64,000 bases of DNA from Acidimicrobiaceae bacterium. Its GTDB lineage: Bacteria > Actinomycetota > Acidimicrobiia > Acidimicrobiales > RAAP-2. The stretch covers positions 1 through 64,000 of the forward strand of contig PLWZ01000082.1 of assembly GCA_003151235.1 (NCBI GenBank), read 5' to 3'. The notes beneath the pieces were generated by a model. That model searched no databases, had not been told where the DNA came from, and saw only the letters and a program-made list of their open reading frames with translations. A program made the position numbers and the translations under genes. Positions 1-64,000 of this stretch are shown here, piece by piece (position 1 is the first letter of the stretch; every line of letters begins with the position of its first letter).

Positions 1-529
1 GACCCAGTCAGAGGGGTCGGGTCAGAGGTGTTCGGCGGCCGCACGACCGACCACCCCGCTCGCCCCAAAGATCACCAACTTCATGACGACTTGTTCACTC
101 TAAGACTTTGAGCCGGGATCGTTCCCGACACACTCTGACGGGCTCGAGATGAGTCCGCGGCGACTTCTCCTGCCCAGGGGCCAGCGACCGGACACCCCTC
201 GCGTGTGGCCGGGTACACGCCGCGAATACTCCCGAAGCCCGTTGTCTATGCAGAACGAACCGTCACAAGAGTCGTCAAGTCCCCCTCTGTCCTTGCGGCG
301 CACTGTTGTCGAAAACCACCAGTCAAACAATTGACCAAAGTATGCGTCAGAATCTTGACGGATGGCCTCAGCGTGTTGGACCTGCTGTACTCAAGGTCCG
401 TCCAAGTACCTCGTTCCTGCTCGACATTTCATTAGGCATACCAAATGAGAGAGCTTCGAAACCCGACAGCCGAGACGAACTCGGCCTAGTGATCCGTCAC
501 CCCGCGCATCAGCGAAGAGTGGCCAGCGC
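1..529. other. Gene-free leader region
   Basis: I see no convincing gene here; the short open frames have no family resemblance and no good start context. The segment holds the presumed promoter of the thiolase-like gene that begins at 530. A small perfect hairpin (CGGGA, loop TCGT, TCCCG) lies at 114-127 without a T-tract, and an inverted repeat lies at 345-360. The octamer GTCAGAGG occurs twice in the first 30 bases. Confidence 0.5.
345..360. promoter_or_regulatory. Candidate operator, CGTCA-N6-TGACG
   Basis: A perfect 5-base inverted repeat with a 6-base spacer sits about 170 bases before the thiolase-like gene, just after a TTGACC at 331-336. Its size and placement fit a dimeric repressor site, but the arms are short and no second copy was seen. 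The binding protein is unknown. Confidence 0.25.
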
Positions 530-1681
530 GTGATCCGGGGACGGGCCGCCATCACCGGGATAGCCGAACTGCCGCCTCGGCGCGACACCGGCGATGAGAC
601 CGTGACCGAGATGCTGAGTCGGATTGCCGACCTGGCTGTGCGGGACGCGGGAATCCGGCTTCGGGACGTCGACGGTCTGATCGTCCACGACACCCGAATG
701 TCCATGGGTGCCGTGGTGCTCGTCGAGATGCTGGGTCTGCAGGCCAGCTTCGTCGAACGGGTCGATCATGGCGGCGCGACGGGTGCCGCGATGGTCGCCC
801 GAGCTGCGGTGGCCGTGGCAACAGGGGCCTGCACCACGTGTCTCTGCCTGACTGCGTCGACCCGAAGCGGTTCCTTCGGCGGCTATCCGGTGGTGGATCT
901 CTCACCCACCGCGGAATTCGAGGAACCCTACGGTGGGTCCGGTGCCAACTACGGCTACGCGATGATCGCTCGCCGCTACATGTTCGAGTACGGAGTCACT
1001 CCTGAGCAGATGGCTCTCGTCGCAGTGCAGCAGCGGGCGAACGCCTGTAGCAACCCCGACGCCATCTTCTTTGGCCAGCCGCTGACGGTGGAGGACGTGC
1101 TGGCCTCGCCAGTCGTCGTCGATCCTCTCCACCTTTTAGAGATCGTTCTTCCAACCGGCGGAGCTGCCGCGGTGCTTGTGACCACACCGGAGCGGGCAGG
1201 ACACCTCCGGCGCGATCCGGTTCCGATACTCGGCGTCGGAGAGCATGTCAGCCACTGGTCGGCCACTTACGCGCGGGATCTCACGACCTCGGCCGTCAAG
1301 CCAGCGGCCGACAAAGCGTTCGAGATGGCTGGGGTGAACCACGGGGACGTCGGGCTCCTTTCGATATATGACTGCTACACGATCACCGTGCTCCTCACTC
1401 TCGAAGACGCCGGCTTCTGCCCGAAGGGGGACGCAGGGCGGTTCGTCGAGGAGCATGATTTCCGGTGGAGCGGGGACTTCCCGGTGAACACCCACGGCGG
1501 TCAACTCTCCTACGGTCAGTCCGGCATCGCGGGAGGCATGAGTCACGTCACGGAGGCGGTCCGCCAATTGCAGGGGCGTGCGGGCGACCGCAGTGTGCCC
1601 GATCTCGAGATCGCTTTCGTACACGGGAACGGGGGGATAATGGGCGAGCAGGTGAGCCTGTTGCTGGGCAGGACTTCCTGA
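530..1681 (+). CDS. Thiolase-fold lipid-transfer protein, probable retro-aldolase subunit
   Basis: A 383-residue thiolase-superfamily protein with a GTG start. The position where thiolases carry the nucleophilic Cys reads DHGGATG at residues 79-85, so that Cys is absent and ordinary thiolysis is unlikely. Tyrosines occur in YDCYT (Tyr280, Tyr283) and in the C-terminal NTHGGQLSYG (Tyr328). The spacing resembles the catalytic tyrosines of the steroid side-chain retro-aldolase Ltp2. Ltp2 works with a DUF35 protein, and the next gene is exactly that. I infer aldol cleavage of a beta-hydroxyacyl-CoA. The GTG is the first in-frame start and removing more would cut the conserved AAITGIAE strand. Thiolase-like activity on another substrate remains possible. 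Confidence 0.85.
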   Translation: MIRGRAAITGIAELPPRRDTGDETVTEMLSRIADLAVRDAGIRLRDVDGLIVHDTRMSMGAVVLVEMLGLQASFVERVDHGGATGAAMVARAAVAVATGACTTCLCLTASTRSGSFGGYPVVDLSPTAEFEEPYGGSGANYGYAMIARRYMFEYGVTPEQMALVAVQQRANACSNPDAIFFGQPLTVEDVLASPVVVDPLHLLEIVLPTGGAAAVLVTTPERAGHLRRDPVPILGVGEHVSHWSATYARDLTTSAVKPAADKAFEMAGVNHGDVGLLSIYDCYTITVLLTLEDAGFCPKGDAGRFVEEHDFRWSGDFPVNTHGGQLSYGQSGIAGGMSHVTEAVRQLQGRAGDRSVPDLEIAFVHGNGGIMGEQVSLLLGRTS

Positions 1682-2079
1682 CTCCGCGCCCGCTTCCTCG
1701 GCCGTCGCCCCTCACTCGGAACTTCTGGGAAGGAGCCAAGCGCGGAGAGCTCTTGCTCCAGCGGTGTATTTCGTGCTCCAGCTATGTGTTTTATCCGCGG
1801 TATTTGTGTCCAGTGTGTGGCGCCAACAACCTCGAGTGGGTGCGAGCGTCGGGTCGTGGAACGGTGTTCACCTATACGGTTGCGTTTCGGCCGACCCACC
1901 CGGCATTCGCCGACCTGGTTCCCTACGTCATCGCGGTAGTCGAGCTGGAGGAGGGTCCCAAAATGACCACCAACATCGTCAATGTCGAGCCGGCTTTGGT
2001 CGCGATCGGCATGGAAGTCGAAGCCACGTTCGAAGATGTCGGCGACGTCGCACTCGTCAACTTCCGTCCGGTCCCTTAG
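1678..2079 (+). CDS. DUF35 OB-fold zinc-ribbon acyl-CoA-binding protein
   Basis: About 133 residues: an N-terminal PRPLPRP helix lead-in, a rubredoxin-like zinc ribbon with Cys30, Cys33, Cys44 and Cys47, then an OB-fold (GTVFTYTV, PYVIAVVELEEG). DUF35 proteins bind acyl-CoA and pair with thiolase-like enzymes; ChsH2/Ltp2 is the best known case. No ATG, GTG or TTG occurs in frame near the conserved start. The best candidate is a CTG that overlaps the thiolase stop (CTGA), with AGGA four bases upstream, so the start is uncertain. Overlap implies translational coupling and a stoichiometric complex with the 530 product. Confidence 0.8.
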   Translation: MTPRPLPRPSPLTRNFWEGAKRGELLLQRCISCSSYVFYPRYLCPVCGANNLEWVRASGRGTVFTYTVAFRPTHPAFADLVPYVIAVVELEEGPKMTTNIVNVEPALVAIGMEVEATFEDVGDVALVNFRPVP

Positions 2080-2089
2080 GAGAGAACGG

Positions 2090-3778
2090 ATGGGCGCGAC
2101 GCTGCGGTGGGTGCCTCCACCCACCTTCACGCCGGAGTTGAGCCGGGCGTTGATCGCTCCTCGTCAACCATTCGAACTTGAGCAGCAAACGGCCACGGGC
2201 GTTCGCCATGAGGTGTTCGTGCGCCGGCACCCACATCTTCGGGCGCTGCTGGAGGAGGGTTGCGCTCGGCACGCTGCACGCCCGTACCTGGTGCACGGAG
2301 ATCGGATCGTGACCTTCGCGGAGGCGGCCCAATTGGTTGCGAACGCGGCCGCGTCCTTGAAGGCGGAACACGGCATCGAACGCGGGGATCGCGTCGCGAT
2401 TGCCTCGGCGAACCGATACGAGTACGTGATCCTCGCTTGGGCTGTCATCGTCCTGGGCGCTGTCATAGTCGGACTGAACGGATGGTGGACCGGCTCTGAG
2501 CTCGCGTACGGGATCAGCCTGACGACACCAAAGCTTCTCATCGGTGACCGACCACGGTTGGATCGGCTCGAGGGTATGGACGGGGACATACCCCGGAGGG
2601 ACCTCGACGAGATCGCAGGAAGTTGGTTCAGCGGCACCGCGTCACTGCCGGATCACGAGATCGACGAGGACGACCCGTTCGTCGTCCTCTTCACCAGCGG
2701 TACCACGGGCCGCCCGAAAGGGGCCGTCCTTACCCACCGAAATAACATTCACTGGGTCCAGTCGATCGCCTTGAGAACAGCTGCGACCGGGGCGCCGCCG
2801 AAAGAGACCTGTGAGATCGCGGCGCTGCCGTTGTTCCACATCTCGGGGCTCAACTGCCAAGCCATTTCGTCGGTCTCGACTGGTACGAAGTTGGTTTACA
2901 TGCCGCCTCCGGGCCGGTGGGCGCCCGAGCACCAACTAGAACTCACGGAGCGGCACCGCGTCACCACCTGGAGGTTGGTGCCAACGCAAGCGTGGCGTCT
3001 CCTCGAGTGTCGCGACGTCGGCCGGTATGACCTTTCGAGCCTCAGGTCCATAGTGGGAGGCGGGTCGCTTTGGTCGATCCAGCTCTTGGAACGACTCGGC
3101 AAGCAGTGGCCGCAGGCCAGGCCTGGTCTCATGGTGGGGCTCGGGATGACCGAGACAAACGGGACGGGCGCCACGGCGGCGATGCCCGGCTTGCTGGATG
3201 GGCCCGGGTGTGTGGGCACGCCTCCGCCGGCCGCGGAGCTGCGGGTCTGCATCCCGGGTACCGACGTGCAGGTCCAGGACGATCGCGTAGGCGAGGTGCA
3301 GATTCGCAGCGCCTCGGTGTTTGTCGGATACCTCGGCGATCTCGCGGCTACGGCCGCCGCCCTGAGCCACGACCGCTGGTACCGGACCGGGGACTTCGGC
3401 CGTGTCCGCGACGGAGCCCTGTTCCTTGAGGGCCGTCGTACCGACCTCATCATCCGCGGGGGCGAGAACATCTATCCACAGGAGATAGAGGATCGCTTGC
3501 TGGAGCACCCAGACATTGGCGACGCGGTCGTGGTCGGTGTACCGGACCGAGTTCTCGGCCAGGAGGTCAAGGCCGTCGTAGTTCGGCGCTCTGGAGCGGC
3601 CGTCGACGGCGAGGAGATCCGCACCTGGGTCGCCACGCGGCTGGCGCCGTTCAAGGTGCCAGTGTTCGTGGAGTTCCGAGATTCATTGCCCCGGAACGCG
3701 ACCGGCAAGGTCATGAAGCACATGCTCGATACGCCAAGTGGCGTGTCCTTCGGCGAGGACCAACAACCGATTTATTGA
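2090..3778 (+). CDS. AMP-dependent acyl-CoA ligase (FadD type)
   Basis: A 562-residue ANL-superfamily enzyme that adenylates a carboxylic acid and transfers it to CoA. The P-loop-like FTSGTTGRPKGAVLTH motif, the GMTETNG segment, the WYRTGDFG hinge region and the C-terminal PRNATGKVMK with the catalytic Lys are all present. The start is the ATG with GGAGAG eight bases upstream, ten bases after the DUF35 stop, so it belongs to the same transcript. It probably feeds the CoA ester that the thiolase/DUF35 pair later cleaves. The substrate cannot be read from the sequence. Its stop region overlaps the end of the convergent MaoC gene by seven bases. Confidence 0.9.
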   Translation: MGATLRWVPPPTFTPELSRALIAPRQPFELEQQTATGVRHEVFVRRHPHLRALLEEGCARHAARPYLVHGDRIVTFAEAAQLVANAAASLKAEHGIERGDRVAIASANRYEYVILAWAVIVLGAVIVGLNGWWTGSELAYGISLTTPKLLIGDRPRLDRLEGMDGDIPRRDLDEIAGSWFSGTASLPDHEIDEDDPFVVLFTSGTTGRPKGAVLTHRNNIHWVQSIALRTAATGAPPKETCEIAALPLFHISGLNCQAISSVSTGTKLVYMPPPGRWAPEHQLELTERHRVTTWRLVPTQAWRLLECRDVGRYDLSSLRSIVGGGSLWSIQLLERLGKQWPQARPGLMVGLGMTETNGTGATAAMPGLLDGPGCVGTPPPAAELRVCIPGTDVQVQDDRVGEVQIRSASVFVGYLGDLAATAAALSHDRWYRTGDFGRVRDGALFLEGRRTDLIIRGGENIYPQEIEDRLLEHPDIGDAVVVGVPDRVLGQEVKAVVVRRSGAAVDGEEIRTWVATRLAPFKVPVFVEFRDSLPRNATGKVMKHMLDTPSGVSFGEDQQPIY

Positions 3779-4782
3779 ACCGGTAGCTCGACCTCGACCG
3801 ATCCCTGGGCGTGCATGCCCAAGTTGTTGGTGACAAGGAATTGGAGGGTTGTTCTGCCCGTCTGTGCGTCTATGGACGACATGTGTCCGGTTACGTTCAT
3901 GACGTCCCCCGGGTAACTCGGGACCCCTAGGCGAGCTTTCATCGAGCGCCATACCGCGTTCGGTCCCAACCATCCTCCCAGGCACCGTTCCACCAAGCCC
4001 AACGAGGTGTGGATGTTCATGAAGATGTCCCGCGATCCCCTGCGGATGGCGGCGTCTCGATCATGATGAGCGTCGAAGTAGTCAAACGTCGTCAGAGCCC
4101 CCGAGATGATCAGTGTGGTGGTCACCGGTATTTCAACCTCTGGGATCGGTGAACCGGATCGCCCGCTTACGGCCAGGATGGTTCCAACCGAGTCTCTGTC
4201 GACCTCCTCCATCCCGCCGGAGTAGGGGATCCGGGTTTGTTCGCGGGACGGATCGCGCCCTTGCCTCTGGTCTCCACTTGGACGGAACTTGAGCACGGTG
4301 AAGCGTGAGTGTCCTACCGGCTCCGTGCCGACGAAGAAGTCCTGGCGTACCGCCACGAAATGCCCGTGTCCCAGGGCGGTGGGCTTCTCGGGAGTAACCC
4401 CTTCGAGGGCGATGGTGGAGCGGAGGGAATCACCGAGGACGAGATGCCGCGGCTGGCTCAGCTCTGAGGCGACAGCCACCGCTGAGGTGAAGCCTGCGCG
4501 ATCGAGATCTTCGAAGGCCGCGCCTTGGGGATCGGCGGGGTTGCGCTCATAGGCCAATCCCGGCTTGGTCCAAACGTCCAGCATGGCCAACGGCGCGACG
4601 ACCTGCCCGAATCTTGTGGAAGCTGCGAAGGTGGGGTCGATGTGGACGGGGTTGCAATCACCCATGGCATCGCACCACCGCCGGAGGCTCGGCAGATTTA
4701 CGGGGTCCCGAGCGAAGTGAAAAGGAACTGGTGATCCTGGCCCGGACGCGGAGGTTCCTCGCACGCTACTCAACGACGACAC
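3772..4782 (-). CDS. Tandem hot-dog MaoC-family acyl-CoA dehydratase
   Basis: 336 residues carrying two hot-dog halves. The N-terminal half (FARDPVN...AMGDCNPVHIDP) resembles the FAS1-type/MaoC_N dehydratase region. The C-terminal half has a MaoC-like FDAHHDRDAAIRRG stretch followed by RDIFMNIHTSLGLVERC. Such proteins hydrate 2-enoyl-CoA esters. Steroid degraders split the same fold into ChsH1/ChsH2 subunits, and here both halves are fused. A hydratase next to a retro-aldolase pair makes biochemical sense because its product would be the aldolase substrate. The start is GTG; another GTG at 4764 is possible. It is convergent with the ligase and transcribed with or after the TetR gene. Confidence 0.75.
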   Translation of the reverse strand: MSSLSSVRGTSASGPGSPVPFHFARDPVNLPSLRRWCDAMGDCNPVHIDPTFAASTRFGQVVAPLAMLDVWTKPGLAYERNPADPQGAAFEDLDRAGFTSAVAVASELSQPRHLVLGDSLRSTIALEGVTPEKPTALGHGHFVAVRQDFFVGTEPVGHSRFTVLKFRPSGDQRQGRDPSREQTRIPYSGGMEEVDRDSVGTILAVSGRSGSPIPEVEIPVTTTLIISGALTTFDYFDAHHDRDAAIRRGSRDIFMNIHTSLGLVERCLGGWLGPNAVWRSMKARLGVPSYPGDVMNVTGHMSSIDAQTGRTTLQFLVTNNLGMHAQGSVEVELPVQ

Positions 4783-4851
4783 AGACGCAGTCGGTTGGGT
4801 CGCTCCACTTCGCCATTCGCCGCGGCGAGCGCGACATGGTGATGATCCGAG

Positions 4852-5493
4852 CTAGGCCGCGGGCGCGAGTGCGGCGCCTATCCAAACATCGCACGTGGCG
4901 CGCACGCTGCCCGCATCCGTCCCGCCATCGGTCACCAGCAAGGCGGCTACGCCCCGGAGAAAACCATGGAGGACGACGGCGGTCGCGTCCGGGTCGATGT
5001 CAGCGCGAATCGAGCCATCGCGCTGACCACGCGCGATGAGCTCCGCCCATCCGTCGTAGCTCCGGCGGTCCGCCTCGAGCATCCCGTGCACCGACGCGTC
5101 GGACGGAAAGGTCTCACCCCACAGCACGATCAGAGCGCGATACTCCGGCGTCGAGTCTTCGAAAAGGGTGAGGTACGTGGCGACCAACGTCCGGAGTTCC
5201 TCCAGGGCCGAGAGGTCGGAGATGTTCCGTTGCGCCCGTTCCAGCGCCGCGGCCATGACGGCAGTGATGTGATCCTGCGCTTGCCTGGCGACCCGTTCGA
5301 CGAGGGCGTTCTTGGACCCGAAGTGGTGATTGGCGAGCCCCCTGCTCGTCCCCGCTCGCTCGCCGATGCTGGCGAGCGAGGTGCCCTCGATCCCACGCTG
5401 CGCGATGAGCTCTGTGGCTGCAGCCATAAGCGCCCGCTCTGAGGTGGCACGCCGCTGCTCCTGCGTGCGCCGTACCCGAGTCTCAGTAGCCAC
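4852..5493 (-). CDS. TetR-family transcriptional regulator
   Basis: 213 residues with a GTG start. The N-terminal helix-turn-helix reads ALMAAATELIAQRG...TSLASIGERAGTSRGLANHHFGSKNALVERV (about residues 20-68), followed by a helical ligand-binding domain. It lies divergent from the Baeyer-Villiger monooxygenase gene, and a perfect inverted repeat occupies the shared intergenic region, so it probably represses itself and that gene and is induced by a pathway intermediate. A clearly paralogous but frameshifted TetR relic occurs at 17895-18233. The effector is unknown. Confidence 0.9.
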   Translation of the reverse strand: MATETRVRRTQEQRRATSERALMAAATELIAQRGIEGTSLASIGERAGTSRGLANHHFGSKNALVERVARQAQDHITAVMAAALERAQRNISDLSALEELRTLVATYLTLFEDSTPEYRALIVLWGETFPSDASVHGMLEADRRSYDGWAELIARGQRDGSIRADIDPDATAVVLHGFLRGVAALLVTDGGTDAGSVRATCDVWIGAALAPAA

Positions 5494-5525
5494 TCTGCTT
5501 GAGGTTAAACACGTTGCTACCTGGA

Positions 5526-5546
5526 CAGCAAGTAGACCGCTTGCTG
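5526..5546. promoter_or_regulatory. Candidate TetR operator CAGCAAG-N7-CTTGCTG
   Basis: A perfect 7-base inverted repeat with a 7-base spacer lies in the 174-base divergent region between the TetR gene and the Baeyer-Villiger monooxygenase gene. Size, symmetry and placement are what a TetR dimer site should look like. The string ACAGCAAGT from the left arm recurs (as ACTTGCTGT on the plus strand) at 18291-18299, upstream of the paralogous TetR relic. Confidence 0.6.
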
Positions 5547-5667
5547 AACAGTCATCTAGTGGGGTACATCATGGGGCCACCCGGACCGCACATGAGTGCG
5601 GGGCGTGCGTACCTGGCCACGGGTCCGCCACGGCTGAAGCTGCCGGCCGAAGGGAGCGAGTCCGCCG

Positions 5668-7617
5668 GTGTATCGAGGGCTTGACGTTGCGCAGTTCACC
5701 GACGATGACGAGACCATCGCGGCGGCGCTTGAGGATGTGAGCGTGCCGGCGCTGGTGGCGTCGGTGGTTCACCTCACGGGTGACCCCTCATACCTCCGCG
5801 GCCCGATACGTCCGCGGACCTTCATCCCGAACGAGTTCCAGGGCGGTCTCGACCTGGCCGAGCGAGCCGAGCTCCGCAGGCAGGCGCTGGAGGCGATTCT
5901 CGCTTACCGAGACGCCGGCTTCCCAAAACCGGTGCCGCTGCCGCCCGACGTGCTTCGAGAGACGATGTCGTGGCTCGCCTGCGAAGAGGTGGCCGAGGAG
6001 TACATACCGATGTTCATGGAGGAGATGAACATCGATGGCACCGATCCCCGTCGCATCGCAATCGATTGCCTCGACGAGGAGACCAGGCAATCGATCTCCG
6101 TCGTCGTGATCGGCTGCGGCCAGTCGGGGCTGCTGGCGGGGGTAAGGCTCGCCCAGGCGGGCATCCCGTACACGATCATCGAGAAGAACCCCGATGTGGG
6201 CGGCACCTGGTACGAGAACACCTACCCGGGTTGCCGTGTCGACGTCGGTAACCACTTTTACTGCTACTCGTTCGAGCCAAACGACGGCTTCAGCGAGTTC
6301 TACTCTCGGCAACCCGAGCTATACGGGTACTTCCGCGACGTCATGCAGCGCTGGGGGATCGCGGACAAGGTCGAGTGGCGCACCGAAGTTATCTCGTTGA
6401 GCTGGGACGAAGACCGAGCCCTATGGGATGTAGTCAGCCGCGGTCCCGAGGGTGTGGAGCGCCACCGCAATGCCGACATCGTCATCTGCGCTGTCGGCCA
6501 GCTGAACCTGCCCTACGTCCCCGACCTCCCCGGCCTTTCGAACTTCGAGGGCCCGGTCTTCCACACCGCCCGTTGGGACCACGACCTCGACCTCGCGGGC
6601 AAACGCGTCGCGATGATCGGCGCGGGCGCCAGCGGGTTCCAAGTTGGGCCAGCCATCGCAAGCGAGGTCGACCGCCTGGTCGTGTTCCAGCGCAGCGCTC
6701 AGTGGATGGCACCGAACGCGAAGTACCACGAGGCCGTGGGCGACGGCGTGAAGTGGACCATGCGCCACGTGCCCGGGTACGCGTCGTGGTACCGGTTCAT
6801 GCTGCTCTACCAGGCTAGTGACAAGGCTTTAGCTGTCGTTCGCATCGATCCGGCGTGGCCCGGGCTGCCCGAGTCCGCCAACGCCATCAGTGAGGACCGC
6901 AGGAAGATCCTCGTCAGTTGGATCGAGAAGCACGTGGGCAACGATGCCGAGCTGCTCGCCAAGGTCCTGCCCGACTATCCACCGATGGGCAAGCGCTTAC
7001 TTCAGGACGACGGGAGCTGGCTGCAGTGCCTTAAGCGAGAGAACGTCGAACTGGTTCGCGACGAGATTGTCCGAATCGATCGCTCAGGCGTGGTGACCGC
7101 TGACGCTTGCCATGAGGTCGACGTCATCGTCCTCGCCACCGGCTTCCGGGCCAACGAGATGCTGGCACCGATGAACATCGTCGGTCGCGGCGGTGCTCGC
7201 CTGGCCGAGCAATGGGGGGTAGCGCCTGCCGCGCACCTTGGAATCACGGTGCCAGGGTTCCCCAACCTCTTCTTGCTCTACGGCCCGGGAACGAACCTCG
7301 CCCACGCCGGCAGCATCATCTTCCACTCCGAATGCCAGATGCAGTTCATCGGTGCTGCCATTCGGACGCTGCTCACGGGGGGTCACCGGTCGATCGAGGT
7401 CACTCAGAAGACCTACGACGACTACGTGGAGCGGCTGCAGGCCGAACTAGCGGAGACCGTCTGGGCGCATCCCTCTGTGCGTCACTCGTGGTACAAGGGT
7501 CCGGACGGCCGGGTGCACGTTCTTAGCCCATGGCGCCTGGTTGATTACTGGCGGATGACCAAGTACCCCGACTTCAGCGGGTACACGCTCGACGGTGGCT
7601 CCGTACCCTCGCCGTGA
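5668..7617 (+). CDS. Baeyer-Villiger flavin monooxygenase with N-terminal extension (HAPMO-like)
   Basis: 649 residues. A Rossmann FAD motif GCGQSG begins at Gly149, the Baeyer-Villiger fingerprint F-x-G-x3-H-T-x2-W spans 293-303 (with Asp after the Trp), and a second dinucleotide motif GAGASG follows. About 140 residues precede the first Rossmann fold, which is the architecture of 4-hydroxyacetophenone monooxygenase rather than cyclohexanone monooxygenase. It should insert oxygen next to a ketone using NADPH and O2. The GTG start has a GGAG about a dozen bases upstream. Its stop overlaps the esterase start (GTGA), so ester or lactone product would be hydrolysed by the neighbour. Confidence 0.92.
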   Translation: MYRGLDVAQFTDDDETIAAALEDVSVPALVASVVHLTGDPSYLRGPIRPRTFIPNEFQGGLDLAERAELRRQALEAILAYRDAGFPKPVPLPPDVLRETMSWLACEEVAEEYIPMFMEEMNIDGTDPRRIAIDCLDEETRQSISVVVIGCGQSGLLAGVRLAQAGIPYTIIEKNPDVGGTWYENTYPGCRVDVGNHFYCYSFEPNDGFSEFYSRQPELYGYFRDVMQRWGIADKVEWRTEVISLSWDEDRALWDVVSRGPEGVERHRNADIVICAVGQLNLPYVPDLPGLSNFEGPVFHTARWDHDLDLAGKRVAMIGAGASGFQVGPAIASEVDRLVVFQRSAQWMAPNAKYHEAVGDGVKWTMRHVPGYASWYRFMLLYQASDKALAVVRIDPAWPGLPESANAISEDRRKILVSWIEKHVGNDAELLAKVLPDYPPMGKRLLQDDGSWLQCLKRENVELVRDEIVRIDRSGVVTADACHEVDVIVLATGFRANEMLAPMNIVGRGGARLAEQWGVAPAAHLGITVPGFPNLFLLYGPGTNLAHAGSIIFHSECQMQFIGAAIRTLLTGGHRSIEVTQKTYDDYVERLQAELAETVWAHPSVRHSWYKGPDGRVHVLSPWRLVDYWRMTKYPDFSGYTLDGGSVPSP

Positions 7618-8555
7618 CCCCCAACACTGGATCCCGACTCGATCCCGATGCCGCCGCGCTCGTCGCCCAGATGGATGCCCTGGGGATGCCCCTGCTGTCC
7701 GAGCGCGGGGTCGAGGGCGCCAGGGCCTACTACGAGTCCGGCTTGGCCGGGGCAGCTGCTCCGCTGCCCATCCACCACGTCGCCGAAGTGACACTCCCGG
7801 TCCAAGGAGGGGCGATCCCGGTGCGCATCTACAAGCCGGGACCCGGAGGCCCTCGGCCGCTCGTCGTCTACTTCCATGGTGGGGGCTGGGTCATTGGCAG
7901 CCTCGACACCTCAGAGGCGTTCTGCCGTCGCCTGGCCAAGAGCGCCGACTGCGTGGTCGTGTCGGTTGGGTACCGCCTTGCCCCCGAGCACCCTTTCCCC
8001 GTGCCGGTGGAGGACGCCGAGGCCGCGCTGCGATGGGCCCACGACCACGCGAGCGAGATCGGCACGGACACGTCCAGGCTCGTGGTTCTGGGCGACAGCG
8101 CGGGCGCCAACCTCGCCGCGGTCGTCGCCCGCCGCGCCCGTGACGCCGGCGGGCCGCCGATCGCGCGGCAGATCCTGGCCTACCCCGTCACCGATCATCG
8201 TCTGGATCGGCCCTCCCACGCCCGCTACGGGACCTCATGGCCGCTGACCACGGTGGACCTGGCCTGGTTCTGGGACCTCTACCTCCCGAAGCCGGGTGAT
8301 CGAGGTCATCCCGACGCGTCGCCTTTGCGCGCTGACGTCTCAAATCTGCCGAGAGCCACCGTCCTGGTTGGAGGCTCCGACCCGCTCAGAGACGAGGGTG
8401 TCGCGTACGCGAAGCATCTCGTGGCCGCAGGAGTGCCGTTGGACCTGCACCTCTACGAGGGACAGATCCACGGCTTCGCCACGTTCGACCCGTCGATCCT
8501 GCCCAGCAGCACGGAGGCACTGTCCGTCCTCGCCGGCGCCATCCGGGCGGCATGA
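7614..8555 (+). CDS. Alpha/beta-hydrolase esterase, HSL family
   Basis: 313 residues. The oxyanion motif HGGG lies at 88-91, the nucleophile elbow GDSAG at 160-164 with Ser162, and later GGSDPLRDEG and GQIHGF supply the presumed Asp and His. This is the hormone-sensitive lipase (group IV) esterase family, usually acting on short or bulky esters in the cytosol. The GTG start overlaps the monooxygenase stop by four bases. Paired Baeyer-Villiger monooxygenase and esterase genes are a known route from ketones to an alcohol plus acid, which I infer here. Confidence 0.92.
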   Translation: MTPNTGSRLDPDAAALVAQMDALGMPLLSERGVEGARAYYESGLAGAAAPLPIHHVAEVTLPVQGGAIPVRIYKPGPGGPRPLVVYFHGGGWVIGSLDTSEAFCRRLAKSADCVVVSVGYRLAPEHPFPVPVEDAEAALRWAHDHASEIGTDTSRLVVLGDSAGANLAAVVARRARDAGGPPIARQILAYPVTDHRLDRPSHARYGTSWPLTTVDLAWFWDLYLPKPGDRGHPDASPLRADVSNLPRATVLVGGSDPLRDEGVAYAKHLVAAGVPLDLHLYEGQIHGFATFDPSILPSSTEALSVLAGAIRAA

Positions 8556-8620
8556 GCGGTCTCGATGATCCTTGAGGCGCACGACACGGCAACACTGCAG
8601 CGACCCGCGGAGCTCAGGCC

Positions 8621-10186
8621 GTGACGGTGGCACAGAGCCCTGCTTCCGGCAGGGTCCCAAAGGATCGGGCGGGGCTCTATCGGGCGCAAGGCCTCTGGGA
8701 CGATCGACTTCTGGCCGAAGGAATCGAGGCGACGGCGGCCCGTCGACCCGACGCGCTGGCCGTGGCCGACAACCGGCGCCGCCTCAACTACGCGGAATTG
8801 GCAAACTCGATCGCTCGATGCGTCGGTTCGATCCGTGCAGCGGGAGTCGTTCCCGGCACGGCGGTGGTACTGGTCGCCGGCAACACCGTCGAAGGCGTCG
8901 TCGCATACAACGCCCTGCTCCGCGCCGGCGCGACGACGGTTGTCCTCGACCGTCGCTGCGGAGCCGCGGAGGTGCGTACCGCTCTCGAGGTGCTGTCGGG
9001 ACCGGCCGTCCTCATCGTGCCGTCTGCAGAGCGCAGCCGGCTCTGCCCCGATATCGGTGGCAACGCCCCAGTGGTGCTCGAGTCGCTTGTCGACTCGGAC
9101 ACGGCAGAGTGGGCAGAGCCGGACCGCGACGCCCCGGCCGTCGTTCTCTTCACCTCGGGGACGACAGATCGGCCGAAGGCCGTCATCCACTCCCTCAACA
9201 CCCTGACAGCGGGCGCGAGGAACATGGCCACGATCACGGGCGGCGGAGTCGAGACCGTGACCTTTCTCGTCAGCCCGTTGATGAGCATCACGGGCGTCAT
9301 GCAGATGCACCTGTTCGCTGACCAGCACGCTGCCCTCGTACTCGAGGATCACTTCAAGGCGGTCCAGTCGCTCGAAAGGATCAACGCTGTCGGCGCAACC
9401 CTGCTCGGCGGAGCGCCCGTCATTGCAGAGCGGCTGCTCCGTGCAGCCGAGGCGCGTCCCGACCATTTGATCGCTCTCCGCACGCTCGCGCTGGGCGGCG
9501 CAATGCTCCCGCGACCGTTGCTCGAGATGGCCACGGACGTCTTCGGCATCGACGTCGCCCGTGTGTACGGGTCCTCCGAAGCCCCGTGTGCCACCGGGAG
9601 CCCCCCCGGCGACGACCGGGAGCGACGGCTCTCCGACGATGGCGCGCTCATGCCGGGCACCGAAGTCCGGGTTGGCTCGAAGAACCACCCGCAGGAGGGA
9701 ATGCTCCGGGGGCCGGGTGTCTTTCTTGGCTACCTCCATCCCGAAGACAACGAGCTCGCCTTTGAGGACGGTTGGTACCGCACCGGGGACCTCGTCGAGG
9801 TGGAGTCCGGGCGGCTCACGGTCGTTGGCCGACTCAAAGAAGTGGTGAATCGCAACGGCCTCAAGATCACACTGAGCGAGGTCGAAAGTGCGCTGGCTGG
9901 GATGTCCGATGTGCTCGAATACGCGTGTTTCGCGTTGCCCGACCCGCAGACGGGCGAGCGGCTCGCGGTCGCCATGTTGCCCGAGCCTGGCGCCGAGTTG
10001 ACACTCGATGCCGTCGTGGCTCACCTTCTCGCTCGTGGTATCGCCCGACGAAGATTCCCCGAGCAGCTCGTGCTGTGGGACGGACCGCTTCCCCGTACAA
10101 CGTCGGGCAAGGTGATCCGGTCACGTTTGATCATGGAAGCACCGGGCAAGCCGACGCAGTTGGTCGAACGCCTTCGGTCGCCCTGA
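8621..10186 (+). CDS. AMP-dependent acyl-CoA ligase
   Basis: 521 residues with the ANL core: LFTSGTTDRPKAVIHS near residue 180, YGSSEAP, WYRTGDLVEV, and C-terminal PRTTSGKVIRS with the catalytic Lys. In the core motif, Thr-Asp-Arg replaces the usual Thr-Gly-Arg, as also seen in the ligase at 47339. A GTG start with CGGAG upstream is used. It follows the Baeyer-Villiger and esterase genes in the same direction and could activate the acid they release. The substrate is not predictable. Confidence 0.88.
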   Translation: MTVAQSPASGRVPKDRAGLYRAQGLWDDRLLAEGIEATAARRPDALAVADNRRRLNYAELANSIARCVGSIRAAGVVPGTAVVLVAGNTVEGVVAYNALLRAGATTVVLDRRCGAAEVRTALEVLSGPAVLIVPSAERSRLCPDIGGNAPVVLESLVDSDTAEWAEPDRDAPAVVLFTSGTTDRPKAVIHSLNTLTAGARNMATITGGGVETVTFLVSPLMSITGVMQMHLFADQHAALVLEDHFKAVQSLERINAVGATLLGGAPVIAERLLRAAEARPDHLIALRTLALGGAMLPRPLLEMATDVFGIDVARVYGSSEAPCATGSPPGDDRERRLSDDGALMPGTEVRVGSKNHPQEGMLRGPGVFLGYLHPEDNELAFEDGWYRTGDLVEVESGRLTVVGRLKEVVNRNGLKITLSEVESALAGMSDVLEYACFALPDPQTGERLAVAMLPEPGAELTLDAVVAHLLARGIARRRFPEQLVLWDGPLPRTTSGKVIRSRLIMEAPGKPTQLVERLRSP

Positions 10187-10247
10187 CGACGATTGTGGTA
10201 TTGAAGTCAATGTCGAGTCGATTTTGAATTACCAGACGGGAACAGGC

Positions 10248-10478
10248 ATGAAGACCACGATGCAGAACTCGCACGAGTTCGAGCCCGACGGCATTGTCGT
10301 GGTCACTCCCGCCGGACAAAGGGTTGATGTCCACCCGATTCCTGGCGATGTCAGGACAAACATCACGTTCGGGGTGTCGGACGGTAGCCATGCCGTCGTC
10401 ACTCTGCGTCGGTCCGGCCGGGTCGTGGGGACCACATGGCCCAGGGCGAGTTTTATCGTGGAGCCTGCGTACCGATGA
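10248..10478 (+). CDS. Possible small protein, 76 aa
   Basis: An open frame starting at an ATG with GGGA nearby and ending in ATGA, so that its stop overlaps the start of the next ligase. The predicted product has several beta-strand-like stretches (GIVVVTPAGQRVDVHPI, SHAVVTLRRSGRVVG) and no membrane segment or motif I know. The overlap geometry matches other coupled genes in this window and favours a real gene. Lack of any recognised family argues caution; a leader region is the alternative. Confidence 0.35.
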   Translation: MKTTMQNSHEFEPDGIVVVTPAGQRVDVHPIPGDVRTNITFGVSDGSHAVVTLRRSGRVVGTTWPRASFIVEPAYR

Positions 10479-12088
10479 CGACCGCCGCAGCGATCCTTCG
10501 GGGCCGCGCCGAAGACGACACCGCTGCGCTCTACTTCGAGGAGCGCGTGTGGACGTATCGCCAGCTGCTCGAGGAGGCGAGCCGCTGTGCCCAGCTGTTC
10601 GAGCGCATGCGTGACCGCGACCGACCGCCTCATATCGGCGTGCTACTGGACAACGTGCCGGATTACCTCTTCTGGATCGCCGCGGGTGCGGTGGCCGGAA
10701 CTGTGATCGTCGGCATCAATTCCACCTACCGCGGCGACCAGCTCGGCCAGCTCATCCGCCACACCGATTGCCAGCTCTTGGTGACCGACACCGCTCACCA
10801 AGAGCTGCTCAACAACATCGACACCCAGCTCACCCCTGACCGAGTGATCGTCGTCGACAGCGACGAGTATGTGTCCCATCTCGCGCAGCCGGTGACCATG
10901 CTTCCCACTAAACCGGTAGACGAGGAGGATCTCTTCTTACTGATCTTCACTTCGGGCTCGACCGGCCTCCCCAAGGCCGTGCGCTGCACCCAGGGTCGGT
11001 ACGGCCGGACTGGTGCACACGTCGCAGCCATCGCGCAGTTGGGCGAAGGTGACGTCGTGTACTCGGCGCTGCCGTTTTTCCATTCCAGCTCGCTCTTCAC
11101 GGGGTGGGCGTCCGCCATGACCGCCGGTATTCCCATCGCGACGCGTGGCCGGTTCTCGGCGTCCGGGACGCTTTCTGATATCCACCGTTACGGGGCAACC
11201 ATGCTCACCTATACCGGGAAAGTCCTCAACTACATCCTGGCCACACCGGAGCGACCCGACGACCCCGACAACCCGTTGCGCCTGGCGATCGGGAACGAGG
11301 CGTCGAATCGCGACATCCGCGAGTTCGCGAGTCGATTCGGTTGCACCGTGCGTGACAGCTACGGCTCCACCGAAGGGATCATTATCATCCGGCGTGATCC
11401 CTCCATGCCCGAGGCCGCACTCGGGATGGCCGATCCCACCGTGAAGGTCCTCGACCCAGAGACGGCGGACGAGCGTCCGCCGGTCGAATTCGGCTCCGAT
11501 GGTCGGCCGAGCAACCTCGAGGAGGCGATCGGCGAGATCGTAGAGACGCAGCCGACCAGCGGATTCGAGGGCTACTACAAAAATGAGGAAGCGACGAATG
11601 GCCGTTTCCGAAACGGCTGGTATTGGTCGGGTGACCTCGCCTACCGCGACGCCGATGGTTGGCTGTACTTTGCTGGGCGGTCAAACGAGTGGCTTCGCGT
11701 TGACGGCGAAAACTTCGCCGCCGACCCGGTGGGGGTCATCGTGGCCCGCTACCCCGCAGTCCGCTCGGTGGCTGTGTACGCCGTACCTGACGACCCCGTC
11801 GGGGACCGGGTCATGGTCGCGCTCGAACTCGTTTCGGGCGCGCAGTTTGATCCCGCTGAGTTTGACGCGTTTCTGGACCAGCAGCCCGACCTCGGCTCGA
11901 AGTGGCGGCCGGCGTTCGTGCGCGTTACCGAAGAACTCCCGAAGCTGGCCAGCATGAAGATCGACAAGCAGCAGCTGCGCCGCGAGGCCTGGCGCGCCGA
12001 CGCCGTCTTCTGGAGGCCGAGCAAGGGCGACGGTCTTCGCCGGCTCGGCGAAGACGACCGCGCTCGACTCGACCCTCTTCTCGGCTGA
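10475..12088 (+). CDS. AMP-dependent acyl-CoA ligase, FadD17-like
   Basis: About 537 residues. Motifs are FTSGSTGLPKAVRCTQ, YGSTEG, WYWSGDLAYRD and a C-terminal LASMKIDKQQLRRE in place of the usual (S/T)GK, so the catalytic Lys lies in a KI-D-K context, a variant seen in FadD17/very-long-chain ligase-type proteins. I place the start at the ATG at 10475 because the preceding frame lacks conservation. Steroid and fatty-acid degraders use FadD17-type enzymes for side-chain activation. The neighbouring SDR follows nine bases after its stop. Confidence 0.87.
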   Translation: MTTAAAILRGRAEDDTAALYFEERVWTYRQLLEEASRCAQLFERMRDRDRPPHIGVLLDNVPDYLFWIAAGAVAGTVIVGINSTYRGDQLGQLIRHTDCQLLVTDTAHQELLNNIDTQLTPDRVIVVDSDEYVSHLAQPVTMLPTKPVDEEDLFLLIFTSGSTGLPKAVRCTQGRYGRTGAHVAAIAQLGEGDVVYSALPFFHSSSLFTGWASAMTAGIPIATRGRFSASGTLSDIHRYGATMLTYTGKVLNYILATPERPDDPDNPLRLAIGNEASNRDIREFASRFGCTVRDSYGSTEGIIIIRRDPSMPEAALGMADPTVKVLDPETADERPPVEFGSDGRPSNLEEAIGEIVETQPTSGFEGYYKNEEATNGRFRNGWYWSGDLAYRDADGWLYFAGRSNEWLRVDGENFAADPVGVIVARYPAVRSVAVYAVPDDPVGDRVMVALELVSGAQFDPAEFDAFLDQQPDLGSKWRPAFVRVTEELPKLASMKIDKQQLRREAWRADAVFWRPSKGDGLRRLGEDDRARLDPLLG

Positions 12089-12096
12089 GAAACGCG

Positions 12097-12870
12097 ATGG
12101 ACGAGCTCGGGGGGAAGGTGGCAGTCGTATCTGGTGCAGCCAGGGGCCAGGGACGAGCAATAGCACTTCGGCTTGCTGCAGCGGGGGCCAGGGTTATCGG
12201 CGGCGACGTGCTCACTGAGGAGCTCGCCGCGGTAGGGGAGGAACTCGGCAACGATGGCATCGTTGGTCGTCTCGACGTCCGTGACCGGGCGTCGTGGGTC
12301 ACGTTCCTCGAGCAGGGCACCGACGCGTTTGGGCGCATCGACATCCTGGTGAACAACGCCGGCGTGCTTCGTCGAGCGGGACTCGACCGGGAAACCTCAC
12401 AGGCCTTCGAGGATCTCTGGCGCGTCAACTGCCTCGGGGCCTTCCACGGTATGCAGGCGGTTCATTCCCATCTGCGACGGGCGGGTGGCGGCGCCATTGT
12501 GAACACGCTGTCGACGGCCGCGTTGACGGCGTGGAGCATGCACGGCGCTTATGTGTCTTCGAAGTTCGCGCTGCGCGGTCTCACAAAGGTCGCAGCCCTC
12601 GAACTGGCCGCCGATGGGATCCGCGTAAACGCCGTGCTCCCGGGCCCGATCGCCACACCGATGGTCTTGCGCGATGACGACCCGGAGGCTCGCCATCGGC
12701 TCGGAGCAACCCCGCTGGGACGGATCGGGGAGCCGGAAGAGGTTGCTGAGGTCGTGTGCTTCCTGGTATCGGACCGCGCTTCGTTTGTCACCGGTGCGGA
12801 GCTCACCGTCGACGGCGGGATGACATCGGGCACTTTGCTCGTGGCGCCGCCCGCTGATGCGAACGAGTGA
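12097..12870 (+). CDS. Short-chain dehydrogenase/reductase
   Basis: 257 residues of classical SDR: GAARGQG nucleotide motif at 13-19, Asp37 after the second strand suggesting NAD(H), NNAG at 86-89, Ser139, Tyr152 and Lys156 of the catalytic set, and a C-terminal TVDGGMTSG. It would interconvert an alcohol and a ketone. The ATG at 12097 lies nine bases after the ligase stop, so it is in the same operon. The 55-codon frame that overlaps its end is listed separately. Confidence 0.9.
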   Translation: MDELGGKVAVVSGAARGQGRAIALRLAAAGARVIGGDVLTEELAAVGEELGNDGIVGRLDVRDRASWVTFLEQGTDAFGRIDILVNNAGVLRRAGLDRETSQAFEDLWRVNCLGAFHGMQAVHSHLRRAGGGAIVNTLSTAALTAWSMHGAYVSSKFALRGLTKVAALELAADGIRVNAVLPGPIATPMVLRDDDPEARHRLGATPLGRIGEPEEVAEVVCFLVSDRASFVTGAELTVDGGMTSGTLLVAPPADANE

Positions 12871-13024
12871 TGGTCGCCGTGATCCCGCCGGCCCTGGAAT
12901 TCTTGGGGAAAGCCCGATCGCAACCGGGACCACGAATAACGTGGGGAGCGCCGGTCCTTCACGCCGACGCGGTCGCTACGAGCCCGCGAAGTTTGCCGAG
13001 GTCATGCGAGCCGTCATCGATTGA
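12857..13024 (+). CDS. Possible 55-aa ORF bridging SDR and SnoaL-like genes
   Basis: An ATG-initiated frame overlaps the SDR end by 14 bases and ends in TTGA across a possible TTG start of the next gene. The product is rich in Gly, Arg and Pro with a C-terminal helix-like YEPAKFAEVMRAVID. No family is recognised. It could be a small coupled gene, a degraded C-terminus of a lost gene, or chance. The double overlap is the only support. Confidence 0.2.
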   Translation: MRTSDGRRDPAGPGILGESPIATGTTNNVGSAGPSRRRGRYEPAKFAEVMRAVID

Positions 13025-13047
13025 CAGACCCCGGGGCTGCCGCGAGC

Positions 13048-13458
13048 ATGAGGCGGGTGCAGACGAACGCCGAGGACGATGCGGCGATCCGGAATCTGCT
13101 CGCCCGGTACTGCCTGATGCTCGACCTCGAGGACATCGACGGGTGGGTCAGGCTGTTCACGCCCGATGCGGCGTATCACGTCTATGGGCGCGCCTTCGAG
13201 GGTCAGACCGGGTTGCGGGACATGATGTCCGGTGCGCCGAGTGGTCTTCACCTGGGCGGCCCACCGGTGATCGAGTTCCTCGACAGCGATCACGCCCAGA
13301 CGCTGCGGAATCTTCTGTTTGTCGACCGCACCACCGGCAAGTCGCGAAACGCTGTGTACCAGGACGATCTGGTCCGCACGGCCGACGGCTGGCGAATTGA
13401 TCAGTGCCGCTGCCGATTCATCGTCACCGACGGCCTCAGCGATCGTCCGGAGAAGTAG
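13048..13458 (+). CDS. SnoaL-like / NTF2-fold protein
   Basis: 136 residues from the ATG at 13048 (a TTG at 13021 overlapping the preceding frame as TTGA would give 145). The sequence has the NTF2-like cone pattern: IRNLLARYCLMLDLEDIDGWVRLFTPDAAYHVYG, then FVDRTTG, and a final TADGWRIDQCRCRFI strand. This fold includes SnoaL cyclases, ketosteroid isomerase and small oxygenase subunits. No catalytic pair can be assigned safely. Four proteins of this type occur in the window, each beside oxidative catabolic genes. Confidence 0.8.
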   Translation: MRRVQTNAEDDAAIRNLLARYCLMLDLEDIDGWVRLFTPDAAYHVYGRAFEGQTGLRDMMSGAPSGLHLGGPPVIEFLDSDHAQTLRNLLFVDRTTGKSRNAVYQDDLVRTADGWRIDQCRCRFIVTDGLSDRPEK

Positions 13459-13495
13459 CTCATGCCGCGGTGTTGAAGATTGGCTGGCCACCAGC

Positions 13496-14371
13496 ATGAG
13501 TCCGGCGTCGCCACTCAGTGTCGGCATCGTTGACACACTGATCGGCTTTCCATCGGACCCCGATCAGCTCTACGCGGCAATGCGTCATCGGATGCTTCGG
13601 GACGAACAGTCGAAGTCGATGGTCATGCCCGCCGAGTACATGTTCCACGACGTGCCAAACCACTCGGTTGATGACCCTGTCACGCTCACGCTGTCGGAGA
13701 TGGACCGGTTCGGCATCGAGATAGGTCTGATCAGCCTGACCGCGGCACCCGACTCAGCGGAGAAGGCACTGACCGACCATCCCGATCGGTTCCTCGCCTC
13801 GTTCACGATCGACCCGAACGACGGCATGGATGGAATCGGCGCATTGGTGCAAGCCCACGAACAGTGGGATCTACGGGCCGTGTCGGTATTCCCGCATGGC
13901 GTCTCGCCACAGGTGGCGATCGACGCGCCCCGCATGTACCCGGTGTATGCCAAGTGCGTCGAACTCGGACTACCCGTGTTCATCACCGTCGGGATTGCCG
14001 GTCCGCGGGTCCCGTCTCTTGTGCAGAAGGTAGAACTCCTCGACCAGGTGCTCTACGACTTCCCAGACCTCGTCGTCGTGATGCGACACGGAGCGGAGCC
14101 GTGGGTCGACCTCGCTGTGAAGCTGATGATCAAGTGGCCAAACCTGCACTACTCGACGTCCGCATTCGCGCCAAAGTACTACCCACAGGCAGTGATCGAC
14201 TACGCGAACACGCGAGGAGCGGACCGATTGATCTACGGCGGGTACTTCCCGATGGGGTTGTCGCTCGATCGGATCATGGACGAGCTCCCCACGGTGCCTC
14301 TGAACGACGACGTTTGGCCCAAGTTCCTCCGGGACAACGCCAGGCGAGTGCTCAGAATTGGAGGCTTGTGA
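13496..14371 (+). CDS. Amidohydrolase-2 family TIM-barrel hydrolase/decarboxylase
   Basis: 291 residues from ATG 13496. It starts SVGIVDTLIGFPSD, the first strand where relatives carry the metal-binding D-x-H, here DTL, so metal binding may be altered. Later PVFITVGIAG, VVVMRHGAEPW and RLIYGGYFPMG correspond to the later barrel strands. The family includes ACMSD-type decarboxylases and other C-C or C-N hydrolases. The final Asp of GSDWP seen in the other paralogues is replaced by GGYFP. It may therefore be a non-canonical or inactive member. It overlaps the acyl-CoA dehydrogenase start by four bases. Confidence 0.8.
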   Translation: MSPASPLSVGIVDTLIGFPSDPDQLYAAMRHRMLRDEQSKSMVMPAEYMFHDVPNHSVDDPVTLTLSEMDRFGIEIGLISLTAAPDSAEKALTDHPDRFLASFTIDPNDGMDGIGALVQAHEQWDLRAVSVFPHGVSPQVAIDAPRMYPVYAKCVELGLPVFITVGIAGPRVPSLVQKVELLDQVLYDFPDLVVVMRHGAEPWVDLAVKLMIKWPNLHYSTSAFAPKYYPQAVIDYANTRGADRLIYGGYFPMGLSLDRIMDELPTVPLNDDVWPKFLRDNARRVLRIGGL

Positions 14372-15582
14372 GCGCGAGCGCGATCCGGCCATCGGGCATC
14401 GATGGGCTCGCCACCCCCTCGGCTTTCCGGACGGCCGTGCGGGAGTGGTTCGATGAGCACGCCCCGGCCAAGGGCAGCCCCCAGGACTTCTCGGCTATTC
14501 ATGTCGTGACCTCGACGACCAAGGCGGAGTACCGGGCACGCGAGCGCGCGGCGCTCGATGTGACACGACAGTGGCAGCAGAAGCTGTACGACGCCGGGCT
14601 CGCCGGTCGCTCATGGCCGAAGGAGTATGGCGGTGCCGGTGCGCCGGTGTGGCAGGACGACGTCGTGGCCGAAGAGCAGTCGCGCTACGGCGTGTCGACC
14701 AAGATGATGGCCGTCGCCCTCGAAATGGTGCCGCCCGTCCTGTTCGTCCACGGAACGCACGAGCAGCGTCTCGATCACCTTCCGAGAGTGATCTGTGGCG
14801 AGGAGACCTGGTGCCAGCTGCTTTCGGAACCCGGAGCCGGTTCGGATCTCGCCAGTGTCAGCACACTCGCGACGCCGGTGGACGGAGGGTGGTCGGTCAC
14901 GGGTCAGAAAGTCTGGACATCGGGTGCCGGGAGCAGCGACCACGCACTGCTCATTGCGCGCACCGACCGGTCCGTTCCTGGCCGTGGTGGACTTTCGTGC
15001 TTTGCCATGCCGATGGCCCAACCCGGTGTTGACGTGCGGCCACTCCGGCAGATGTCGGGTGCGTACCACTTCAACGAGGTGTTCCTAGACGAGGCATTCG
15101 TGTCGAAGTCCCGACTGATCGGCGAGCTTGGCGGTGGCTGGGCAGTCCTGCGGACCATGCTCCGCCACGAACGAGCGGCTATCGGTGGCGGCACAAGTGG
15201 TCGTGGAGCAGTGCAGCTGGTCGCGCTGGCGCGCCAACTGGAAGGAAACAACGATCCGCTCGTTCGCCAGACCGTGGCGGGTGTCGTTGCCCGCGAGCGG
15301 CTTCTCGATCTTCTCCAGGCGAGGATGGCGTCGGGCCCCCCGGTCCCTGCCGGGGGATCCGTCGCCAAGCTCTTGTACTCGGAGCACGCGCGACTCACAG
15401 CGAACGCCGCGCTCGAGCTGTTGGGCGTCTCGGCGATTGGCTCCGCCGACGCGACGGCGGAGCCGTGGAACGAGCGATTCCTGTTCGCTCCCGGCCTACG
15501 CATCGGCGGCGGCACTGACGAGATCCAGCGCAACACGATCGCCGAGTGGGGACTCGGACTCCCGCGTGAGCCCCGATCTTGA
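14368..15582 (+). CDS. Acyl-CoA dehydrogenase
   Basis: 404 residues with a GTG start overlapping the preceding stop (GTGA). ACAD signatures are LLSEPGAGSDLASV, VTGQKVWTSGAG and GGGTDEIQRNTIAEW. The medium-chain-type catalytic Glu of YEGT is Gly here (GGGT), while a Glu is present in RHERAAIG, the position used by isovaleryl- and FadE29-type enzymes. It should introduce an alpha,beta double bond in an acyl-CoA using FAD. Unlike the two ACAD pairs further along, it stands alone. Confidence 0.92.
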   Translation: MSASAIRPSGIDGLATPSAFRTAVREWFDEHAPAKGSPQDFSAIHVVTSTTKAEYRARERAALDVTRQWQQKLYDAGLAGRSWPKEYGGAGAPVWQDDVVAEEQSRYGVSTKMMAVALEMVPPVLFVHGTHEQRLDHLPRVICGEETWCQLLSEPGAGSDLASVSTLATPVDGGWSVTGQKVWTSGAGSSDHALLIARTDRSVPGRGGLSCFAMPMAQPGVDVRPLRQMSGAYHFNEVFLDEAFVSKSRLIGELGGGWAVLRTMLRHERAAIGGGTSGRGAVQLVALARQLEGNNDPLVRQTVAGVVARERLLDLLQARMASGPPVPAGGSVAKLLYSEHARLTANAALELLGVSAIGSADATAEPWNERFLFAPGLRIGGGTDEIQRNTIAEWGLGLPREPRS

Positions 15583-15604
15583 CGAGTGTTTTGCTTTGGA
15601 CCTG

Positions 15605-15784
15605 ATGAGTGTGGGTCAGCGGGAGTTTGCCGTTCATTCTTTGCCCGTCTGGCCCGATGACTGGTCCCGGGGAAAGATCTCGAGGAGTAACGCGAGGTTT
15701 TCCTTCCGGATCGGCCACCACGGCTCTTCGATTGAGGTCTTGTCGGGACACTGGCATGACCTCATACATGCACCGAGCAGATGA
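15605..15784 (+). CDS. Doubtful 59-aa ORF
   Basis: This frame fills the 200-base gap before the crotonase gene and ends with ATGA. The predicted product (SVGQREFAVHSLPVWPDDWS...) has no recognised motif. The gap otherwise only holds the crotonase ribosome-binding site GGAGG. I list it because nothing else explains the spacing, but support is weak. Confidence 0.15.
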   Translation: MSVGQREFAVHSLPVWPDDWSRGKISRSNARFSFRIGHHGSSIEVLSGHWHDLIHAPSR

Positions 15785-15796
15785 ATGGAGGAAGAC

Positions 15797-16588
15797 ATGG
15801 GTGACGGTACGACGGCCCGCGGCTCCGAGCAGGAGCTGTTAGTCGAAGCGAGGGGGCCGATTCGCCTCATTACGCTCAACCGTCCAAGCGCCTTCAATGC
15901 CGCGAACGAAGCGCTACACGGCGAGATCGCCCGGATTTGGCAAGAACTGGACGCTGAGCCTGATGTTCGAGTGATCGTCATAACGGGTTCCGGCAGGGCG
16001 TTCTGTGCCGGCGGCGACCTTGGCCTGCTGGATCGAATGGTCGGCGACACCGGGTTGCGGGACGCCATCATGGCGGAGGCAGCTGAGACCGTTCGTGCGA
16101 TGACCGCCGTTCGGGTGCCGATCATCGCTGCGGTGAACGGCCCCGCTGTTGGCCTCGGATGCAGCCTTGCTGCGATGAGCGACCTCGTCATCGTCGAGGA
16201 ACAGGCGTACTTCGCAGACCCTCATGTAGCGCTCGGGTTGGTTGCTGCCGACGGTGGGGGACTCATGTGGCCCCTACTGACAAGCTTGCTGCGCGCCAAG
16301 GAGTTCATCTTCCTCGGTGATCGAGTTCCCGCGGCGGACGCAGTGCAGCTCGGACTCGCAAATCGCGTGGTGCCGACCGGCACGGCGCTGAGCGTCGCAC
16401 TCGAACTCGCCGAGCGCATGGCGAGCGTGCCGCCGCAGGGCCTGCGCGAAACGAAAGCGTTGCTGAACCGGACACTGCAGCACGCCGTGAGTTCTTGGCT
16501 CACGGGTGCTATTGCCGCAGAAACCGCCTCGTTCGATGAGCCGCTTTTCCAGAGGAATCTGGAACACCTGCGAGATGGGAAATCGTGA
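15797..16588 (+). CDS. Enoyl-CoA hydratase/isomerase (crotonase) family protein
   Basis: 263 residues from the ATG at 15797, chosen over 15785 because GGAGG lies five bases upstream. Oxyanion-hole segments AFCAGGDLG and NGPAVGLGCSL are intact. The usual Glu pair is not obvious; instead it has ADPHVALGLVAADGG, a pattern shared with the crotonase at 51017. Expected reaction is hydration or isomerisation of an enoyl-CoA, but the altered acidic residues mean a related C-C or lyase reaction is possible. It is last in the operon that begins near 8.6 kb. Confidence 0.88.
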   Translation: MGDGTTARGSEQELLVEARGPIRLITLNRPSAFNAANEALHGEIARIWQELDAEPDVRVIVITGSGRAFCAGGDLGLLDRMVGDTGLRDAIMAEAAETVRAMTAVRVPIIAAVNGPAVGLGCSLAAMSDLVIVEEQAYFADPHVALGLVAADGGGLMWPLLTSLLRAKEFIFLGDRVPAADAVQLGLANRVVPTGTALSVALELAERMASVPPQGLRETKALLNRTLQHAVSSWLTGAIAAETASFDEPLFQRNLEHLRDGKS

Positions 16589-16631
16589 TCGGACTGGGTC
16601 ATCCGGTTGACGCGAGATGAGTCGCCGGAAC

Positions 16632-17813
16632 TCAGTCAAGCGGCAGGCCGAGCAGCGCCAGCGCGTTGTCCCGGGCGATCAGGGAGACAGCCTCGTTCGG
16701 AACCCCCGAGAGGGTCTCGGTGACGAAGTCGGCCGGTTCGCGGGTGCCTTCGGCGTGCGGCCAGTCGGAACCGAGGAGCAACCGATCGGCGCGCACGTCG
16801 GCAAGCAGATCGGGAATGCGGCCTTCCCAAAACGGCGTAACCCACACGTGCTCACCGAACACCTGGCGTGGGTGATCGGTGAAGTAGCCGGGGTTGCGGT
16901 TGGCTGCGTCGTCCAAGCGGTGCAACAGGTCGGGGACCCATGACGCACCGTTCTCGACGCTCGCGAGACGGAGGCCGGGGAAGCGCTCGAAAACCTTGTG
17001 ACATAGAGCGGCGCCATAGAAGTCACTGACGGCTCGGCCCTTAGTAATGATTCCCCGAAGCGGGGAGCGGAACAGCGAGTTCTCACCCGCGCCTGGCTCC
17101 CACATCTGCACTATTGCGTCGTAACCCTCGATGCCCGAATGGGTGGCGACGACAACGCCCGCCTCCTGTGCGAGCCCCCAGAATGCGTCGTACACGGGGT
17201 CGAATGGCGAGCGGTAGCCGCCCGGGACTGGGACCGGCGCATTCCGCACGTTCACGACGACGGCGCCTGCATCGACCACATCCCGCAGCTCCTCAGCAGC
17301 GGCGCCCGGGTCGAGTAGGGCGATGTACGGCACCGCGAACAGCCGTCCGCGGTAGCTGTAGCCCCAATCCTCATCAAGCCACCGGTTGAAAGCGTGGAAG
17401 ACCTTGGAGCATGCCTCGGCATCCTGCTTAAGTGCGTCCTCGACACCTACGCCGAGCGTGGGAAACAGCAGCGCACCCGACAGGCCCTGGTCGTCCATCA
17501 CTTTGAGGCGCACGTCACGGTCCCGGTACTCCGGGCGCAGCGGGCCGAGTTCGCCGAATGCTTCCCTGATCTGCTGTTGTCGCGGATTGCCGCGGTACCA
17601 GTCGTACAGCGCGCCAGGTTTGGAGACCGGGTTGAAAGTCGGGTTGGCGATGTAAGAGTTGATCATGCCGCCCACGAGGAGCCGGCGTTTGCCGTCGATG
17701 TCGGCCCAACGGATCCCTCGGTTCCCGAGGCTGCGGTCCTGGTGCCTCGTGAACGCGTCTTCCGACTCGTAGTAGTGGTTGTCGAAGTCGAAGATCCAGG
17801 GATCGCGCGCCAT
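16632..17813 (-). CDS. Amidohydrolase-2 family metal-dependent hydrolase (paralogue 1)
   Basis: 393 residues, ATG start with GGAGGA upstream. The N-terminal FDFDNHYYESEDAF corresponds to the metal-binding first strand, VVVATHSG to a central strand and LLLGSDWPHAEG to the catalytic Asp strand. It shares its whole layout (KPGALYDWYRG, RLKVMDDQGL, FNRWLDEDWGYSYRGRLFAVPY) with the proteins at 18357 and 21403. Family members decarboxylate or hydrolyse carboxylated rings. It is transcribed away from the other two and follows the decayed TetR gene on the same strand. Confidence 0.88.
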   Translation of the reverse strand: MARDPWIFDFDNHYYESEDAFTRHQDRSLGNRGIRWADIDGKRRLLVGGMINSYIANPTFNPVSKPGALYDWYRGNPRQQQIREAFGELGPLRPEYRDRDVRLKVMDDQGLSGALLFPTLGVGVEDALKQDAEACSKVFHAFNRWLDEDWGYSYRGRLFAVPYIALLDPGAAAEELRDVVDAGAVVVNVRNAPVPVPGGYRSPFDPVYDAFWGLAQEAGVVVATHSGIEGYDAIVQMWEPGAGENSLFRSPLRGIITKGRAVSDFYGAALCHKVFERFPGLRLASVENGASWVPDLLHRLDDAANRNPGYFTDHPRQVFGEHVWVTPFWEGRIPDLLADVRADRLLLGSDWPHAEGTREPADFVTETLSGVPNEAVSLIARDNALALLGLPLD

Positions 17814-17894
17814 GGCGTCATCCTCCGCGAGATTCGTGCTCCGCGGCCGTCGGCTGCGGAGTCGAATCTGATTTCAGAATCAAAAATGTACCGC

Positions 17895-18233
17895 GCCTTG
17901 GCAATATCGATGCCTCCCGGGAGGTCGACGGGGGGTTCGATCAGCTCGAGGTAGGCGCCCGACAGCGGTCCGCATCACCTCGACGACGGATAGGTCCTTG
18001 ATGTCCCGATGGGCTCGCTCGATCGCGGCCACAGTCGCGGGGAAGCGGTCTTATGGGCTGGGGACGACGTGGAAGACGAGCGCGTCCTTGGTGCCGAAAT
18101 GGTGGGTCGGCAGGCCGGGCACGCGCCGATGCTGGTAAGAAATCGCCGCTGACCCGCGTTCGGCTGATGATCTCGGCTGTGCAGCGAGTAGGGCGCGCTC
18201 CGACCCCGCCTTTCCACCCGCGTGCTTCGGCAT
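17895..18233 (-). pseudogene. Frameshifted, truncated TetR regulator
   Basis: Reading this strand in switching frames recovers a TetR N-terminus. SERALLAA and ERGSAAIS lie in one frame, AEIIS in a second and SIGA in a third. These are followed by LPTHHFGTKDALVFHVV, then (after a two-base excess) AQDRFPATVAAIERAHRDIKDLSVVEVMRTAV, then (after another one-base excess) GAYLELIEPP. At least five indels and an in-frame TAA are present and the C-terminal half of the ligand domain is missing. The fragment aligns with the intact TetR at 4852-5493 (TSERALMAAATELIAQRG, HHFGSKNALVERV, ISDLSALEELRT), so it is a dead paralogue. Sequencing error is unlikely to give so many shifts in 340 bases. Confidence 0.75.
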
Positions 18234-18290
18234 CAATCGGCGCCGACAGCCTCGTCGCCGCACAGAATTGGGCGTGGACCGTACCCAATC

Positions 18291-18299
18291 ACTTGCTGT
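18291..18299. promoter_or_regulatory. Relic operator half-site ACTTGCTGT
   Basis: Nine bases match (on the opposite strand) the left arm of the operator at 5526-5546. The site lies between the TetR relic and the divergent amidohydrolase gene, just where the ancestral regulator would have bound. No second arm is preserved, so function is doubtful. Confidence 0.25.
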
Positions 18300-18356
18300 A
18301 CGATCCGCTAATAAGTGGCACCGATTTCGCATCTCCCGAAGGATTGAGGGTTCCGC

Positions 18357-19580
18357 ATGGCCAACGTCAGAGACGAGATCAAGGTCATCTTCGATGCCGA
18401 CAACCACTATTGGGAGGCGAGCGACGCCTTCACCCGCTATCGGGATCCGAAATTTGCCGAGCGCGGGGTGCAAGTGAAAGAGGTCGACGGTGTCGTGCGG
18501 TACGTCCTGGACGGTCAGGTGTTCCAGGCGCTTCCAGGACCAGGAGACGTCCATCCGAGGCCGAAGCCGGGCTCGTTCATGGACTACTTCTCGGGGAAGC
18601 TGTCCCGGCAGGAATTCTTGGCATCGTTCAATGAGCCGCCATCAGAGCACCCCGAGTGGTACCACCGCGACTCGCGGCTGAAGGTGATGGACGCGCAGAG
18701 CGTCGAGGCAGTGTGGATGTTCCCTTCGCAGGGTGTGGTACTCGAGGCGCCGATGTTGGAGAGCGACGTCGAGGCGGCTATCGAGGTCTGTCGGTCTTTC
18801 AACCGCTGGATCGAAGACGAGTGGGGCTTCGCCTATAAGGACCGCATCTTCGGCGTGCCGTACCTGAACATGTCGGATCCCGACGCGCTCGCCGCCGAGC
18901 TCCAGTGGTGCTTGGATCGCGGTGCCCGGGTGGTTGCCATCCGCCACGGCGCGGCGGTAACGGCGAAGGGACTTCGGTCACCGGCCGATCCGATCTTCGA
19001 CCGCTTTTGGGGGCTCGCGCAGGAGTCCGGTGTCGTCGTGTCGTCGCACGACGGTGCGGACAACACCTACGCCGACATGTACATGCTGCTGGACCGGAAG
19101 TGGGGTGCGTCAGCGATCCCGGGGCCCGAGGCGTCCCACGAAAACATGCGGATGATGGGGGGCGGTTCGGTTTTCGGAGCGCTCATGAAGAACCGGATCG
19201 TCCACGACTTCGCCTACATCCTCGTGGGCCATCGGCTCTTCGAGCGGTTTCCGCGGCTGAAGGTTGCCTACATCGAGAATGGCGCCGCCTGGGTCCCGTC
19301 GCTGCTGCAAGCCCTTGAGTACCTGGGCCATGGCGGCGACTACCTGAGCAACCCGAGGGACCAGTTCATCGAGCACTGCTGGGTCGCGCCTTTCGTCGAA
19401 GAGAGCGTCGACGAGCTCGCCCGGCATCTCCCGTCCGAGCGGATACTTTTCGGCTCGGACTGGCCCCATGGCGAAGGATTCCCGGAGCCGAAGGACTTCT
19501 TCGAGAACGTCGCCAACTTCTCGGTCGACGACCAGCGCCGAATCATGTACGAAAACGCCCGCGAGCTGACGTTCTCGTAG
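18357..19580 (+). CDS. Amidohydrolase-2 family metal-dependent hydrolase (paralogue 2)
   Basis: 407 residues. First-strand motif FDADNHYWEASDAF, later VVVSSHDG, KVAYIENGAAW and ILFGSDWPHGEG with the metal/catalytic Asp. It is nearly collinear with the product at 21403 (same VHPRPKPGS, YHRDSRLKVMD, GVPYL order). The start ATG is preceded by GAAGGA/GAGGG. The decayed TetR gene lies directly upstream and divergent, so its original control may be lost. The substrate is unknown; an aromatic or cyclic carboxylate is the family norm. Confidence 0.9.
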   Translation: MANVRDEIKVIFDADNHYWEASDAFTRYRDPKFAERGVQVKEVDGVVRYVLDGQVFQALPGPGDVHPRPKPGSFMDYFSGKLSRQEFLASFNEPPSEHPEWYHRDSRLKVMDAQSVEAVWMFPSQGVVLEAPMLESDVEAAIEVCRSFNRWIEDEWGFAYKDRIFGVPYLNMSDPDALAAELQWCLDRGARVVAIRHGAAVTAKGLRSPADPIFDRFWGLAQESGVVVSSHDGADNTYADMYMLLDRKWGASAIPGPEASHENMRMMGGGSVFGALMKNRIVHDFAYILVGHRLFERFPRLKVAYIENGAAWVPSLLQALEYLGHGGDYLSNPRDQFIEHCWVAPFVEESVDELARHLPSERILFGSDWPHGEGFPEPKDFFENVANFSVDDQRRIMYENARELTFS

Positions 19581-19662
19581 CCCAGCCACCACCACAGCAA
19601 GCAGCCGCAACAACCACCAATCGGACGTGAATTTTAGTCTCGCGAACCTCAAAGGAGCGGAA

Positions 19663-21390
19663 ATGTCGACCTATGACATCGTCATCAAAGGGGGCACCGT
19701 CATCGACGGGCTCCGCACGCCGCGCTTCCGGTCTGACATCGCCATCAAGGACGGCAGGATTGCCATGATCGGCTCGGTCGACGCTGCCGACGGGGCCGAG
19801 GTAGTCGACGCCTCCGGCAAGATCGTCGCTCCGGGCGCCGTCGACCTGCATACGCACTACGACAGCCAGGTGTTCTGGGACCCGTGGTGCACAATGTCTG
19901 GTTGGCACGGCGTCACGAGCGTGGTGATTGGCAACTGCGGCTTCGGGTTCGCGCCGTGCCGTCCTGAAGACCAGGACCGGGCCATGCTGACCGTCTCTCG
20001 GAACGAGGCGGTGCCGCTGAAGACGATGCGGGCTGGGATGCCCTGGGACTGGGTGACGTTCCCGGAGTTCCTCGACAGTATTGACCGCACGCCGAAGGGC
20101 GTGAACATGATGTCGCTGGTGCCGTTGGCGCCGCTGTACGCCTACGTCGTTGGGGTCGAAAAGGCGAAGGAGCAGCGGGCGAGCGACGAGGAGCTAGAGA
20201 AGATGTGCCAGCTCCTCGAAGAGGCGATGGAGGCCGGCGGATGCGGCTGGAGCGCGCAGCTGTTGGGTGACGTCTTCAACGTCCAGCGCGACTTCGATGG
20301 CTCCCCGATGGTCACCGACATGATGACCGAGCGCGAGCTGGTCGCCTTCTCGCGGGCTCTTCGCAAGATCGGCCGGGGTACAACCCAGATCACGGGTTCA
20401 ATGGACGCCGCGGCACTGATCGCCCGGGAGAGCGGCCGGCCGATCATCTGGAACGCGTTGGGCGTCACCGGCGAGGTTAACCAGCACGGTGAGATGCGGT
20501 ACCCGCACCGGGAGGCCATTGAGCGCCTGCGGCAGCTAAACGAAGAGGAGGGCGTCCGCGTGTGGGCCCAGGCCAGCACGGTGCGGTTCCGTTCGGAGAT
20601 CAACCTCGAGGAGTACAACCTCATGGACGCAGACGCCGCGTGGCGCGAAGCCTGTCTCGGCACCATCGAGGAGAAGATTGTCAAGTTTGCCGACCCGGAG
20701 CGTCGCGTCGGCCTGAAGGCGGCGATCGAACAGTACGGCGGCGGGTTCGGTGCGGCCCGTTACCCATTGGCCGAGATCAAAGTCAACTGGATCTCGAGCG
20801 ACGCACCCAACGCTCAGGAGTTGAAGGAGCGGTACGAGGGTTGGACGATCGGTGAGATCGCGGCTCGCGAGGACAAGGACCTCCTCGACGCCATGCTCGA
20901 CGTCGCCGTCGCCACCCACCTGAAGGCGGGATTCGGCACGACCATGGTCGAGATGGACCCGGAGGCGATGCGAGAGGTGGCCAACTCGACGATGGCGCTC
21001 CCGGGCGTCAGCGACGGCGGCGCGCACACGAAGTTCATCACGACCGGTCGGTACGCCACCGAGATGCTGGCCCACTGGGTGCGCGAGTGCGAGATCATGT
21101 CGCTTGAGGACGCCCATTGGCGCCTGTCGGCCTACCCGGCGATGGCGGTCGGCCTAAAGGACCGTGGGTCGATCGCGGAAGGTAAGCCGGCCGATGTCGT
21201 CGTCTACGACCCCGACACCGTCGATTGCCTCGATCAGGAGCGGCTGTTTGACTACCCGGCCGGCGAGTGGCGGCTTGTCCAGAAGGCCGTCGGCTACGAC
21301 CGGATCATCGTGAACGGTCAGACGACGTTCATCGATGGCGAGTGTACCGACGCTACGCCGGGCCAGCTGCTGCGGCATGGCGCGGCGTAG
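19663..21390 (+). CDS. N-acyl-D-amino-acid deacylase-like amidohydrolase (amidohydrolase-3)
   Basis: 575 residues from the ATG with AAAGGAG eight bases upstream; the longer frame from 19627 lacks conservation. Features: VIKGGTVIDGLRTPRFRSDIAIKDGRI composite barrel opening, DLHTHYDSQ metal motif, GNCGFG, SDGGAHT and the closing RGSIAEGKPADVVVYDP. It belongs to the D-aminoacylase branch of cyclic amidohydrolases and should hydrolyse an amide or cyclic amide. Placed between two amidohydrolase-2 paralogues, it probably works on the same substrate series, although this is only context. Length matches the actinobacterial subgroup. Confidence 0.9.
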   Translation: MSTYDIVIKGGTVIDGLRTPRFRSDIAIKDGRIAMIGSVDAADGAEVVDASGKIVAPGAVDLHTHYDSQVFWDPWCTMSGWHGVTSVVIGNCGFGFAPCRPEDQDRAMLTVSRNEAVPLKTMRAGMPWDWVTFPEFLDSIDRTPKGVNMMSLVPLAPLYAYVVGVEKAKEQRASDEELEKMCQLLEEAMEAGGCGWSAQLLGDVFNVQRDFDGSPMVTDMMTERELVAFSRALRKIGRGTTQITGSMDAAALIARESGRPIIWNALGVTGEVNQHGEMRYPHREAIERLRQLNEEEGVRVWAQASTVRFRSEINLEEYNLMDADAAWREACLGTIEEKIVKFADPERRVGLKAAIEQYGGGFGAARYPLAEIKVNWISSDAPNAQELKERYEGWTIGEIAAREDKDLLDAMLDVAVATHLKAGFGTTMVEMDPEAMREVANSTMALPGVSDGGAHTKFITTGRYATEMLAHWVRECEIMSLEDAHWRLSAYPAMAVGLKDRGSIAEGKPADVVVYDPDTVDCLDQERLFDYPAGEWRLVQKAVGYDRIIVNGQTTFIDGECTDATPGQLLRHGAA

Positions 21391-21402
21391 GGGGGACCGG
21401 GT

Positions 21403-22620
21403 ATGACCACTGGCAACGAGGCGATCAAGACGATCTTCGACGCCGACAACCACTACTGGGAGACGAGCGATGCCTTCACCCGCTATCGCGATCCCAAGTT
21501 CGCGGAGCGGGGCGTGCGCCTCGTAGACCTCGATGGCAACGGCAAGCCGCGCTACGTGATCGGCGACCGGATCCATCCGATCCTCCCTGGGCCCGGCGAC
21601 GTGCACCCGCGCCCCCGGCCCGGCGCGCTGTACGACTACTTCGCCGGCAAGAGCGACAAGGCTCGCCTGGGCGATGAGCTCTCATGCGAGGACCCGAAGG
21701 CGCACCCGGAGTGGTTCGATCGCGACGCCCGCCTGCGGTGCATGGACGAGCAAGGGGTCGAGGCCCTGTGGATATTCCCGTCGCAGGCCGTCTGCATGGA
21801 GGGCCCGATGCAGCCTGACATCGAGGCGTCCGTACATATCCTCAGCGCGTTTAACCGTTGGCTCGAGGAGGATTGGGGCTTCTCTTACCGGAACCGGATC
21901 TTCGGCGTGCCATTCCTGACCCTGTCCGACGTCGAGCTCGCCGTCGAGGAGCTCGAGTGGTGTATCGAGCACGGCGCCCGCGTCGTCTCGATTCGCAACG
22001 GTCCCGCCTTCACGCCCGACGGCACGAAGTCGCCGGCCGACCCAATGTTCGATCCGTTCTGGGCCCGCGTTGCCGAAGCCAAGGTGGTCGTGGCACCGCA
22101 TGCGGGCTTCGAGGACGGCTACACGAAGGTTAATCAGGCGATTTCGGAGGAGTGGGGGCGGTCGGTAACTTCGACGGGAATGGGTGACGCGGCGGCATCG
22201 ACGATCATCTCCATGCTCATGAAGCACCGCCTAGTTCACGACTTCGCCGCCGTCCTCGTGGCCGACAAGCTCTTCGAGCGCAACCCGGGTGTGCGCGTCG
22301 CCTACATCGAGAACGGCGGTACGTGGGTGGGCGACCTGCTTCAAGGCCTCCAGGTGCTGCACGGCCAGAACCCCGGCATGTTCACGAAGAACCCGGTTGA
22401 CCAGTTCCGCGACAACTGTTGGGTGGCACCGTTCGTCGAGGACAGCGTTGCCGATCTGGCGCAGCACCTCCCGGTCGAGCGGATCTTGTTCGGGTCGGAC
22501 TGGCCACACGCGGAGGGACTCCGGCATCCGCGCGACTTCTTCAAGAACGTCGAAGAGTTCTCGATTGACGACCAGCGCAAGATCATGGTGGAGAACGCCC
22601 GTCAGCTGACGCTCGCGTAG
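21403..22620 (+). CDS. Amidohydrolase-2 family metal-dependent hydrolase (paralogue 3)
   Basis: 405 residues. FDADNHYWETSDAF opens the barrel, VVVAPHAGFEDG lies mid-barrel and ILFGSDWPHAEG carries the catalytic Asp. It is the closest paralogue of the 18357 product. It starts 13 bases after the deacylase stop with GGGGGA before the ATG, so the two are co-transcribed. A GC-rich hairpin follows immediately. Two near copies in one operon suggest either a heteromer or two substrates of one pathway. Confidence 0.9.
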   Translation: MTTGNEAIKTIFDADNHYWETSDAFTRYRDPKFAERGVRLVDLDGNGKPRYVIGDRIHPILPGPGDVHPRPRPGALYDYFAGKSDKARLGDELSCEDPKAHPEWFDRDARLRCMDEQGVEALWIFPSQAVCMEGPMQPDIEASVHILSAFNRWLEEDWGFSYRNRIFGVPFLTLSDVELAVEELEWCIEHGARVVSIRNGPAFTPDGTKSPADPMFDPFWARVAEAKVVVAPHAGFEDGYTKVNQAISEEWGRSVTSTGMGDAAASTIISMLMKHRLVHDFAAVLVADKLFERNPGVRVAYIENGGTWVGDLLQGLQVLHGQNPGMFTKNPVDQFRDNCWVAPFVEDSVADLAQHLPVERILFGSDWPHAEGLRHPRDFFKNVEEFSIDDQRKIMVENARQLTLA

Positions 22621-22622
22621 TC

Positions 22623-22643
22623 GCTGCTCGATCTGGGAGCAGC
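22623..22643 (+). terminator. Hairpin terminator after amidohydrolase operon
   Basis: A perfect 7-base stem GCTGCTC/GAGCAGC with a 7-base loop begins three bases after the stop at 22620. There is no T-tract, which is common in actinobacteria. It would separate this operon from the opposing lactonase gene. Confidence 0.45.
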
Positions 22644-22782
22644 CGGTTCCGTTCGGCGTCGGTGCCGGCAGGCGGGTCCGTCTCGCAGCTCCTGTAGGCC
22701 AGGGACCTGCTGTCGTGACTCGCCGTCGAAGGGTCTGCTGCTGAGCTTCACCCAGGTCGCCGCCGTCGTATTGACGATGCGG

Positions 22783-23619
22783 TTACGGTGAACCGGTACC
22801 AGGGATGTCCACTTCGACGATGTGAATCGTGGCGTCGTGGGTGCCTTTGATGGATTCGCCCGGGAGCTCCTTTGAGGTCAGCAGGAACAGTGTGCGCAGC
22901 TCCGGGCCGCCGAGGGTGCAAGCGATCGCGAGCCGTTCGGCCATCGGGATGCGCTCAAGGATCTCGCCACCCGGAGCGATACGTTGGAATTCGTGCGCTA
23001 GCGGCATGGCTGCCCAAAGCGCACCTTCGGCATCGATGCAGATGCCATCGGGTCCATACGGCGCGCACTCTGCGAACACCCGGCGACCGGTGAGCGAGCC
23101 GTCCGGGGCGATGTCGAATTCGGTAAACCGACGGCCGAGTGACTCGGCCACGATCAACCTGCGCCCTCCTTGCGTGACCACGCAGCCGTTCGGGAACGTG
23201 ATGTCTTCCGCCACGATTCGAGCCGAACCGTCCGGCTCGACGAGCACGAGTACGCCGCGCGGGTCCGAAACGGGGGGGAATGTGCCCACGTAGGCGTTGC
23301 CCCGGCCGTCTACGACCATGTCGTTGCACCGGTCGCTGACCAACGGACTCAGGTTGGCGTGGACGGTCACGTTCCGACCGTCGATGCGGAGAATCTCCGG
23401 TTCGAGCATCGAGACCACTAGCAGCGTTCCGTCGGGAAGGAAGCCGAGCCCTGAAGGCTCGCGTCCCGGGAGTTCAGCCACGGTTTCCAGCCGTCCGCGG
23501 AGATCCACCGTCCGGACCGCCTCGCCGTGCATGTCAGAGAACCAGAGTCGCTCACCGCGCCAACGGGGTCCCTCAGCGAAGACGAAGCCATCGGCGAGCA
23601 ACTTCGGTATACGGGTCAT
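22783..23619 (-). CDS. SMP-30/gluconolactonase-family lactonase
   Basis: 278 residues of six-bladed beta-propeller. GFVFAEGPRW provides the first metal Glu, NDMVVDGRGNAYVG and DGICIDAEGALW the Asn and Asp positions of the family. Such enzymes hydrolyse sugar or other lactones with a divalent metal. A lactonase would suit products of the Baeyer-Villiger monooxygenase, although that gene is 15 kb away. It faces the amidohydrolase operon tail-to-tail and appears to be a single-gene unit. Confidence 0.9.
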   Translation of the reverse strand: MTRIPKLLADGFVFAEGPRWRGERLWFSDMHGEAVRTVDLRGRLETVAELPGREPSGLGFLPDGTLLVVSMLEPEILRIDGRNVTVHANLSPLVSDRCNDMVVDGRGNAYVGTFPPVSDPRGVLVLVEPDGSARIVAEDITFPNGCVVTQGGRRLIVAESLGRRFTEFDIAPDGSLTGRRVFAECAPYGPDGICIDAEGALWAAMPLAHEFQRIAPGGEILERIPMAERLAIACTLGGPELRTLFLLTSKELPGESIKGTHDATIHIVEVDIPGTGSP

Positions 23620-23916
23620 GCTCGCATTCTGGGATCACGACGGCTTGCCGTCAACATGCTTGTGTTGATCAGTTCCGAGAACTCGGCCAGAGCTCGAAAC
23701 CGTCGCGTCGAAGCGTGCACCCTCGAACTGATTCGTCTCGACAGCACAGATCACCTCCAGGTTCGGAGCATCCTGACGAACTGCGATCACCTTCGGTGAA
23801 AGCGCGAGCATGAATAGCAAACCTCCACCGATTCGTTGGAGCGGATCGACCCAAAACCTTCTCTGGCATCCACAACGGCCGGCGGGTGGTTCTCGTCTGA
23901 CACCTATTGCCGCGTT
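23620..23916. other. Intergenic region, no gene seen
   Basis: About 300 bases between the lactonase start and the TetR stop, both on the minus strand. It should carry the lactonase promoter. The short open frames have no recognisable content and I see no strong hairpin. Confidence 0.4.
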
Positions 23917-24537
23917 CTAAGTCTTCCGGTTGGTAATCCCCCGGATGAAGATCTCAGCGAAAGGCTTTGCCACGTCGTGAGCCGACAGGCTCCCGCCCGG
24001 CTTGAGCCACAGGTAGCTGTAGTTGTGCATACCGAGCCACGCGAGAGCGGTGAGCCTCGCGTCGACGTCACCGAACTCCCCGCACTCGATGCCGGCCTGC
24101 AGGATCGCCTCGACCTTCTGCTCGTACTCATGTCGACGCACGTGGAACCGCTCAGCGCGTTCGCCGGTGAGTCCGTGGAACTCATGGAGGACCACCCACG
24201 AATGATCGGGGTAGCAATAGATGATCTCCAGCAGTTCGTCCCCGAGCAGGGCCAGCTGAGCCGATGGTGACCGCTCCGTTTCCACGGCTCGATCAGCGCT
24301 GAGCATCACTTCATCCATGACGCGGTCGTGGATGGCGGCGAGAAGCTCCTCTTTCGAACCTATGTAGTGGTAGAGCGCTCCCTTACCGAGACCGTTGGCC
24401 GCACAGAGTTCCGCGATCCCTGTGGCGTGGTATCCGCGCTGCGCAAAGACCCGTGCCGAGGTGTCCACGATCGCCTCGTACCGCGCTCGCCAGTTCTGGC
24501 TTCGCCGAGGTTCGACACGCGCTTCAGCAAGCGGCAT
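23917..24537 (-). CDS. TetR-family regulator, KstR2-like C-terminal domain
   Basis: 206 residues from the ATG at 24537; an upstream GTG-containing extension to 24582 is possible. The helix-turn-helix is VDTSARVFAQRGYHATGIAELCAANGLGKGALYHYIGSKEELLAAI. The C-terminus (WLKPGGSLSAHDVAKPFAEIFIRGI) resembles the end of KstR2, the repressor of steroid-ring catabolism that senses a CoA thioester. It is divergent from the diketone-hydrolase/P450 operon, whose upstream region contains an inverted repeat related to a second site before the Rieske operon. I infer that it controls both. Confidence 0.88.
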   Translation of the reverse strand: MPLAEARVEPRRSQNWRARYEAIVDTSARVFAQRGYHATGIAELCAANGLGKGALYHYIGSKEELLAAIHDRVMDEVMLSADRAVETERSPSAQLALLGDELLEIIYCYPDHSWVVLHEFHGLTGERAERFHVRRHEYEQKVEAILQAGIECGEFGDVDARLTALAWLGMHNYSYLWLKPGGSLSAHDVAKPFAEIFIRGITNRKT

Positions 24538-24943
24538 GGGCACCGACGCTACACGGGTGCGTGTCGTTGGCGGATTCCACAACGGGGCAGTCGATCAAGC
24601 TGAAGCGATCGCATCGGGTGGGTTTGTGCGGACAAACGCGGCTAGTGACCCGACTAGCGGTCGAACACCGTCATGGAGCCGGTCGCAACGGCTGGATCGC
24701 CCGCCCCGACAAACGTCCGGCCGATCGTCGCACCCACGAGGCGGCCGGGCTCGCGAAAGGGCTGGCCGGGCGCCACCGACCGTCGGTGTCGACCGATGGT
24801 TCGTGGCCCCTTTCCCCCGCTCGGCTAGGTCCAGATAGCGGCAGCTATACGGTCGGGACCAGGTGCGAGCTATGGGGTACTTTGAGCCGCCATAGGCTGT
24901 ACTGGTCGGTACAAAAGTGCCTGCGAGTTCCGGAGGGGGACGG
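24538..24943. other. Divergent regulatory region
   Basis: About 400 bases between the TetR gene and the hydrolase/P450 operon with no supported gene. It contains the candidate operator at 24898-24913 and a strong GGAGG ribosome-binding site at 24932-24936. Its length leaves room for two promoters. Confidence 0.5.
24898..24913. promoter_or_regulatory. Candidate operator TGTAC-N6-GTACA
   Basis: A perfect 5-base inverted repeat with spacer TGGTCG. Read on the minus strand with one flanking base, the site begins TTGTACCGACC, and the same eleven bases occur at 28841-28851 inside the palindrome before the Rieske operon. It lies about 30 bases before the first gene of the hydrolase/P450 operon, the expected position for repression. 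Confidence 0.5.
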
Positions 24944-25795
24944 TTGGTAAAGCGAACCCGTTTCGCGGAGTACAAGGACAGCTACGCAAACTACAAGTTC
25001 GAGCTGAGCGAAGAGGGCATCCTCTTCATGCAGTGTCACACCGACGGCGGGCCCCTCCATTGGGAGTGGGCGTCACATGACGGGATGTCCGATGCGTTCG
25101 CCGATGTCGCCGGGGATCGCGAGATCAGGGCGGTGATCCACACCGGCACCGGGGACACCTACAACCACAGTTGGGGCCGGCCGGTCACAGACAGCGGCAA
25201 GCCGCTGTACAACGCGTATGCCGACGCCGAGGGTGTGTCGATCATGGACGAGAAGTCTTGGTATGGCCGCATGCTCCTCGAGAACCTGTTGGCCATCGAT
25301 GTACCCATGGTTGCCGCGATCAACGGCCCCTGCAGCATGCACTCCGAGGTGCCGCTTCTCATGGACATCGTGCTCGCGTCCGAGGACGCATGGTTCCAGG
25401 ACCTCTCGCACTTCCCGCGCGGGATGGTGCCCGGCGACGGGCAGCATGTGATGTGGGAGGCGCTTGTCGGTCCGAGTCGCGCCCGCTACCTGCTGTTGAC
25501 GGGGTACAAGCTGACGGCCCAAGAGGCCCGGGAGTGGGGCGTGGTCCACGAGGTCCTGTCCAAGGACAAGCTCCTCGATCGGGCATGGGAGATCGCTCGT
25601 CAGATCGCCATGCGCCCGCCGATCGCAACCCGGAACACGCGTCATATCCTCGTGCAAAACCTCAAGCGGGCCTTCCTGGACGAACTCGACCACGGCCTTC
25701 AGGCCGAGATGTGGGCCCAACGGCAGTTTTTCCCGTTCGGTGCGGGAATGCAGGGCCTCGACCGGCCATGGGACCAGAAACCGTGGTCCGACTGA
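24944..25795 (+). CDS. 6-Oxocamphor-hydrolase-like beta-diketone hydrolase (crotonase fold)
   Basis: 283 residues from a TTG with GGAGG seven bases upstream. From family knowledge, 6-oxocamphor hydrolase (Rhodococcus OCH/CamK) cleaves a cyclic 1,3-diketone by a retro-Claisen reaction using His45, His122, His145, Asp154 and Glu244. Here the equivalents are His45 (ASHDGM), His133 (SMHSEV), His156 (LSHFPRG), Asp165 (PGDGQH) and Glu255 (QAEMW). The last four share an 11-residue offset, so every catalytic position is kept. Other shared segments are LLENLLAIDVP and the YLLLTGYKL stretch. CoA-ester hydratase function is less likely. It heads an operon with a P450 and ferredoxin, matching the order of chemistry in camphor breakdown: hydroxylate, oxidise to the diketone, cleave. 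Confidence 0.9.
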   Translation: MVKRTRFAEYKDSYANYKFELSEEGILFMQCHTDGGPLHWEWASHDGMSDAFADVAGDREIRAVIHTGTGDTYNHSWGRPVTDSGKPLYNAYADAEGVSIMDEKSWYGRMLLENLLAIDVPMVAAINGPCSMHSEVPLLMDIVLASEDAWFQDLSHFPRGMVPGDGQHVMWEALVGPSRARYLLLTGYKLTAQEAREWGVVHEVLSKDKLLDRAWEIARQIAMRPPIATRNTRHILVQNLKRAFLDELDHGLQAEMWAQRQFFPFGAGMQGLDRPWDQKPWSD

Positions 25796-25807
25796 AATGA
25801 CCGCGGC

Positions 25808-27148
25808 ATGACGACAGATGCGACAGCGGTGAAGTGGCCTGCGTGGGAGGACGCCGCGTTCTACCTGCAGGAACCCGACGAGATGTACGCGTCGATTGCG
25901 GCCCAGCGGCATGCCGCCCCCGTGTACTGGTACGAACCGGCCGGCTACCCCACCGGGCTGTGGGTGCTGTCCAAGTGGGAGGACCAGCGTTTTGTCGGCA
26001 GCCATCCCGAGCTGTTCTCTAGCCGTTTCGGGTTTGCCATCGGTGACGCAAGCGACCCGTCGACCGTCATCCACCAGCTTCCCGATTGGGCGCAGGAAAA
26101 GATCCGGGAGGGGAACCTCAGCCCGGCCGAGACCCGGAGGGCGATCGCGCACGGGAAGCTCTCCATGGGGGACCCCAATTTTGAAAGCTTGATGATCTCG
26201 GACCCGCCTCGCCACGGCCAGATCCGCAGCATCCTGATGAAGGCGTTGCGACCCAGTCTCGTCCGCAGCCTCAAGCCCCGCATCGCCGAGATCGCCGACG
26301 AGTTCATCGGCGAGATCGAACCGGACGCCGAGGTCGACTTTGTCACCACGGTCGGACGCATCCCGGCGGCGCTCATGACCGATTTGATCGGCGTGCCGCG
26401 AGAGATGCGGGAGCGGTTCATCGAGATGGCCTCGGCGCAGATGCAGGCGATCACCATCGATCCCAAGCGCGATCCGGCCGAGGCGCAGCGGATCAACAAG
26501 CTGGTCGAGGAGTTCCATTCCTACTGCGGTGAGCTCCTCGCCGATCGACAGGACCGCGCAGGTGAAGAGGGCGACCTGACCAGCATCATCGCCGGTTCGG
26601 AGTACGACGGCGGCCCGGTACCGGACGGCATGGCAATCTCGTTCATGCACACGTTCGTCAACGCCGGTGAGACGACCAGGGCGCTACTCGGATTCGTCGC
26701 GAGGGCATTGGCTGAGCATCCCGACCAGCGCCGGCTCGTGGCCGAGCAGCCCGACCTGGTGGCCAACGCCATCGAAGAGACGCTGCGCTACTACCCGCTG
26801 AACTGGTCCGGGTGCCGCACCGCCATCCAAGACGTGGAGCTGGGCGGGCAACTCATCCACAAGGACGACTACGTCCTCATGGCCTACGCCAGCGCCAACC
26901 GTGACGAGGATGTCTGGGATCGACCAGACGAGTTCGACGTCACCCGGTCCTTCGACAAGGACCACCAGTCGTTCGGCTACGGCGAGCACTCTTGTCCGGG
27001 CGCGCTGCTCGTGCGGACCGACGCCGGGATTATCCTCGAACGACTGTTGGCCCGGTTCCCGGACTGGGAACTCACGAGCGAGCCGCAGCGTTGGGCGAAC
27101 CCATTTCTTCAAGGTCTCGGGACCGTGCCGGTACGGTTCCACTCGTGA
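25808..27148 (+). CDS. Cytochrome P450 (bacterial class I)
   Basis: 446 residues. The heme loop reads FGYGEHSCPG with the thiolate ligand Cys396, the I-helix oxygen groove NAGETT and the K-helix EETLR are present. Electrons probably come from the [3Fe-4S]-type ferredoxin encoded two genes on; no dedicated ferredoxin reductase is adjacent. It starts 12 bases after the hydrolase stop. Context suggests hydroxylation of an alicyclic ring to set up diketone formation. It is distinct in sequence from the P450 at 43086. Confidence 0.93.
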   Translation: MTTDATAVKWPAWEDAAFYLQEPDEMYASIAAQRHAAPVYWYEPAGYPTGLWVLSKWEDQRFVGSHPELFSSRFGFAIGDASDPSTVIHQLPDWAQEKIREGNLSPAETRRAIAHGKLSMGDPNFESLMISDPPRHGQIRSILMKALRPSLVRSLKPRIAEIADEFIGEIEPDAEVDFVTTVGRIPAALMTDLIGVPREMRERFIEMASAQMQAITIDPKRDPAEAQRINKLVEEFHSYCGELLADRQDRAGEEGDLTSIIAGSEYDGGPVPDGMAISFMHTFVNAGETTRALLGFVARALAEHPDQRRLVAEQPDLVANAIEETLRYYPLNWSGCRTAIQDVELGGQLIHKDDYVLMAYASANRDEDVWDRPDEFDVTRSFDKDHQSFGYGEHSCPGALLVRTDAGIILERLLARFPDWELTSEPQRWANPFLQGLGTVPVRFHS

Positions 27149-27327
27149 GCGACCTGACCTTCCACTACGTGCTCGACTGCCCGTGTGGGACGACCCTGAC
27201 CGGCCTGTCCGAGGACGAGATCGTGGAGGTGGCTTTCGCTCATCTGCGCGAGGTTCACCCGGACATGGCGGATGACTACGAGCGTGACCACGTCCTGTTC
27301 ATGGCCCGAAAGCTCGTCCGAAGGTGA
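27145..27327 (+). CDS. Small DUF1059-like protein
   Basis: 60 residues with a GTG start overlapping the P450 stop (GTGA). The pattern VLDCPCGTTLTGLSEDEIVEVAFAHLREVHPDM matches the DUF1059 layout: a Cys-containing strand, an acidic turn, and a helix ending in H-x-x-x-x-H. Such proteins are small, cytosolic and of unknown role. Position between a P450 and its ferredoxin suggests an accessory to electron transfer or stability, but nothing in the sequence proves it. Confidence 0.7.
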   Translation: MSDLTFHYVLDCPCGTTLTGLSEDEIVEVAFAHLREVHPDMADDYERDHVLFMARKLVRR

Positions 27328-27353
27328 GCCGTGACGGCGACTGAGGAGAGGAC

Positions 27354-27548
27354 ATGAAGGTGACCATCGACGAGGAGCGATGCGACGCCCACGGCGTCTG
27401 CGTCTCGGCGTGTCCCGAGGTCTTCGCCCTCGACGACGACGAGGATGTGGTCCGGGTCCTGGACGAAAACCCGGACGAGTCCCTTCGCGAGAGTCTCTTC
27501 AAAGCGGTGCAGGGTTGTCCCAAGGCCGCCATAACGGTGGAGGGTTGA
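27354..27548 (+). CDS. P450-type ferredoxin, [3Fe-4S]
   Basis: 64 residues. Cysteines 10, 16, 20 and 55 lie in C-DAHGV-C-VSA-CP and GCP. The position of the second cluster Cys of a [4Fe-4S] ferredoxin is His13, the usual sign of a [3Fe-4S] cluster in actinobacterial P450 partner ferredoxins. The acidic tract LDDDEDVVRVLDENPDES fits docking to a P450. It lies in the same operon as the P450 and should be its immediate electron donor. Confidence 0.93.
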   Translation: MKVTIDEERCDAHGVCVSACPEVFALDDDEDVVRVLDENPDESLRESLFKAVQGCPKAAITVEG

Positions 27549-27551
27549 ACG

Positions 27552-28025
27552 GTGAATGCTGACGAGCTGTCCGGTGTCGTCGACCGACTCGCGGTCACCG
27601 ACGTCGTGGTCCGCTACTTCGAGTTGGTGGATACGAAGGGGTGGGACCAGATGCACGAGGTCTTCACCGAGGACACCACCGCCCGGTGGACGCCGGACTC
27701 CCTCATGGAGGGCCGGTCCAAAGTGGTCGGGGCGATGCAGCACATGTCAGGGAGCGCCGAGATCGTCACCTATCACCACGTCGCTTCCATGACCCCGGTG
27801 ATCCACGGTGACGACGCCGAAGTCGTGGTTCACGTCCGCGCCATGCACCATGGCGCCGGCCCGCGAACCGGAAAGTTCTACGAGAGTTTCGGCATCCAGC
27901 CGACCCGCTTGGTCCGGACACCAGAGGGTTGGCGGATCAGCCACCACGATTGGAACGTCGCGCTGAAGACCGGAAACTTGGAGGATCTGTTCGCTCCGGA
28001 GATCGCCGTCGGGAAGCGGCACTGA
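27552..28025 (+). CDS. SnoaL-like / NTF2-fold protein
   Basis: 157 residues, GTG start three bases after the ferredoxin stop. The fold is recognisable from LAVTDVVVRYFELVDTKGWDQMHEVFTEDTTARW and the final TPEGWRISHHDWNVALKTGN. Several histidines (YHH at the middle, HHD near the end) could serve acid-base chemistry. SnoaL relatives include cyclases, isomerases and oxygenase small subunits. Its place in the P450/diketone-hydrolase operon suggests an isomerase or hydratase step, which is inference only. Confidence 0.82.
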   Translation: MNADELSGVVDRLAVTDVVVRYFELVDTKGWDQMHEVFTEDTTARWTPDSLMEGRSKVVGAMQHMSGSAEIVTYHHVASMTPVIHGDDAEVVVHVRAMHHGAGPRTGKFYESFGIQPTRLVRTPEGWRISHHDWNVALKTGNLEDLFAPEIAVGKRH

Positions 28026-28069
28026 GGTGGGGCCGGAACGATCGGTCGTCACGACGGACTGAGACGGCT

Positions 28070-28834
28070 TTGCATCCACGCCTCTCGGTTAACGCGATCT
28101 GTTCCATGAACCAATCGCTGGAAGACGACTTGGTCCTGTGGGCCGATCTCGGGATTGACAACGTCGGGCTCATCTCCCCGAAGCTCGAACTCGCCGGATG
28201 GGATGCGGCCCGGAAGGCCGTCCTCGACGCCGGCCTGTCCGTATCGAGCATGTCGTGCTACCGGGACGGGATCGTGCCATCGCTGGAGTTCGCCGGCGCA
28301 ATCGGAACGCCGGTGCTCTACATCATCACGGGAAGCGCGGGCTCGACGCCGTGGGAAGAGGCCGCCGCTAAGTTCTGCGAGGAAATGGCGCCGCACGTGG
28401 CTCGCGCCAACGAGCTCGGTGTGCGGGTTGCTCTCGAGCCGACGAATCCCCTGCGCACCGACGTGAGCTTCGTGCATTGCGTCCGTGACGCCATGGACCT
28501 CGCAGTCCTGGCCGACATGGCGATCGTCGTCGACTTCTACTCGTCGTGGTATGAGCGCGGCCTGGACGAGCTCGTGCACAAGCACATCGATCTTGTGGGG
28601 CTGGTCCAGATCTGCGACTACAAGCTCGGCACCTTCGACATGCCGAACCGCTCCGCCATTGGTGAGGGGAACATCCCAGTGGAGCGGATGATGGGTTTGA
28701 TGCTCGAGGCCGGGTACGAAGGTCCGTTCGACCTCGAGATCCTCGGTCCGCGGATCGAGGCGGCCGGCTACCGAGATTCGATCGCCGCCAGCATCGAGCG
28801 GGCCGGCGAGATGCTGAGCCGCCTCGGCGCCTGA
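28070..28834 (+). CDS. Sugar-phosphate isomerase/epimerase-like TIM barrel
   Basis: 254 residues from a TTG (HPRLSVNAICSMNQSLEDDL), the only in-frame start that gives a normal N-terminus for the AP-endonuclease-2/xylose-isomerase fold. Metal-ligand-type residues are visible in ALEPTNPL, AIVVDFYSSW and PFDLEIL. Family members isomerise or epimerise sugars and inositols, but catabolic clusters of this type often hold members with other substrates. It ends the P450 operon; the next transcript begins at the promoter near 28858. Confidence 0.78.
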   Translation: MHPRLSVNAICSMNQSLEDDLVLWADLGIDNVGLISPKLELAGWDAARKAVLDAGLSVSSMSCYRDGIVPSLEFAGAIGTPVLYIITGSAGSTPWEEAAAKFCEEMAPHVARANELGVRVALEPTNPLRTDVSFVHCVRDAMDLAVLADMAIVVDFYSSWYERGLDELVHKHIDLVGLVQICDYKLGTFDMPNRSAIGEGNIPVERMMGLMLEAGYEGPFDLEILGPRIEAAGYRDSIAASIERAGEMLSRLGA

Positions 28835-28844
28835 TGATTGTTGT

Positions 28845-28858
28845 ACCGACCGGTCGGT
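28845..28858. promoter_or_regulatory. Perfect 14-bp palindrome, candidate TetR operator
   Basis: ACCGACCGGTCGGT is its own reverse complement and touches the proposed -35 box. With the flanking bases it starts TTGTACCGACC, the same string found on the minus strand at the operator upstream of the diketone-hydrolase operon. This is a typical TetR-type site and a repressor bound here would block the promoter. Confidence 0.65.
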
Positions 28859-28886
28859 TGACCGGTTACCGTGGGGAACCTAATTT
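28858..28886 (+). promoter_or_regulatory. Sigma-70-type promoter of the Rieske operon
   Basis: TTGACC and TAATTT are separated by exactly 17 bases and lie about 35 bases before the ATG at 28920. The palindromic operator ends on the first base of the -35 box. Confidence 0.5.
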
Positions 28887-28919
28887 CGATGCGGTGCCGA
28901 AGCGGGAGGACTGAAAATA

Positions 28920-30194
28920 ATGGCTCGCTATCCGAAGCCGGCAGCAGGGAGCTGGACGGAGCACTACCCGCAGCTCGGTACTGGTCCGCTCTCGTACGAG
29001 GATTCGATTTCTCCGGAGTGGTACCAGCACGAGCGGGAGGCGATCTTCAAGCGGGCATGGCTCCAGGTCGGGCGGCTCGAGCAGATTCCGCGCACCGGAA
29101 GGTATTTCACCAAGGACATCGCCGCCGCCAACACGTCGATCGTCGTGGTGCGCGACGGTGACGACGTGCGCGCCTTTCACAACGTTTGCCGACACCGCGG
29201 CAACAAGCTCGTGTGGCAGGACTTCCCGAACGAGGATACGAGCGGAACGGTGCGCCAGTTCACCTGCAAGTACCACGGGTGGCGGTATGGACTCGACGGT
29301 GCCTGCGTGTTCGCGCAGCAGGAGGGCGAGTTCTTCAACCTCGACAAGGCCGACTACGGGTTGGTGCCCGTGCACTGTGAAGTGTTCGCAGGATTCATCT
29401 TCGTGAACTTCTCGGAACAACCGGCCCAATCGCTCCGCGAGTTCCTCGGTCCGATGCTGCTCGGGGTGGAGGATTACCCCTTCGGGCAGATGACCGACCG
29501 GTACGCCTTCCGAGTCGAGTGTCGTTCGAACTGGAAGGTGTTCTCGGACGCGTTCATGGAGTTTTACCATGCACCCGTCGTGCACGTTGGCCAGCACCCG
29601 AGCCAGTTGCGGGCTGCGATCACGCAGATGGGATACGAGGCGCCGCACTATCAGGTCGAGGGCCCGCATGGGTTGGTTACGACGGCGGGTTCACTACACC
29701 GGGTGTGGGACATGCCGAAGGAGAACGTGAAGCCGGCCGACCTCGCCACGCGCAGCGGGCTGTTCGGACCGTGGGACAAGTCGGACCTCGGCGAGCTGCC
29801 GCCGGGCATCAACCCCGGCAAGATCGACCCCTGGGGACTTTCGTCGTTCCAGTTCTTCCCTAATTTCGCGATCTTGATCTGGGAAGCCGGTTGGTACAAC
29901 ACCCACCAGTTCTGGCCCACCTCGCACAACACGCTCGTCTTCGAGGGCAACGTTTACTCGTTGCCGGCCGAGTCGGCCTCGGAACGGGTCGGACGAGAGA
30001 TGGCGGCGGTGTCGTTCAAGGAGTACTCGCTGCAGGACGCCAACACGCTTGAGGCCACGCAGCTGGGCCTGGAATCTGGGGTCATCGACCAGTTCCCGCT
30101 GAACGACCAGGAGGTGCTGGTGCGCAACTTCCACAAGGCCACGGCCGACTGGGTACACGAGTACCAGCGCGAGCCGGCGGGGGTGCGGGCGTGA
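28920..30194 (+). CDS. Rieske non-heme iron oxygenase, alpha subunit (copy 1)
   Basis: 424 residues. Rieske ligands are Cys90, His92, Cys116 and His119; the gap between the pairs is 23 residues, longer than the usual 15-17, owing to an extra DFPNEDTSG turn. The mononuclear iron site has His217 and His222, and the position that bridges to the Rieske centre is Glu214 instead of Asp, with Asp210 before it. Glu at this position is known from carnitine oxygenase CntA. No classical beta subunit is present; the next gene encodes a 110-residue helical protein that recurs beside the homologue at 54094. The probable reductase is the KshB-like protein at 55774. Substrate unknown. Confidence 0.92.
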   Translation: MARYPKPAAGSWTEHYPQLGTGPLSYEDSISPEWYQHEREAIFKRAWLQVGRLEQIPRTGRYFTKDIAAANTSIVVVRDGDDVRAFHNVCRHRGNKLVWQDFPNEDTSGTVRQFTCKYHGWRYGLDGACVFAQQEGEFFNLDKADYGLVPVHCEVFAGFIFVNFSEQPAQSLREFLGPMLLGVEDYPFGQMTDRYAFRVECRSNWKVFSDAFMEFYHAPVVHVGQHPSQLRAAITQMGYEAPHYQVEGPHGLVTTAGSLHRVWDMPKENVKPADLATRSGLFGPWDKSDLGELPPGINPGKIDPWGLSSFQFFPNFAILIWEAGWYNTHQFWPTSHNTLVFEGNVYSLPAESASERVGREMAAVSFKEYSLQDANTLEATQLGLESGVIDQFPLNDQEVLVRNFHKATADWVHEYQREPAGVRA

Positions 30195-30523
30195 TGGCAC
30201 TCCTTCCGAGTGATTTCGCCGATTTTGAGCAGTTCGCCGCCAGGTGGTCGCTAGCGACCGAGCGCGAGCGCTGGGCCGAGCGAATGTCGAGCTCGATCGA
30301 CGACATGCAGGCCTTTTACGACGCCATCATCCCCGAGGTCGGGGAAGCGATCGCCTACTGCGACAAGTTTCCACTCGACGACATGCCCGAGGATGCGGTC
30401 AACTTGTTGCGGTTGATCTACTCGTTTGTGATGGTGTCGTTCGCAGTTGAGCTCTGGCGCCAGCAAAGTCCTCCGGACACCCTCGGCACGCAGTTTGAAC
30501 GGATCAGCGAACCCCTTCCCTGA
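30194..30523 (+). CDS. Unrecognised Rieske-associated small protein (copy 1)
   Basis: 109 residues from an ATG that overlaps the Rieske stop (TGATG); a GTG three bases earlier is also possible. I do not recognise a family. The sequence looks all-helical, acidic at the N-terminus, with one conserved Cys in YCDKFPLDDMPEDA and a hydrophobic stretch LLRLIYSFVMVSF that is too interrupted for a clear membrane span. The product of 55365 is clearly homologous and also sits directly behind a Rieske alpha gene. This strict pairing suggests a small subunit, chaperone or assembly factor for this Rieske subtype. Confidence 0.85.
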   Translation: MALLPSDFADFEQFAARWSLATERERWAERMSSSIDDMQAFYDAIIPEVGEAIAYCDKFPLDDMPEDAVNLLRLIYSFVMVSFAVELWRQQSPPDTLGTQFERISEPLP

Positions 30524-30545
30524 GACCGAACTCGAAGGAGACGTC

Positions 30546-31808
30546 ATGACGACGCTGGCTGAGAACGAGCTGATGACCCTCGTGGAGGGTGAGGCTCCTA
30601 TGGGCCGGCTCATGCGGGCGAACTACTGGCTGCCCTTCGGGCTCTCGGATCAGCTCGTGCACGGCCAGGCACCGATGCCCGTCCGCCTGCTGGGCCAGAA
30701 CTACGTCGCCTTCCGGGCCGAGGACGGCCGGGTCGGTTTTCTCGACGAGCTGTGCCCGCATCGCCGAGCGTCGCTCCTCCTGGCTCGAGCGGAGGGCAAC
30801 GGCCTGCGTTGCATCTATCACGGGTGGAAGATGGACGTCTCGGGCTGCGTCGTCGAGTGCCCGAACCAGGCCGTGAGGGCCGAACAATTCGCGGCGAGCG
30901 TGCCCGTGGTCCATTTCCCGGTGCACGAGTGTGGTGGGTTGGCCTGGGTGTGGCTTGGTGGCACCGATGCGCCCGCCTTCCCCGAGCTCCCCTTCGCCGA
31001 CGAGGACCTCTATCGCTACTGGTGCGTCTCGCGTGTCCCCTGCAACTGGCTCCAAGGGATCGAGGGCACGATCGACTCGGCCCATGTCGGCCTGCTGCAC
31101 CAGACGTGGATCGCTGAGGCCGCCAAGATGGCCGAACACTCCAACCTGACGATGGCTCTCGACCAGCCACCGAGGTACGAGACCCAGTCCACCCCCTATG
31201 GGCTGCGTGCAGCGGCGCTGCGTAAGACTGCCGAAGGCCAGACCTACGTGCGGATCACAGAGCACCTGATGCCGCTCGTGACCATCACCCCAGTGGGCCG
31301 CTCGATGCCCCGTGCGGGATCGGTCTTCGTTCTCTCGCCGATGGACGACACCCACCACCTGCTGTTCTTCGGGTACTTCGGGGACACCGCGCACAGCGCC
31401 AAGCCGCCGACCGAGATCTGCATGCAGGATGCCGAGTACCAACCGGACCCGCGGGACTACACGGGTGTCCGAGGCGACCGATGGACCGCGTGGGGCCAAG
31501 ATCGCGCCCTCATGGCTGCCGGCCATTTCACCGGATTCGGGCGGAGCCTGCTCGAGGAGGACGCGGTCATCCAAAGCAGCATGGGCCCGATCATCGATCG
31601 CAGCAAGGAACACCTCTCCTCTAGCGATGTCGCGGTGGCGACCGCCAGGCAGATGCTGCTGGACGCGCTGAGTGCCGCCGGGTCCGGGGAGCTTCCGCCC
31701 GGCAGTGCCCTGGCCGCAGAGGGCGCTCGACTTCCGAACGCCCTGGAAGTCGTCGTACCCGAGGGCGAGCGTTGGGAGGACGCCGCGCTCGATCAGGTCA
31801 CCGCCTGA
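30546..31808 (+). CDS. Rieske oxygenase, phthalate/vanillate demethylase-like
   Basis: 420 residues from the ATG with AAGGAG five bases upstream. Rieske ligands Cys70, His72, Cys89 and His92 have normal spacing. The catalytic iron motif GTIDSAHVGLLH keeps the canonical Asp bridge and two His. The overall layout (N-terminal Rieske, long C-terminal half) is that of single-component-type terminal oxygenases such as phthalate 4,5-dioxygenase and VanA. It lies 22 bases after the small-protein gene, so two different Rieske oxygenases share one transcript. Their substrates may be successive intermediates. Confidence 0.9.
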   Translation: MTTLAENELMTLVEGEAPMGRLMRANYWLPFGLSDQLVHGQAPMPVRLLGQNYVAFRAEDGRVGFLDELCPHRRASLLLARAEGNGLRCIYHGWKMDVSGCVVECPNQAVRAEQFAASVPVVHFPVHECGGLAWVWLGGTDAPAFPELPFADEDLYRYWCVSRVPCNWLQGIEGTIDSAHVGLLHQTWIAEAAKMAEHSNLTMALDQPPRYETQSTPYGLRAAALRKTAEGQTYVRITEHLMPLVTITPVGRSMPRAGSVFVLSPMDDTHHLLFFGYFGDTAHSAKPPTEICMQDAEYQPDPRDYTGVRGDRWTAWGQDRALMAAGHFTGFGRSLLEEDAVIQSSMGPIIDRSKEHLSSSDVAVATARQMLLDALSAAGSGELPPGSALAAEGARLPNALEVVVPEGERWEDAALDQVTA

Positions 31809-31819
31809 GCGGTCACGTC

Positions 31820-32308
31820 ATGGAGCATCGCGAACCAACCACGTTCGCCGATTGGCACGCGATCAACACCTTGCTCGTGACCTACGCCGAGCATGTGGAT
31901 GCCGGTCGGTACGCCGATGTGGGGGCGATGTTCGAGCATGCCACCTATCGCATCGAGCATTCCGATGGGGAGCGCGTCTCAAGCTACGAGGGCAGCACGC
32001 AGGTTAAGGCGTTCTGCGAGCAGACCCGGATATATCCCGACGGCACGCCGCGAACGAAGCACGTGATCACCAATGTGATCATCGACGTCGAAGGGGACCG
32101 GGGAAGGGCCCGGTCCTACGGCACCGTCTTCCAGCAGACCGACGAGTTCCCCCTCCAACCGATCGCCTCTGGGCGCTACGTCGACCGGTTTGAGCGAATT
32201 GACGGCACCTGGTGGTTCGTCGACCGTGTCATGTCCGGGTTCCTGTTGGGCGATCGCAGCCACCACGTTGTGTGGCCGGGCGGCACCCCAGTGGCTCCCG
32301 AGCCGTGA
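31820..32308 (+). CDS. SnoaL-like / NTF2-fold protein
   Basis: 162 residues. The helix-rich start FADWHAINTLLVTYAEHVDAGRYADVGAMFEHATYRI and later TKHVITNVIIDVEGDRGRARSYGTVF and FERIDGTWWFVDRVM define the fold, which resembles the small beta subunit of ring-hydroxylating dioxygenases. It follows a Rieske gene by 11 bases, so a beta-subunit-like role is one possibility. Without a partner test, isomerase or cyclase function is equally open. Confidence 0.82.
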   Translation: MEHREPTTFADWHAINTLLVTYAEHVDAGRYADVGAMFEHATYRIEHSDGERVSSYEGSTQVKAFCEQTRIYPDGTPRTKHVITNVIIDVEGDRGRARSYGTVFQQTDEFPLQPIASGRYVDRFERIDGTWWFVDRVMSGFLLGDRSHHVVWPGGTPVAPEP

Positions 32309-32321
32309 CATCCCGATCGTG

Positions 32322-33860
32322 ATGCGAGAAGACACGATCCACTCCGACGTCAACTGGTACGGAGTCCTTGCGCACCATGCGACCGTCACGCCCGACAAGG
32401 CGGTTGCGATCTTCGAATCGAAGTCGGTTACCTACGGCGAGATGGCTGTACGTGCGACGTCGCTGGCGGCCGGATTGCATGAACGCGGCATCGAGTCGGG
32501 AGACGTGGTCGCTCTCCTGTCATACAACTCAACAGAATTTCTGGAGACGATCTTCGCCGCCAACTACCTCGGCGCAATCATCATGCCGATCAACTGGCGC
32601 CTCGCCGCTCCGGAGGTGCGGTACCTCCTCGAACACTCCGAAGCGCGGGCACTCGTATGTGACGAGGCGCTCATCCCGTTGGCCGACAAGGCGACGACCG
32701 GCCTGGAAACCAAGCTCGTACGAGCCTGTGTGTCGATCCAGGCCCCTGACGGGTGGATACCGCTGGCCGAACTAAGGAGCGGGTCGCCTGCGCCGCCGGC
32801 GGTGGGCATGGCCGGCGACGACATCCACCGTTTGATGTACACGTCGGGTACGACGGGACGCCCCAAGGGGGTGATGCTGACCCATGCCAACCTGGCATGG
32901 AAGAACCTGGCCCACATCGTCCAGTTCGGATTCACCAGCTCGGACCTCGGCCTCGCCTGTGGCCCGCTGTATCACGTCGGGGCCCTCGACCTCACCACGA
33001 CGTCGCTGGTCGCCGCAGGGGCGACCACCATCATCCACCGGAGTTTCGAGGCCTCTGCGGTGGTCGAAGAGATCGAGCGATCGACGGTGACCACCGTCTG
33101 GCTCGCGCCGGCGATGGTAAACGCCATCATGGCGCTCCCTGACATCGAGAAACGAGACCTCGCTTCTGTCCGGCTGATCATCAACGGCGGCGAGAAGATG
33201 CCGATCCCCTTGATAGAGCGGCTCCAACGGACCTTTCCCTTCGCCTGGTTCGCCGACGCCTACGGCCTCACCGAGACGGTATCGGGCGACACCTTCCTCG
33301 ACCGGGACAGCATCGTGACCAAGCTCGGCAGCGTGGGTCGCCCCTGTCTCTACGTCGAGTTGGATATCTGGGACGACGAGGGCAAATCGCTCCCCGCGGG
33401 CGAGCGCGGCGAGGTCGTCCTGCGGGGTCCGAAGGTCTTCAAAGGCTACTGGCGGGACCCCGAGGCGACGGCCACCGCTTTCGCCGGCGGCTGGTTCCAC
33501 ACCGGGGACATCGGGGTCCGGGACGAGGACGGTTACCTCTTCATCGTCGACAGGCTCAAGGACATGATCCTGTCCGGTGGCGAGAATGTGGCCGGGTCGG
33601 AGATCGAGCGCGTGCTCTACGAACACCCGGCGGTGCTGGAAGCGGCGGTCATCGGGCGCCCGGACGACCGATGGGGCGAGGTGCCGGTGGCCTTCGTCGC
33701 GTTGCGACCGGACGCGACTGCGACGGCGGCAGAGCTGGTCGAGCACTGCGGGGGCCAGCTCGCCCGATTCAAGGTGCCAAAAGAGGTGTCCTTCGTCGAT
33801 GCGCTTCCTCGGAACCCCTCCGGCAAGGTGCTCAAGCGCGAGCTCCGAGACCGTGTCTGA
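32322..33860 (+). CDS. Long-chain-type acyl-CoA ligase
   Basis: 512 residues; ATG at 32322, with an immediately preceding GTG as alternative. ANL motifs: YTSGTTGRPKGVMLTH, AYGLTETVSGD, WFHTGDIGVRDEDGY, and C-terminal PRNPSGKVLKRELR with the catalytic Lys. It carries the standard fatty-acid ligase domain order and length. In context it would activate the ring-opened acid produced by the upstream oxygenases. It is the fourth CoA ligase in the window. Confidence 0.93.
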   Translation: MREDTIHSDVNWYGVLAHHATVTPDKAVAIFESKSVTYGEMAVRATSLAAGLHERGIESGDVVALLSYNSTEFLETIFAANYLGAIIMPINWRLAAPEVRYLLEHSEARALVCDEALIPLADKATTGLETKLVRACVSIQAPDGWIPLAELRSGSPAPPAVGMAGDDIHRLMYTSGTTGRPKGVMLTHANLAWKNLAHIVQFGFTSSDLGLACGPLYHVGALDLTTTSLVAAGATTIIHRSFEASAVVEEIERSTVTTVWLAPAMVNAIMALPDIEKRDLASVRLIINGGEKMPIPLIERLQRTFPFAWFADAYGLTETVSGDTFLDRDSIVTKLGSVGRPCLYVELDIWDDEGKSLPAGERGEVVLRGPKVFKGYWRDPEATATAFAGGWFHTGDIGVRDEDGYLFIVDRLKDMILSGGENVAGSEIERVLYEHPAVLEAAVIGRPDDRWGEVPVAFVALRPDATATAAELVEHCGGQLARFKVPKEVSFVDALPRNPSGKVLKRELRDRV

Positions 33861-33946
33861 CGTGGCCAACAACCCATGGCCGCCTGGATCGGCTCACCGA
33901 TCCCAATCGATGGAAACGAACCCGTGACTGCAGATAGGAGACCCGC

Positions 33947-34759
33947 ATGACGCTCGAGACGATCGACCTCGCCCCCCGGATCGGCACCGAGATCCGGGCC
34001 AACGCCGCCGCATTGCTGAGCGGTGAGCACGCCGCGCAGATCCGCGAGGTACTGGGGGAGCGCGGGCTGCTCCTGTTCCGGGAGCTGGACCTCGACGACC
34101 GCCAACAGGTCGCCTTCGCCAGGACACTTGGCGACGTCTTGGACCAGGGCGAGGATCACATCTACAAGGTGACGCTGGACAAGACGGTGACCAAGACGGC
34201 CGACTACCTGCTCGGAACGTTCTTCTGGCACATCGACGGCACCACCGACGCGATCCCGTCCCGGGCCTCGCTGTTGAGTGCCCGCCACCTGTCCGAGACC
34301 GGAGGGCGGACCGAATGGGCGAACACCTATGCCGCGTACGAAGACCTGCTGCCAGCGGAGAAGGGCACCGTCGACGGGTTGCGAGTCGTGCACTCGGCAG
34401 AGACGATCGAACGTGTCGCCCGACCCGATTTCACCGAGGAGGATGTCGCCGACTGGCGGACCCGCCCGGTTCGGTCGCATCCGCTGGTATGGACCCACGC
34501 GTCGGGACGCAAATCGCTGGTCCTCGGAGCGACCGCCTCGCATGTTGAGGATATGGACCCGGACGAGAGTCGAGCCCTGCTGGACCGATTATTGACACAG
34601 GCCACCCAAGACCGGTACGTGTACCAGCACGAGTGGCGGGTGGGTGATCTCGTGATCTGGGACAACACCGGCACGATGCACCGGGTGGTCCCCTACGCCG
34701 CCGACAGCGGTCGCCTGATGCACCGGACGACCCTCATCGGCGAGGAACCGTTGGCCTGA
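33947..34759 (+). CDS. TauD/TfdA-family Fe(II)/2-oxoglutarate dioxygenase (copy 1)
   Basis: 270 residues. Iron ligands are His95 and Asp97 in FWHIDGT and the distal His245 in GTMHRV; the 2-oxoglutarate-binding Arg is in the following LMHRTTL. The family hydroxylates unactivated carbons (taurine, phenoxyacetates, alkyl chains) with decarboxylation of 2-oxoglutarate. A close relative begins at 63300. AGGAG-like sequence precedes the ATG. It continues the operon of oxygenases and may clip an ether, sulfonate or side chain. Confidence 0.9.
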   Translation: MTLETIDLAPRIGTEIRANAAALLSGEHAAQIREVLGERGLLLFRELDLDDRQQVAFARTLGDVLDQGEDHIYKVTLDKTVTKTADYLLGTFFWHIDGTTDAIPSRASLLSARHLSETGGRTEWANTYAAYEDLLPAEKGTVDGLRVVHSAETIERVARPDFTEEDVADWRTRPVRSHPLVWTHASGRKSLVLGATASHVEDMDPDESRALLDRLLTQATQDRYVYQHEWRVGDLVIWDNTGTMHRVVPYAADSGRLMHRTTLIGEEPLA

Positions 34760-34784
34760 GAGTCCGGGCAGAAAGGGGGCCGCG

Positions 34785-35750
34785 GTGCGAGTCGGGGTGA
34801 TTGGGCGGGGGTTCGGCGAGCGCGTGGTTGCGCCGGCCTTCCAGGCCGTCGACGGGAACGTGGTCGTCGACGTCATCTCACCTCGCGACGCCGATGCGGT
34901 GGACTCGCTGTGTCGCCGCAGTGACGTCGACCTCATAGCGGTCCACTCGCCGCCGTTCCTCCACCTCGAGCACGTCCGTCGAGCGGTGGAAGGTGGACAC
35001 GACGTGCTGTGTGACAAGCCGTTCGGCCGGAGCGCCGCCGAGGCCGCCGAGATGCGCGATGTCGCGAAGGCTGCCGGGGTGCTCCACTTCTTGAACTTCG
35101 AAAACCGGTACGACACGGCCCGCCGGTCCGTGTTCGACGCCGTCGCCGGTGGTGCGGTCGGCGAGCCCGAACACGTCGCATTCACGATGCTCATGTCGGT
35201 TTCCCGCTCCCCCCTGCGGCCGTATGGCTGGCTGTTTGACGCAGCAGCCGGGGGGGGATGGCTACGGGCCATGGGCTCGCATCAGATTGACTTCACACGC
35301 TGGACTTTTGGCGAAATCGTCGACGTTGCCGGCCAACTCCGCATCGCCATCACCGATCGCCCCGACTCGGAAGGAACCCTGCGCCGCTGCACCGCCGACG
35401 ATGGCTTCGCGCTCACCTTGCGGTCCGAGCGCGGCGTGAGCATCGTCATGGACGGCAGCTCCGCCGCACCGGTCAACCTCCCACTGGCCATGGTGGTTGT
35501 CGGGTCGGACGGAGTCCTGGAGGAGTCGGCGAATCGAGTCGTCGTCCACACCCCCGATGGCGATCGGGAACTGTTCAGCGCTCTACCGAGTCCGAACCCG
35601 TTGGCGCCGGCGATGCAGCGCTATGCCGAGGCCATTCGTGACGCAGTACACGAGCGCCAGGTCCCGCCCGACATGCCGACCTTCGACGACGGGCTCGCCT
35701 GCGCAGTCGTGATGGACCGAGTTACTAGCGACACAGCGTCCGGACAATGA
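34785..35750 (+). CDS. Gfo/Idh/MocA-family NAD(P)-dependent oxidoreductase
   Basis: 321 residues, GTG start. The N-terminal Rossmann fold GVIGRGFGERVV, HSPPFLHLEHVRRAVEGG and the family CDKPFG segment (Lys of EKP) are clear. GGGWLRAMGSHQIDF corresponds to the substrate-binding helix of the C-terminal domain. The family oxidises or reduces sugars, inositols and some cyclic ketones. Here it may act on a cyclic polyol-like intermediate left by dioxygenase attack. Its start is 25 bases after the TauD stop. Confidence 0.88.
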   Translation: MRVGVIGRGFGERVVAPAFQAVDGNVVVDVISPRDADAVDSLCRRSDVDLIAVHSPPFLHLEHVRRAVEGGHDVLCDKPFGRSAAEAAEMRDVAKAAGVLHFLNFENRYDTARRSVFDAVAGGAVGEPEHVAFTMLMSVSRSPLRPYGWLFDAAAGGGWLRAMGSHQIDFTRWTFGEIVDVAGQLRIAITDRPDSEGTLRRCTADDGFALTLRSERGVSIVMDGSSAAPVNLPLAMVVVGSDGVLEESANRVVVHTPDGDRELFSALPSPNPLAPAMQRYAEAIRDAVHERQVPPDMPTFDDGLACAVVMDRVTSDTASGQ

Positions 35751-35801
35751 GCCCGACCGTGTACCACTCGTACGCGACCCTCGGATCCCTGGGAGGCACA
35801 G

Positions 35802-36554
35802 ATGAGTGACTGGAAAGAGCCCCGCGTCGCGGTGGTCACGGGAGGGGCTTCGGGAATCGGCCTCGCCATCAGCAGGCGGTTGGCGCGCGACGGAGCGGCC
35901 GTGGCCATCTTCGACCTCGACGGTGAGGCCGCCGAGGCCGCTGCCTCGACCATCCGCAATGTCGGCGACCAGGCCATCGGTCTCTACGTCGACGTCACCG
36001 ACCGCGCCCGGATCGAGGAGGCGGTCGGGGAGGTGGCAGAGCAGTTCGGAGCCCCGCTCATTTTGGTGAACAACGCCGGGCGGCCCAGCTTCGTGCCGTT
36101 CCTCGAGATCAGTCTCGAGCACTTGCATCAGATCCTCGAGGTCAACCTCGTCGGGTCGTTCCATTGCTGCCAGGTCGTGCTACCCCACATGCTCGAGGCG
36201 GGGTGGGGTCGAATCGTCAACATCTCGTCATCGAGCACCTACAGCGGGACGCCGCGGATGGCGGCGTACGTGTCGTCCAAGTCGGCGATCAACGGTCTCA
36301 CCAAGACCCTGTCCAGGGAGTTTGCCCCTCGTGGGGTGACGACCAACGCCATCCCGCCCTCGTTCATCGACACGCCGATGCTCCGCGCATCGGCTGTTGG
36401 GGGCGATCTCGATGTGCAGGCCTCCATCGCGACGACACCGGTCCGTCGCCAGGGTCAGCCCGAGGACATCGCGGCGGCCTGCTCGTTCCTCTGCCGTGAC
36501 GAGGCCAGTTACATCACCGGCCAGATCCTTGGTGTCGACGGGGGAAGGTCCTGA
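35802..36554 (+). CDS. Short-chain dehydrogenase/reductase
   Basis: 250 residues of classical SDR with TGGASGIG at 13-20, Asp38 pointing to NAD(H), NNAG, catalytic Ser in ISSSS, Tyr156 and Lys160, and a terminal GVDGGRS. It could oxidise cis-diols or hydroxyls formed by the upstream Rieske enzymes. A GGGAGG lies close before the ATG. It remains in the same orientation as the preceding operon. Confidence 0.9.
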   Translation: MSDWKEPRVAVVTGGASGIGLAISRRLARDGAAVAIFDLDGEAAEAAASTIRNVGDQAIGLYVDVTDRARIEEAVGEVAEQFGAPLILVNNAGRPSFVPFLEISLEHLHQILEVNLVGSFHCCQVVLPHMLEAGWGRIVNISSSSTYSGTPRMAAYVSSKSAINGLTKTLSREFAPRGVTTNAIPPSFIDTPMLRASAVGGDLDVQASIATTPVRRQGQPEDIAAACSFLCRDEASYITGQILGVDGGRS

Positions 36555-36692
36555 GATCGATGGGTGGGTGGGAGAGCCTCGTTCGTTTCGCCGGGTTCGG
36601 CATATCGTCATTGCCGTTGTCGAGACCTGGCGACTGCTCCATGTCGCTGACTTCGCGTCGGCCTAGGTCAGCATCGTGAGAAAGGACACCGC

Positions 36693-37649
36693 ATGCGCAC
36701 CGGATTGATGATCGGATCCGACCGGGAGCACCCTCGTGCAGAACGGCTGTCGGCCCTCATCACCGAGGTCCAGGAGGCTGAGAAGGCCGGATTTGCCTCG
36801 GTGTGGATACCGCAGGTCCCCGGGTACCTCGACGCCATGACCGCCGTCGCAGTGCTTGGCCGGGCCACCGATCGAATCGAGTTGGGTACCTCGGTCATGC
36901 CGATCCAGTCGCGCCATCCGATCCCGATGGCCCAGCAGGCACTCACCACCCAGCTCGCCAGCGACGGCCGCTTCAGATTGGGCCTGGGGCCGTCTCACCA
37001 CTGGTTAATCCAGGACCAGTGGGGTCTTTCCTACGATCGGCCGGCGCGCCTGGTGCGCGACTACCTCGAGGTCCTGCACCAGGCCTTGGCTGGACCCGGC
37101 TCGGTCGACGTTGAGAACGAGGCGTTTCGGGTGCACTGCACGATGAACGTCACCGATGCCGTGCCGATGCCGATCCTGCTGGCGGCGTTGGCGCCGGTCA
37201 TGCTTCGCATCGCAGGCGAGCAGACGTCGGGGACAATTCTGTGGATGGCCGACGAGCGAGCCATCAGCGAGCACGTGGTCCCGCGCATCACCAAGGCGGC
37301 CACCGAGGCGGGCCGACCCGCGCCGCGCATCGTGGCCGGGGTGCCGGTGGTCCTGTGCCCGAGCGCCGAGGTCGAATCGGCACGACAGACCGCCAAAGAG
37401 ACGCTCGGCCACGCCGAGTTCTCGCCCAACTACACCCGGCTGCTCGAACTCGGCGACGCGCGTGAGATCGACGACGTCATGGCCGTCGGGGACGAATCCG
37501 CCATCGCGGCGCGGCTGAAGCGCTACCAGGACGCCGGCGTCACCGACCTTATGGCCCGAACCGTCCCCATCGGGGAGACCGCCGAGGCCCGCCTGGAGTC
37601 GAAGCGACGGACCCTGGAAGCCCTGGCCGCGGTCAGCGGGGAGTTCTGA
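36693..37649 (+). CDS. LLM-class F420-dependent oxidoreductase (copy 1)
   Basis: 318 residues of luciferase-like TIM barrel: AEKAGFASVWIPQVP, TDRIELGTSVMPIQSRHP, LGLGPSHHWLIQDQWGL. The motif content is that of the actinobacterial F420-dependent subgroup rather than FMN monooxygenases. The protein at 62057 shares the same blocks throughout and is a paralogue. Likely hydride transfer between F420 and a ketone, alcohol or enoyl compound. GAAAGGA precedes the ATG. Confidence 0.88.
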   Translation: MRTGLMIGSDREHPRAERLSALITEVQEAEKAGFASVWIPQVPGYLDAMTAVAVLGRATDRIELGTSVMPIQSRHPIPMAQQALTTQLASDGRFRLGLGPSHHWLIQDQWGLSYDRPARLVRDYLEVLHQALAGPGSVDVENEAFRVHCTMNVTDAVPMPILLAALAPVMLRIAGEQTSGTILWMADERAISEHVVPRITKAATEAGRPAPRIVAGVPVVLCPSAEVESARQTAKETLGHAEFSPNYTRLLELGDAREIDDVMAVGDESAIAARLKRYQDAGVTDLMARTVPIGETAEARLESKRRTLEALAAVSGEF

Positions 37650-37765
37650 ACGTGGCTCCATGGCTCGACGGCGGATTCCCCAATCGTCCAGGCTAAGTTC
37701 TACGGGGTTGGGTTACCGTTGACCGTATCCGGCAACGAGATTCTTCACCGCTGAGAGGAACATCC

Positions 37766-39037
37766 ATGCAGCTAAACGACATGATCTTGGTAAGCGTCGA
37801 CGACCACATGGTCGAGCCGCCGGACATGTTCAAGAACCACGTTCCGGCGAAGTGGGCGGACAAGGCGCCCAAGGTCGTCCGCAACGAACAGGGTGTCGAT
37901 GAGTGGGTGTTCCAAGGACAGGCGTCGTCAACCCCGTTTGGCATGGCGGCCACGGTTGGGTGGCCGAAGGAGGAATGGGGCTTCAACCCCGGTGCCTACT
38001 CGGAGCTCCGACCCGGATGCTTCGACGTACACCAACGGGTGCGGGACATGAACGCCAACGGGGTGCTGGCATCGATGAACTTCCCGACGATGGCCGGCTT
38101 CAACGCCCGGACCTTCACCGAATCGGCGGACAAGGACACCGCCCTGGTCATGCTCCAGGCTTACAACGACTGGGCCATCGATGAGTGGTGTGCCGCGTAT
38201 CCGGGGCGCTTCATCCCGCTCGGCATCGTGCCGATGTGGGATATCGACCTCGCGGTCCAGGAGACCAAGCGGATCGCCAAGAAGGGCTGTCGGTCGATCA
38301 GCTTCCTTGAGACCCCGCACGTCCAGGGCTTCCCGAGCTTCCTCTCGGGACACTGGGACCCGATGCTGCAGGCCATCGTGGACGAGAACATGGTGCTGTC
38401 GCTGCACATCGGCGCTGGGTTCGGCGTCATCAACAAGCCCATAGAGGCGCCCATCGACCACCTGATCGTTCTCGCCTGTCAGATCAGCGCCATCACCGCG
38501 CAGGACCTGCTGTTCGGTCCGACGCTGCGCCGCTTCCCAGGTCTGAGGGTGGCACTTTCCGAGGGAGGGATCGGATGGATCCCCTTCTACTTCGACCGGA
38601 TCGACCGGCACTATCAGAACCAAACCTGGCTCAAGCACGACGAGGACTTCGGCGGCAAGCTCCCCTCGGAGGTGTTTCGCGAGCACATGCTTGCTTGTTA
38701 CATCACCGATCCCTCGGGGCTGCTGCTGCGTGACCGGATCGGGATGGACATCATTGCGTGGGAGTGCGACTACCCCCACACAGACACAACCTGGCCGGTG
38801 TCGCCCGAGTTCGCCTGGGACGAGCTCCAGGGTGCCGGCTGCACCGACGAAGAGATCCACAAGATCACGTGGGAGAATTCCTGCCGGTTCTACGACTGGG
38901 ATCCCTTCAAGCACACACCCAAGGAGAAGGCCACGGTAGGTGCCCTGCGCGCCCTGGCCAAAGATGTCGACGTAACTCGGATGTCGCGCAACGAGTGGCG
39001 CAAGCAAAACGAGGCATCAGGAATCGGCGTCTTTTGA
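37766..39037 (+). CDS. Amidohydrolase-2 family hydrolase/decarboxylase
   Basis: 423 residues. The first-strand metal motif is VDDHMVEP, a central strand shows VLSLHIGAGFG, and the catalytic Asp lies in WECDYPHTD. This belongs to a branch of amidohydrolase-2 different from the 16.6-22.6 kb paralogues, closer to proteins annotated near dioxygenases in actinobacteria. It could decarboxylate or hydrolyse a ring-derived acid. GAGAGGAAC precedes the ATG. A strong hairpin follows 27 bases after the stop. Confidence 0.88.
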   Translation: MQLNDMILVSVDDHMVEPPDMFKNHVPAKWADKAPKVVRNEQGVDEWVFQGQASSTPFGMAATVGWPKEEWGFNPGAYSELRPGCFDVHQRVRDMNANGVLASMNFPTMAGFNARTFTESADKDTALVMLQAYNDWAIDEWCAAYPGRFIPLGIVPMWDIDLAVQETKRIAKKGCRSISFLETPHVQGFPSFLSGHWDPMLQAIVDENMVLSLHIGAGFGVINKPIEAPIDHLIVLACQISAITAQDLLFGPTLRRFPGLRVALSEGGIGWIPFYFDRIDRHYQNQTWLKHDEDFGGKLPSEVFREHMLACYITDPSGLLLRDRIGMDIIAWECDYPHTDTTWPVSPEFAWDELQGAGCTDEEIHKITWENSCRFYDWDPFKHTPKEKATVGALRALAKDVDVTRMSRNEWRKQNEASGIGVF

Positions 39038-39392
39038 TCTCATCGGCATCCGTCGTATGGGAACCGCGAAGTCGGTGCGGTCACTGACTTCGCGGATGCA
39101 CCTCGTGTTCGAACAGGCCCAGGCTTGAAGCTCGGGTCACCGGGCTGCGCCTGTCGTGACCGCGTTGACGTCACCATTGACGGATCCTTCTCGGGCATGA
39201 CGACCCAGACCCGTCCCCGGCCCTCGATCTCGACACCTCGGCTTCGAGGCCGCAACGACGTCGGGTGGGCGGGATGGGCCGGATCACTGTCGGCCCCGCC
39301 GACCAGCCCGGCACATCGATTCCCGGCTTCCCGTTCGTTCCTTAAGCTTGACCAGACACTGGGTCGATCGACCCACGACCTCAGGAGTGACC
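39038..39392. other. Intergenic region with terminator and VOC promoter
   Basis: About 355 bases with no supported gene. It contains the 14-bp-stem hairpin at 39064-39095 and, closer to 39393, the leader of the small VOC gene. Confidence 0.45.
39064..39095 (+). terminator. Strong hairpin terminator
   Basis: Stem CCGCGAAGTC pairs with GACTTCGCGG. A G-T wobble and GTG/CAC extend it to 14 pairs around a CGGT loop. It lies 27 bases after the amidohydrolase stop. There is no following T-tract, but the stability and placement make it the best terminator in the window. Confidence 0.65.
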
Positions 39393-39749
39393 ATGACCGG
39401 CTCTTCCACCCAGGGAATCAAGACCGTGCTGCATCCGGTGTCCGACCTCCCAGCGGCCAAGGCGGTGTACGCCGCCCTGCTGGGCGTCCCGCCGGAGGCC
39501 GACGCGCCCTACTACGTCGGCTTCGAGGCCGAGGGCCAGCACATCGGGCTGGTGCCGGCCGGTGGGCCGCAGGGAATGACCTCGCCGGTGGCCTACTGGC
39601 ACGTGACTGACATCGAGGCGAAGCTGGCCGAGGTGACCGCTGCCGGTGCCACCGTCAAGGAGCCCGTCCGCGATGTGGGTGGCGGCCGCCTGGTGGCCAC
39701 CGTCACCGACCCTGATGGCAACGTGCTCGGGCTGCTTCAGGACCCTTGA
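39393..39749 (+). CDS. VOC-family (glyoxalase/bleomycin-resistance) protein
   Basis: 118 residues from the ATG with AGGAG six bases upstream. The beta-alpha-beta-beta-beta repeats are visible as VLHPVSDLPAAKAVYAALLGVPP and YWHVTDIEAKLAEVTAAGATVKEPVRDVGGG, ending with the typical TDPDGNVLGLLQDP. Metal ligands seem partly kept (His near VLHP, Glu/His later). Members detoxify aldehydes or act as extradiol dioxygenases. It ends seven bases from the opposing VOC gene. Confidence 0.85.
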   Translation: MTGSSTQGIKTVLHPVSDLPAAKAVYAALLGVPPEADAPYYVGFEAEGQHIGLVPAGGPQGMTSPVAYWHVTDIEAKLAEVTAAGATVKEPVRDVGGGRLVATVTDPDGNVLGLLQDP

Positions 39750-39756
39750 GTGCTGT

Positions 39757-40206
39757 TCACCTCGGCCCCGCCCAGTATTGCTCCATGCTCGGTTGGAGCT
39801 GTCGGCTCACGAGCTCGATCCGAGGACCGCTCGGGCTTCGGTGGTATACCCAGGCCGGGGTCCCGTCGGGCCTGACCCCCTTGGCTTCGGTCGAGTAACC
39901 ATGGGCCTCGAGGAGAGCCGAGTCTGCCGCCAGGTCGTCGGACCAGTACCCGGCATGGTGGATGCCCGATCCCGGTGCCGGGACCCACAGGGTGTCCGGG
40001 ACGGCCTGGACCAGCTCCACCCGAGGTGCCGCCGCCGAGTAGGTGAACCTCAGGTCGAGCAGCATCTCTCCGTCGGGCAGCACTACCGGGGTTTGGAAGG
40101 CCAGCGGTGCGCACCATTCGTACCCGAACAACTCGGTCAGCTCCACCATGGCGGCATCGAGGTCATCGACGACGACGCCGATATGGAACTGGTCTGTGCC
40201 CCTCAC
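39757..40206 (-). CDS. VOC-family protein
   Basis: 149 residues from a GTG that overlaps the dehydrogenase stop (GTGA); the longer open frame upstream is antisense noise. QFHIGVVVDDLDAAMVEL opens the first VOC repeat with a metal His, and GIHHAGYWSDDLAADSALLEAHG opens the second. RIELVSR supplies the final Glu. Two-repeat layout matches glyoxalase-like lyases and epimerases. Last gene of the three-gene minus-strand operon. Confidence 0.85.
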   Translation of the reverse strand: MRGTDQFHIGVVVDDLDAAMVELTELFGYEWCAPLAFQTPVVLPDGEMLLDLRFTYSAAAPRVELVQAVPDTLWVPAPGSGIHHAGYWSDDLAADSALLEAHGYSTEAKGVRPDGTPAWVYHRSPSGPRIELVSRQLQPSMEQYWAGPR

Positions 40207-41141
40207 GATGGCTCGATCACGACGCGAATGGCGCCGCCACTCCTGTCCGAAGCAACCCTGAACGCCTCCGCCGCGTCCTCGATCGGGAACCGGTGCGTGA
40301 TCACCGTCTGGGCGATCACGGGGTCGCCGGCGAGCATCGCCGCCGCCTCCTCCATCTCGCGTACGCCGTCGTGGGCGCAGTACCCGAGAGAGGGAATGAG
40401 ACGGGCCTCGTGATGGAACAGCGGCATCCAATCGAGCTGGACAGGACCCAGGTGGACTCCGAGCACGACGATGGTCCCGCTGGGCGCAACCAGCTGGCCG
40501 CACCGGGCCAGGCTCTCCATGGACCCGGCCGCCTCGACGACGACGTCGTACCCGCCGCTCGCTCCCACGTGGGCGCCGAGTCGCTCACCCGCCTCGATTT
40601 GGTGGGGGTGGCGCGCCTCGAGCGCGACATCCTCACCACCCATGCGGAGCGCCCCCGCGACAGCGAGGAGCCCGAGTGCACCGGCACCGACGATCGCCAC
40701 AGTCTTGCCCGGCCCGACCCCGGCCAGGCGCAGCGCGTGCCACGACACCGTCGTCGGTTCCACGATCGCGGCGTCGCGCAGGTCGAGCCCTGGCGGAATC
40801 GGCACGAGTCGCTCGGCCGGGGCTCGGAACTGCTCGGCCATCCCGCCGTCGGCGCCGATACCGAGCGCGCGCTGCCCGTGGGTCGGGCACAGGTTGTACG
40901 TACCGCGGAGGCACTGTTCACACTCCATGCACCCGTAGATCGCCTCCACCACTACCGGAGTCCCGTCGCTCCGGGTGCCGGCCAGCTCGTGACCGAGGAC
41001 GTTGGTGCTGCCGAGCCGTATGTACATCAGGTCAGACGCACAGATGCTGGTGGCACGCATGTCGAGCAACTCGCCGGTGCCCGGCGGCTCCTCGACCTCG
41101 ACCACCGCCACGCCACCGTCTCCGCTTCGCACAGCTTTCAT
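40203..41141 (-). CDS. Zinc-dependent alcohol dehydrogenase (MDR family)
   Basis: 312 residues. The catalytic-zinc region SICASDL and GHELAG, the structural-zinc loop CMECEQCLRGTYNLC and the NAD fold VGAGALGLLAVAG are all present. It would oxidise a secondary alcohol to a ketone or the reverse. At 312 residues it is slightly short for the family, with a compact N-terminal lobe. Start and stop overlap both neighbours by four bases, so the operon is tightly coupled. Confidence 0.9.
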   Translation of the reverse strand: MKAVRSGDGGVAVVEVEEPPGTGELLDMRATSICASDLMYIRLGSTNVLGHELAGTRSDGTPVVVEAIYGCMECEQCLRGTYNLCPTHGQRALGIGADGGMAEQFRAPAERLVPIPPGLDLRDAAIVEPTTVSWHALRLAGVGPGKTVAIVGAGALGLLAVAGALRMGGEDVALEARHPHQIEAGERLGAHVGASGGYDVVVEAAGSMESLARCGQLVAPSGTIVVLGVHLGPVQLDWMPLFHHEARLIPSLGYCAHDGVREMEEAAAMLAGDPVIAQTVITHRFPIEDAAEAFRVASDRSGGAIRVVIEPS

Positions 41142-41755
41142 GACGCCGACTCCCGATCGCCCGGCCGTTCCGTCGCATCGGCCGGCATGTCCGCCTGCAG
41201 GCCGATGCTGTTCAGCACGGTGGCAAGGCAGAGATAACCCCCGATCACGAAGAGCAATTCGAAGAGCTCGGCCGGGTTGAACGAGGACGCGAGGCTCTGG
41301 AATGTCTCCTCGGTGACGCTGAAACGGTCGATCATCTCATCGACGGCCCTGAGCATCGAGCGCTCCTCGGGCGTCCATATCGCAGCATCGGGCCCGTCCC
41401 GGACCGCCAGCAACTTCGCTTCGCTCAACCCTTCAGCAGCCGCCATCCGCTGGTGCTGACTCCACTCGTACCCCGATCGGGTGCGCCAGGCGACGCGCAG
41501 GATCACGAGCTCACGATGGGCCGGGTGGAGCACCGCGTCGCCGCTCGCGAGCATGTCGGAGAAGGCAAGCCAGGTGTCGCTGAGCGGGAGATGGTGCGCG
41601 AACAGCTCCAGCACGATGGGCATGGGTGGTGCGTCGGGCGCTCCAGATAGGTATATCTCCGGGCGCCGAAGGTACGACAGCAGCACCTCGCGGGTGCGAT
41701 CGTCCCATTCATCGAAGGGAACGGGCGCCAGCCGGGTCTCCTGCGGGGGGGTCAT
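41138..41755 (-). CDS. Carboxymuconolactone decarboxylase / AhpD-like protein
   Basis: 205 residues from the ATG at 41755. The core HRELVILRVAWRTRSGYEWSQHQRMA has the CMD helix with Glu and His but no C-x-x-C, which separates it from AhpD peroxidases. A second half repeats the helix pair (FELLFVIGGYLCLATVLNSIG). Actual decarboxylation of gamma-carboxymuconolactone is only one of several roles for this fold. It is the first gene of the operon. Confidence 0.85.
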   Translation of the reverse strand: MTPPQETRLAPVPFDEWDDRTREVLLSYLRRPEIYLSGAPDAPPMPIVLELFAHHLPLSDTWLAFSDMLASGDAVLHPAHRELVILRVAWRTRSGYEWSQHQRMAAAEGLSEAKLLAVRDGPDAAIWTPEERSMLRAVDEMIDRFSVTEETFQSLASSFNPAELFELLFVIGGYLCLATVLNSIGLQADMPADATERPGDRESAS

Positions 41756-41982
41756 CGTGATAGTCCGGGCCGACTGGAGCGAGGGGCCGATCGGACTCGG
41801 CGGCCCGACGGTGTGGAGAACGTCACCGGCAGAGTCCACCACCCTGGACCCCCCCGCGCCACCCCGACCGGGCCTTGCGTCGGCGCCTCAACTGGACTTT
41901 CCCAGTTCGGCGATGGGCGGCGACCCAGCAATTCCAATAGCGTCATCGGGGTTCGTCGGCGAGCCGGGGAGGAAAGATCGAC

Positions 41983-43023
41983 ATGGGCGGTAGTCCCCAT
42001 CGGGTCGTTCAGTGGGCGACCGGCAACGTCGGACTGCGCTCGTTGCGAGCCGTGATCGAGCACCCGAATCTCGAGCTGGTTGGGGTCTACGTCTACTCGG
42101 ACCTGAAGGCTGGCAAGGACGCCGGCGAGCTGTGCGGCACCGAGACCACCGGCGTGGCCGCCACCCGGGACATAGAAGAGATCCTGGCCCTCGAGCCGGA
42201 CTGCGTGCTCTACATGCCGGAGCGCCCCGACATGGACGTCGTGTGCCGGTTGCTCGAGTCCGGCGCCAATGTGGTCTCAACGCGCAGCGAGTTCCACCGG
42301 CCCGCGAACTTGGACCCCGATGTCCGGTCGCGGATCGAAGCCGCCTGCGAGCGAGGGGGTTCATCGCTCTACAGCACCGGGTCGAGCCCAGGGTTCATCA
42401 CCGAGGCGCTGCCGTTTGTGTTGGCGTCGCTGCAACGACGACTGGATCACCTGACCATCGAGGAGTTCGCGGACATGTCATCGCGCAACTCGCCGGAAAT
42501 GATCTTCGATCTCATGGGTTTCGGGCGAGACCCGGCCAAGTTCGACCCCAGGGGGGTCGAAGCGCACGGGGGCTCGTCGTTCGCGGGCTCGCTGGGCGTC
42601 GTGGCGGACGCTCTATCTCTCCCACTCGATGAAGTGGTGGCGACCGGCCAGGTTGCGACGGCGCGCCATGCCGTGGACATCGCAGCCGGCCACCTCGACG
42701 CAGGAACGATCGCCGCGCAGCGCATGCAGGTGACGGGGATGCGCCACGGGCGGCCGCTGCTCACGTTCAGCGCCAACTGGTATCTCACCAAGGACATCGA
42801 TCCGGCTTGGGATCTGCGCGAGACGGGTTGGCACGTCCTGGTCGAGGGGGATACCCCGTTGGACGTCGACATCCGGTTCCCCGTGCCGCCAGACGAGTGG
42901 GCGGCCACGTCGCCGAACCTGACGGCACACCGCCCGGTGAACGCCGTCGCCTATGTGTGCGCGGCTGAACCCGGGATCCGGACGACGGCCGACCTACCCC
43001 AAATCATCCCGACGTTGGCCTGA
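41983..43023 (+). CDS. DapB-like NAD(P)-dependent reductase
   Basis: 346 residues. The start HRVVQWATGNVGLRSLRAVIEHPNLELVGVYVYSD is the Rossmann fold typical of dihydrodipicolinate-reductase-like proteins such as 2,4-diaminopentanoate dehydrogenase. STGSSPGFITEALPF marks the C-terminal domain. In actinobacterial catabolic clusters these proteins are common and mostly uncharacterised. Single gene between divergent and convergent neighbours. Confidence 0.85.
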   Translation: MGGSPHRVVQWATGNVGLRSLRAVIEHPNLELVGVYVYSDLKAGKDAGELCGTETTGVAATRDIEEILALEPDCVLYMPERPDMDVVCRLLESGANVVSTRSEFHRPANLDPDVRSRIEAACERGGSSLYSTGSSPGFITEALPFVLASLQRRLDHLTIEEFADMSSRNSPEMIFDLMGFGRDPAKFDPRGVEAHGGSSFAGSLGVVADALSLPLDEVVATGQVATARHAVDIAAGHLDAGTIAAQRMQVTGMRHGRPLLTFSANWYLTKDIDPAWDLRETGWHVLVEGDTPLDVDIRFPVPPDEWAATSPNLTAHRPVNAVAYVCAAEPGIRTTADLPQIIPTLA

Positions 43024-43057
43024 CCGCAACGCCGATATGAGGGCGCGGATCGAGCGC

Positions 43058-43072
43058 GGCCGCACTTCGGCC
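43058..43072. terminator. Possible bidirectional terminator
   Basis: A short GC stem GGCCG/CGGCC with a 5-base loop lies between the convergent stops of the DapB-like gene and the P450. Stability is modest and no T-tract follows. Confidence 0.25.
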
Positions 43073-43085
43073 CCGTCTCGTCTCC

Positions 43086-44288
43086 TTATGGTGTGAAGAC
43101 CGGGAGCTTCTCCCAACCGCGCACCGTGGAGGTGCGGGCCTGCACGGCGTTGTCCATGTCGATCTCCCACTCGGGGAAGCGCTTCAGCACTTCTTCGAGC
43201 GCGACCCGGGCCTCCAGGCGGGCGAGGTGCGCGCCCAGACAGAAGTGGATCCCGTACCCGAGGCTGAGGTGGCGCTGGACCGGCCGGTGGATATCGAAGC
43301 GGTCCGGGTCGGGGAACTGGCGCTCGTCTCGGTTTGCCGACCCGTTGAGGAGCACCATGATGCTGCCGGCTTCGACCGTCTGACCGTGATGCTCAACCTC
43401 GCGCGTCACGGAGCGGGACTGGACGGGGGAGGGCGCCTCGTACCGCAGGCACTCCTCGATTGCGTTCGGGATGAGCGCCGGTTCGTCGACGAGGTCCCTG
43501 CGCTGGTCGGGATGCTCGGCGAGAAGCTTGGCGGCCCAACCGATCAGGCGCGTCGTTGTCTCGTTGCCCGCGCCGGCGAGGAGCCCGATGTAGCCGAGCA
43601 CCTCATCGCGGGTAAGCGTCCGGACCGTCCCATTCACGTCGGTGAACTCGGCGGTGATCAGCTCGGTCATGAGGTCGTCGGAGGGATGCTCCTTGCGCCA
43701 GTCGATGTAATCGGCGTAGTCCGTCGCGAGTTGGCCGGCGCCGTCCGTGGAGGGATGATCGGGCATGACGCCGTCGGCCAGCTGCAGGTTCGCGTCCATC
43801 TGGTCTCGGAGGTTCTGTTGATCCTCCTCGGGTACCCCGAGGAGCATCCCGATGGTCCGCATCGGTATCTCGGTGCCCAGGTCCGCGATGAAGTCGAAGC
43901 CGCCCTTGCCCACGAGGCGGTCCAGGCTGCGGGCCGCGAAGGCGCGGACCTGGGGCTCGATCGCGGCAAGGCGGCGGGGTGTGAACACCCGGCTGAGCAA
44001 CCCCCGGTGCAGATCGTGGTCCGGTGGGTCTTCGAAGATGAACATGCCCGGTGGCATCTGCACTCCGGCTTTGATGAACTCCAGCACGGAGCCCTTGGCC
44101 GAGCTGTAGGTCTGCCAGTCGACCAGGCAGGACTCGACGTCGTTGTAACGGCTCACCGCGAAGAAGCCGTACTTCTCGTTGTAGTAAAGGGGAGCCTCGT
44201 CGCGCAGCCGCTTCCACACGGGGTACGGGTCGGCGTCGATTTCAAAGTCGTAGGGGTCGTAATACGGCTCGAGTGCAGCTATGGCCAT
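43086..44288 (-). CDS. Cytochrome P450 (bacterial class I)
   Basis: 400 residues. Heme loop LGYGIHFCLGAH with Cys350, I-helix AGAGNETT and K-helix EECLR are intact. The N-terminus ALEPYYDPYDFEIDADPYPVWKRLRDEAP is typical of soluble actinobacterial P450s. No ferredoxin is adjacent, so it may share the one at 27354 or use an unlinked donor. It diverges from the FadD3-like ligase operon across a 144-base region with an inverted repeat. A 930-codon open frame runs antisense through it and is considered chance. Confidence 0.93.
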   Translation of the reverse strand: MAIAALEPYYDPYDFEIDADPYPVWKRLRDEAPLYYNEKYGFFAVSRYNDVESCLVDWQTYSSAKGSVLEFIKAGVQMPPGMFIFEDPPDHDLHRGLLSRVFTPRRLAAIEPQVRAFAARSLDRLVGKGGFDFIADLGTEIPMRTIGMLLGVPEEDQQNLRDQMDANLQLADGVMPDHPSTDGAGQLATDYADYIDWRKEHPSDDLMTELITAEFTDVNGTVRTLTRDEVLGYIGLLAGAGNETTTRLIGWAAKLLAEHPDQRRDLVDEPALIPNAIEECLRYEAPSPVQSRSVTREVEHHGQTVEAGSIMVLLNGSANRDERQFPDPDRFDIHRPVQRHLSLGYGIHFCLGAHLARLEARVALEEVLKRFPEWEIDMDNAVQARTSTVRGWEKLPVFTP

Positions 44289-44335
44289 CTCGCCTCGCTT
44301 ACGGAGTTGGGGGCGGAATCCCCGCCCGGCTCATC

Positions 44336-44398
44336 GGGAGCCGACCACTTGAAAGTAACATTTTTGTGTGAAAAGAGCATCGTTCTCAATCGGCTCCC
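44336..44398. promoter_or_regulatory. Divergent promoter region with long inverted repeat
   Basis: GGGAGCCGA (44336-44344) and its complement TCGGCTCCC (44390-44398) flank 45 AT-rich bases (GAAAGTAACATTTTTGTGTG and on). The segment also contains TCTCAAT, the element repeated before several genes up to 63 kb. It likely serves both the P450 and the ligase operon. Confidence 0.4.
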
Positions 44399-44432
44399 CG
44401 TGGGCGCCCCACCGCAGGTGAAGGCCTCGAAC

Positions 44433-46019
44433 ATGCCCGCGTGGCCGTCGATCCCGGCGATGTTGGCAAGCACCGTTGGTCGGCACCCACGGGCCGTGGC
44501 CCTTCGGGATGGGGACACCACCCTGTCGTACGGGCAGCTGGGGGAGGCGGCCCGGGACTTCGCCGCCGCCCTCGTCGCATCGGGTGTGGCCCCCGGCGAC
44601 CGGGTCGCCATCTGGGCCTTCAACAGCGCCGAGTGGGTCGTCGCGGTGTTCGGGATCTTCGCCGCCGGCGGGGTGCTGGTCCCCGTGAATACGAGGTTCA
44701 AGGGTCCAGAGGCGGCCGACATCCTGTCGCGGAGCCAAGCTCGAGTCCTCGTGACCGTCACCGACTTCCTCGGCAACGATTACCTGGGCATGCTGGCCGG
44801 CACCGGTATAGAGCTCCCGGCCCTCGAGACCATCGTCGTGGCCCGGGGGGCCGCCGCCGAGCCGGCGATCGGTTGGTCCGAGTTCCTCGGTCGGGTCACG
44901 CCGGAAGCGGTGGCCGAGGTGGAGCGCCGGAGCGACGCGCTCGGGCCAGAGGATCCTTCGGACATCCTCTTCACCTCTGGGACCACCGGAGTCCCAAAGG
45001 GGGTCGTGATGACCCACTCCCGGACGCTGACCGTCGCCACCGACTGGGTCGCCATGACGGGCCTCGTCGCGGGTGACTCCTACCTGATGGTGAACCCGTA
45101 TTTCCATATGTTCGGGCTGAAGTCGGGGATCTTGTCCAGCGTCGCAAGCGGCGCCACGATGCTCCCCGAAGCGGTGTTCGACGTCGACCGGGTGCTCTCG
45201 AGAGTGGAGGACGAGCACGTCACGGTGCTGCCTGGACCACCGACGCTCTACCAGTCCATCCTCGACCACCCGGACCGGCCCCGCCACGACCTCTCGAGCC
45301 TTCGCGTGGCGGTGACCGGCGCCGCCGACATCCCGGTCGAGCTGATCCGCCGGATCCACGACGAGCTCCCGTTCTCCAAGATCGTCACCGGGTACGGGCT
45401 GACCGAGGGTGGCACCGCCTGCTCGACGTCGGACGGGGACGACTTCGAGGCCATCGCAACCACCGTCGGTCGCCCCCGGCCCGGATTCGAGATCCGCATC
45501 GTCGGCGAGGGCGAGCGTGTCGTTGACGCCGGGGAGCCCGGCGAGGTGGTCATTCGCGGGGGGAGCGTCATGGCCGGCTACCTGGACGACCCCGAGGAGA
45601 CCGCCAAGGTGCTTTCTCCCGAGGGGTGGTTGCGCACCGGTGATCTGGGCGTGCTCGACGACGCCGGTCGCCTACGCATCGTCGGTCGGGTCAAGGACAT
45701 GTTCATCGTCGGGGGCTTCAACGCCTATCCCGCCGAGATCGAGAACGCGTTGTTGCGCCATCCGGCCATCCGGCAGTCCGCGGTGATCGGCATCCCCGAC
45801 CGCCGGCTCGGGGAGGTAGGCATGGCCTTCATCGTCGTGTCGGGGGAGGTCTCCGGCGAAGAGATCATCGAATGGAGCCGCGAGCAGATGGCCAACTACA
45901 AGGTGCCGCGGGTGGTGCAGGTCGTCGACGAGCTTCCCCTCAACGCGACCGGGAAGGTCATGAAAGATGTGCTCCGGGATCGGGTCACGGCCGGCCACGG
46001 CGAAGGCGCGCCGGCATGA
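44433..46019 (+). CDS. Acyl-CoA ligase, FadD3-like
   Basis: 528 residues from the ATG at 44433; a GTG at 44418 is possible. Motifs: FTSGTTGVPKGVVMTH, GYGLTEGG, WLRTGDLGVLDDAG and PLNATGKVMK. The segments NPYFHMFGLKSGIL and VTVLPGPPTLYQSILDHP closely resemble FadD3 of mycobacteria, which activates the steroid C/D-ring propionate HIP. A steroid-like or hydrindane-type acid substrate is therefore plausible but unproven. Its ATGA overlap with the CoA-transferase indicates one transcript. Confidence 0.92.
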   Translation: MPAWPSIPAMLASTVGRHPRAVALRDGDTTLSYGQLGEAARDFAAALVASGVAPGDRVAIWAFNSAEWVVAVFGIFAAGGVLVPVNTRFKGPEAADILSRSQARVLVTVTDFLGNDYLGMLAGTGIELPALETIVVARGAAAEPAIGWSEFLGRVTPEAVAEVERRSDALGPEDPSDILFTSGTTGVPKGVVMTHSRTLTVATDWVAMTGLVAGDSYLMVNPYFHMFGLKSGILSSVASGATMLPEAVFDVDRVLSRVEDEHVTVLPGPPTLYQSILDHPDRPRHDLSSLRVAVTGAADIPVELIRRIHDELPFSKIVTGYGLTEGGTACSTSDGDDFEAIATTVGRPRPGFEIRIVGEGERVVDAGEPGEVVIRGGSVMAGYLDDPEETAKVLSPEGWLRTGDLGVLDDAGRLRIVGRVKDMFIVGGFNAYPAEIENALLRHPAIRQSAVIGIPDRRLGEVGMAFIVVSGEVSGEEIIEWSREQMANYKVPRVVQVVDELPLNATGKVMKDVLRDRVTAGHGEGAPA

Positions 46020-47221
46020 GCACGACCCAACCGTCCGGCCTTTCGGCCCTGACCGACCTTCGGGTCGTCGAGCTGGGTGTGTGGGTCGCGGCGCCGTCCG
46101 CGGCGGCGCTGCTCGCGGACTGGGGTGCCGACGTCATAAAGATCGAGTCGCCGACCGGTGACCCGATGCGGCACGCGTTTGGCTCGCTCGGGATCGGCCA
46201 GGACTTTCCCAACCCGGCGTTCGCGCAGGACAATCGGGGAAAGCGCAGCCTCGTGCTCGACCTGCGCGAGCAGGATGACCGGGACCGCCTCGAGGAGCTG
46301 CTGGAGACGGCGGACGTCTTTGTGAGCAACCTCCGCCCGGACGCGCTCGACGGGCTCGGCCTCGAGCCTTCCGCGACCGTCGCCCGGCACCCCCGCCTCG
46401 TCTACTGCTCGATCAGCGGGTACGGACTGCATGGCGACGACCGGAACCGGCCCGCCTACGACATCGGGGCCTTCTGGGCCCGGTCGGGCCTCTCTGTCCA
46501 GCTGGCCAACAGCGACGGCGTCCCGCTGAACGCGCGGGGAGGCATCGGGGACCACATCAGCGGGCTCGCCGCGCTCTCGGGGTTGCTGGCGGCGGTGCTC
46601 GAGCAGCGACACACCGGGCGCGGCCGGGTCGTCGAGGTGTCGCTGCTCCGGACCGGCATCTATGTGCTCGGGTGGGACCTCAGCCTGCAGGCGACGGTGG
46701 GCAAGGTCGCACGGGCCGAGGCCAGGGAGAACAACCAGACCCCGTTGATGAACTCGTACCGAGCAGCCGACGGCCGGTGGTTCTTCTTCACTGGACTGGA
46801 GGCCGATCGCCACGTCGGACCCATCTGCCGTGCGCTCGGACGTGAAGACCTGCTCTCCGACCCCCGCTTCGCCAACGCAGGCGCCATCCGCAAGAACCGA
46901 ACCGAGGTCATCGCCATCTTGGACGAGGTCATCGCGGCGCAGCCTCTCAGTGTCTGGGCCGAGCGGTTCGACCGCGAGGGTGTGTGGTGGGCACCGGCCC
47001 AGGGCCCGGCGGAGGTTCTGGAGGATCCGCAGCTTGCGGCGAACAACGGTTTCCTGGAGCTACCCGGCGAGGCCGACGGGCAATCGGGAAAGTCGGTCAA
47101 TGGCCCGGTGAGCTTCTCGGACCTGGCGGTCCGCCCCGCTGCGCCGGCGCCGGGCCTCGGAGCGCACTCCGCGGCGGTGCTGGCCGAGCTGGCCGAGCGA
47201 CGGGGGCGCCGGGCCCCATAG
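46016..47221 (+). CDS. CaiB/BaiF family III CoA-transferase
   Basis: 401 residues. The N-terminal LRVVELGVWVAAPSAAALLADWGADVIKIESP is characteristic, and the catalytic Asp that forms the acyl anhydride is Asp149 in PAYDIGAFWARSG. It moves CoA between acids without ATP and sometimes racemises or salvages acyl-CoA. It starts inside the stop of the FadD3-like gene. Having a ligase and a transferase together suggests recycling of CoA between substrate and product acids. Confidence 0.93.
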   Translation: MSTTQPSGLSALTDLRVVELGVWVAAPSAAALLADWGADVIKIESPTGDPMRHAFGSLGIGQDFPNPAFAQDNRGKRSLVLDLREQDDRDRLEELLETADVFVSNLRPDALDGLGLEPSATVARHPRLVYCSISGYGLHGDDRNRPAYDIGAFWARSGLSVQLANSDGVPLNARGGIGDHISGLAALSGLLAAVLEQRHTGRGRVVEVSLLRTGIYVLGWDLSLQATVGKVARAEARENNQTPLMNSYRAADGRWFFFTGLEADRHVGPICRALGREDLLSDPRFANAGAIRKNRTEVIAILDEVIAAQPLSVWAERFDREGVWWAPAQGPAEVLEDPQLAANNGFLELPGEADGQSGKSVNGPVSFSDLAVRPAAPAPGLGAHSAAVLAELAERRGRRAP

Positions 47222-47310
47222 GCCGGATGGTTGCCGGGGCAGTTCAGCGCCGGTGCCGAACACCCTTCATCACGGCGATAACCCCACCCTTCAAGCGTGT
47301 TGACGCTAAA

Positions 47311-47324
47311 TCTCAATTTGGAGA
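47311..47324. promoter_or_regulatory. Candidate operator TCTC-AATTTG-GAGA
   Basis: A short inverted repeat directly upstream of the ligase at 47339; the right arm overlaps the purine-rich ribosome-binding stretch. It is one of six TCTCAWW-type elements in non-coding DNA between 44 and 63 kb. Confidence 0.35.
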
Positions 47325-47338
47325 AGAATGTTTTCCGC

Positions 47339-48859
47339 ATGACGACGGGCCTCATGCACCGCGGGCTCGAGTCAACGGCGGACCTTTTTCCGGATCATCC
47401 GGCCGTGCTCGCGGGCTCGGATTGCTGGACATTCGCTGCTCTCGATCGGGCCTCGAACGCGGTGGCGCACCACTTGGCAAGGCGGGGCCTTGCTGCCGGT
47501 GACCGCGTGGCCGTCATGACCTCCAACCGACCCGAGTTCGTTGTCAGCGTCCATGCCGCGAGCAAGATCGGTGCCGCGCCCGTCCTGCTCAACCCGGCAT
47601 GGAAGGCGCTCGAGGTTGCGTCCGCGGTCGGGCTCACCGCGCCCCGTTACGCCGTGGCCGACGGGCTGGGCGTCGGGCTGCTCTCCGAGCACCTGGGCGC
47701 TGACGCGGTCCTCGACCTCGACGACGCTGGTGCGCCGGCCGTCTTCGACCGCACCAGCTCACTTCGCGCACCAGCTGTTCGGGTTGGTGAGACAGACGAC
47801 GCCGTCTTCGTCTTCAGCTCCGGCACGACCGACCGGCCCAAGGCGGTGCGCCACACCCACCGGTCGATCCACCTGGGCACGGCGCACTGGTGCCTCGCGC
47901 TTGGCCTCGGCCATGACGACCGGTTCCAGGTCGCCACGCCGCCGTCCCACATCCTCGGGCTCTTGAACCTGCTCGCCGCGGCGGCGGCCGGGACGACGGT
48001 CCGCCTCCACCGCCGTTTCGACCTCGACGAGGAGCTGCGCTGGATCGAGGAAGAGTCGATGACCCTCGAGATGGCGGTTGCCCCGATCGCGCTGGCCCTG
48101 GCGAACCATCCGGACCTGGAGCGGTTCGACCTCTCGTCGCTGCGCTACATCATGTGGGGGGCCACGCCCGTGACCGCCGCGGTGGCCGAGGTGGTCACGG
48201 CCCGCACCGGCGTGCGCTGGCTCCCGGCATACGGGACGAGCGAGGTGCCGGTGATCGCCGCCAACCCCGTCGGGGATCCCGGCGCGTGGCGACTCGACTC
48301 GGCCGGCAAGGCGGTCGGTGACGTCGTCCTGCGCGTGGTGGACCTCGACACCGGAGGCGTGCTGGCGTCGGGGGAGACCGGCGAGATCCAGGTCAAGAGC
48401 GCCTCGGCGATGACCGGGTACCTGCCCGAGGAGGCCACCACCGACGCGTTCGTCGACGGCTGGTACCGCACCGGAGACGTGGGATGGTTGGAGCCCGACG
48501 GCTGGGTGCATCTCACCGACCGTTGCAAGGAGATGATCAAGGTGAGCGGCTTCCAGGTCGCGCCGGCCGAGCTCGAGGCGGTCCTCCACGGCCATCCGGC
48601 GGTGGTCGACTGCGCGGTGTTCGGCGTGCCCGACGAGCGGGCCGGCGAGGTCCCGGTGGCCGCGGTGCAGCTCCACCCGGGAGCCAACGTCGGACCCGGG
48701 GAGCTCCAACGCCTGGTGGGAGAAGCGCTGGCGGGGTACAAGCGACTCCACCGCGTCGTGATCGTCGACGCCATCCCGAGGACGCCGTCGGGCAAGGTCC
48801 TGCGCCGCACCCTGCGCGAGGAGTGGGACCCGAGCGGCCTCTCGACGAGGGTGGGCTGA
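47339..48859 (+). CDS. AMP-dependent acyl-CoA ligase
   Basis: 506 residues from ATG 47339; an upstream GTG at 47297 would add 14 unconserved residues. Core motif FSSGTTDRPKAVRHTH has the same Asp variant as the 8621 ligase. Others: AYGTSEVPV, WYRTGDVGWLEPDGW and PRTPSGKVLRR. A separate promoter is likely because of the 118-base gap after the CoA-transferase. It leads the run ligase-ACAD-ACAD-crotonase with no spacing. Confidence 0.9.
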   Translation: MTTGLMHRGLESTADLFPDHPAVLAGSDCWTFAALDRASNAVAHHLARRGLAAGDRVAVMTSNRPEFVVSVHAASKIGAAPVLLNPAWKALEVASAVGLTAPRYAVADGLGVGLLSEHLGADAVLDLDDAGAPAVFDRTSSLRAPAVRVGETDDAVFVFSSGTTDRPKAVRHTHRSIHLGTAHWCLALGLGHDDRFQVATPPSHILGLLNLLAAAAAGTTVRLHRRFDLDEELRWIEEESMTLEMAVAPIALALANHPDLERFDLSSLRYIMWGATPVTAAVAEVVTARTGVRWLPAYGTSEVPVIAANPVGDPGAWRLDSAGKAVGDVVLRVVDLDTGGVLASGETGEIQVKSASAMTGYLPEEATTDAFVDGWYRTGDVGWLEPDGWVHLTDRCKEMIKVSGFQVAPAELEAVLHGHPAVVDCAVFGVPDERAGEVPVAAVQLHPGANVGPGELQRLVGEALAGYKRLHRVVIVDAIPRTPSGKVLRRTLREEWDPSGLSTRVG

Positions 48860-49903
48860 ATGGACGTCCGTCTCTCGCCCGAGCAGGTCATGCTCCGCGA
48901 TGCGGCCAGGCAGGTGGTCGATCGGCTCTGCCCCCGGACCGTCGGCGAGTTCGACGACGCCGAGCGCGCCGGGAAGCTGGACGCGGCGGTGGTGGCGTCG
49001 GGTTGGCTGGAGTTGCGTACGGCCTCCGACGACGGGCGCCCATGGGCGACTGGGGTCGAGGTCGCAGTCGTCGCCGAGGAGCTGGGCCGGGGGCTCGCCG
49101 ACACCGCTTTCCTCGGCCCGACGATGGCGGCAGACCTCCGGCGGCTGGTCGGCGCGTCGCCCGCCAACACGCCCGAGACCATCGCGCTCAGCGCTGACCT
49201 GTCGCAGCCCGTGGTCGCACGGGGGGGCGCCGTCGGCCGGGGGGCCGTCGCCGTGGACGCGCGCGGGGCGACGTCGGCGCTGGTGCTGCTCCCCGACGGC
49301 GATGGGTACACGATCGGCGCGATCGCGTTGGGGAGCGTCACGACAGGTGTTGACCTGACCCGGCCGGTGGTGAGCTGTCCGCCCGGTGCGGCGGTGTCGA
49401 GGATCGAGGGGCAACGCCGTCCGCTCGGTGTCGACGACCTTTCGAGGTGGCGAGCTCTCGGGCTGGCCGTCACGTGCGCCGACCTCGTCGGAGTGATGCG
49501 GGGCGCGGTGACGGTCACGTGCGACTATGCCCGCTCGCGCCGGCAGTACGGCGCAGCCATCGGGTCCTTCCAGGCGGTCCAGCACCTCCTCGCGGACGCG
49601 TACGTCGCCGCGGAGGGGTCGGCGAGCATCGCGCTGCACGCCGGCTGGGCCGTCGACGCGTTGGATGGCCCGGACGCGCTCGAGGCGGCGTCGGCCGCGA
49701 AGGCCTACTGCACCCGGGCGGCCCGCTCGGTCTGCGAGACCGCGATCCAGGTCCACGGGGGCATCGGCAACACGTGGGAGTGCCTCGCCCACGTCTTGTT
49801 ACGCCGGGCGCTGCTCTCGGGCGAGGTACTGGGCGGGGTCGGGGCCAACCTGGCCCGGGTGCTCGCCGCACACGGGATCGGAGGCGACGATGGACTTCGG
49901 TGA
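48860..49903 (+). CDS. Acyl-CoA dehydrogenase, short subunit of a pair
   Basis: 347 residues starting on the base after the ligase stop. The FAD-contact signature CDYARSRRQYGAAIGSFQAVQHLLAD and the C-terminal QVHGGIGNTWE are present. The middle beta domain is shortened and lacks the usual E-P-x-A-G-S-D segment. It overlaps the next ACAD by 14 bases. This arrangement is that of heteromeric steroid-type dehydrogenases (ChsE1/ChsE2, ChsE4/ChsE5), in which one subunit supplies only part of the active site. I infer an alpha2beta2 enzyme with the 49890 product. Confidence 0.88.
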   Translation: MDVRLSPEQVMLRDAARQVVDRLCPRTVGEFDDAERAGKLDAAVVASGWLELRTASDDGRPWATGVEVAVVAEELGRGLADTAFLGPTMAADLRRLVGASPANTPETIALSADLSQPVVARGGAVGRGAVAVDARGATSALVLLPDGDGYTIGAIALGSVTTGVDLTRPVVSCPPGAAVSRIEGQRRPLGVDDLSRWRALGLAVTCADLVGVMRGAVTVTCDYARSRRQYGAAIGSFQAVQHLLADAYVAAEGSASIALHAGWAVDALDGPDALEAASAAKAYCTRAARSVCETAIQVHGGIGNTWECLAHVLLRRALLSGEVLGGVGANLARVLAAHGIGGDDGLR

Positions 49904-51020
49904 CTCGCCCGAAGAGCGTGCGTTCCGCCTCCACCTAAGAGAGTGGCTCGGTCACAACAACCCCGGGCTCCCGACCTCGTCCACGTCGGACGAGTACTGG
50001 GCCGGGCAGGCGGCCTGGCACCAGACGCTCTTCGGCGCCGGCTTCTTCGGCCTGTCGTGGCCCAAGGCGGTCGGTGGCCACGACCTGCCGAGCGTCTACG
50101 AGGCGATCCTCGACGAGGAGATCATCGCGGCCGGGGCGCCGCCGAGGCCGAGTGTCGGGTACCTCGTCCAAGGGCTGCTCCGCCACGGGAACGAGGACGT
50201 GCAGCGTCGCTTCCTGCCGGGGTTGGTGAGCGGCCGGGACCGCTGGTGCCAGGGTTTCAGCGAGCCCGACGCCGGCTCCGACCTCGCGTCATTGCGCACA
50301 CGCGCGGTGACGGACGGCTCCGAGTACGTGATCACCGGCCACAAGGTGTGGACGAGCTATTCGGACGCCGCCGACTGGTGCCTCGTGCTGGCCCGCACCG
50401 ATCCGGATGTGCCCAAGCACCGCGGGATCTCCGCCTTCATCGTCCCCATGGGCCAGCACGCCATCGAGCAGCGGCCGATCCGGATGATCAACGGCATCAC
50501 CCGTGAGTTCGGGGAGGTGATCTTCGACGAGGCCCGGGTCGACGCGGCGAACATGGTCGGCGAGCCCGGCGAGGGTTGGCGCCTGGCCATGACCGTGGTC
50601 AGCCACGAACGCGAACCCGGCGAGCTGGGCTACGTGGCCCGCTACGGCAAGCTCGTCAACGAGCTGGTGCACGCCGTGGAGGAACAGCCCGACAAGTACG
50701 GGCCCGAGCAGCGTCGTGATCTGGCGTGGGCGCTGGTGGAGGCCGACATGCTGCGGTGCCACGTGAGCCGGCGGCTGTCCGACCGGCTCGACGGTCTCTC
50801 GCACGGGCCGGAGGGCTCCGTCGACAAGCTCCTCATGACCGGGGTCGAGCAGGCCGTGGGCCACGCGGCCCTCTCGATCGGAGGGGCCGCCAGCACGGAG
50901 GGGGATGACACCTGGCTCAAGGTGTATCTCTACAGCCGGGCCCAGAGCGTCATGGGCGGCACGTCGCAGATCCAACGCAATCTCATCGCCAGCCGAATCC
51001 TGGAGTTGCCAACATCATGA
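49890..51020 (+). CDS. Acyl-CoA dehydrogenase, full subunit of a pair
   Basis: 376 residues. GFSEPDAGSDLASL, ITGHKVWTSYS and VMGGTSQIQRNLIASRIL are conserved. The MCAD-type catalytic Glu is replaced (MGGT), whereas Glu is present in VSHEREPGEL as in isovaleryl-CoA- or FadE29-type enzymes. Together with the shorter neighbour it probably forms a heterotetramer acting on a branched or polycyclic acyl-CoA. Its stop overlaps the crotonase start (ATGA). Confidence 0.92.
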   Translation: MDFGDSPEERAFRLHLREWLGHNNPGLPTSSTSDEYWAGQAAWHQTLFGAGFFGLSWPKAVGGHDLPSVYEAILDEEIIAAGAPPRPSVGYLVQGLLRHGNEDVQRRFLPGLVSGRDRWCQGFSEPDAGSDLASLRTRAVTDGSEYVITGHKVWTSYSDAADWCLVLARTDPDVPKHRGISAFIVPMGQHAIEQRPIRMINGITREFGEVIFDEARVDAANMVGEPGEGWRLAMTVVSHEREPGELGYVARYGKLVNELVHAVEEQPDKYGPEQRRDLAWALVEADMLRCHVSRRLSDRLDGLSHGPEGSVDKLLMTGVEQAVGHAALSIGGAASTEGDDTWLKVYLYSRAQSVMGGTSQIQRNLIASRILELPTS

Positions 51021-51808
51021 CCAGCTACGACCTTCCCGACGAGCTCCTCGTCAGCGCCGACGGCCCCATCCGGGTGGTCACGTTGAACCGGCCCGAACAG
51101 TTGAACGCCACCAACCACCAACTCCACGCCGGCCTGGCGGCGCTGTTCCCGCAGCTGGACGCGGACGAAGAGGCCCGGGTGGCCGTGATCACCGGCGCCG
51201 GGCGCGCCTTCTCCGCCGGTGGAGACTTCAACTACATCGACGAGCTCTCGCGCGACGCTTGGCTCAGGCACACGAGCCTCACCCACGGTCGCCAGATCGT
51301 GACCGGGATGGTGGGCTGCCGGGTGCCGATCATCGCCGCCGTGAACGGCGCTGCGGTGGGGCTCGGGTGCAGCCTCGTCGCCCTGTCCGACATCGTCTTC
51401 ATGGCCGAGAGTGCGCACCTGGCCGACCCGCACCTGCTCGTCGGGTTGGTGGCCGCCGACGGCGGCCCGGTGGTGTGGCCGCTTCTCACGAGCCTGCAGC
51501 TGGCCAAGGAGTACGCGTTGACCGGCGATCGGATCCCGGCGCAGCGGGCCGCCGAGATCGGCTTGGCCAATCACGTCTGCCCCGACGGGGAGGTGATGGA
51601 CCAGGCGATGGCGTGCGCACACCGCATCGCCCGACTGCCCAAGGGGGCCGTCGAGGACACCAAACGGGTCCTGAACATCCAGCTCGAGCGGGCCGTCTTG
51701 GCCTCGCTGGACTTCGCCCTGTCAGCCGAGGACCGTTCGTTCACGACGCCCGAGCTGCGGGCCAACCTCGACAAGTTGCTCAACTCGGAGCAGAAGAAGG
51801 TCGAGTGA
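51017..51808 (+). CDS. Enoyl-CoA hydratase/isomerase (crotonase) family protein
   Basis: 263 residues. AFSAGGDFN and NGAAVGLGCSL form the oxyanion hole. HLADPHLLVGLVAADGG replaces the usual Glu-containing segment exactly as in the paralogue at 15797, and both continue VWPLLTSL or close to it. Hydration of the enoyl-CoA from the ACAD pair is the natural role. The altered acid residues leave room for a related ring-opening reaction. Last gene of the operon. Confidence 0.9.
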   Translation: MTSYDLPDELLVSADGPIRVVTLNRPEQLNATNHQLHAGLAALFPQLDADEEARVAVITGAGRAFSAGGDFNYIDELSRDAWLRHTSLTHGRQIVTGMVGCRVPIIAAVNGAAVGLGCSLVALSDIVFMAESAHLADPHLLVGLVAADGGPVVWPLLTSLQLAKEYALTGDRIPAQRAAEIGLANHVCPDGEVMDQAMACAHRIARLPKGAVEDTKRVLNIQLERAVLASLDFALSAEDRSFTTPELRANLDKLLNSEQKKVE

Positions 51809-51813
51809 TGCGC

Positions 51814-51827
51814 CTCCCAATGGGGAG
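51814..51827. terminator. Bidirectional hairpin between convergent genes
   Basis: CTCCC and GGGAG with a 4-base loop occupy the 22-base gap between the crotonase and GntR stops. The stem is short, but it is the only structure in the gap and could serve both strands. Confidence 0.35.
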
Positions 51828-51830
51828 ACG

Positions 51831-52481
51831 TCAGTGAGACGGGGCGACGGCGCGGTGGGCCTCGAGCTCGGCGAGCCACCCGCCGAGGGCCTCACCCGCC
51901 GTGAGCACATGGGCCTCGGCGATTGCGCGCGCGGCGTGCCCGTCGCCTCGCGCGATGGCGTCCAGGAGCTCGCCATGCTCGCGACGGCTCCGCTGCTCTT
52001 GTTCAGGGAAGACCTCGAAGTAGTTGCCCGGCACGATCCGGACGGCCTGGCGCAGGTGGGTTATGAGTCGTGGCGACCCGGTGGCCAGGTTGACGGCGCG
52101 GTGAAAGCGGCGGTTAGCTGCGACCACGTCGCCGGCGCCGTCGATTGCCGCGGCGAGCTCATGGAGCTCGTCCAGCTCGGCCGAGGTGATCCGGGCGGTC
52201 GCCATCTCGGCCGCCTTTCCGGCCAGGGCGGCGAGTATGGCAAAGCTGTCGACGGCGTCCTCGGGCGTGATCCCGACCACCGTGATGCCGCTGCGCGGCG
52301 TGATGGCCACCAGCCCCTCGTAGGACAACTCGAGCAGGGCCTCGCGCACCGGCGTCCGGCTGATCCCGAACTCGGCGGTGAGCCGATCGAGGTCGAGCCG
52401 GTCACCGGGCTGGAGGCGACCGGTGAGGATCCGGTCTCGAAGCTCGCTGGCCGCCTGGGCCCTGACGGTGGCACTGATCAG
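51831..52481 (-). CDS. GntR-family regulator, FCD (FadR) subgroup
   Basis: About 216 residues. The winged helix reads AASELRDRILTGRLQPGDRLDLDRLTAEFGISRTPVREALLELSYEGLV; the FCD domain follows with metal-type His in FHRAVN and EHGELLDAI. The first standard start (a GTG at 52349) would delete the DNA-binding helix, so the true start must lie upstream. No ATG, GTG or TTG exists there and a CTG at 52481 (LISATVRAQ) fits the family N-terminus. Divergent from the NtaA-type monooxygenase, which it probably regulates. Confidence 0.82.
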   Translation of the reverse strand: MISATVRAQAASELRDRILTGRLQPGDRLDLDRLTAEFGISRTPVREALLELSYEGLVAITPRSGITVVGITPEDAVDSFAILAALAGKAAEMATARITSAELDELHELAAAIDGAGDVVAANRRFHRAVNLATGSPRLITHLRQAVRIVPGNYFEVFPEQEQRSRREHGELLDAIARGDGHAARAIAEAHVLTAGEALGGWLAELEAHRAVAPSH

Positions 52482-52537
52482 TTTGATATCTGAAATATTA
52501 CACCTTAAGTTCGGTTCCTTCGAGACGAAGGGAAACC
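52482..52537. promoter_or_regulatory. Divergent GntR/monooxygenase promoter
   Basis: A short, AT-rich stretch (TTTGATATC, GAAATATTACACC) in an otherwise GC-rich region lies between the GntR and monooxygenase starts. Both promoters and a GntR site must fit here. I see no clean long palindrome, only GATATC and AATATT close together. Confidence 0.35.
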
Positions 52538-53896
52538 ATGGTTGAGCGGTCGAAGCGGCAGATGTCGCTGGTGGGGTTCATGCAGGCCGGCAATGCGACG
52601 GTCTACGCCGGCTCGTGGCGGCACCCGGCCACCGAACACGGGTTCCTCAAGGCGAGCTACTACGAGAAGCTTGCCCGCACGCTCGAGGAGGGCTGCTTCG
52701 ACCTGATGTTCTTCGACGACCGCCTGGCGATGCCCGGGATCTACGGCGGGTCGGTGGCCGAGGCGGTCCGCACCGGGGCCCGTCCGGTGAAGCTCGACCT
52801 CAGCATCGTCCTCGGAGTCGCAGCTGCGGTCACGAGCCGGATCGGGCTCGGCGCCACCTATTCGACGACCTATTACACGCCGTTCCACGTCGCCCGCACC
52901 TTCGCCACGCTCGACCACCTCTCGGGCGGCCGCGCCGCGTGGAACGTGGTGACATCTGTCAACGACAGCGAGGCCCAGAACTACGGCATGACCGAAGTCC
53001 TCCCCCACGACGCCCGCTACAACCGGGCCGACGAATTCTTGGAGGCGACCGTCGGTTTGTGGGACAGCTGGGACGACGACGCGCTGGTGCTTGACCGGGC
53101 CACGCCGCTCTTCGCTGACCCGACCAAGGTGCACCAGCTCGACCACGACGGGGAGTGGTTCAAGGTGCGGGGCCCGCTCACCGTCCCCCGCTGCCCCCAG
53201 GGCCGGCCGGTGCTGCTCCAGGCCGGATCGTCGGGCCGGGGCCGTGAGTTCGCAGCGCGCTGGGCGGAGCTGATCTTCACCGGCGATCCCGGCATCGACA
53301 TCGCTCGGTCGCACTACAAGGACCAGAAGGAGCAGATCGCAGCGCGGGGCCGGAATCCCGACACGATCAAGATGCTCCCGATGGCCTACACGGTCGTCGG
53401 GGAGTCGAAGGCCCACGCCGAGGAGCGCGAGCAGCTGTTCTTGCACGACCTGGTCGACCCGATGGCGTCTCTGACGCTGCTCTCCGAGTTGATGAACTAC
53501 GACTTCTCAGGGCTCGAGCTCGATGCCCCCATCACCGACGAGCTCATCGAGTCGGTGTCGGGGATCCGCGGGCTCGTCCAGAACATCAGGACCCACATCG
53601 GCGGCGAAACGGTGACCCTGGCCGATCTGGCGGGCCACCGCGCCACGCTCCTGCAGGGCCCGCGCTTCGTCGGCACGGGTCCGGACATCGCCGACCAGAT
53701 GCAGGAGTGGTTCGACGGCGGTGCGTGCGACGGCTTCGTCATCGCTGCGACCCACACGCCGGGCGCGTATGAGGACGTCGTCCGGCTCGTGGTGCCTGAG
53801 CTCCAGCGGCGCGGCGTGTTTCGGGACCGCTACACGGGCACCACGCTCCGGGAGCATCTCGGCCTCGAACGCCCGGCGTCGTCGCGCGGTGCCTGA
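52538..53896 (+). CDS. NtaA/SnaA/DszA-family FMN-dependent monooxygenase
   Basis: 452 residues of luciferase-like barrel in the large subgroup. RQMSLVGFMQAGNATVYAGSWRHP, YSTTYYTPFHVARTFATLDHLSGGRAAWNVVTSVND, and PVLLQAGSSGRGREFAARWAELIF are diagnostic. Members use FMNH2 from a separate reductase to oxidise polyaminocarboxylates, sulfones or similar compounds. No flavin reductase is adjacent. The C-terminal block GACDGFVIAATHTPGAYEDVV is intact. Likely controlled by the divergent GntR. Confidence 0.92.
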   Translation: MVERSKRQMSLVGFMQAGNATVYAGSWRHPATEHGFLKASYYEKLARTLEEGCFDLMFFDDRLAMPGIYGGSVAEAVRTGARPVKLDLSIVLGVAAAVTSRIGLGATYSTTYYTPFHVARTFATLDHLSGGRAAWNVVTSVNDSEAQNYGMTEVLPHDARYNRADEFLEATVGLWDSWDDDALVLDRATPLFADPTKVHQLDHDGEWFKVRGPLTVPRCPQGRPVLLQAGSSGRGREFAARWAELIFTGDPGIDIARSHYKDQKEQIAARGRNPDTIKMLPMAYTVVGESKAHAEEREQLFLHDLVDPMASLTLLSELMNYDFSGLELDAPITDELIESVSGIRGLVQNIRTHIGGETVTLADLAGHRATLLQGPRFVGTGPDIADQMQEWFDGGACDGFVIAATHTPGAYEDVVRLVVPELQRRGVFRDRYTGTTLREHLGLERPASSRGA

Positions 53897-54022
53897 ACCA
53901 GCGTCCGTCCTTCACGGCATCGATCCATCGGAGCCAGGTGCCCATTGCGACAGAGGTCTTCTCGCCAACCCTCTACAAGGCCTCGCTCGCCGAGAGCCCC
54001 GGGTAAGCCGCGCCGGGTGGAA

Positions 54023-54049
54023 ACGCCCTTCTCATTAATAGAGAGGCGT
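54023..54049. promoter_or_regulatory. 27-bp imperfect palindrome before Rieske copy 2
   Basis: ACGCC at the left pairs with GGCGT at the right, TCT with AGA further in, and the centre is TCTCATTAATA (54030-54040). It ends about 45 bases before the ATG at 54094, where an operator would sit. The core matches the repeated TCTCAWW element. Confidence 0.5.
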
Positions 54050-54093
54050 GCTACCATCGCCCCGTCTTACACCCTCGAGGACAGGACGGGCTG

Positions 54094-55368
54094 ATGGCGC
54101 GTTTCCCCAAACCACCCGAAGGCAGCTGGACCGAGCACTACGAGCTGGGTACCGAGCCGATGTCGTACGAGGACTCCATTTCGCCGGAGTTCTTCGAGCT
54201 CGAGCGGGAGGCAATCTTCAAGCGGGCCTGGCTGAACGTGGGCCGGGTCGAGCAACTCCCCCGCAACGGCAGCTACTTCACGAAGGAGTTGGCCGTCGCC
54301 AGGACCTCGGTCATCATCGTGCGCGATCGCGAGGGTCAGGTGCGGGCGTTCCACAACGTCTGCCGGCACCGGGGCAACAAGCTCGTCTGGAACGACTTCC
54401 CGAAGGAAGAGACGAGCGGGATATCCCGCCAGTTCGTGTGCAAATACCACGGCTGGCGCTACGACCTCGACGGCTCGTGCTCGTTCGTGCAACAAGAGCA
54501 GGAGTTCTTCGACCTCGACAAGGCCGACTACGGGCTGGTGCCCGTGCACTGCGACGTGTGGGCGGGGTTCATCTTCATCAACCTGGCCAAGGCGCCCGAG
54601 CAGAACCTGACCGAGTTCCTCGGCCCGATGGTCACCGCGCTCGAGAACTATCCGTTCCACCTGCAGAGCGAGCGGTGGTTCTACCGGTCGCCGGTGAGCG
54701 CCAACTGGAAGCTCTATCTGGACGCCTTCCAGGAGTTTTACCATGCACCGATTTTGCACGCGAAGCAGACCCCGACCGACCTGTCGGTTCCGATGCAGCA
54801 GGCCGGCTTCGAGGCCCCGTACTACGGGATCGACGGCCCGCACCGCGTGGTGAGCACGGCCGGGATCTTTCCCTGGAACCTGGCCCCCAACCAGCTCAAG
54901 CCCATGGAGATCCTCACCCGCAGCGGGCTCTTCGGCCCGTGGGACATGCCCGACCTCAACTTCGAACAGAAGCCGGCCGGCCTCAACCCGGCGGGGTGTG
55001 ATCCGTGGGGCCTCGACTCGTTCCAGATCTTTCCGAACTTCGTGATCCTGATCTGGGGGCAGAGCTGGTACCTCACCTATCACTACTGGCCCACCGCATC
55101 GAACCAGCACATCTTCGAGGGCACGCTGTACTTCGTCCCCGCCAAGACGGCGCGAGAGCGCGTGGCTCACGAGCTAGCGGCGCTCTCGTTCAAGGAGTAC
55201 GGCCACCAGGACGCGAACACGCTCGAGGCGACGCAGACGATGCTCGAGTCCCGCGTGCTCGACCGGTTCCCGCTCGGTGACCAAGAGGTCCTGTGTCGAC
55301 ACCTGCACAAGGTGACCGGCGAGTGGGTCGATGACTACAAGCGCGAGCTGTCGGAGGTGAAGCGATGA
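54094..55368 (+). CDS. Rieske non-heme iron oxygenase, alpha subunit (copy 2)
   Basis: 424 residues, the same length as copy 1 at 28920 and alike end to end (shared WTEHYE/Y, EDSISPE, REAIFKRAWL, CRHRGNKLVW, CKYHGWRYDLDG, LDKADYGLVPVHC). The same extended Rieske spacing and the same Glu bridge in DAFQEFYHAPILH are kept. It is followed by the same small partner, and by a convergent KshB-like reductase that probably supplies electrons. Divergence between copies suggests different substrates rather than a recent duplication. Confidence 0.92.
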   Translation: MARFPKPPEGSWTEHYELGTEPMSYEDSISPEFFELEREAIFKRAWLNVGRVEQLPRNGSYFTKELAVARTSVIIVRDREGQVRAFHNVCRHRGNKLVWNDFPKEETSGISRQFVCKYHGWRYDLDGSCSFVQQEQEFFDLDKADYGLVPVHCDVWAGFIFINLAKAPEQNLTEFLGPMVTALENYPFHLQSERWFYRSPVSANWKLYLDAFQEFYHAPILHAKQTPTDLSVPMQQAGFEAPYYGIDGPHRVVSTAGIFPWNLAPNQLKPMEILTRSGLFGPWDMPDLNFEQKPAGLNPAGCDPWGLDSFQIFPNFVILIWGQSWYLTYHYWPTASNQHIFEGTLYFVPAKTARERVAHELAALSFKEYGHQDANTLEATQTMLESRVLDRFPLGDQEVLCRHLHKVTGEWVDDYKRELSEVKR

Positions 55369-55700
55369 CCGATGCCCTTTTGCCGAACGAGTTCTCCGAC
55401 CTCGAGCGCTTCGCCGTCAAGTGGTGCCTGGCCACGGAGCAAGAGCGCTACATGGAGCGGCTGTCGTCCTCCATGGAGGATATGCAGGCGCTCTACGACG
55501 CGGTGACCGCCCGGGCCGAGGAGGCCATGGTCTACTGCGACAAGTTCCCCCTCGACGAGATGCCCGAGGACGCGCTCAACCTGATGCGCCTCTTGTACTC
55601 GCTGGTCATGGTGTCGTTCCCCGTCGAGGTGTGGGGCCAGCCCCGGATCCCCGACACCGGAGCCGCCTACCTGGACCTCCTGGTCGAGCCCATCCCCTGA
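55365..55700 (+). CDS. Unrecognised Rieske-associated small protein (copy 2)
   Basis: 111 residues, ATG overlapping the Rieske stop (ATGA). Homologous to the product at 30194 over its length, most strongly in YCDKFPLDEMPEDALNL and YSLVMVSFPVEVW. Both copies begin with LLP-(S/N)-(D/E)-F-(A/S)-D. No known domain is evident. Conservation next to two diverged Rieske genes argues for a dedicated partner in the oxygenase complex. Confidence 0.85.
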   Translation: MTDALLPNEFSDLERFAVKWCLATEQERYMERLSSSMEDMQALYDAVTARAEEAMVYCDKFPLDEMPEDALNLMRLLYSLVMVSFPVEVWGQPRIPDTGAAYLDLLVEPIP

Positions 55701-55773
55701 GCCCTCCGCCGCGCGCGCCGTTGGCGCCGCCTGACGCGATTGCGGCGACGGCCGTTTCAGCCCGCCTTCGCAC

Positions 55774-56847
55774 TCACATCGCCTCGTACTCGACGACCGC
55801 GTCCTGACCCGACGGCAGGGACTGGCAGGTCAGGATCCAGCCCTCCTCGACCTCCTCATCGGTCAGTGCGTTGTTGGCCCGCATGGTGACCGATCCCGAC
55901 TTGAGGAAGGCCATGCAGGTGGCGCAGTTGCCCGCCTCGCAGGAGAACGGCGGGCGCAGGCCGCCCCGCCGGGCCGTCTCGAGCACCGTGTCGCCGGCGT
56001 GGTAGTCGATCACCGTTGTCTTGCCCGCAAGGATCACGGTCACGTGTGCGGGCACCTGCGTCGTGACCTCGTCCGAGCCGGCCAATGCCTGGGCGTCCTT
56101 CTCCTGCTGCTCCACCAAGAAGCGCTCGATGAAGATGCGCCCCGGCTCAACGGCGAGATCGCGGAGGGCGGATTCGACGAGATCCATGAAGGGCCCCGGG
56201 CCGCAGATGTAGAAGTCGGCGTCGAGGCCGCGCCGGGCGAAGTCGGCGACGGCATCAACCCCGAGGTACCCGGTGTCCGAGTCGAAGTGGGACAGAAGCT
56301 CCAGCCTGCCCGGGTGCCGCTCGGAAAGCGCCGTCAACGCCTGGTCGAAGATGACCGAGCCGCGGTCGCGGTTCGCATAGAGAAGCCTGACCGGTCGTTC
56401 CGTGGTCGTGAGGACGTGCTTGGCGATGGACATCACCGGGGTGACCCCGCTGCCGCCGCACAGCGCCATCACCGGGCGCTCGGTTTCGTGCGGACAGAAC
56501 ACGCCCGCGGGCTTGGTGAGCTCAAGCAGGTCCCCGTCGGTGAGGTTGTCCAGCATCCAGTTGGACACCAGTCCGCCGGCCACCCTCTTCACGGTGACCG
56601 TCAGATCGCTGTCGGTCTCCGGTGCGCTCGACATCGAATAGGACCGCAGCTGCTCGTCGCCTCCGATGCGGACCCGAAAGGTGCAGAACTGCCCGGGCCG
56701 GTAGCGGAAGATCTCGGCGAGCTCGCTCGGGACGTCGAGCACGAATGACCGTGCGTCGTCGGTCTCCCGCACGACCCGCTTGATCCGGAGCTGGTGATAG
56801 CCGTGTACCCGCAGGACCGGGTCGTGGTCACCCGCGGAGTTCGGCAT
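55774..56847 (-). CDS. KshB-like ferredoxin reductase (FAD, NAD, plant-type [2Fe-2S])
   Basis: 357 residues. FAD-binding RSYSMSS, NAD-binding CGGSGVTPVMSI, YANRDRGSVIF and a C-terminal ferredoxin domain CEAGNCATC plus a late Cys in ILTCQS. Order and sequence match KshB/PaaE-type reductases that feed Rieske oxygenases such as 3-ketosteroid 9-alpha-hydroxylase. It is the only such reductase in the window and is convergent with the second Rieske cassette, so I infer it serves the Rieske enzymes here. Confidence 0.93.
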   Translation of the reverse strand: MPNSAGDHDPVLRVHGYHQLRIKRVVRETDDARSFVLDVPSELAEIFRYRPGQFCTFRVRIGGDEQLRSYSMSSAPETDSDLTVTVKRVAGGLVSNWMLDNLTDGDLLELTKPAGVFCPHETERPVMALCGGSGVTPVMSIAKHVLTTTERPVRLLYANRDRGSVIFDQALTALSERHPGRLELLSHFDSDTGYLGVDAVADFARRGLDADFYICGPGPFMDLVESALRDLAVEPGRIFIERFLVEQQEKDAQALAGSDEVTTQVPAHVTVILAGKTTVIDYHAGDTVLETARRGGLRPPFSCEAGNCATCMAFLKSGSVTMRANNALTDEEVEEGWILTCQSLPSGQDAVVEYEAM

Positions 56848-56920
56848 GGGTGGCGCGGTCGCGCGACGCTCGCATCTCGAGGAAGTTCATCGGTGGTCGC
56901 CGCGCGCCCGGTCGCGGGCT

Positions 56921-58402
56921 CTAGACGGGGGTCGGCCAGGCCACCGACTTGGTCTCGACGTATTGGTCGAACCCGGCCACCCCGTTCTGTCGGCCGATGC
57001 CGCTGTGCTTGTACCCGCCGAAGGGGATGTCCGCCGCCCCGAGGGCCATGCCACCGTTGACGGCGAAGGTACCGGTCCGGATGCGTTCGGCGACGCCCAT
57101 CGCGCGATCGAGCGAGCCCGAGAAGACACCACCCGACAGTCCGTAGACGCTGTCGTTGGCGATCTGCACGGCCTGGTCGTCGTCGTCGAAGGGGATGACC
57201 ACGAGCACCGGTCCGAAGATCTCCTCCTGGGCGATGGTCATGGAGTTGTCCACATCGGTGAAAAGGGTCGGCTCCACGTACCAGCCGGTCGGGAGATGGG
57301 CCGGGCGGCCCCCACCGAGGGCCAGCGTCGCCCCCTCCTTGACGCCCTTGTCGATGTAGCCGAGCACCCGGTCGCGCTGCCTCTCCGAGACGAGCGGGCC
57401 CATGATGACGTCGGGACCCTGCGGGTCCCCGTAGGCCACCGAGCCGAGGGTGGCCTTCAGGATCTCCACGCCCTCGTCGTAGCGGGAGCGTGGGAGGAGC
57501 ATCCGGGTCTGGATGGCGCACCCCTGCCCGCCGTGGAAGCAGACGGCAACCCCGGAGGGGACCGACGTGGCGAATTCGGCGTCGTCGAGCACGATCGTGG
57601 CGGACTTGCCGCCGAGCTCGAGGAAGACACGCTTGAGGGTCGCCGCGCCCTTCTCCATGATCCGCTTGCCCACCACCGTCGACCCGGTGAACGAGATCAG
57701 GTCGACCTTCGGCGAAAGGGTCAGTTCCTCACCAACGAAGTGGTCCGACGACGTCACCACGTTGAGTACTCCCGGGGGGAAGTCGGTGTGCTCGGCCACG
57801 ACCCGCCCGATACGGGTGGCGTTCCACGGCGTGTTCGGCGCCGGCTTGAGGATCACCGTGTTCCCGGTGGCCAGCGCCTGGCCCAGCTTGTTCAAGGTGA
57901 CCTCGAGCGGGAAGTTCCACGGCACGATCGCGCCGACCACGCCGACCGGCTCCTTCCAGACCTGCCGGATGTGGTGTGTTCCACGGCGGTCGGTTGCCTC
58001 CGGGAGGTCGGTCCTCCAGGCGTACTCGTCGATCAACTTGATGGGGTAGCCGAGCGCGCCGACGAGGGGGATGTCGAGTTGGTTGGCGTGGGTGGTCATG
58101 CGCGGGCAGCCCACTTCCAAGATGAGCTCCTCGCGCAGTTCCTCGCGCTCGTTGGCCAACGCTTCTTGCAGCTGGGTGAGGCACCGCTTTCGCAGTTCGC
58201 GGTTGGTTGACCAGTCGGTCTCGTCGAAGGCCCGCCGCGCCGCGTCGATGGCCCGGTGCATCTCGGCGTTCGACGCGTCCGCCACCTGGCCGATGATCTC
58301 CTCGGTCGCCGGGTTGACGTTGTCGAACGTCTTGCCCGAGTCGGACCCGACGAGCTCCCCGTCGATGAGCATTCTCTCTTCGTGGCCTGCGGCCTCGGTC
58401 AT
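56921..58402 (-). CDS. NAD(P)-dependent aldehyde dehydrogenase
   Basis: 493 residues from the ATG at 58402 with AGAGG upstream. VPWNFPLEVTLNKLGQALATGNTV, FTGSTVVGKRI, catalytic Glu in FLELGGKSA and catalytic Cys in FHGGQGCAIQTR are present. Typical cytosolic ALDH length. It oxidises an aldehyde to the acid that a CoA ligase would activate. It lies upstream of the reductase on the same strand with a 73-base gap, so co-transcription is likely. Confidence 0.93.
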   Translation of the reverse strand: MTEAAGHEERMLIDGELVGSDSGKTFDNVNPATEEIIGQVADASNAEMHRAIDAARRAFDETDWSTNRELRKRCLTQLQEALANEREELREELILEVGCPRMTTHANQLDIPLVGALGYPIKLIDEYAWRTDLPEATDRRGTHHIRQVWKEPVGVVGAIVPWNFPLEVTLNKLGQALATGNTVILKPAPNTPWNATRIGRVVAEHTDFPPGVLNVVTSSDHFVGEELTLSPKVDLISFTGSTVVGKRIMEKGAATLKRVFLELGGKSATIVLDDAEFATSVPSGVAVCFHGGQGCAIQTRMLLPRSRYDEGVEILKATLGSVAYGDPQGPDVIMGPLVSERQRDRVLGYIDKGVKEGATLALGGGRPAHLPTGWYVEPTLFTDVDNSMTIAQEEIFGPVLVVIPFDDDDQAVQIANDSVYGLSGGVFSGSLDRAMGVAERIRTGTFAVNGGMALGAADIPFGGYKHSGIGRQNGVAGFDQYVETKSVAWPTPV

Positions 58403-58522
58403 TTCTCTACCTCTGTCCGTTCGCGGTCTCACGCCGAGCGGAAACCTGGTTATCAAAAAGTGCCATAAGCATAATTGAGCGCCATGCCCGCCCGGCTGGG
58501 CGGGGCCGGCCCTCCGACCGGC

Positions 58523-59473
58523 TCAAAGCGGCAACGCCGGCGGCAACGCGCCGCGCTCGAGCACATCATCGCCGAGCTGGCGGGTGAGCACGCTGCTCGC
58601 GCCGAGCAGCTGATCGAGCACGATCGTGCGGCGGACGTAGCCATGGAGGGGATGTTCGGTGGTGAACCCGATGCCGGCCAGCACCTGTTGTGCGTGGCGC
58701 GCCACGGCGCGGGCGGAGCGACCGGCCATCCCCTTGGCCATCGCCGCCATGACCGGGGACGGATCGTCCCAGGCCGCGGCCAGCAGCCCGTCGGCCGCCT
58801 CGACGGCCACCAGGCTCTCGGCCAGGCGGTGGCGGATGGCTTGGAAGGAGCTGATGGGCCGTCCGAACTGGACACGATCGAGAGCGTGCTGGCGGGCCAG
58901 CTCGAGCATCGCTCGGGCCAGGCCGACCAGCTCGTGGCCGACGGCGAGCTGCCCGATGGAGGCCGCCCCCTCCCAGTCGACCGGCCTACCGGCCGCCGCG
59001 TCGAGGTCGCCCGTGACCTCGACGATGCCGAGCCCCGGATCGAGCCCGCGGACCTGGCGGAGCTCGAGGGAGGAGGCCTTCACCGTGTAGGCAACCGGAC
59101 CCCCGTCGGCCTCGGCGACGACGACCGCTGCGTCTGCCCGCGCGACGGCCCCTGTCCCGAGGCCGTGCACCTCGCACCGACCGGCGCGGACCCGTCCGGG
59201 CGGTGCTGCCCTCCTGAGCAGCGGGAGGACGACCGAGGTGCGAACCGCGTCCTTCTCGCCGAGCGCAGCGGCGAGCAGCCAGTCGAGTGCGGAGGAGTCG
59301 ACGACGCTCGAACCGAGTGCCTCAAAAAGCACCGAGACTGCGGTGCTCCGATCGGCCACCAGAGCATCTCGCCAGCCGAGCTCGTCCAACGCTGCATCGA
59401 GCGCCTCGCCGCTGCAGGTCTCGGTCGCGTGGTGGATGCCGCTTCGGAAGAGCGCAAGCTCAGACGCCTCCAT
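58523..59473 (-). CDS. Acyl-CoA dehydrogenase, short subunit (second pair)
   Basis: 316 residues. Only the C-terminal helical domain is well conserved: RQHALDRVQFGRPISSFQAIRHRLAESLVAVEAADGLLAAA and VLAGIGFTTEHPLHGYVRR. The N-terminal part is reduced and diverged. Start ATG overlaps the stop of the full-length ACAD gene by one base (TGATG). Equivalent to the short partner at 48860 but less like it than expected for a recent copy. Likely the non-catalytic partner in a heteromer. Confidence 0.88.
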   Translation of the reverse strand: MEASELALFRSGIHHATETCSGEALDAALDELGWRDALVADRSTAVSVLFEALGSSVVDSSALDWLLAAALGEKDAVRTSVVLPLLRRAAPPGRVRAGRCEVHGLGTGAVARADAAVVVAEADGGPVAYTVKASSLELRQVRGLDPGLGIVEVTGDLDAAAGRPVDWEGAASIGQLAVGHELVGLARAMLELARQHALDRVQFGRPISSFQAIRHRLAESLVAVEAADGLLAAAWDDPSPVMAAMAKGMAGRSARAVARHAQQVLAGIGFTTEHPLHGYVRRTIVLDQLLGASSVLTRQLGDDVLERGALPPALPL

Positions 59474-60603
59474 CAGCGATCGTCCCCGAGCGCGAGCAGC
59501 CTGCGGGCGATGATGTTGCGCTGGATCTCTGCGCTCCCCCCATAGATCGTCGCTGCGCGCGAATAGAGGAATTCGGCACGCCAGCGGGCGCTCACAGGAT
59601 CGTCTCCGGTCGCCACCTCGGGGCCGAGCCCCTCGCCCACGAGCTCGAAGATGGCCTGCTCGGCCGTCGCCACGAGCACCTTGTCGATGGAGGTCTCCGA
59701 CCCCAGGGTCTCGCCGGCGGCCAGGCGGCGCTGGGTCGCGCGCGATCGGGCCCGGAACGCCCACAACAGCTGGGTCGCCTCACCCACTCCGGTCGGGTCG
59801 AGCGTGCCCGCGGGCGCGGCCGACACCAGTTGCTCCAGCCGCCGGTGGAGGTATGAGGCCCGGTGCCACAGCGCTGTGCTGCGTTCGTAGGGGAGGAGGT
59901 CCATGGCGATGGACCACCCACCGTCGACCTCTCCGAGGACCCGGTCGAGCGGGACCACGACATCGTCGTAGAAGACTTCGCAAAACTCCTCCGCACCGTG
60001 CATCGTCTCGATGGGCCGGACCGTGATGCCCGGGCTGTCCATGTCGATGAACATCGCCGTAATCCCGCGGTGTGCGGATTCGAGGGTCCCCGTCCTCGTC
60101 AAGAGGACGCACCGTTGCGCGTACTGGGCCAGACTCGTCCACACCTTCTGGCCGTTGATCCGCCAACCCGCATCGGTGTGTGTGGCCCGGCACGCTAGGG
60201 AGCCGAGGTTGCTCCCGGTGCCCGGTTCGGAGAACCCCTGGCACCAGATCTCTTCCCCGGAGAGCAGTTTGGGCACCATCTCGGCCGCCAGCGTCTCCGG
60301 CGCGTAGTCGATCATGGTCGGGGCCAGGACCTCGGGCAGGGAGTAGAAGCCTGCCTCGACCAGGTCGCGGGCCGTCAGCACCTCGCCGAGGTATGCCCGA
60401 AGCAGGTTGGAGCCTCCGAGCCCGCCCGCTCGCTCGGGCCAGCCCATGCGCATGAAACCGGCGGCGTAAGCCATCCCCATGACCTTGCGCAGCTGGGCCA
60501 CCTGCTGATCGAGGGTCCCGCCGCCCTCGTAGTCGGAGGCCAACTCGTGTTCGTGCTCGTCCAGCCAGGCATCTACCGCCACCTTGAACGCATCGAGTTC
60601 CAT
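59473..60603 (-). CDS. Acyl-CoA dehydrogenase, full subunit (second pair)
   Basis: 376 residues from the ATG at 60603. WCQGFSEPGTGSNLGSLACRA, INGQKVWTSLAQ and IYGGSAEIQRNIIARRLL are conserved; the MCAD Glu position is Gly (YGGS) and Glu appears in LPYERSTALW. Same length as the product at 49890. Gene order (full then short) is reversed relative to the first pair. It should desaturate a second acyl-CoA intermediate of the pathway. Confidence 0.92.
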   Translation of the reverse strand: MELDAFKVAVDAWLDEHEHELASDYEGGGTLDQQVAQLRKVMGMAYAAGFMRMGWPERAGGLGGSNLLRAYLGEVLTARDLVEAGFYSLPEVLAPTMIDYAPETLAAEMVPKLLSGEEIWCQGFSEPGTGSNLGSLACRATHTDAGWRINGQKVWTSLAQYAQRCVLLTRTGTLESAHRGITAMFIDMDSPGITVRPIETMHGAEEFCEVFYDDVVVPLDRVLGEVDGGWSIAMDLLPYERSTALWHRASYLHRRLEQLVSAAPAGTLDPTGVGEATQLLWAFRARSRATQRRLAAGETLGSETSIDKVLVATAEQAIFELVGEGLGPEVATGDDPVSARWRAEFLYSRAATIYGGSAEIQRNIIARRLLALGDDR

Positions 60604-60613
60604 CGGGGTGCGC

Positions 60614-61042
60614 CTAGCTGGAGGGCGTCGGACGGGTCGGGTCGTGTGGCTTCCCCGAGTCCCGGGCGCCACTGCGTCTGAGGAAGGTCATCGCGCGCGT
60701 GTGCAGCCGCCAACCCACCTCCGTCCGGCAGTACGAGTCGGTGTACCAGCCGATGCGCATGTGGTGGTTGGTCTGGTCCACGAAACAGAGCGTCTGGCGG
60801 CCGGTACCGGTGTCGTTGTCCAGATCGAGCAGCGGCGTCCCGGTGAGGAAGAGGCCCTTCGGTGCGGCCTCCACCAGGGCCGGAAAGTCGGTCAGGCGGT
60901 ACGTCGACCCGAACGCGCTGTAGGTGCCGTCAGGTGTGAAGACGTCGATGACTGCCTCAATGTCGTTCTGGGTCATACCGACCGCGTAGCGGGCCAGGAG
61001 CTGCTCGATTTCGATGATGTCGGCGATCTGAGATTGGTCCAT
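60614..61042 (-). CDS. SnoaL-like / NTF2-fold protein
   Basis: 142 residues from the ATG at 61042. IADIIEIEQLLARYAVGMTQNDIEAVIDVFTPDGTYSAFGS gives the N-terminal helices and first strand, and TEVGWRLHTRAMTFLRRSG the last strands. It precedes the ACAD pair by ten bases in the same operon. The role is uncertain, as for the other three members; hydration or isomerisation of an enoyl product is one idea. Confidence 0.82.
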   Translation of the reverse strand: MDQSQIADIIEIEQLLARYAVGMTQNDIEAVIDVFTPDGTYSAFGSTYRLTDFPALVEAAPKGLFLTGTPLLDLDNDTGTGRQTLCFVDQTNHHMRIGWYTDSYCRTEVGWRLHTRAMTFLRRSGARDSGKPHDPTRPTPSS

Positions 61043-61323
61043 GGCTCTCTCGGTCTCCCGGCGCGGGCGACGTTGACAGAGGCACCGGGACACGCCCGGC
61101 GTCGGAGCGACCCGCTCTGTACGTCGTTGACAGTCCCGAGCACGATAACAGCCCTCTCAAATCTGCAATTGGGCGTCCGCGAGGCCTTGGGCTTTGCACA
61201 CCCGGTGCCCGGGTCTGGCTTGACAACCGATTTTCAGAAGCACCGTTGCGGATTTCTTCTCAACATGTCGGGCCCTAGGGAGAGTCCTGCTCTCATTTGG
61301 CGAAAGCGGAATAAGCTCGCCCG
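61043..61323. other. Divergent regulatory region with two TCTCA elements
   Basis: 281 bases between the SnoaL-like and TetR starts. TCTCAAAT lies at 61155-61162 and TCTCATTTGG at 61291-61300, the latter only 24 bases before the TetR ATG. No gene is visible. It should contain promoters for both directions. Confidence 0.45.
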
Positions 61324-62040
61324 ATGCCGAGCGACCATCCCGCCGCAGCGTCCACTACCGACGCGCCGGTGCGCAGGCGAGACCTCGCGGTGGCCCGGTC
61401 CCTCGACTCGGCCCGGGTGCGCAGCGAGGGCCGGGTGCAGCGGTTCCTCGACGCTGGATTCGAGCTGCTGGCCTCCGCCGAATCCGGCAAGGAGTTCACC
61501 GTCCAAGAAGTGGTCGACCGCTCCGGGCAGTCGCTGCGGAGCTTCTACCAGTACTTCGCGGGAAAGCACGAGCTGCTCCTGGCCCTGTTCGACGAGGCGA
61601 TCCGGTCGACGGCCGACCGCCTCGTCGAGCACGTCGCCCGGGAGACCACGCCGTTCGATCGCCTGCACTGCTTCGTCATCGAGTACTACAAGATGTGCCT
61701 GCCGGCGCTCAACGGTCACGCGTCCAAGAACAACCCGACCCCGGTGATGGCCGAGTTCTGTCACCAGCTGTTGACCGCCCATCAGGCCGAGGCGTCAAGA
61801 GCCTTCGTCCCCCTGGTCACCCTCTTGGAGAAGGTCCTCGAGGAGTCGGTCGCGACCGGCGTGGTTCGACCCGGCCTGGAGCATGAGGACGCCGCCGGCG
61901 CCATTCTCTCCACGATCATGTTCAACGCCGCCTACGCACCGACAATCAGCGGCACCTCCGAGCCCCGGGACCGCGATCAGGGCGCCGATCAGATGTGGGA
62001 GTTCGTGTCTGCCGGCATCCTGGCCGGCTCGCCAACGTAG
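61324..62040 (+). CDS. TetR-family transcriptional regulator
   Basis: 238 residues. HTH: VQRFLDAGFELLASAESGKEFTVQEVVDRSGQSLRSFYQYFAGKHELLLALF, preceded by about 30 disordered residues. The C-terminal domain (PVMAEFCHQLLTAHQAEASRAF, MFNAAYAPTISG) is ligand-binding. Divergent from the SnoaL/ACAD operon. The TCTCAWW elements on both sides of it and before other operons suggest it is the regulator of the 44-63 kb genes, including itself. Confidence 0.9.
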   Translation: MPSDHPAAASTTDAPVRRRDLAVARSLDSARVRSEGRVQRFLDAGFELLASAESGKEFTVQEVVDRSGQSLRSFYQYFAGKHELLLALFDEAIRSTADRLVEHVARETTPFDRLHCFVIEYYKMCLPALNGHASKNNPTPVMAEFCHQLLTAHQAEASRAFVPLVTLLEKVLEESVATGVVRPGLEHEDAAGAILSTIMFNAAYAPTISGTSEPRDRDQGADQMWEFVSAGILAGSPT

Positions 62041-62056
62041 CCCGGCTCTCTGGGGA

Positions 62057-63022
62057 TCAGCCCGCCGCGCGGATTGCGGGCGCGACGGCGGCCAGGAACG
62101 CCCGCGTCCTCTCGGCCGACGCCTTGAGCTCGTCCCGGCCGTTGCCGATGGCCACCACCCGCGCGTTGAGGTCGGTGAGGCCGGCGCTGGCAAAGCTGCG
62201 CATGCGTTGTTCCATCGCCGACTCGCTCCCGGCGATGAGCACGTCGCCGATGGCCCGAGCATCGCCGTGCTCCATGAGCCGCTGGTAGTTGGGTGACGTC
62301 ACCGCCTCACTCAGGACCCGGTTCGTTCGCTCGACGGCCTCGCCGACCTCGTCATCCCGGCACAGGCACACCGGCACGCCGGCCAGGATCCTCGGTGTCG
62401 GGCGCCCCGCCGCTGCGGCGGCCCGCGTGATGGCGGGAACGACGTGCGACGAGATGGTCCGCTCGTCGGCCAACCACAGGCTGGTGCCATCGGCTCGCGA
62501 CCCAGCCAGCTGCAACATGACCGGGCCCAACGCTGCGACCAGGACCGGCGTCGGCGTGATGTCGGTGATGTCGAGGGGGTTGTGGATCCGGAACAGCTCG
62601 TTGTCGACATCGACCGGTCCGGGGCCGCGCAACGCCCGGTCCAGAACGTCGAGGTAGTTGCGCATGGTCAGCGCTTGACGCTCGTAGGGGAGTCCGAGCA
62701 TCTCCTCGATGATCCAGTGATGGGACACGCCGAGCCCGAGGACGAAGCGACCGCCGCACACGGCCTGGACCGACAGGGCCTGCTGGGCCAGGGCGATGGG
62801 GTGCCGGGGCTGGACGGGCACGATGGCCGTCCCGATCTCGATCCGCGAGGTGACGGCGCCCGTGACCGCCGCCGCCGTCATCGCGTCGAACTCGTCGGGG
62901 ATCTGCGGGATCCAGATGGAGTCCAACCCGGCTTCCTCGGCCCACAGGGCATCCGCGCGCAGTCGATCCACCTTGGTCGCGTAGCGTCTGCGCTCGGGCC
63001 CGACCATGAGACCGATCCGCAT
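62057..63022 (-). CDS. LLM-class F420-dependent oxidoreductase (copy 2)
   Basis: 321 residues with GAAAGGA before the ATG. Blocks EEAGLDSIWIPQIP, TSRIEIGTAIVPVQPRHP and LGLGVSHHWIIEEMLGLPYERQ match copy 1 at 36693 in order and spacing. Probably an F420-dependent dehydrogenase or reductase of a pathway intermediate. It is convergent with the TetR gene and divergent from the TauD gene that follows. Confidence 0.88.
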   Translation of the reverse strand: MRIGLMVGPERRRYATKVDRLRADALWAEEAGLDSIWIPQIPDEFDAMTAAAVTGAVTSRIEIGTAIVPVQPRHPIALAQQALSVQAVCGGRFVLGLGVSHHWIIEEMLGLPYERQALTMRNYLDVLDRALRGPGPVDVDNELFRIHNPLDITDITPTPVLVAALGPVMLQLAGSRADGTSLWLADERTISSHVVPAITRAAAAAGRPTPRILAGVPVCLCRDDEVGEAVERTNRVLSEAVTSPNYQRLMEHGDARAIGDVLIAGSESAMEQRMRSFASAGLTDLNARVVAIGNGRDELKASAERTRAFLAAVAPAIRAAG

Positions 63023-63299
63023 TCCGGGTCCTTTCAGGAGAAAACGGCCCTCTCATAATAGGTATATATCGCTATCGCTGCGTGCTAGGGACGCTTGACA
63101 GGAATATGGGTAGTGGGTCAATTTCAACCCTCCGCGTACATTGAGCTTTACGTCGGAAGCTCCGGAGAGCAGTTTCACGCCCCCTCCGACCGAGGGACCG
63201 ACGGTTGATGTTGAGATAGAGCCTTGACTGCGGTTGTGACAAATCAAGTTGACCGATTACCGAGGCCTGCGCCTCCACCAACTAAAAGGGAGCACGACA
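63023..63299. other. Divergent regulatory region
   Basis: 277 bases between the LLM and TauD starts with no supported gene. TCTCATAATAGG (63051-63062) lies close to the LLM start. TTGACA at 63097-63102 and an AAAAGGGAG ribosome-binding site close to 63300 are visible; a matching -10 box is not clear. Confidence 0.4.
63051..63062. promoter_or_regulatory. Candidate operator TCTCATAATAGG
   Basis: It resembles the core of the palindrome before Rieske copy 2 (CCCTTCTCATTAATAG against CCCTCTCATAATAG). Located about 30 bases upstream of the LLM start, within the divergent region. Confidence 0.4.
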
Positions 63300-64000
63300 G
63301 TGAGCACCCTCGCGACTAAGAGGCTTGGAACGAACGTGGGAGCCGAGGTCCTCGGCGTCGAGGTCGACCAGCTGTTGGCGGATGACGCGCTTCCGGCGGC
63401 GTGCATGGAGGCGCTCGAGGAGCACGGCGCGCTCGTCTTCCGCGAGCTGCACATCGACGACGAGACCCAGATCGCCTTCTCCAAGAAGCTCGACGACGTG
63501 GGCAAGCCCGAGCCGGCCGAACCACCCAAGATTTACCTGGTGACGCTGGACCCCAAGAAGAACCCCAGCGCCGAGTACCTCAAGGGGACGTTCGCCTGGC
63601 ACCTTGACGGCGCCCAAGACGATGTCCCGACGAAGGCGACCATGCTCAGCGCACACGCCATCGCGGCGATCGGAGGCGATACCGAGTTCGCCAGCACCTA
63701 TGCGGCATTCGACGACCTCACAGACGAGGCGAAGGAGCGCCTCGGGCGGCTCCGCATCCTCCACACGTTCGAGGCGTCCCAGCGTCTCGTAAACCCGGAC
63801 CCGTCCCCCGAGGAGCTGGCGCGCTGGCACGAGAAGCCGGACAAGGAGCACCCCCTCGTGTGGCGCCACCGCTCCGGCCGGCGCTCCCTCGTGATCGGCG
63901 CGTCGGCGTCGCATGTCGTTGGTATGGACATGGACGAGGGGAGGGCGCTCCTCGACGATCTGCTAGTGCGGGCAACCGCCCAGGATCGTGTCTACCGGCA
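63300..64000 (+). CDS. TauD/TfdA-family Fe(II)/2-oxoglutarate dioxygenase (copy 2, partial)
   Basis: The first 233 residues or so, cut by the window end. The GTG start has AAAAGGGAG eight bases upstream. Iron ligands His101 and Asp103 lie in FAWHLDGA; the distal His and the 2-oxoglutarate Arg are beyond the window. It aligns with copy 1 at 33947 (KATMLSAH, EFASTYAAFDDL, HPLVWRHRSGRRSLVIGASASHV, ATAQDRVY). Pairing of a TauD-type gene with an LLM and a Rieske cassette occurs in both halves of the window. Confidence 0.9.
   Translation, partial: MSTLATKRLGTNVGAEVLGVEVDQLLADDALPAACMEALEEHGALVFRELHIDDETQIAFSKKLDDVGKPEPAEPPKIYLVTLDPKKNPSAEYLKGTFAWHLDGAQDDVPTKATMLSAHAIAAIGGDTEFASTYAAFDDLTDEAKERLGRLRILHTFEASQRLVNPDPSPEELARWHEKPDKEHPLVWRHRSGRRSLVIGASASHVVGMDMDEGRALLDDLLVRATAQDRVYR

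Follow-up and report, generated by a model that had tools for sequence, protein, structure and literature searches.

The gene at positions 24944-25795 of the window (the whole 64-kb stretch of DNA analysed: positions 1-64,000 of contig PLWZ01000082.1, GCA_003151235.1, from an Acidimicrobiaceae bacterium) likely encodes a CoA-independent C-C hydrolase of the crotonase fold, which would open a ring at a cyclic 1,3-diketone by retro-Claisen cleavage. The diketone would be made by a cytochrome P450 and/or a Rieske oxygenase together with an SDR. The hydrolase gene stands with the P450 gene and is apparently under common control with the Rieske oxygenase, which points to a degradative pathway that breaks rings. 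On our best reading, the camphor pathway is the wrong model and the locus is a variant of the known kind represented by 6-oxocamphor hydrolase (OCH) and the Anabaena enzyme ABDH. What we draw on was all computed here: the family, fold and subfamily of the protein, its active-site residues, the operon with its synteny, and the motif in common. The DNA comes from a soil/peat actinobacterium, and its relevant features are:

23917..24582, minus strand: TetR-family regulator, divergent from the operon (TetR_N 54 bits, TetR_C_24 98 bits)
24901..24914, minus strand: operator-like motif TTGTACCGACCAGT, 0 mismatches, upstream of the OCH-like gene
24944..25795, plus strand: OCH/ABDH-family beta-diketone hydrolase-like protein, 283 aa (phmmer 2.5e-59 to 1o8u; five residues; AF2 model)
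25808..27148, plus strand: cytochrome P450 (Pfam p450 82 bits; haem motif FGYGEHSCPG)
27145..27327, plus strand: small DUF1059-like protein, 60 aa, CPCG motif, overlapping the P450 stop
27354..27548, plus strand: P450-type single-cluster ferredoxin (Fer4_13 52 bits; CxxHxxC...CP)
27552..28025, plus strand: SnoaL-like (NTF2 fold) protein (Pfam SnoaL_4 80 bits)
28070..28834, plus strand: xylose-isomerase-like TIM barrel protein, TTG start (AP_endonuc_2 64 bits)
28841..28854, plus strand: second copy of the operator-like motif, TTGTACCGACCGGT, 0 mismatches, upstream of the Rieske gene at 28920
28920..30194, plus strand: Rieske non-haem oxygenase alpha subunit, RO1 (Ring_hydroxyl_A 131 bits, Rieske 53 bits)
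30191..30523, plus strand: RO1 partner protein (ROs), about 110-111 aa, overlapping the RO1 stop
30447..31808, plus strand: second Rieske oxygenase, LigXa_C type (LigXa_C 118 bits, Rieske 52 bits), which probably begins further in, near 30546
32190..33860, plus strand: AMP-binding acyl-CoA ligase (Pfam AMP-binding 292 bits)
33947..34759, plus strand: TauD-family dioxygenase (Pfam TauD 194 bits)
35802..36554, plus strand: SDR, candidate alcohol-to-ketone dehydrogenase (adh_short_C2 206 bits)
36693..37649, plus strand: luciferase-like (LLM) oxidoreductase (Bac_luciferase 167 bits)

The hydrolase gene starts with TTG, preceded by GGAGGGGG, and its product carries the Pfam domain ECH_1. Among PDB chains, phmmer matched it to OCH (E 2.5e-59) and ABDH (1.2e-55), against 5.8e-19 for the next chain; this gap, together with residue conservation across the family, takes the match beyond chance. 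All five catalytic residues of OCH are present, as the earlier note had seen: H45, H133, H156, D165 and E255 align with H45, H122, H145, D154 and E244 of OCH, the last four at a constant offset of +11. Of the family members compared, 83/83 keep H45; the remaining four residues are kept throughout except in a single protein, whose alignment is incomplete. As a signature of OCH, the set fared less well. Two other crotonases of the window, annotated as hydratases (15785-16588; 51017-51808), have H45, H156, D165 and E255 with Leu at 133, and these four also occur in the Mycobacterium avium crotonase 3q1t; they are therefore non-specific, and His133 is the residue that discriminates here. With four of the five recurring in this way, we rejected the five-residue match as sufficient proof.

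The predicted structure bears out the likeness to 6-oxocamphor hydrolase. The AF2 model (pLDDT 87.3, pTM 0.88) superimposes on OCH 1szo with Z 38.0 and an rmsd of 1.2 A over 245 residues; the score is 36.6 to ABDH and 30.6 to the best other crotonase, and Foldseek concurs that OCH and ABDH are the nearest folds. Among family members found here, only these two combine a solved structure with an assigned activity. Retro-Claisen beta-diketone hydrolase chemistry is probable. The active-site loop is unlike that of OCH or ABDH and is modelled at low confidence (block means of pLDDT 52-79 over residues 71-100), so that an altered reaction is possible.

In the tree, the protein groups with OCH and ABDH, apart from eight ordinary crotonases, at a weakly supported whole-family fork (81/42). 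The earlier description as oxocamphor-hydrolase-like holds at the level of the family, but the protein is no orthologue of OCH: in the true OCH clade, OCH groups with the proteins of loci L082 and L093, and the hydrolase sits outside that branch in a distinct, mainly actinobacterial subfamily with 100/100 support. This subfamily has motifs of its own in the active-site loop and at the C terminus; its marks are YNxxW, in 44/46 members, and DEKxW, in 45/46, both at 0/39 outside it. The loop region counts 40 residues in the hydrolase against 27-28 in OCH; its length alone was rejected as a subfamily mark, since 7/37 outer-clade proteins also have 40 residues, and the two motifs serve instead.

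The order hydrolase, P450, DUF1059-like protein, ferredoxin, SnoaL and TIM barrel, with its coordinates, was confirmed. The P450 passes the FxxGxHxCxG haem-binding pattern and the Pfam cut-off; its nearest solved structures are a CYP125MRCA entry and P450terp, its nearest NCBIfam models are biosynthetic, and its identity to P008a is 29%; P008a is of the same type as the P450 that adjoins the OCH-clade gene in L093 (60%). The following small protein scores 18.4 bits against a DUF1059 (PF06348) cut-off of 21.1 and is DUF1059-like only; its gene is kept in the related loci L021 and L022 and was undetected in L061. The ferredoxin shows the ligand pattern C10-x2-H13-x2-C16...C53-P, in which His replaces the second Cys ligand, and resembles the CYP51-fused ferredoxin 6mcw. 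The TIM barrel protein has a 47% identical paralogue on contig C72, and its Gln180, at a putative metal site, stands where relatives usually have His. Folded as RNA, the gap between the SnoaL and TIM genes gave nothing unusual (z -0.5). A SnoaL-like protein had been described as not known from camphor clusters; beside an OCH-family gene it is not unique, as L004 has one directly before an OCH relative.

The system had also been bounded at 24944-28834. No SDR gene lies within those limits, the nearest being found at 35802, and the shared operator-like motif and conserved synteny carry the system past 28834, so that it takes in the Rieske oxygenase and probably also the SDR. The motif pattern, TTGTACCGACC[AG]GT, occurs without mismatch only twice in the window and three times in the genome; upstream of the operon it is kept exactly in L061 and with 1 mismatch in L022, and it recurs on another contig (C72:5391) at a catabolic locus of acyl-CoA dehydrogenase, CoA-transferase and thiolase genes. 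A one-mismatch match at C23:7068 falls within the reading frame of a crotonase and was taken as chance. The hydrolase operon and the Rieske oxygenase are probably co-regulated, and the TetR regulator at 23917, whose gene keeps its place next to the hydrolase gene in L021, L022 and L061, may bind the shared motif as a putative operator.

Gene neighbourhoods were counted at 45 orthologue loci and 35 outer-clade loci. Near the orthologues there are Rieske (38/45), same-superfamily LLM (38/45), ALDH (36/45) and SDR (28/45) genes, against 0/35, 0/35, 0/35 and 1/35 near the outer-clade genes. ROs homologues, for which no Pfam family was found, occur at 35/45 orthologue loci and TauD homologues at 13/45. 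In most genomes sampled, the usual neighbours of the subfamily are Rieske with the 111-aa-type partner, LLM, ALDH and often SDR; the P450-ferredoxin-SnoaL-TIM set is confined, among the subfamily genomes sampled, to Acidimicrobiia-type loci. Within the OCH family, P450s of four unrelated types are encoded 16-57 bp from the hydrolase-family gene and on the same strand (L021/L022/L061; L093; L121; L047).

These data bear on three other explanations. It is unlikely that the protein is a CoA-dependent crotonase, an enoyl-CoA hydratase or an EchA20-like CoA-ester ring hydrolase in a Rieske/beta-oxidation pathway, whose OCH-like residues serve another purpose. The crotonase fold with ECH_1, the CoA-transferase and CitE-like genes that many orthologues have nearby and the H-L-H-D-E crotonases within the window would fit such a role, and in steroid breakdown a crotonase, EchA20, sets a precedent for hydrolysing a ring (PMC6678751). 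OCH and ABDH are nevertheless far nearer in sequence and fold than any hydratase, and no curated NCBIfam hydratase cut-off is reached (best 106.9 bits vs 354), all 25 models listed scoring far under their cut-offs. The two catalytic glutamates that mark enoyl-CoA hydratases are not both present: the position of rat ECH Glu144 is Glu135 here (hand alignment), but that of Glu164 is His156, and His throughout the family (alignment with the positions of PMC3584854).

That the P450 hydroxylates a camphor-type bicyclic monoterpene ketone and the hydrolase cleaves the resulting bicyclic diketone is quite improbable. The P450 and ferredoxin directly after the hydrolase recall it, as does an OCH relative on a Rhodococcus plasmid (65% to OCH) near P450, ferredoxin and SDR genes. 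Of the bicyclic ketone logic proposed earlier, the pairing of P450, ferredoxin and hydrolase survives and recurs with unrelated P450s; the camphor-like model does not, given the separate clade, the 29% P450 and a Rieske enzyme as the usual oxygenase neighbour of actinobacterial orthologues, few of which have a P450. Both the P450 and the SnoaL family are found in natural-product clusters, and with the biosynthetic P450 models this would suit a tailoring operon that modifies a polyketide or terpenoid. Such an operon is very improbable: the scanned genes of the window include neither PKS nor terpene synthase, the surroundings are catabolic (Rieske oxygenases, a BVMO-like enzyme and esterase, amidohydrolases, ligases, ALDH), and the motif recurs at a catabolic locus.

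In the preferred ring-opening route, an oxygenase would hydroxylate near a ketone and an SDR would oxidise the hydroxyl, giving the diketone; in the Acidimicrobiia lineage the oxygenase could be the operon P450 with its own ferredoxin or the Rieske oxygenase immediately downstream, probably co-regulated. The His156-Asp165 dyad would activate water for attack on one carbonyl, the C-C bond would break, and the enolate would be protonated with the assistance of Glu255, His45 and His133. The keto acid released would then pass to a CoA ester and be degraded. The reaction itself and the order of its steps are what we infer, and any part for the SnoaL and TIM barrel proteins is likewise putative. We tentatively suggest a wider and as yet undescribed actinobacterial ring cleavage, in which Rieske enzyme with small partner, SDR and luciferase-like oxidoreductase yield a cyclic 1,3-diketone that the new OCH subfamily splits. 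It may extend across Mycobacteriaceae, Nocardiaceae, Streptomyces, Actinomadura and relatives, the P450/SnoaL/TIM module having been added in Acidimicrobiia. Literature on OCH gene clusters, picric-acid NpdF as a relative and Rieske/CaiB/TauD clusters yielded nothing useful, most subscription papers being outside its scope, and such absence does not prove novelty. The sister subfamily has clear limits, fixed sequence signatures and an oxygenase neighbourhood that recurs, and with these it opens a direct and testable way to a new ring-opening reaction. It would help to find the ring compound that soil actinobacteria degrade and could supply C-C hydrolases for use in synthesis. In annotated records, OCH-family genes are automatically labelled 'enoyl-CoA hydratase/isomerase family protein', and the subfamily has a bearing on that label too.

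Several known systems resemble this one in part. Plasmid pR8L1 of Rhodococcus sp. 008 (NZ_CP015203.1, 330-362 kb) likewise has an OCH-family gene near P450, ferredoxin, SDR and acyl-CoA genes, but of the true OCH type, with P450s 29-34% identical to that of the window and no annotated Rieske, SnoaL or TIM gene in the stretch. The M. avium crotonase 3q1t, proposed as a beta-diketone hydrolase by local-site matching, matches the hydrolase in four of the five residues, namely His, His, Asp and Glu (PMC3584854); it differs in identity (24-25%) and fold (Z 30.5), and the His133 position is absent from its listed matching residues. ABDH (Alr4455, 2j5g/2j5s) has the same fold and catalytic residues at 42-44% identity, whereas it carries Phe for Trp40, belongs to a cyanobacterial branch and has a shorter loop region. 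OCH itself (1o8u/1szo) is 44% identical, has the same fold and shares Trp40 as well as the five catalytic residues, and in the true OCH-clade locus L093 a P450 likewise adjoins the hydrolase gene; the hydrolase described here departs from it in its separate subfamily, longer loop region, C-terminal tail motif and different P450, and in a Rieske oxygenase that shares its operator-like motif.

The gene for the protein resembling 6-oxocamphor hydrolase (OCH) opens an operon at 24944-28834, whose reading frames and gene order were given correctly in the earlier note. It starts with TTG at 24944, a short distance 3' of GGAGGGGG. The P450 gene follows after 12 bp and its stop overlaps the start of a DUF1059-like gene, a sub-threshold assignment (18.4 bits against a cut-off of 21.1), after which the ferredoxin, SnoaL and TIM-barrel genes are closely spaced.

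Features around the operon and, in the last line, on another contig (C72) of the same genome
23917-24582, TetR-family gene, divergent from the operon
24901-24914, minus strand, motif copy before the OCH-like gene
28841-28854, motif copy before RO1
28920-30523, RO1 (Rieske oxygenase alpha subunit) and its partner, kept in the window
30191-30523 and 55365-55700, proteins of about 110 aa beside an RO1-type Rieske oxygenase
33947, TauD, kept in the window
35802, SDR, kept in the window
36693, luciferase-like oxidoreductase, kept in the window
54094-58456, second Rieske/partner/reductase/aldehyde dehydrogenase set
L107:8694-9596, TIM-barrel paralogue, 47% identical to that of the window, close to motif copies

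Family, catalytic residues, fold, subfamily, operon, synteny and the shared motif were all computed here. With phmmer against all PDB chains, the protein matches OCH (2.5e-59) and the Anabaena beta-diketone hydrolase ABDH (1.2e-55), the next crotonase following at 5.8e-19. Alignment confirms the five proposed counterparts of the OCH catalytic residues: H45, H133, H156, D165 and E255 correspond to OCH H45, H122, H145, D154 and E244. Over 83 aligned proteins, 46 from the subfamily and 37 more distant, H45 is invariant, and L063, a subfamily member with a truncated alignment, is the sole exception for the remaining four. The AlphaFold2 model (pLDDT 87.3, pTM 0.88; low confidence in the active-site loop) was also examined with Foldseek, in agreement with its overlay. 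That overlay, which the earlier note had proposed, gives Z 38.0 for OCH (rmsd 1.2 Å over 245 residues), 36.6 for ABDH and 30.6 for the best other crotonase, and at the level of fold, side-chain distances aside, the predicted structure favours an OCH-like protein.

In the maximum-likelihood tree, the protein and 44 other rows group together with full support (100/100) on a stem of 1.09 changes per column, apart from both the OCH and the ABDH branch; the node joining the entire family is weak (81/42), with ordinary crotonases on long branches. Identity is 59-98% to subfamily members and at most 48% to all other family members. Two motifs of the active-site loop region, TGTGxxYNxxW (44/46 subfamily versus 0/39 others) and D[EN][KL]xW[YF] (45/46 versus 0/39), mark the subfamily, and most members carry an AQRxFFPxG...PW C-terminal tail.

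The five residues are not equally telling. The crotonases at 15785-16588 and 51017-51808 carry H, L, H, D and E at the five OCH positions, and the same four residues were noted in a local-site study of M. avium 3q1t, for which a diketone hydrolase role was suggested too (PMC3584854). Since four residues recur in these proteins, His133 carries the specific signal. Rat enoyl-CoA hydratase has its second catalytic glutamate, Glu164, where the window protein has His156, and the 25 NCBIfam models listed all fell well short of their cut-offs; judged from sequence, both points argue against a hydratase. The two crotonases themselves may be further C-C hydrolases that carry a wrong hydratase label; at two other loci (L023, L032), the subfamily gene is immediately preceded by a related crotonase.

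In order to characterise the neighbourhood, we compared 45 subfamily loci from a single scan of species genomes with 35 outer-clade loci. The subfamily loci encode homologues of the Rieske oxygenase (38/45), the luciferase-like oxidoreductase (38/45), aldehyde dehydrogenase (36/45), the 111-aa Rieske partner (35/45), SDR (28/45), CaiB-type transferase (18/45), CitE-like lyase (17/45) and TauD (13/45), counts which are not independent, as the loci are related, many of them being mycobacterial; the queries were drawn from subfamily loci. The same queries found one CaiB and one SDR match at the outer-clade loci. The protein of about 110 aa, whose scanned copies matched no Pfam family, is perhaps a small oxygenase partner that has so far escaped recognition. 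Besides the window, P450, ferredoxin, SnoaL and TIM-barrel genes adjoin the hydrolase only at three Acidimicrobiia-type loci (L021, a near-copy at 98%, L022 and L061). Among 198 genomes of the class, the P450 (E <= 1e-80) occurs in this genome only and OCH-like matches (E <= 1e-60) in four; the system is therefore patchy. Four Amidohydro_2-family proteins and one Amidohydro_3 protein lie near the operon (16632-22620 and 37766-39037), and amidohydrolase-like frames adjoin OCH relatives at L003 and L004. At 5668-8555, a BVMO-like flavin monooxygenase gene is overlapped by the alpha/beta hydrolase gene that comes next, possibly a second ketone-to-ester ring-opening pair.

The operator-like motif TTGTACCGACC[AG]GT was defined from its only two exact window copies, so that other loci and contigs provide the independent tests. 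It precedes the hydrolase exactly in L061 and with one mismatch in L022, where the RO1 homologue also has a copy, with two mismatches, some 130 bp ahead of it. The rest of the genome holds one more exact copy (0.04 expected from base composition), on C72, where a gene for a 2-oxoacid dehydrogenase E1 begins 15 bp further on if its longest reading frame is taken. A one-mismatch copy there precedes an acyl-CoA dehydrogenase gene adjoining the TIM-barrel paralogue and a CoA-transferase, and a thiolase gene lies farther off. The TetR-family protein may bind this motif. The window TIM barrel (28070-28834) has Gln180 in its VQICDYK strand, kept in the paralogue, at what we take to be the position of a metal-binding His in relatives.

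P450 genes lie 16-57 bp from OCH-family genes at L021/L022/L061, L093 (Rhodocyclaceae, true OCH clade), L121 (another family, same order) and L047 (Nocardia). G148, another member of the order, carries a pair of OCH-family genes separated by some 16 kb (L121:5999-8085 and L122:4378-5214), and a P450 that is not related to the window's immediately precedes one of them. This repeated pairing supports the hydroxylate-oxidise-cleave logic suggested earlier and shows, the paired P450s being mutually unrelated (23-34% identity), that the particular P450 is interchangeable. We infer that hydroxylation by the P450 and/or the Rieske oxygenase, followed by SDR oxidation, would yield a cyclic 1,3-diketone, which water activated by His156-Asp165 could cleave before CoA-dependent breakdown; camphor itself is not favoured as the substrate. 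The analogy is the retro-Claisen mechanism of OCH, of which a relative (65% identical), likewise among P450, ferredoxin and SDR genes, is found on Rhodococcus plasmid pR8L1.
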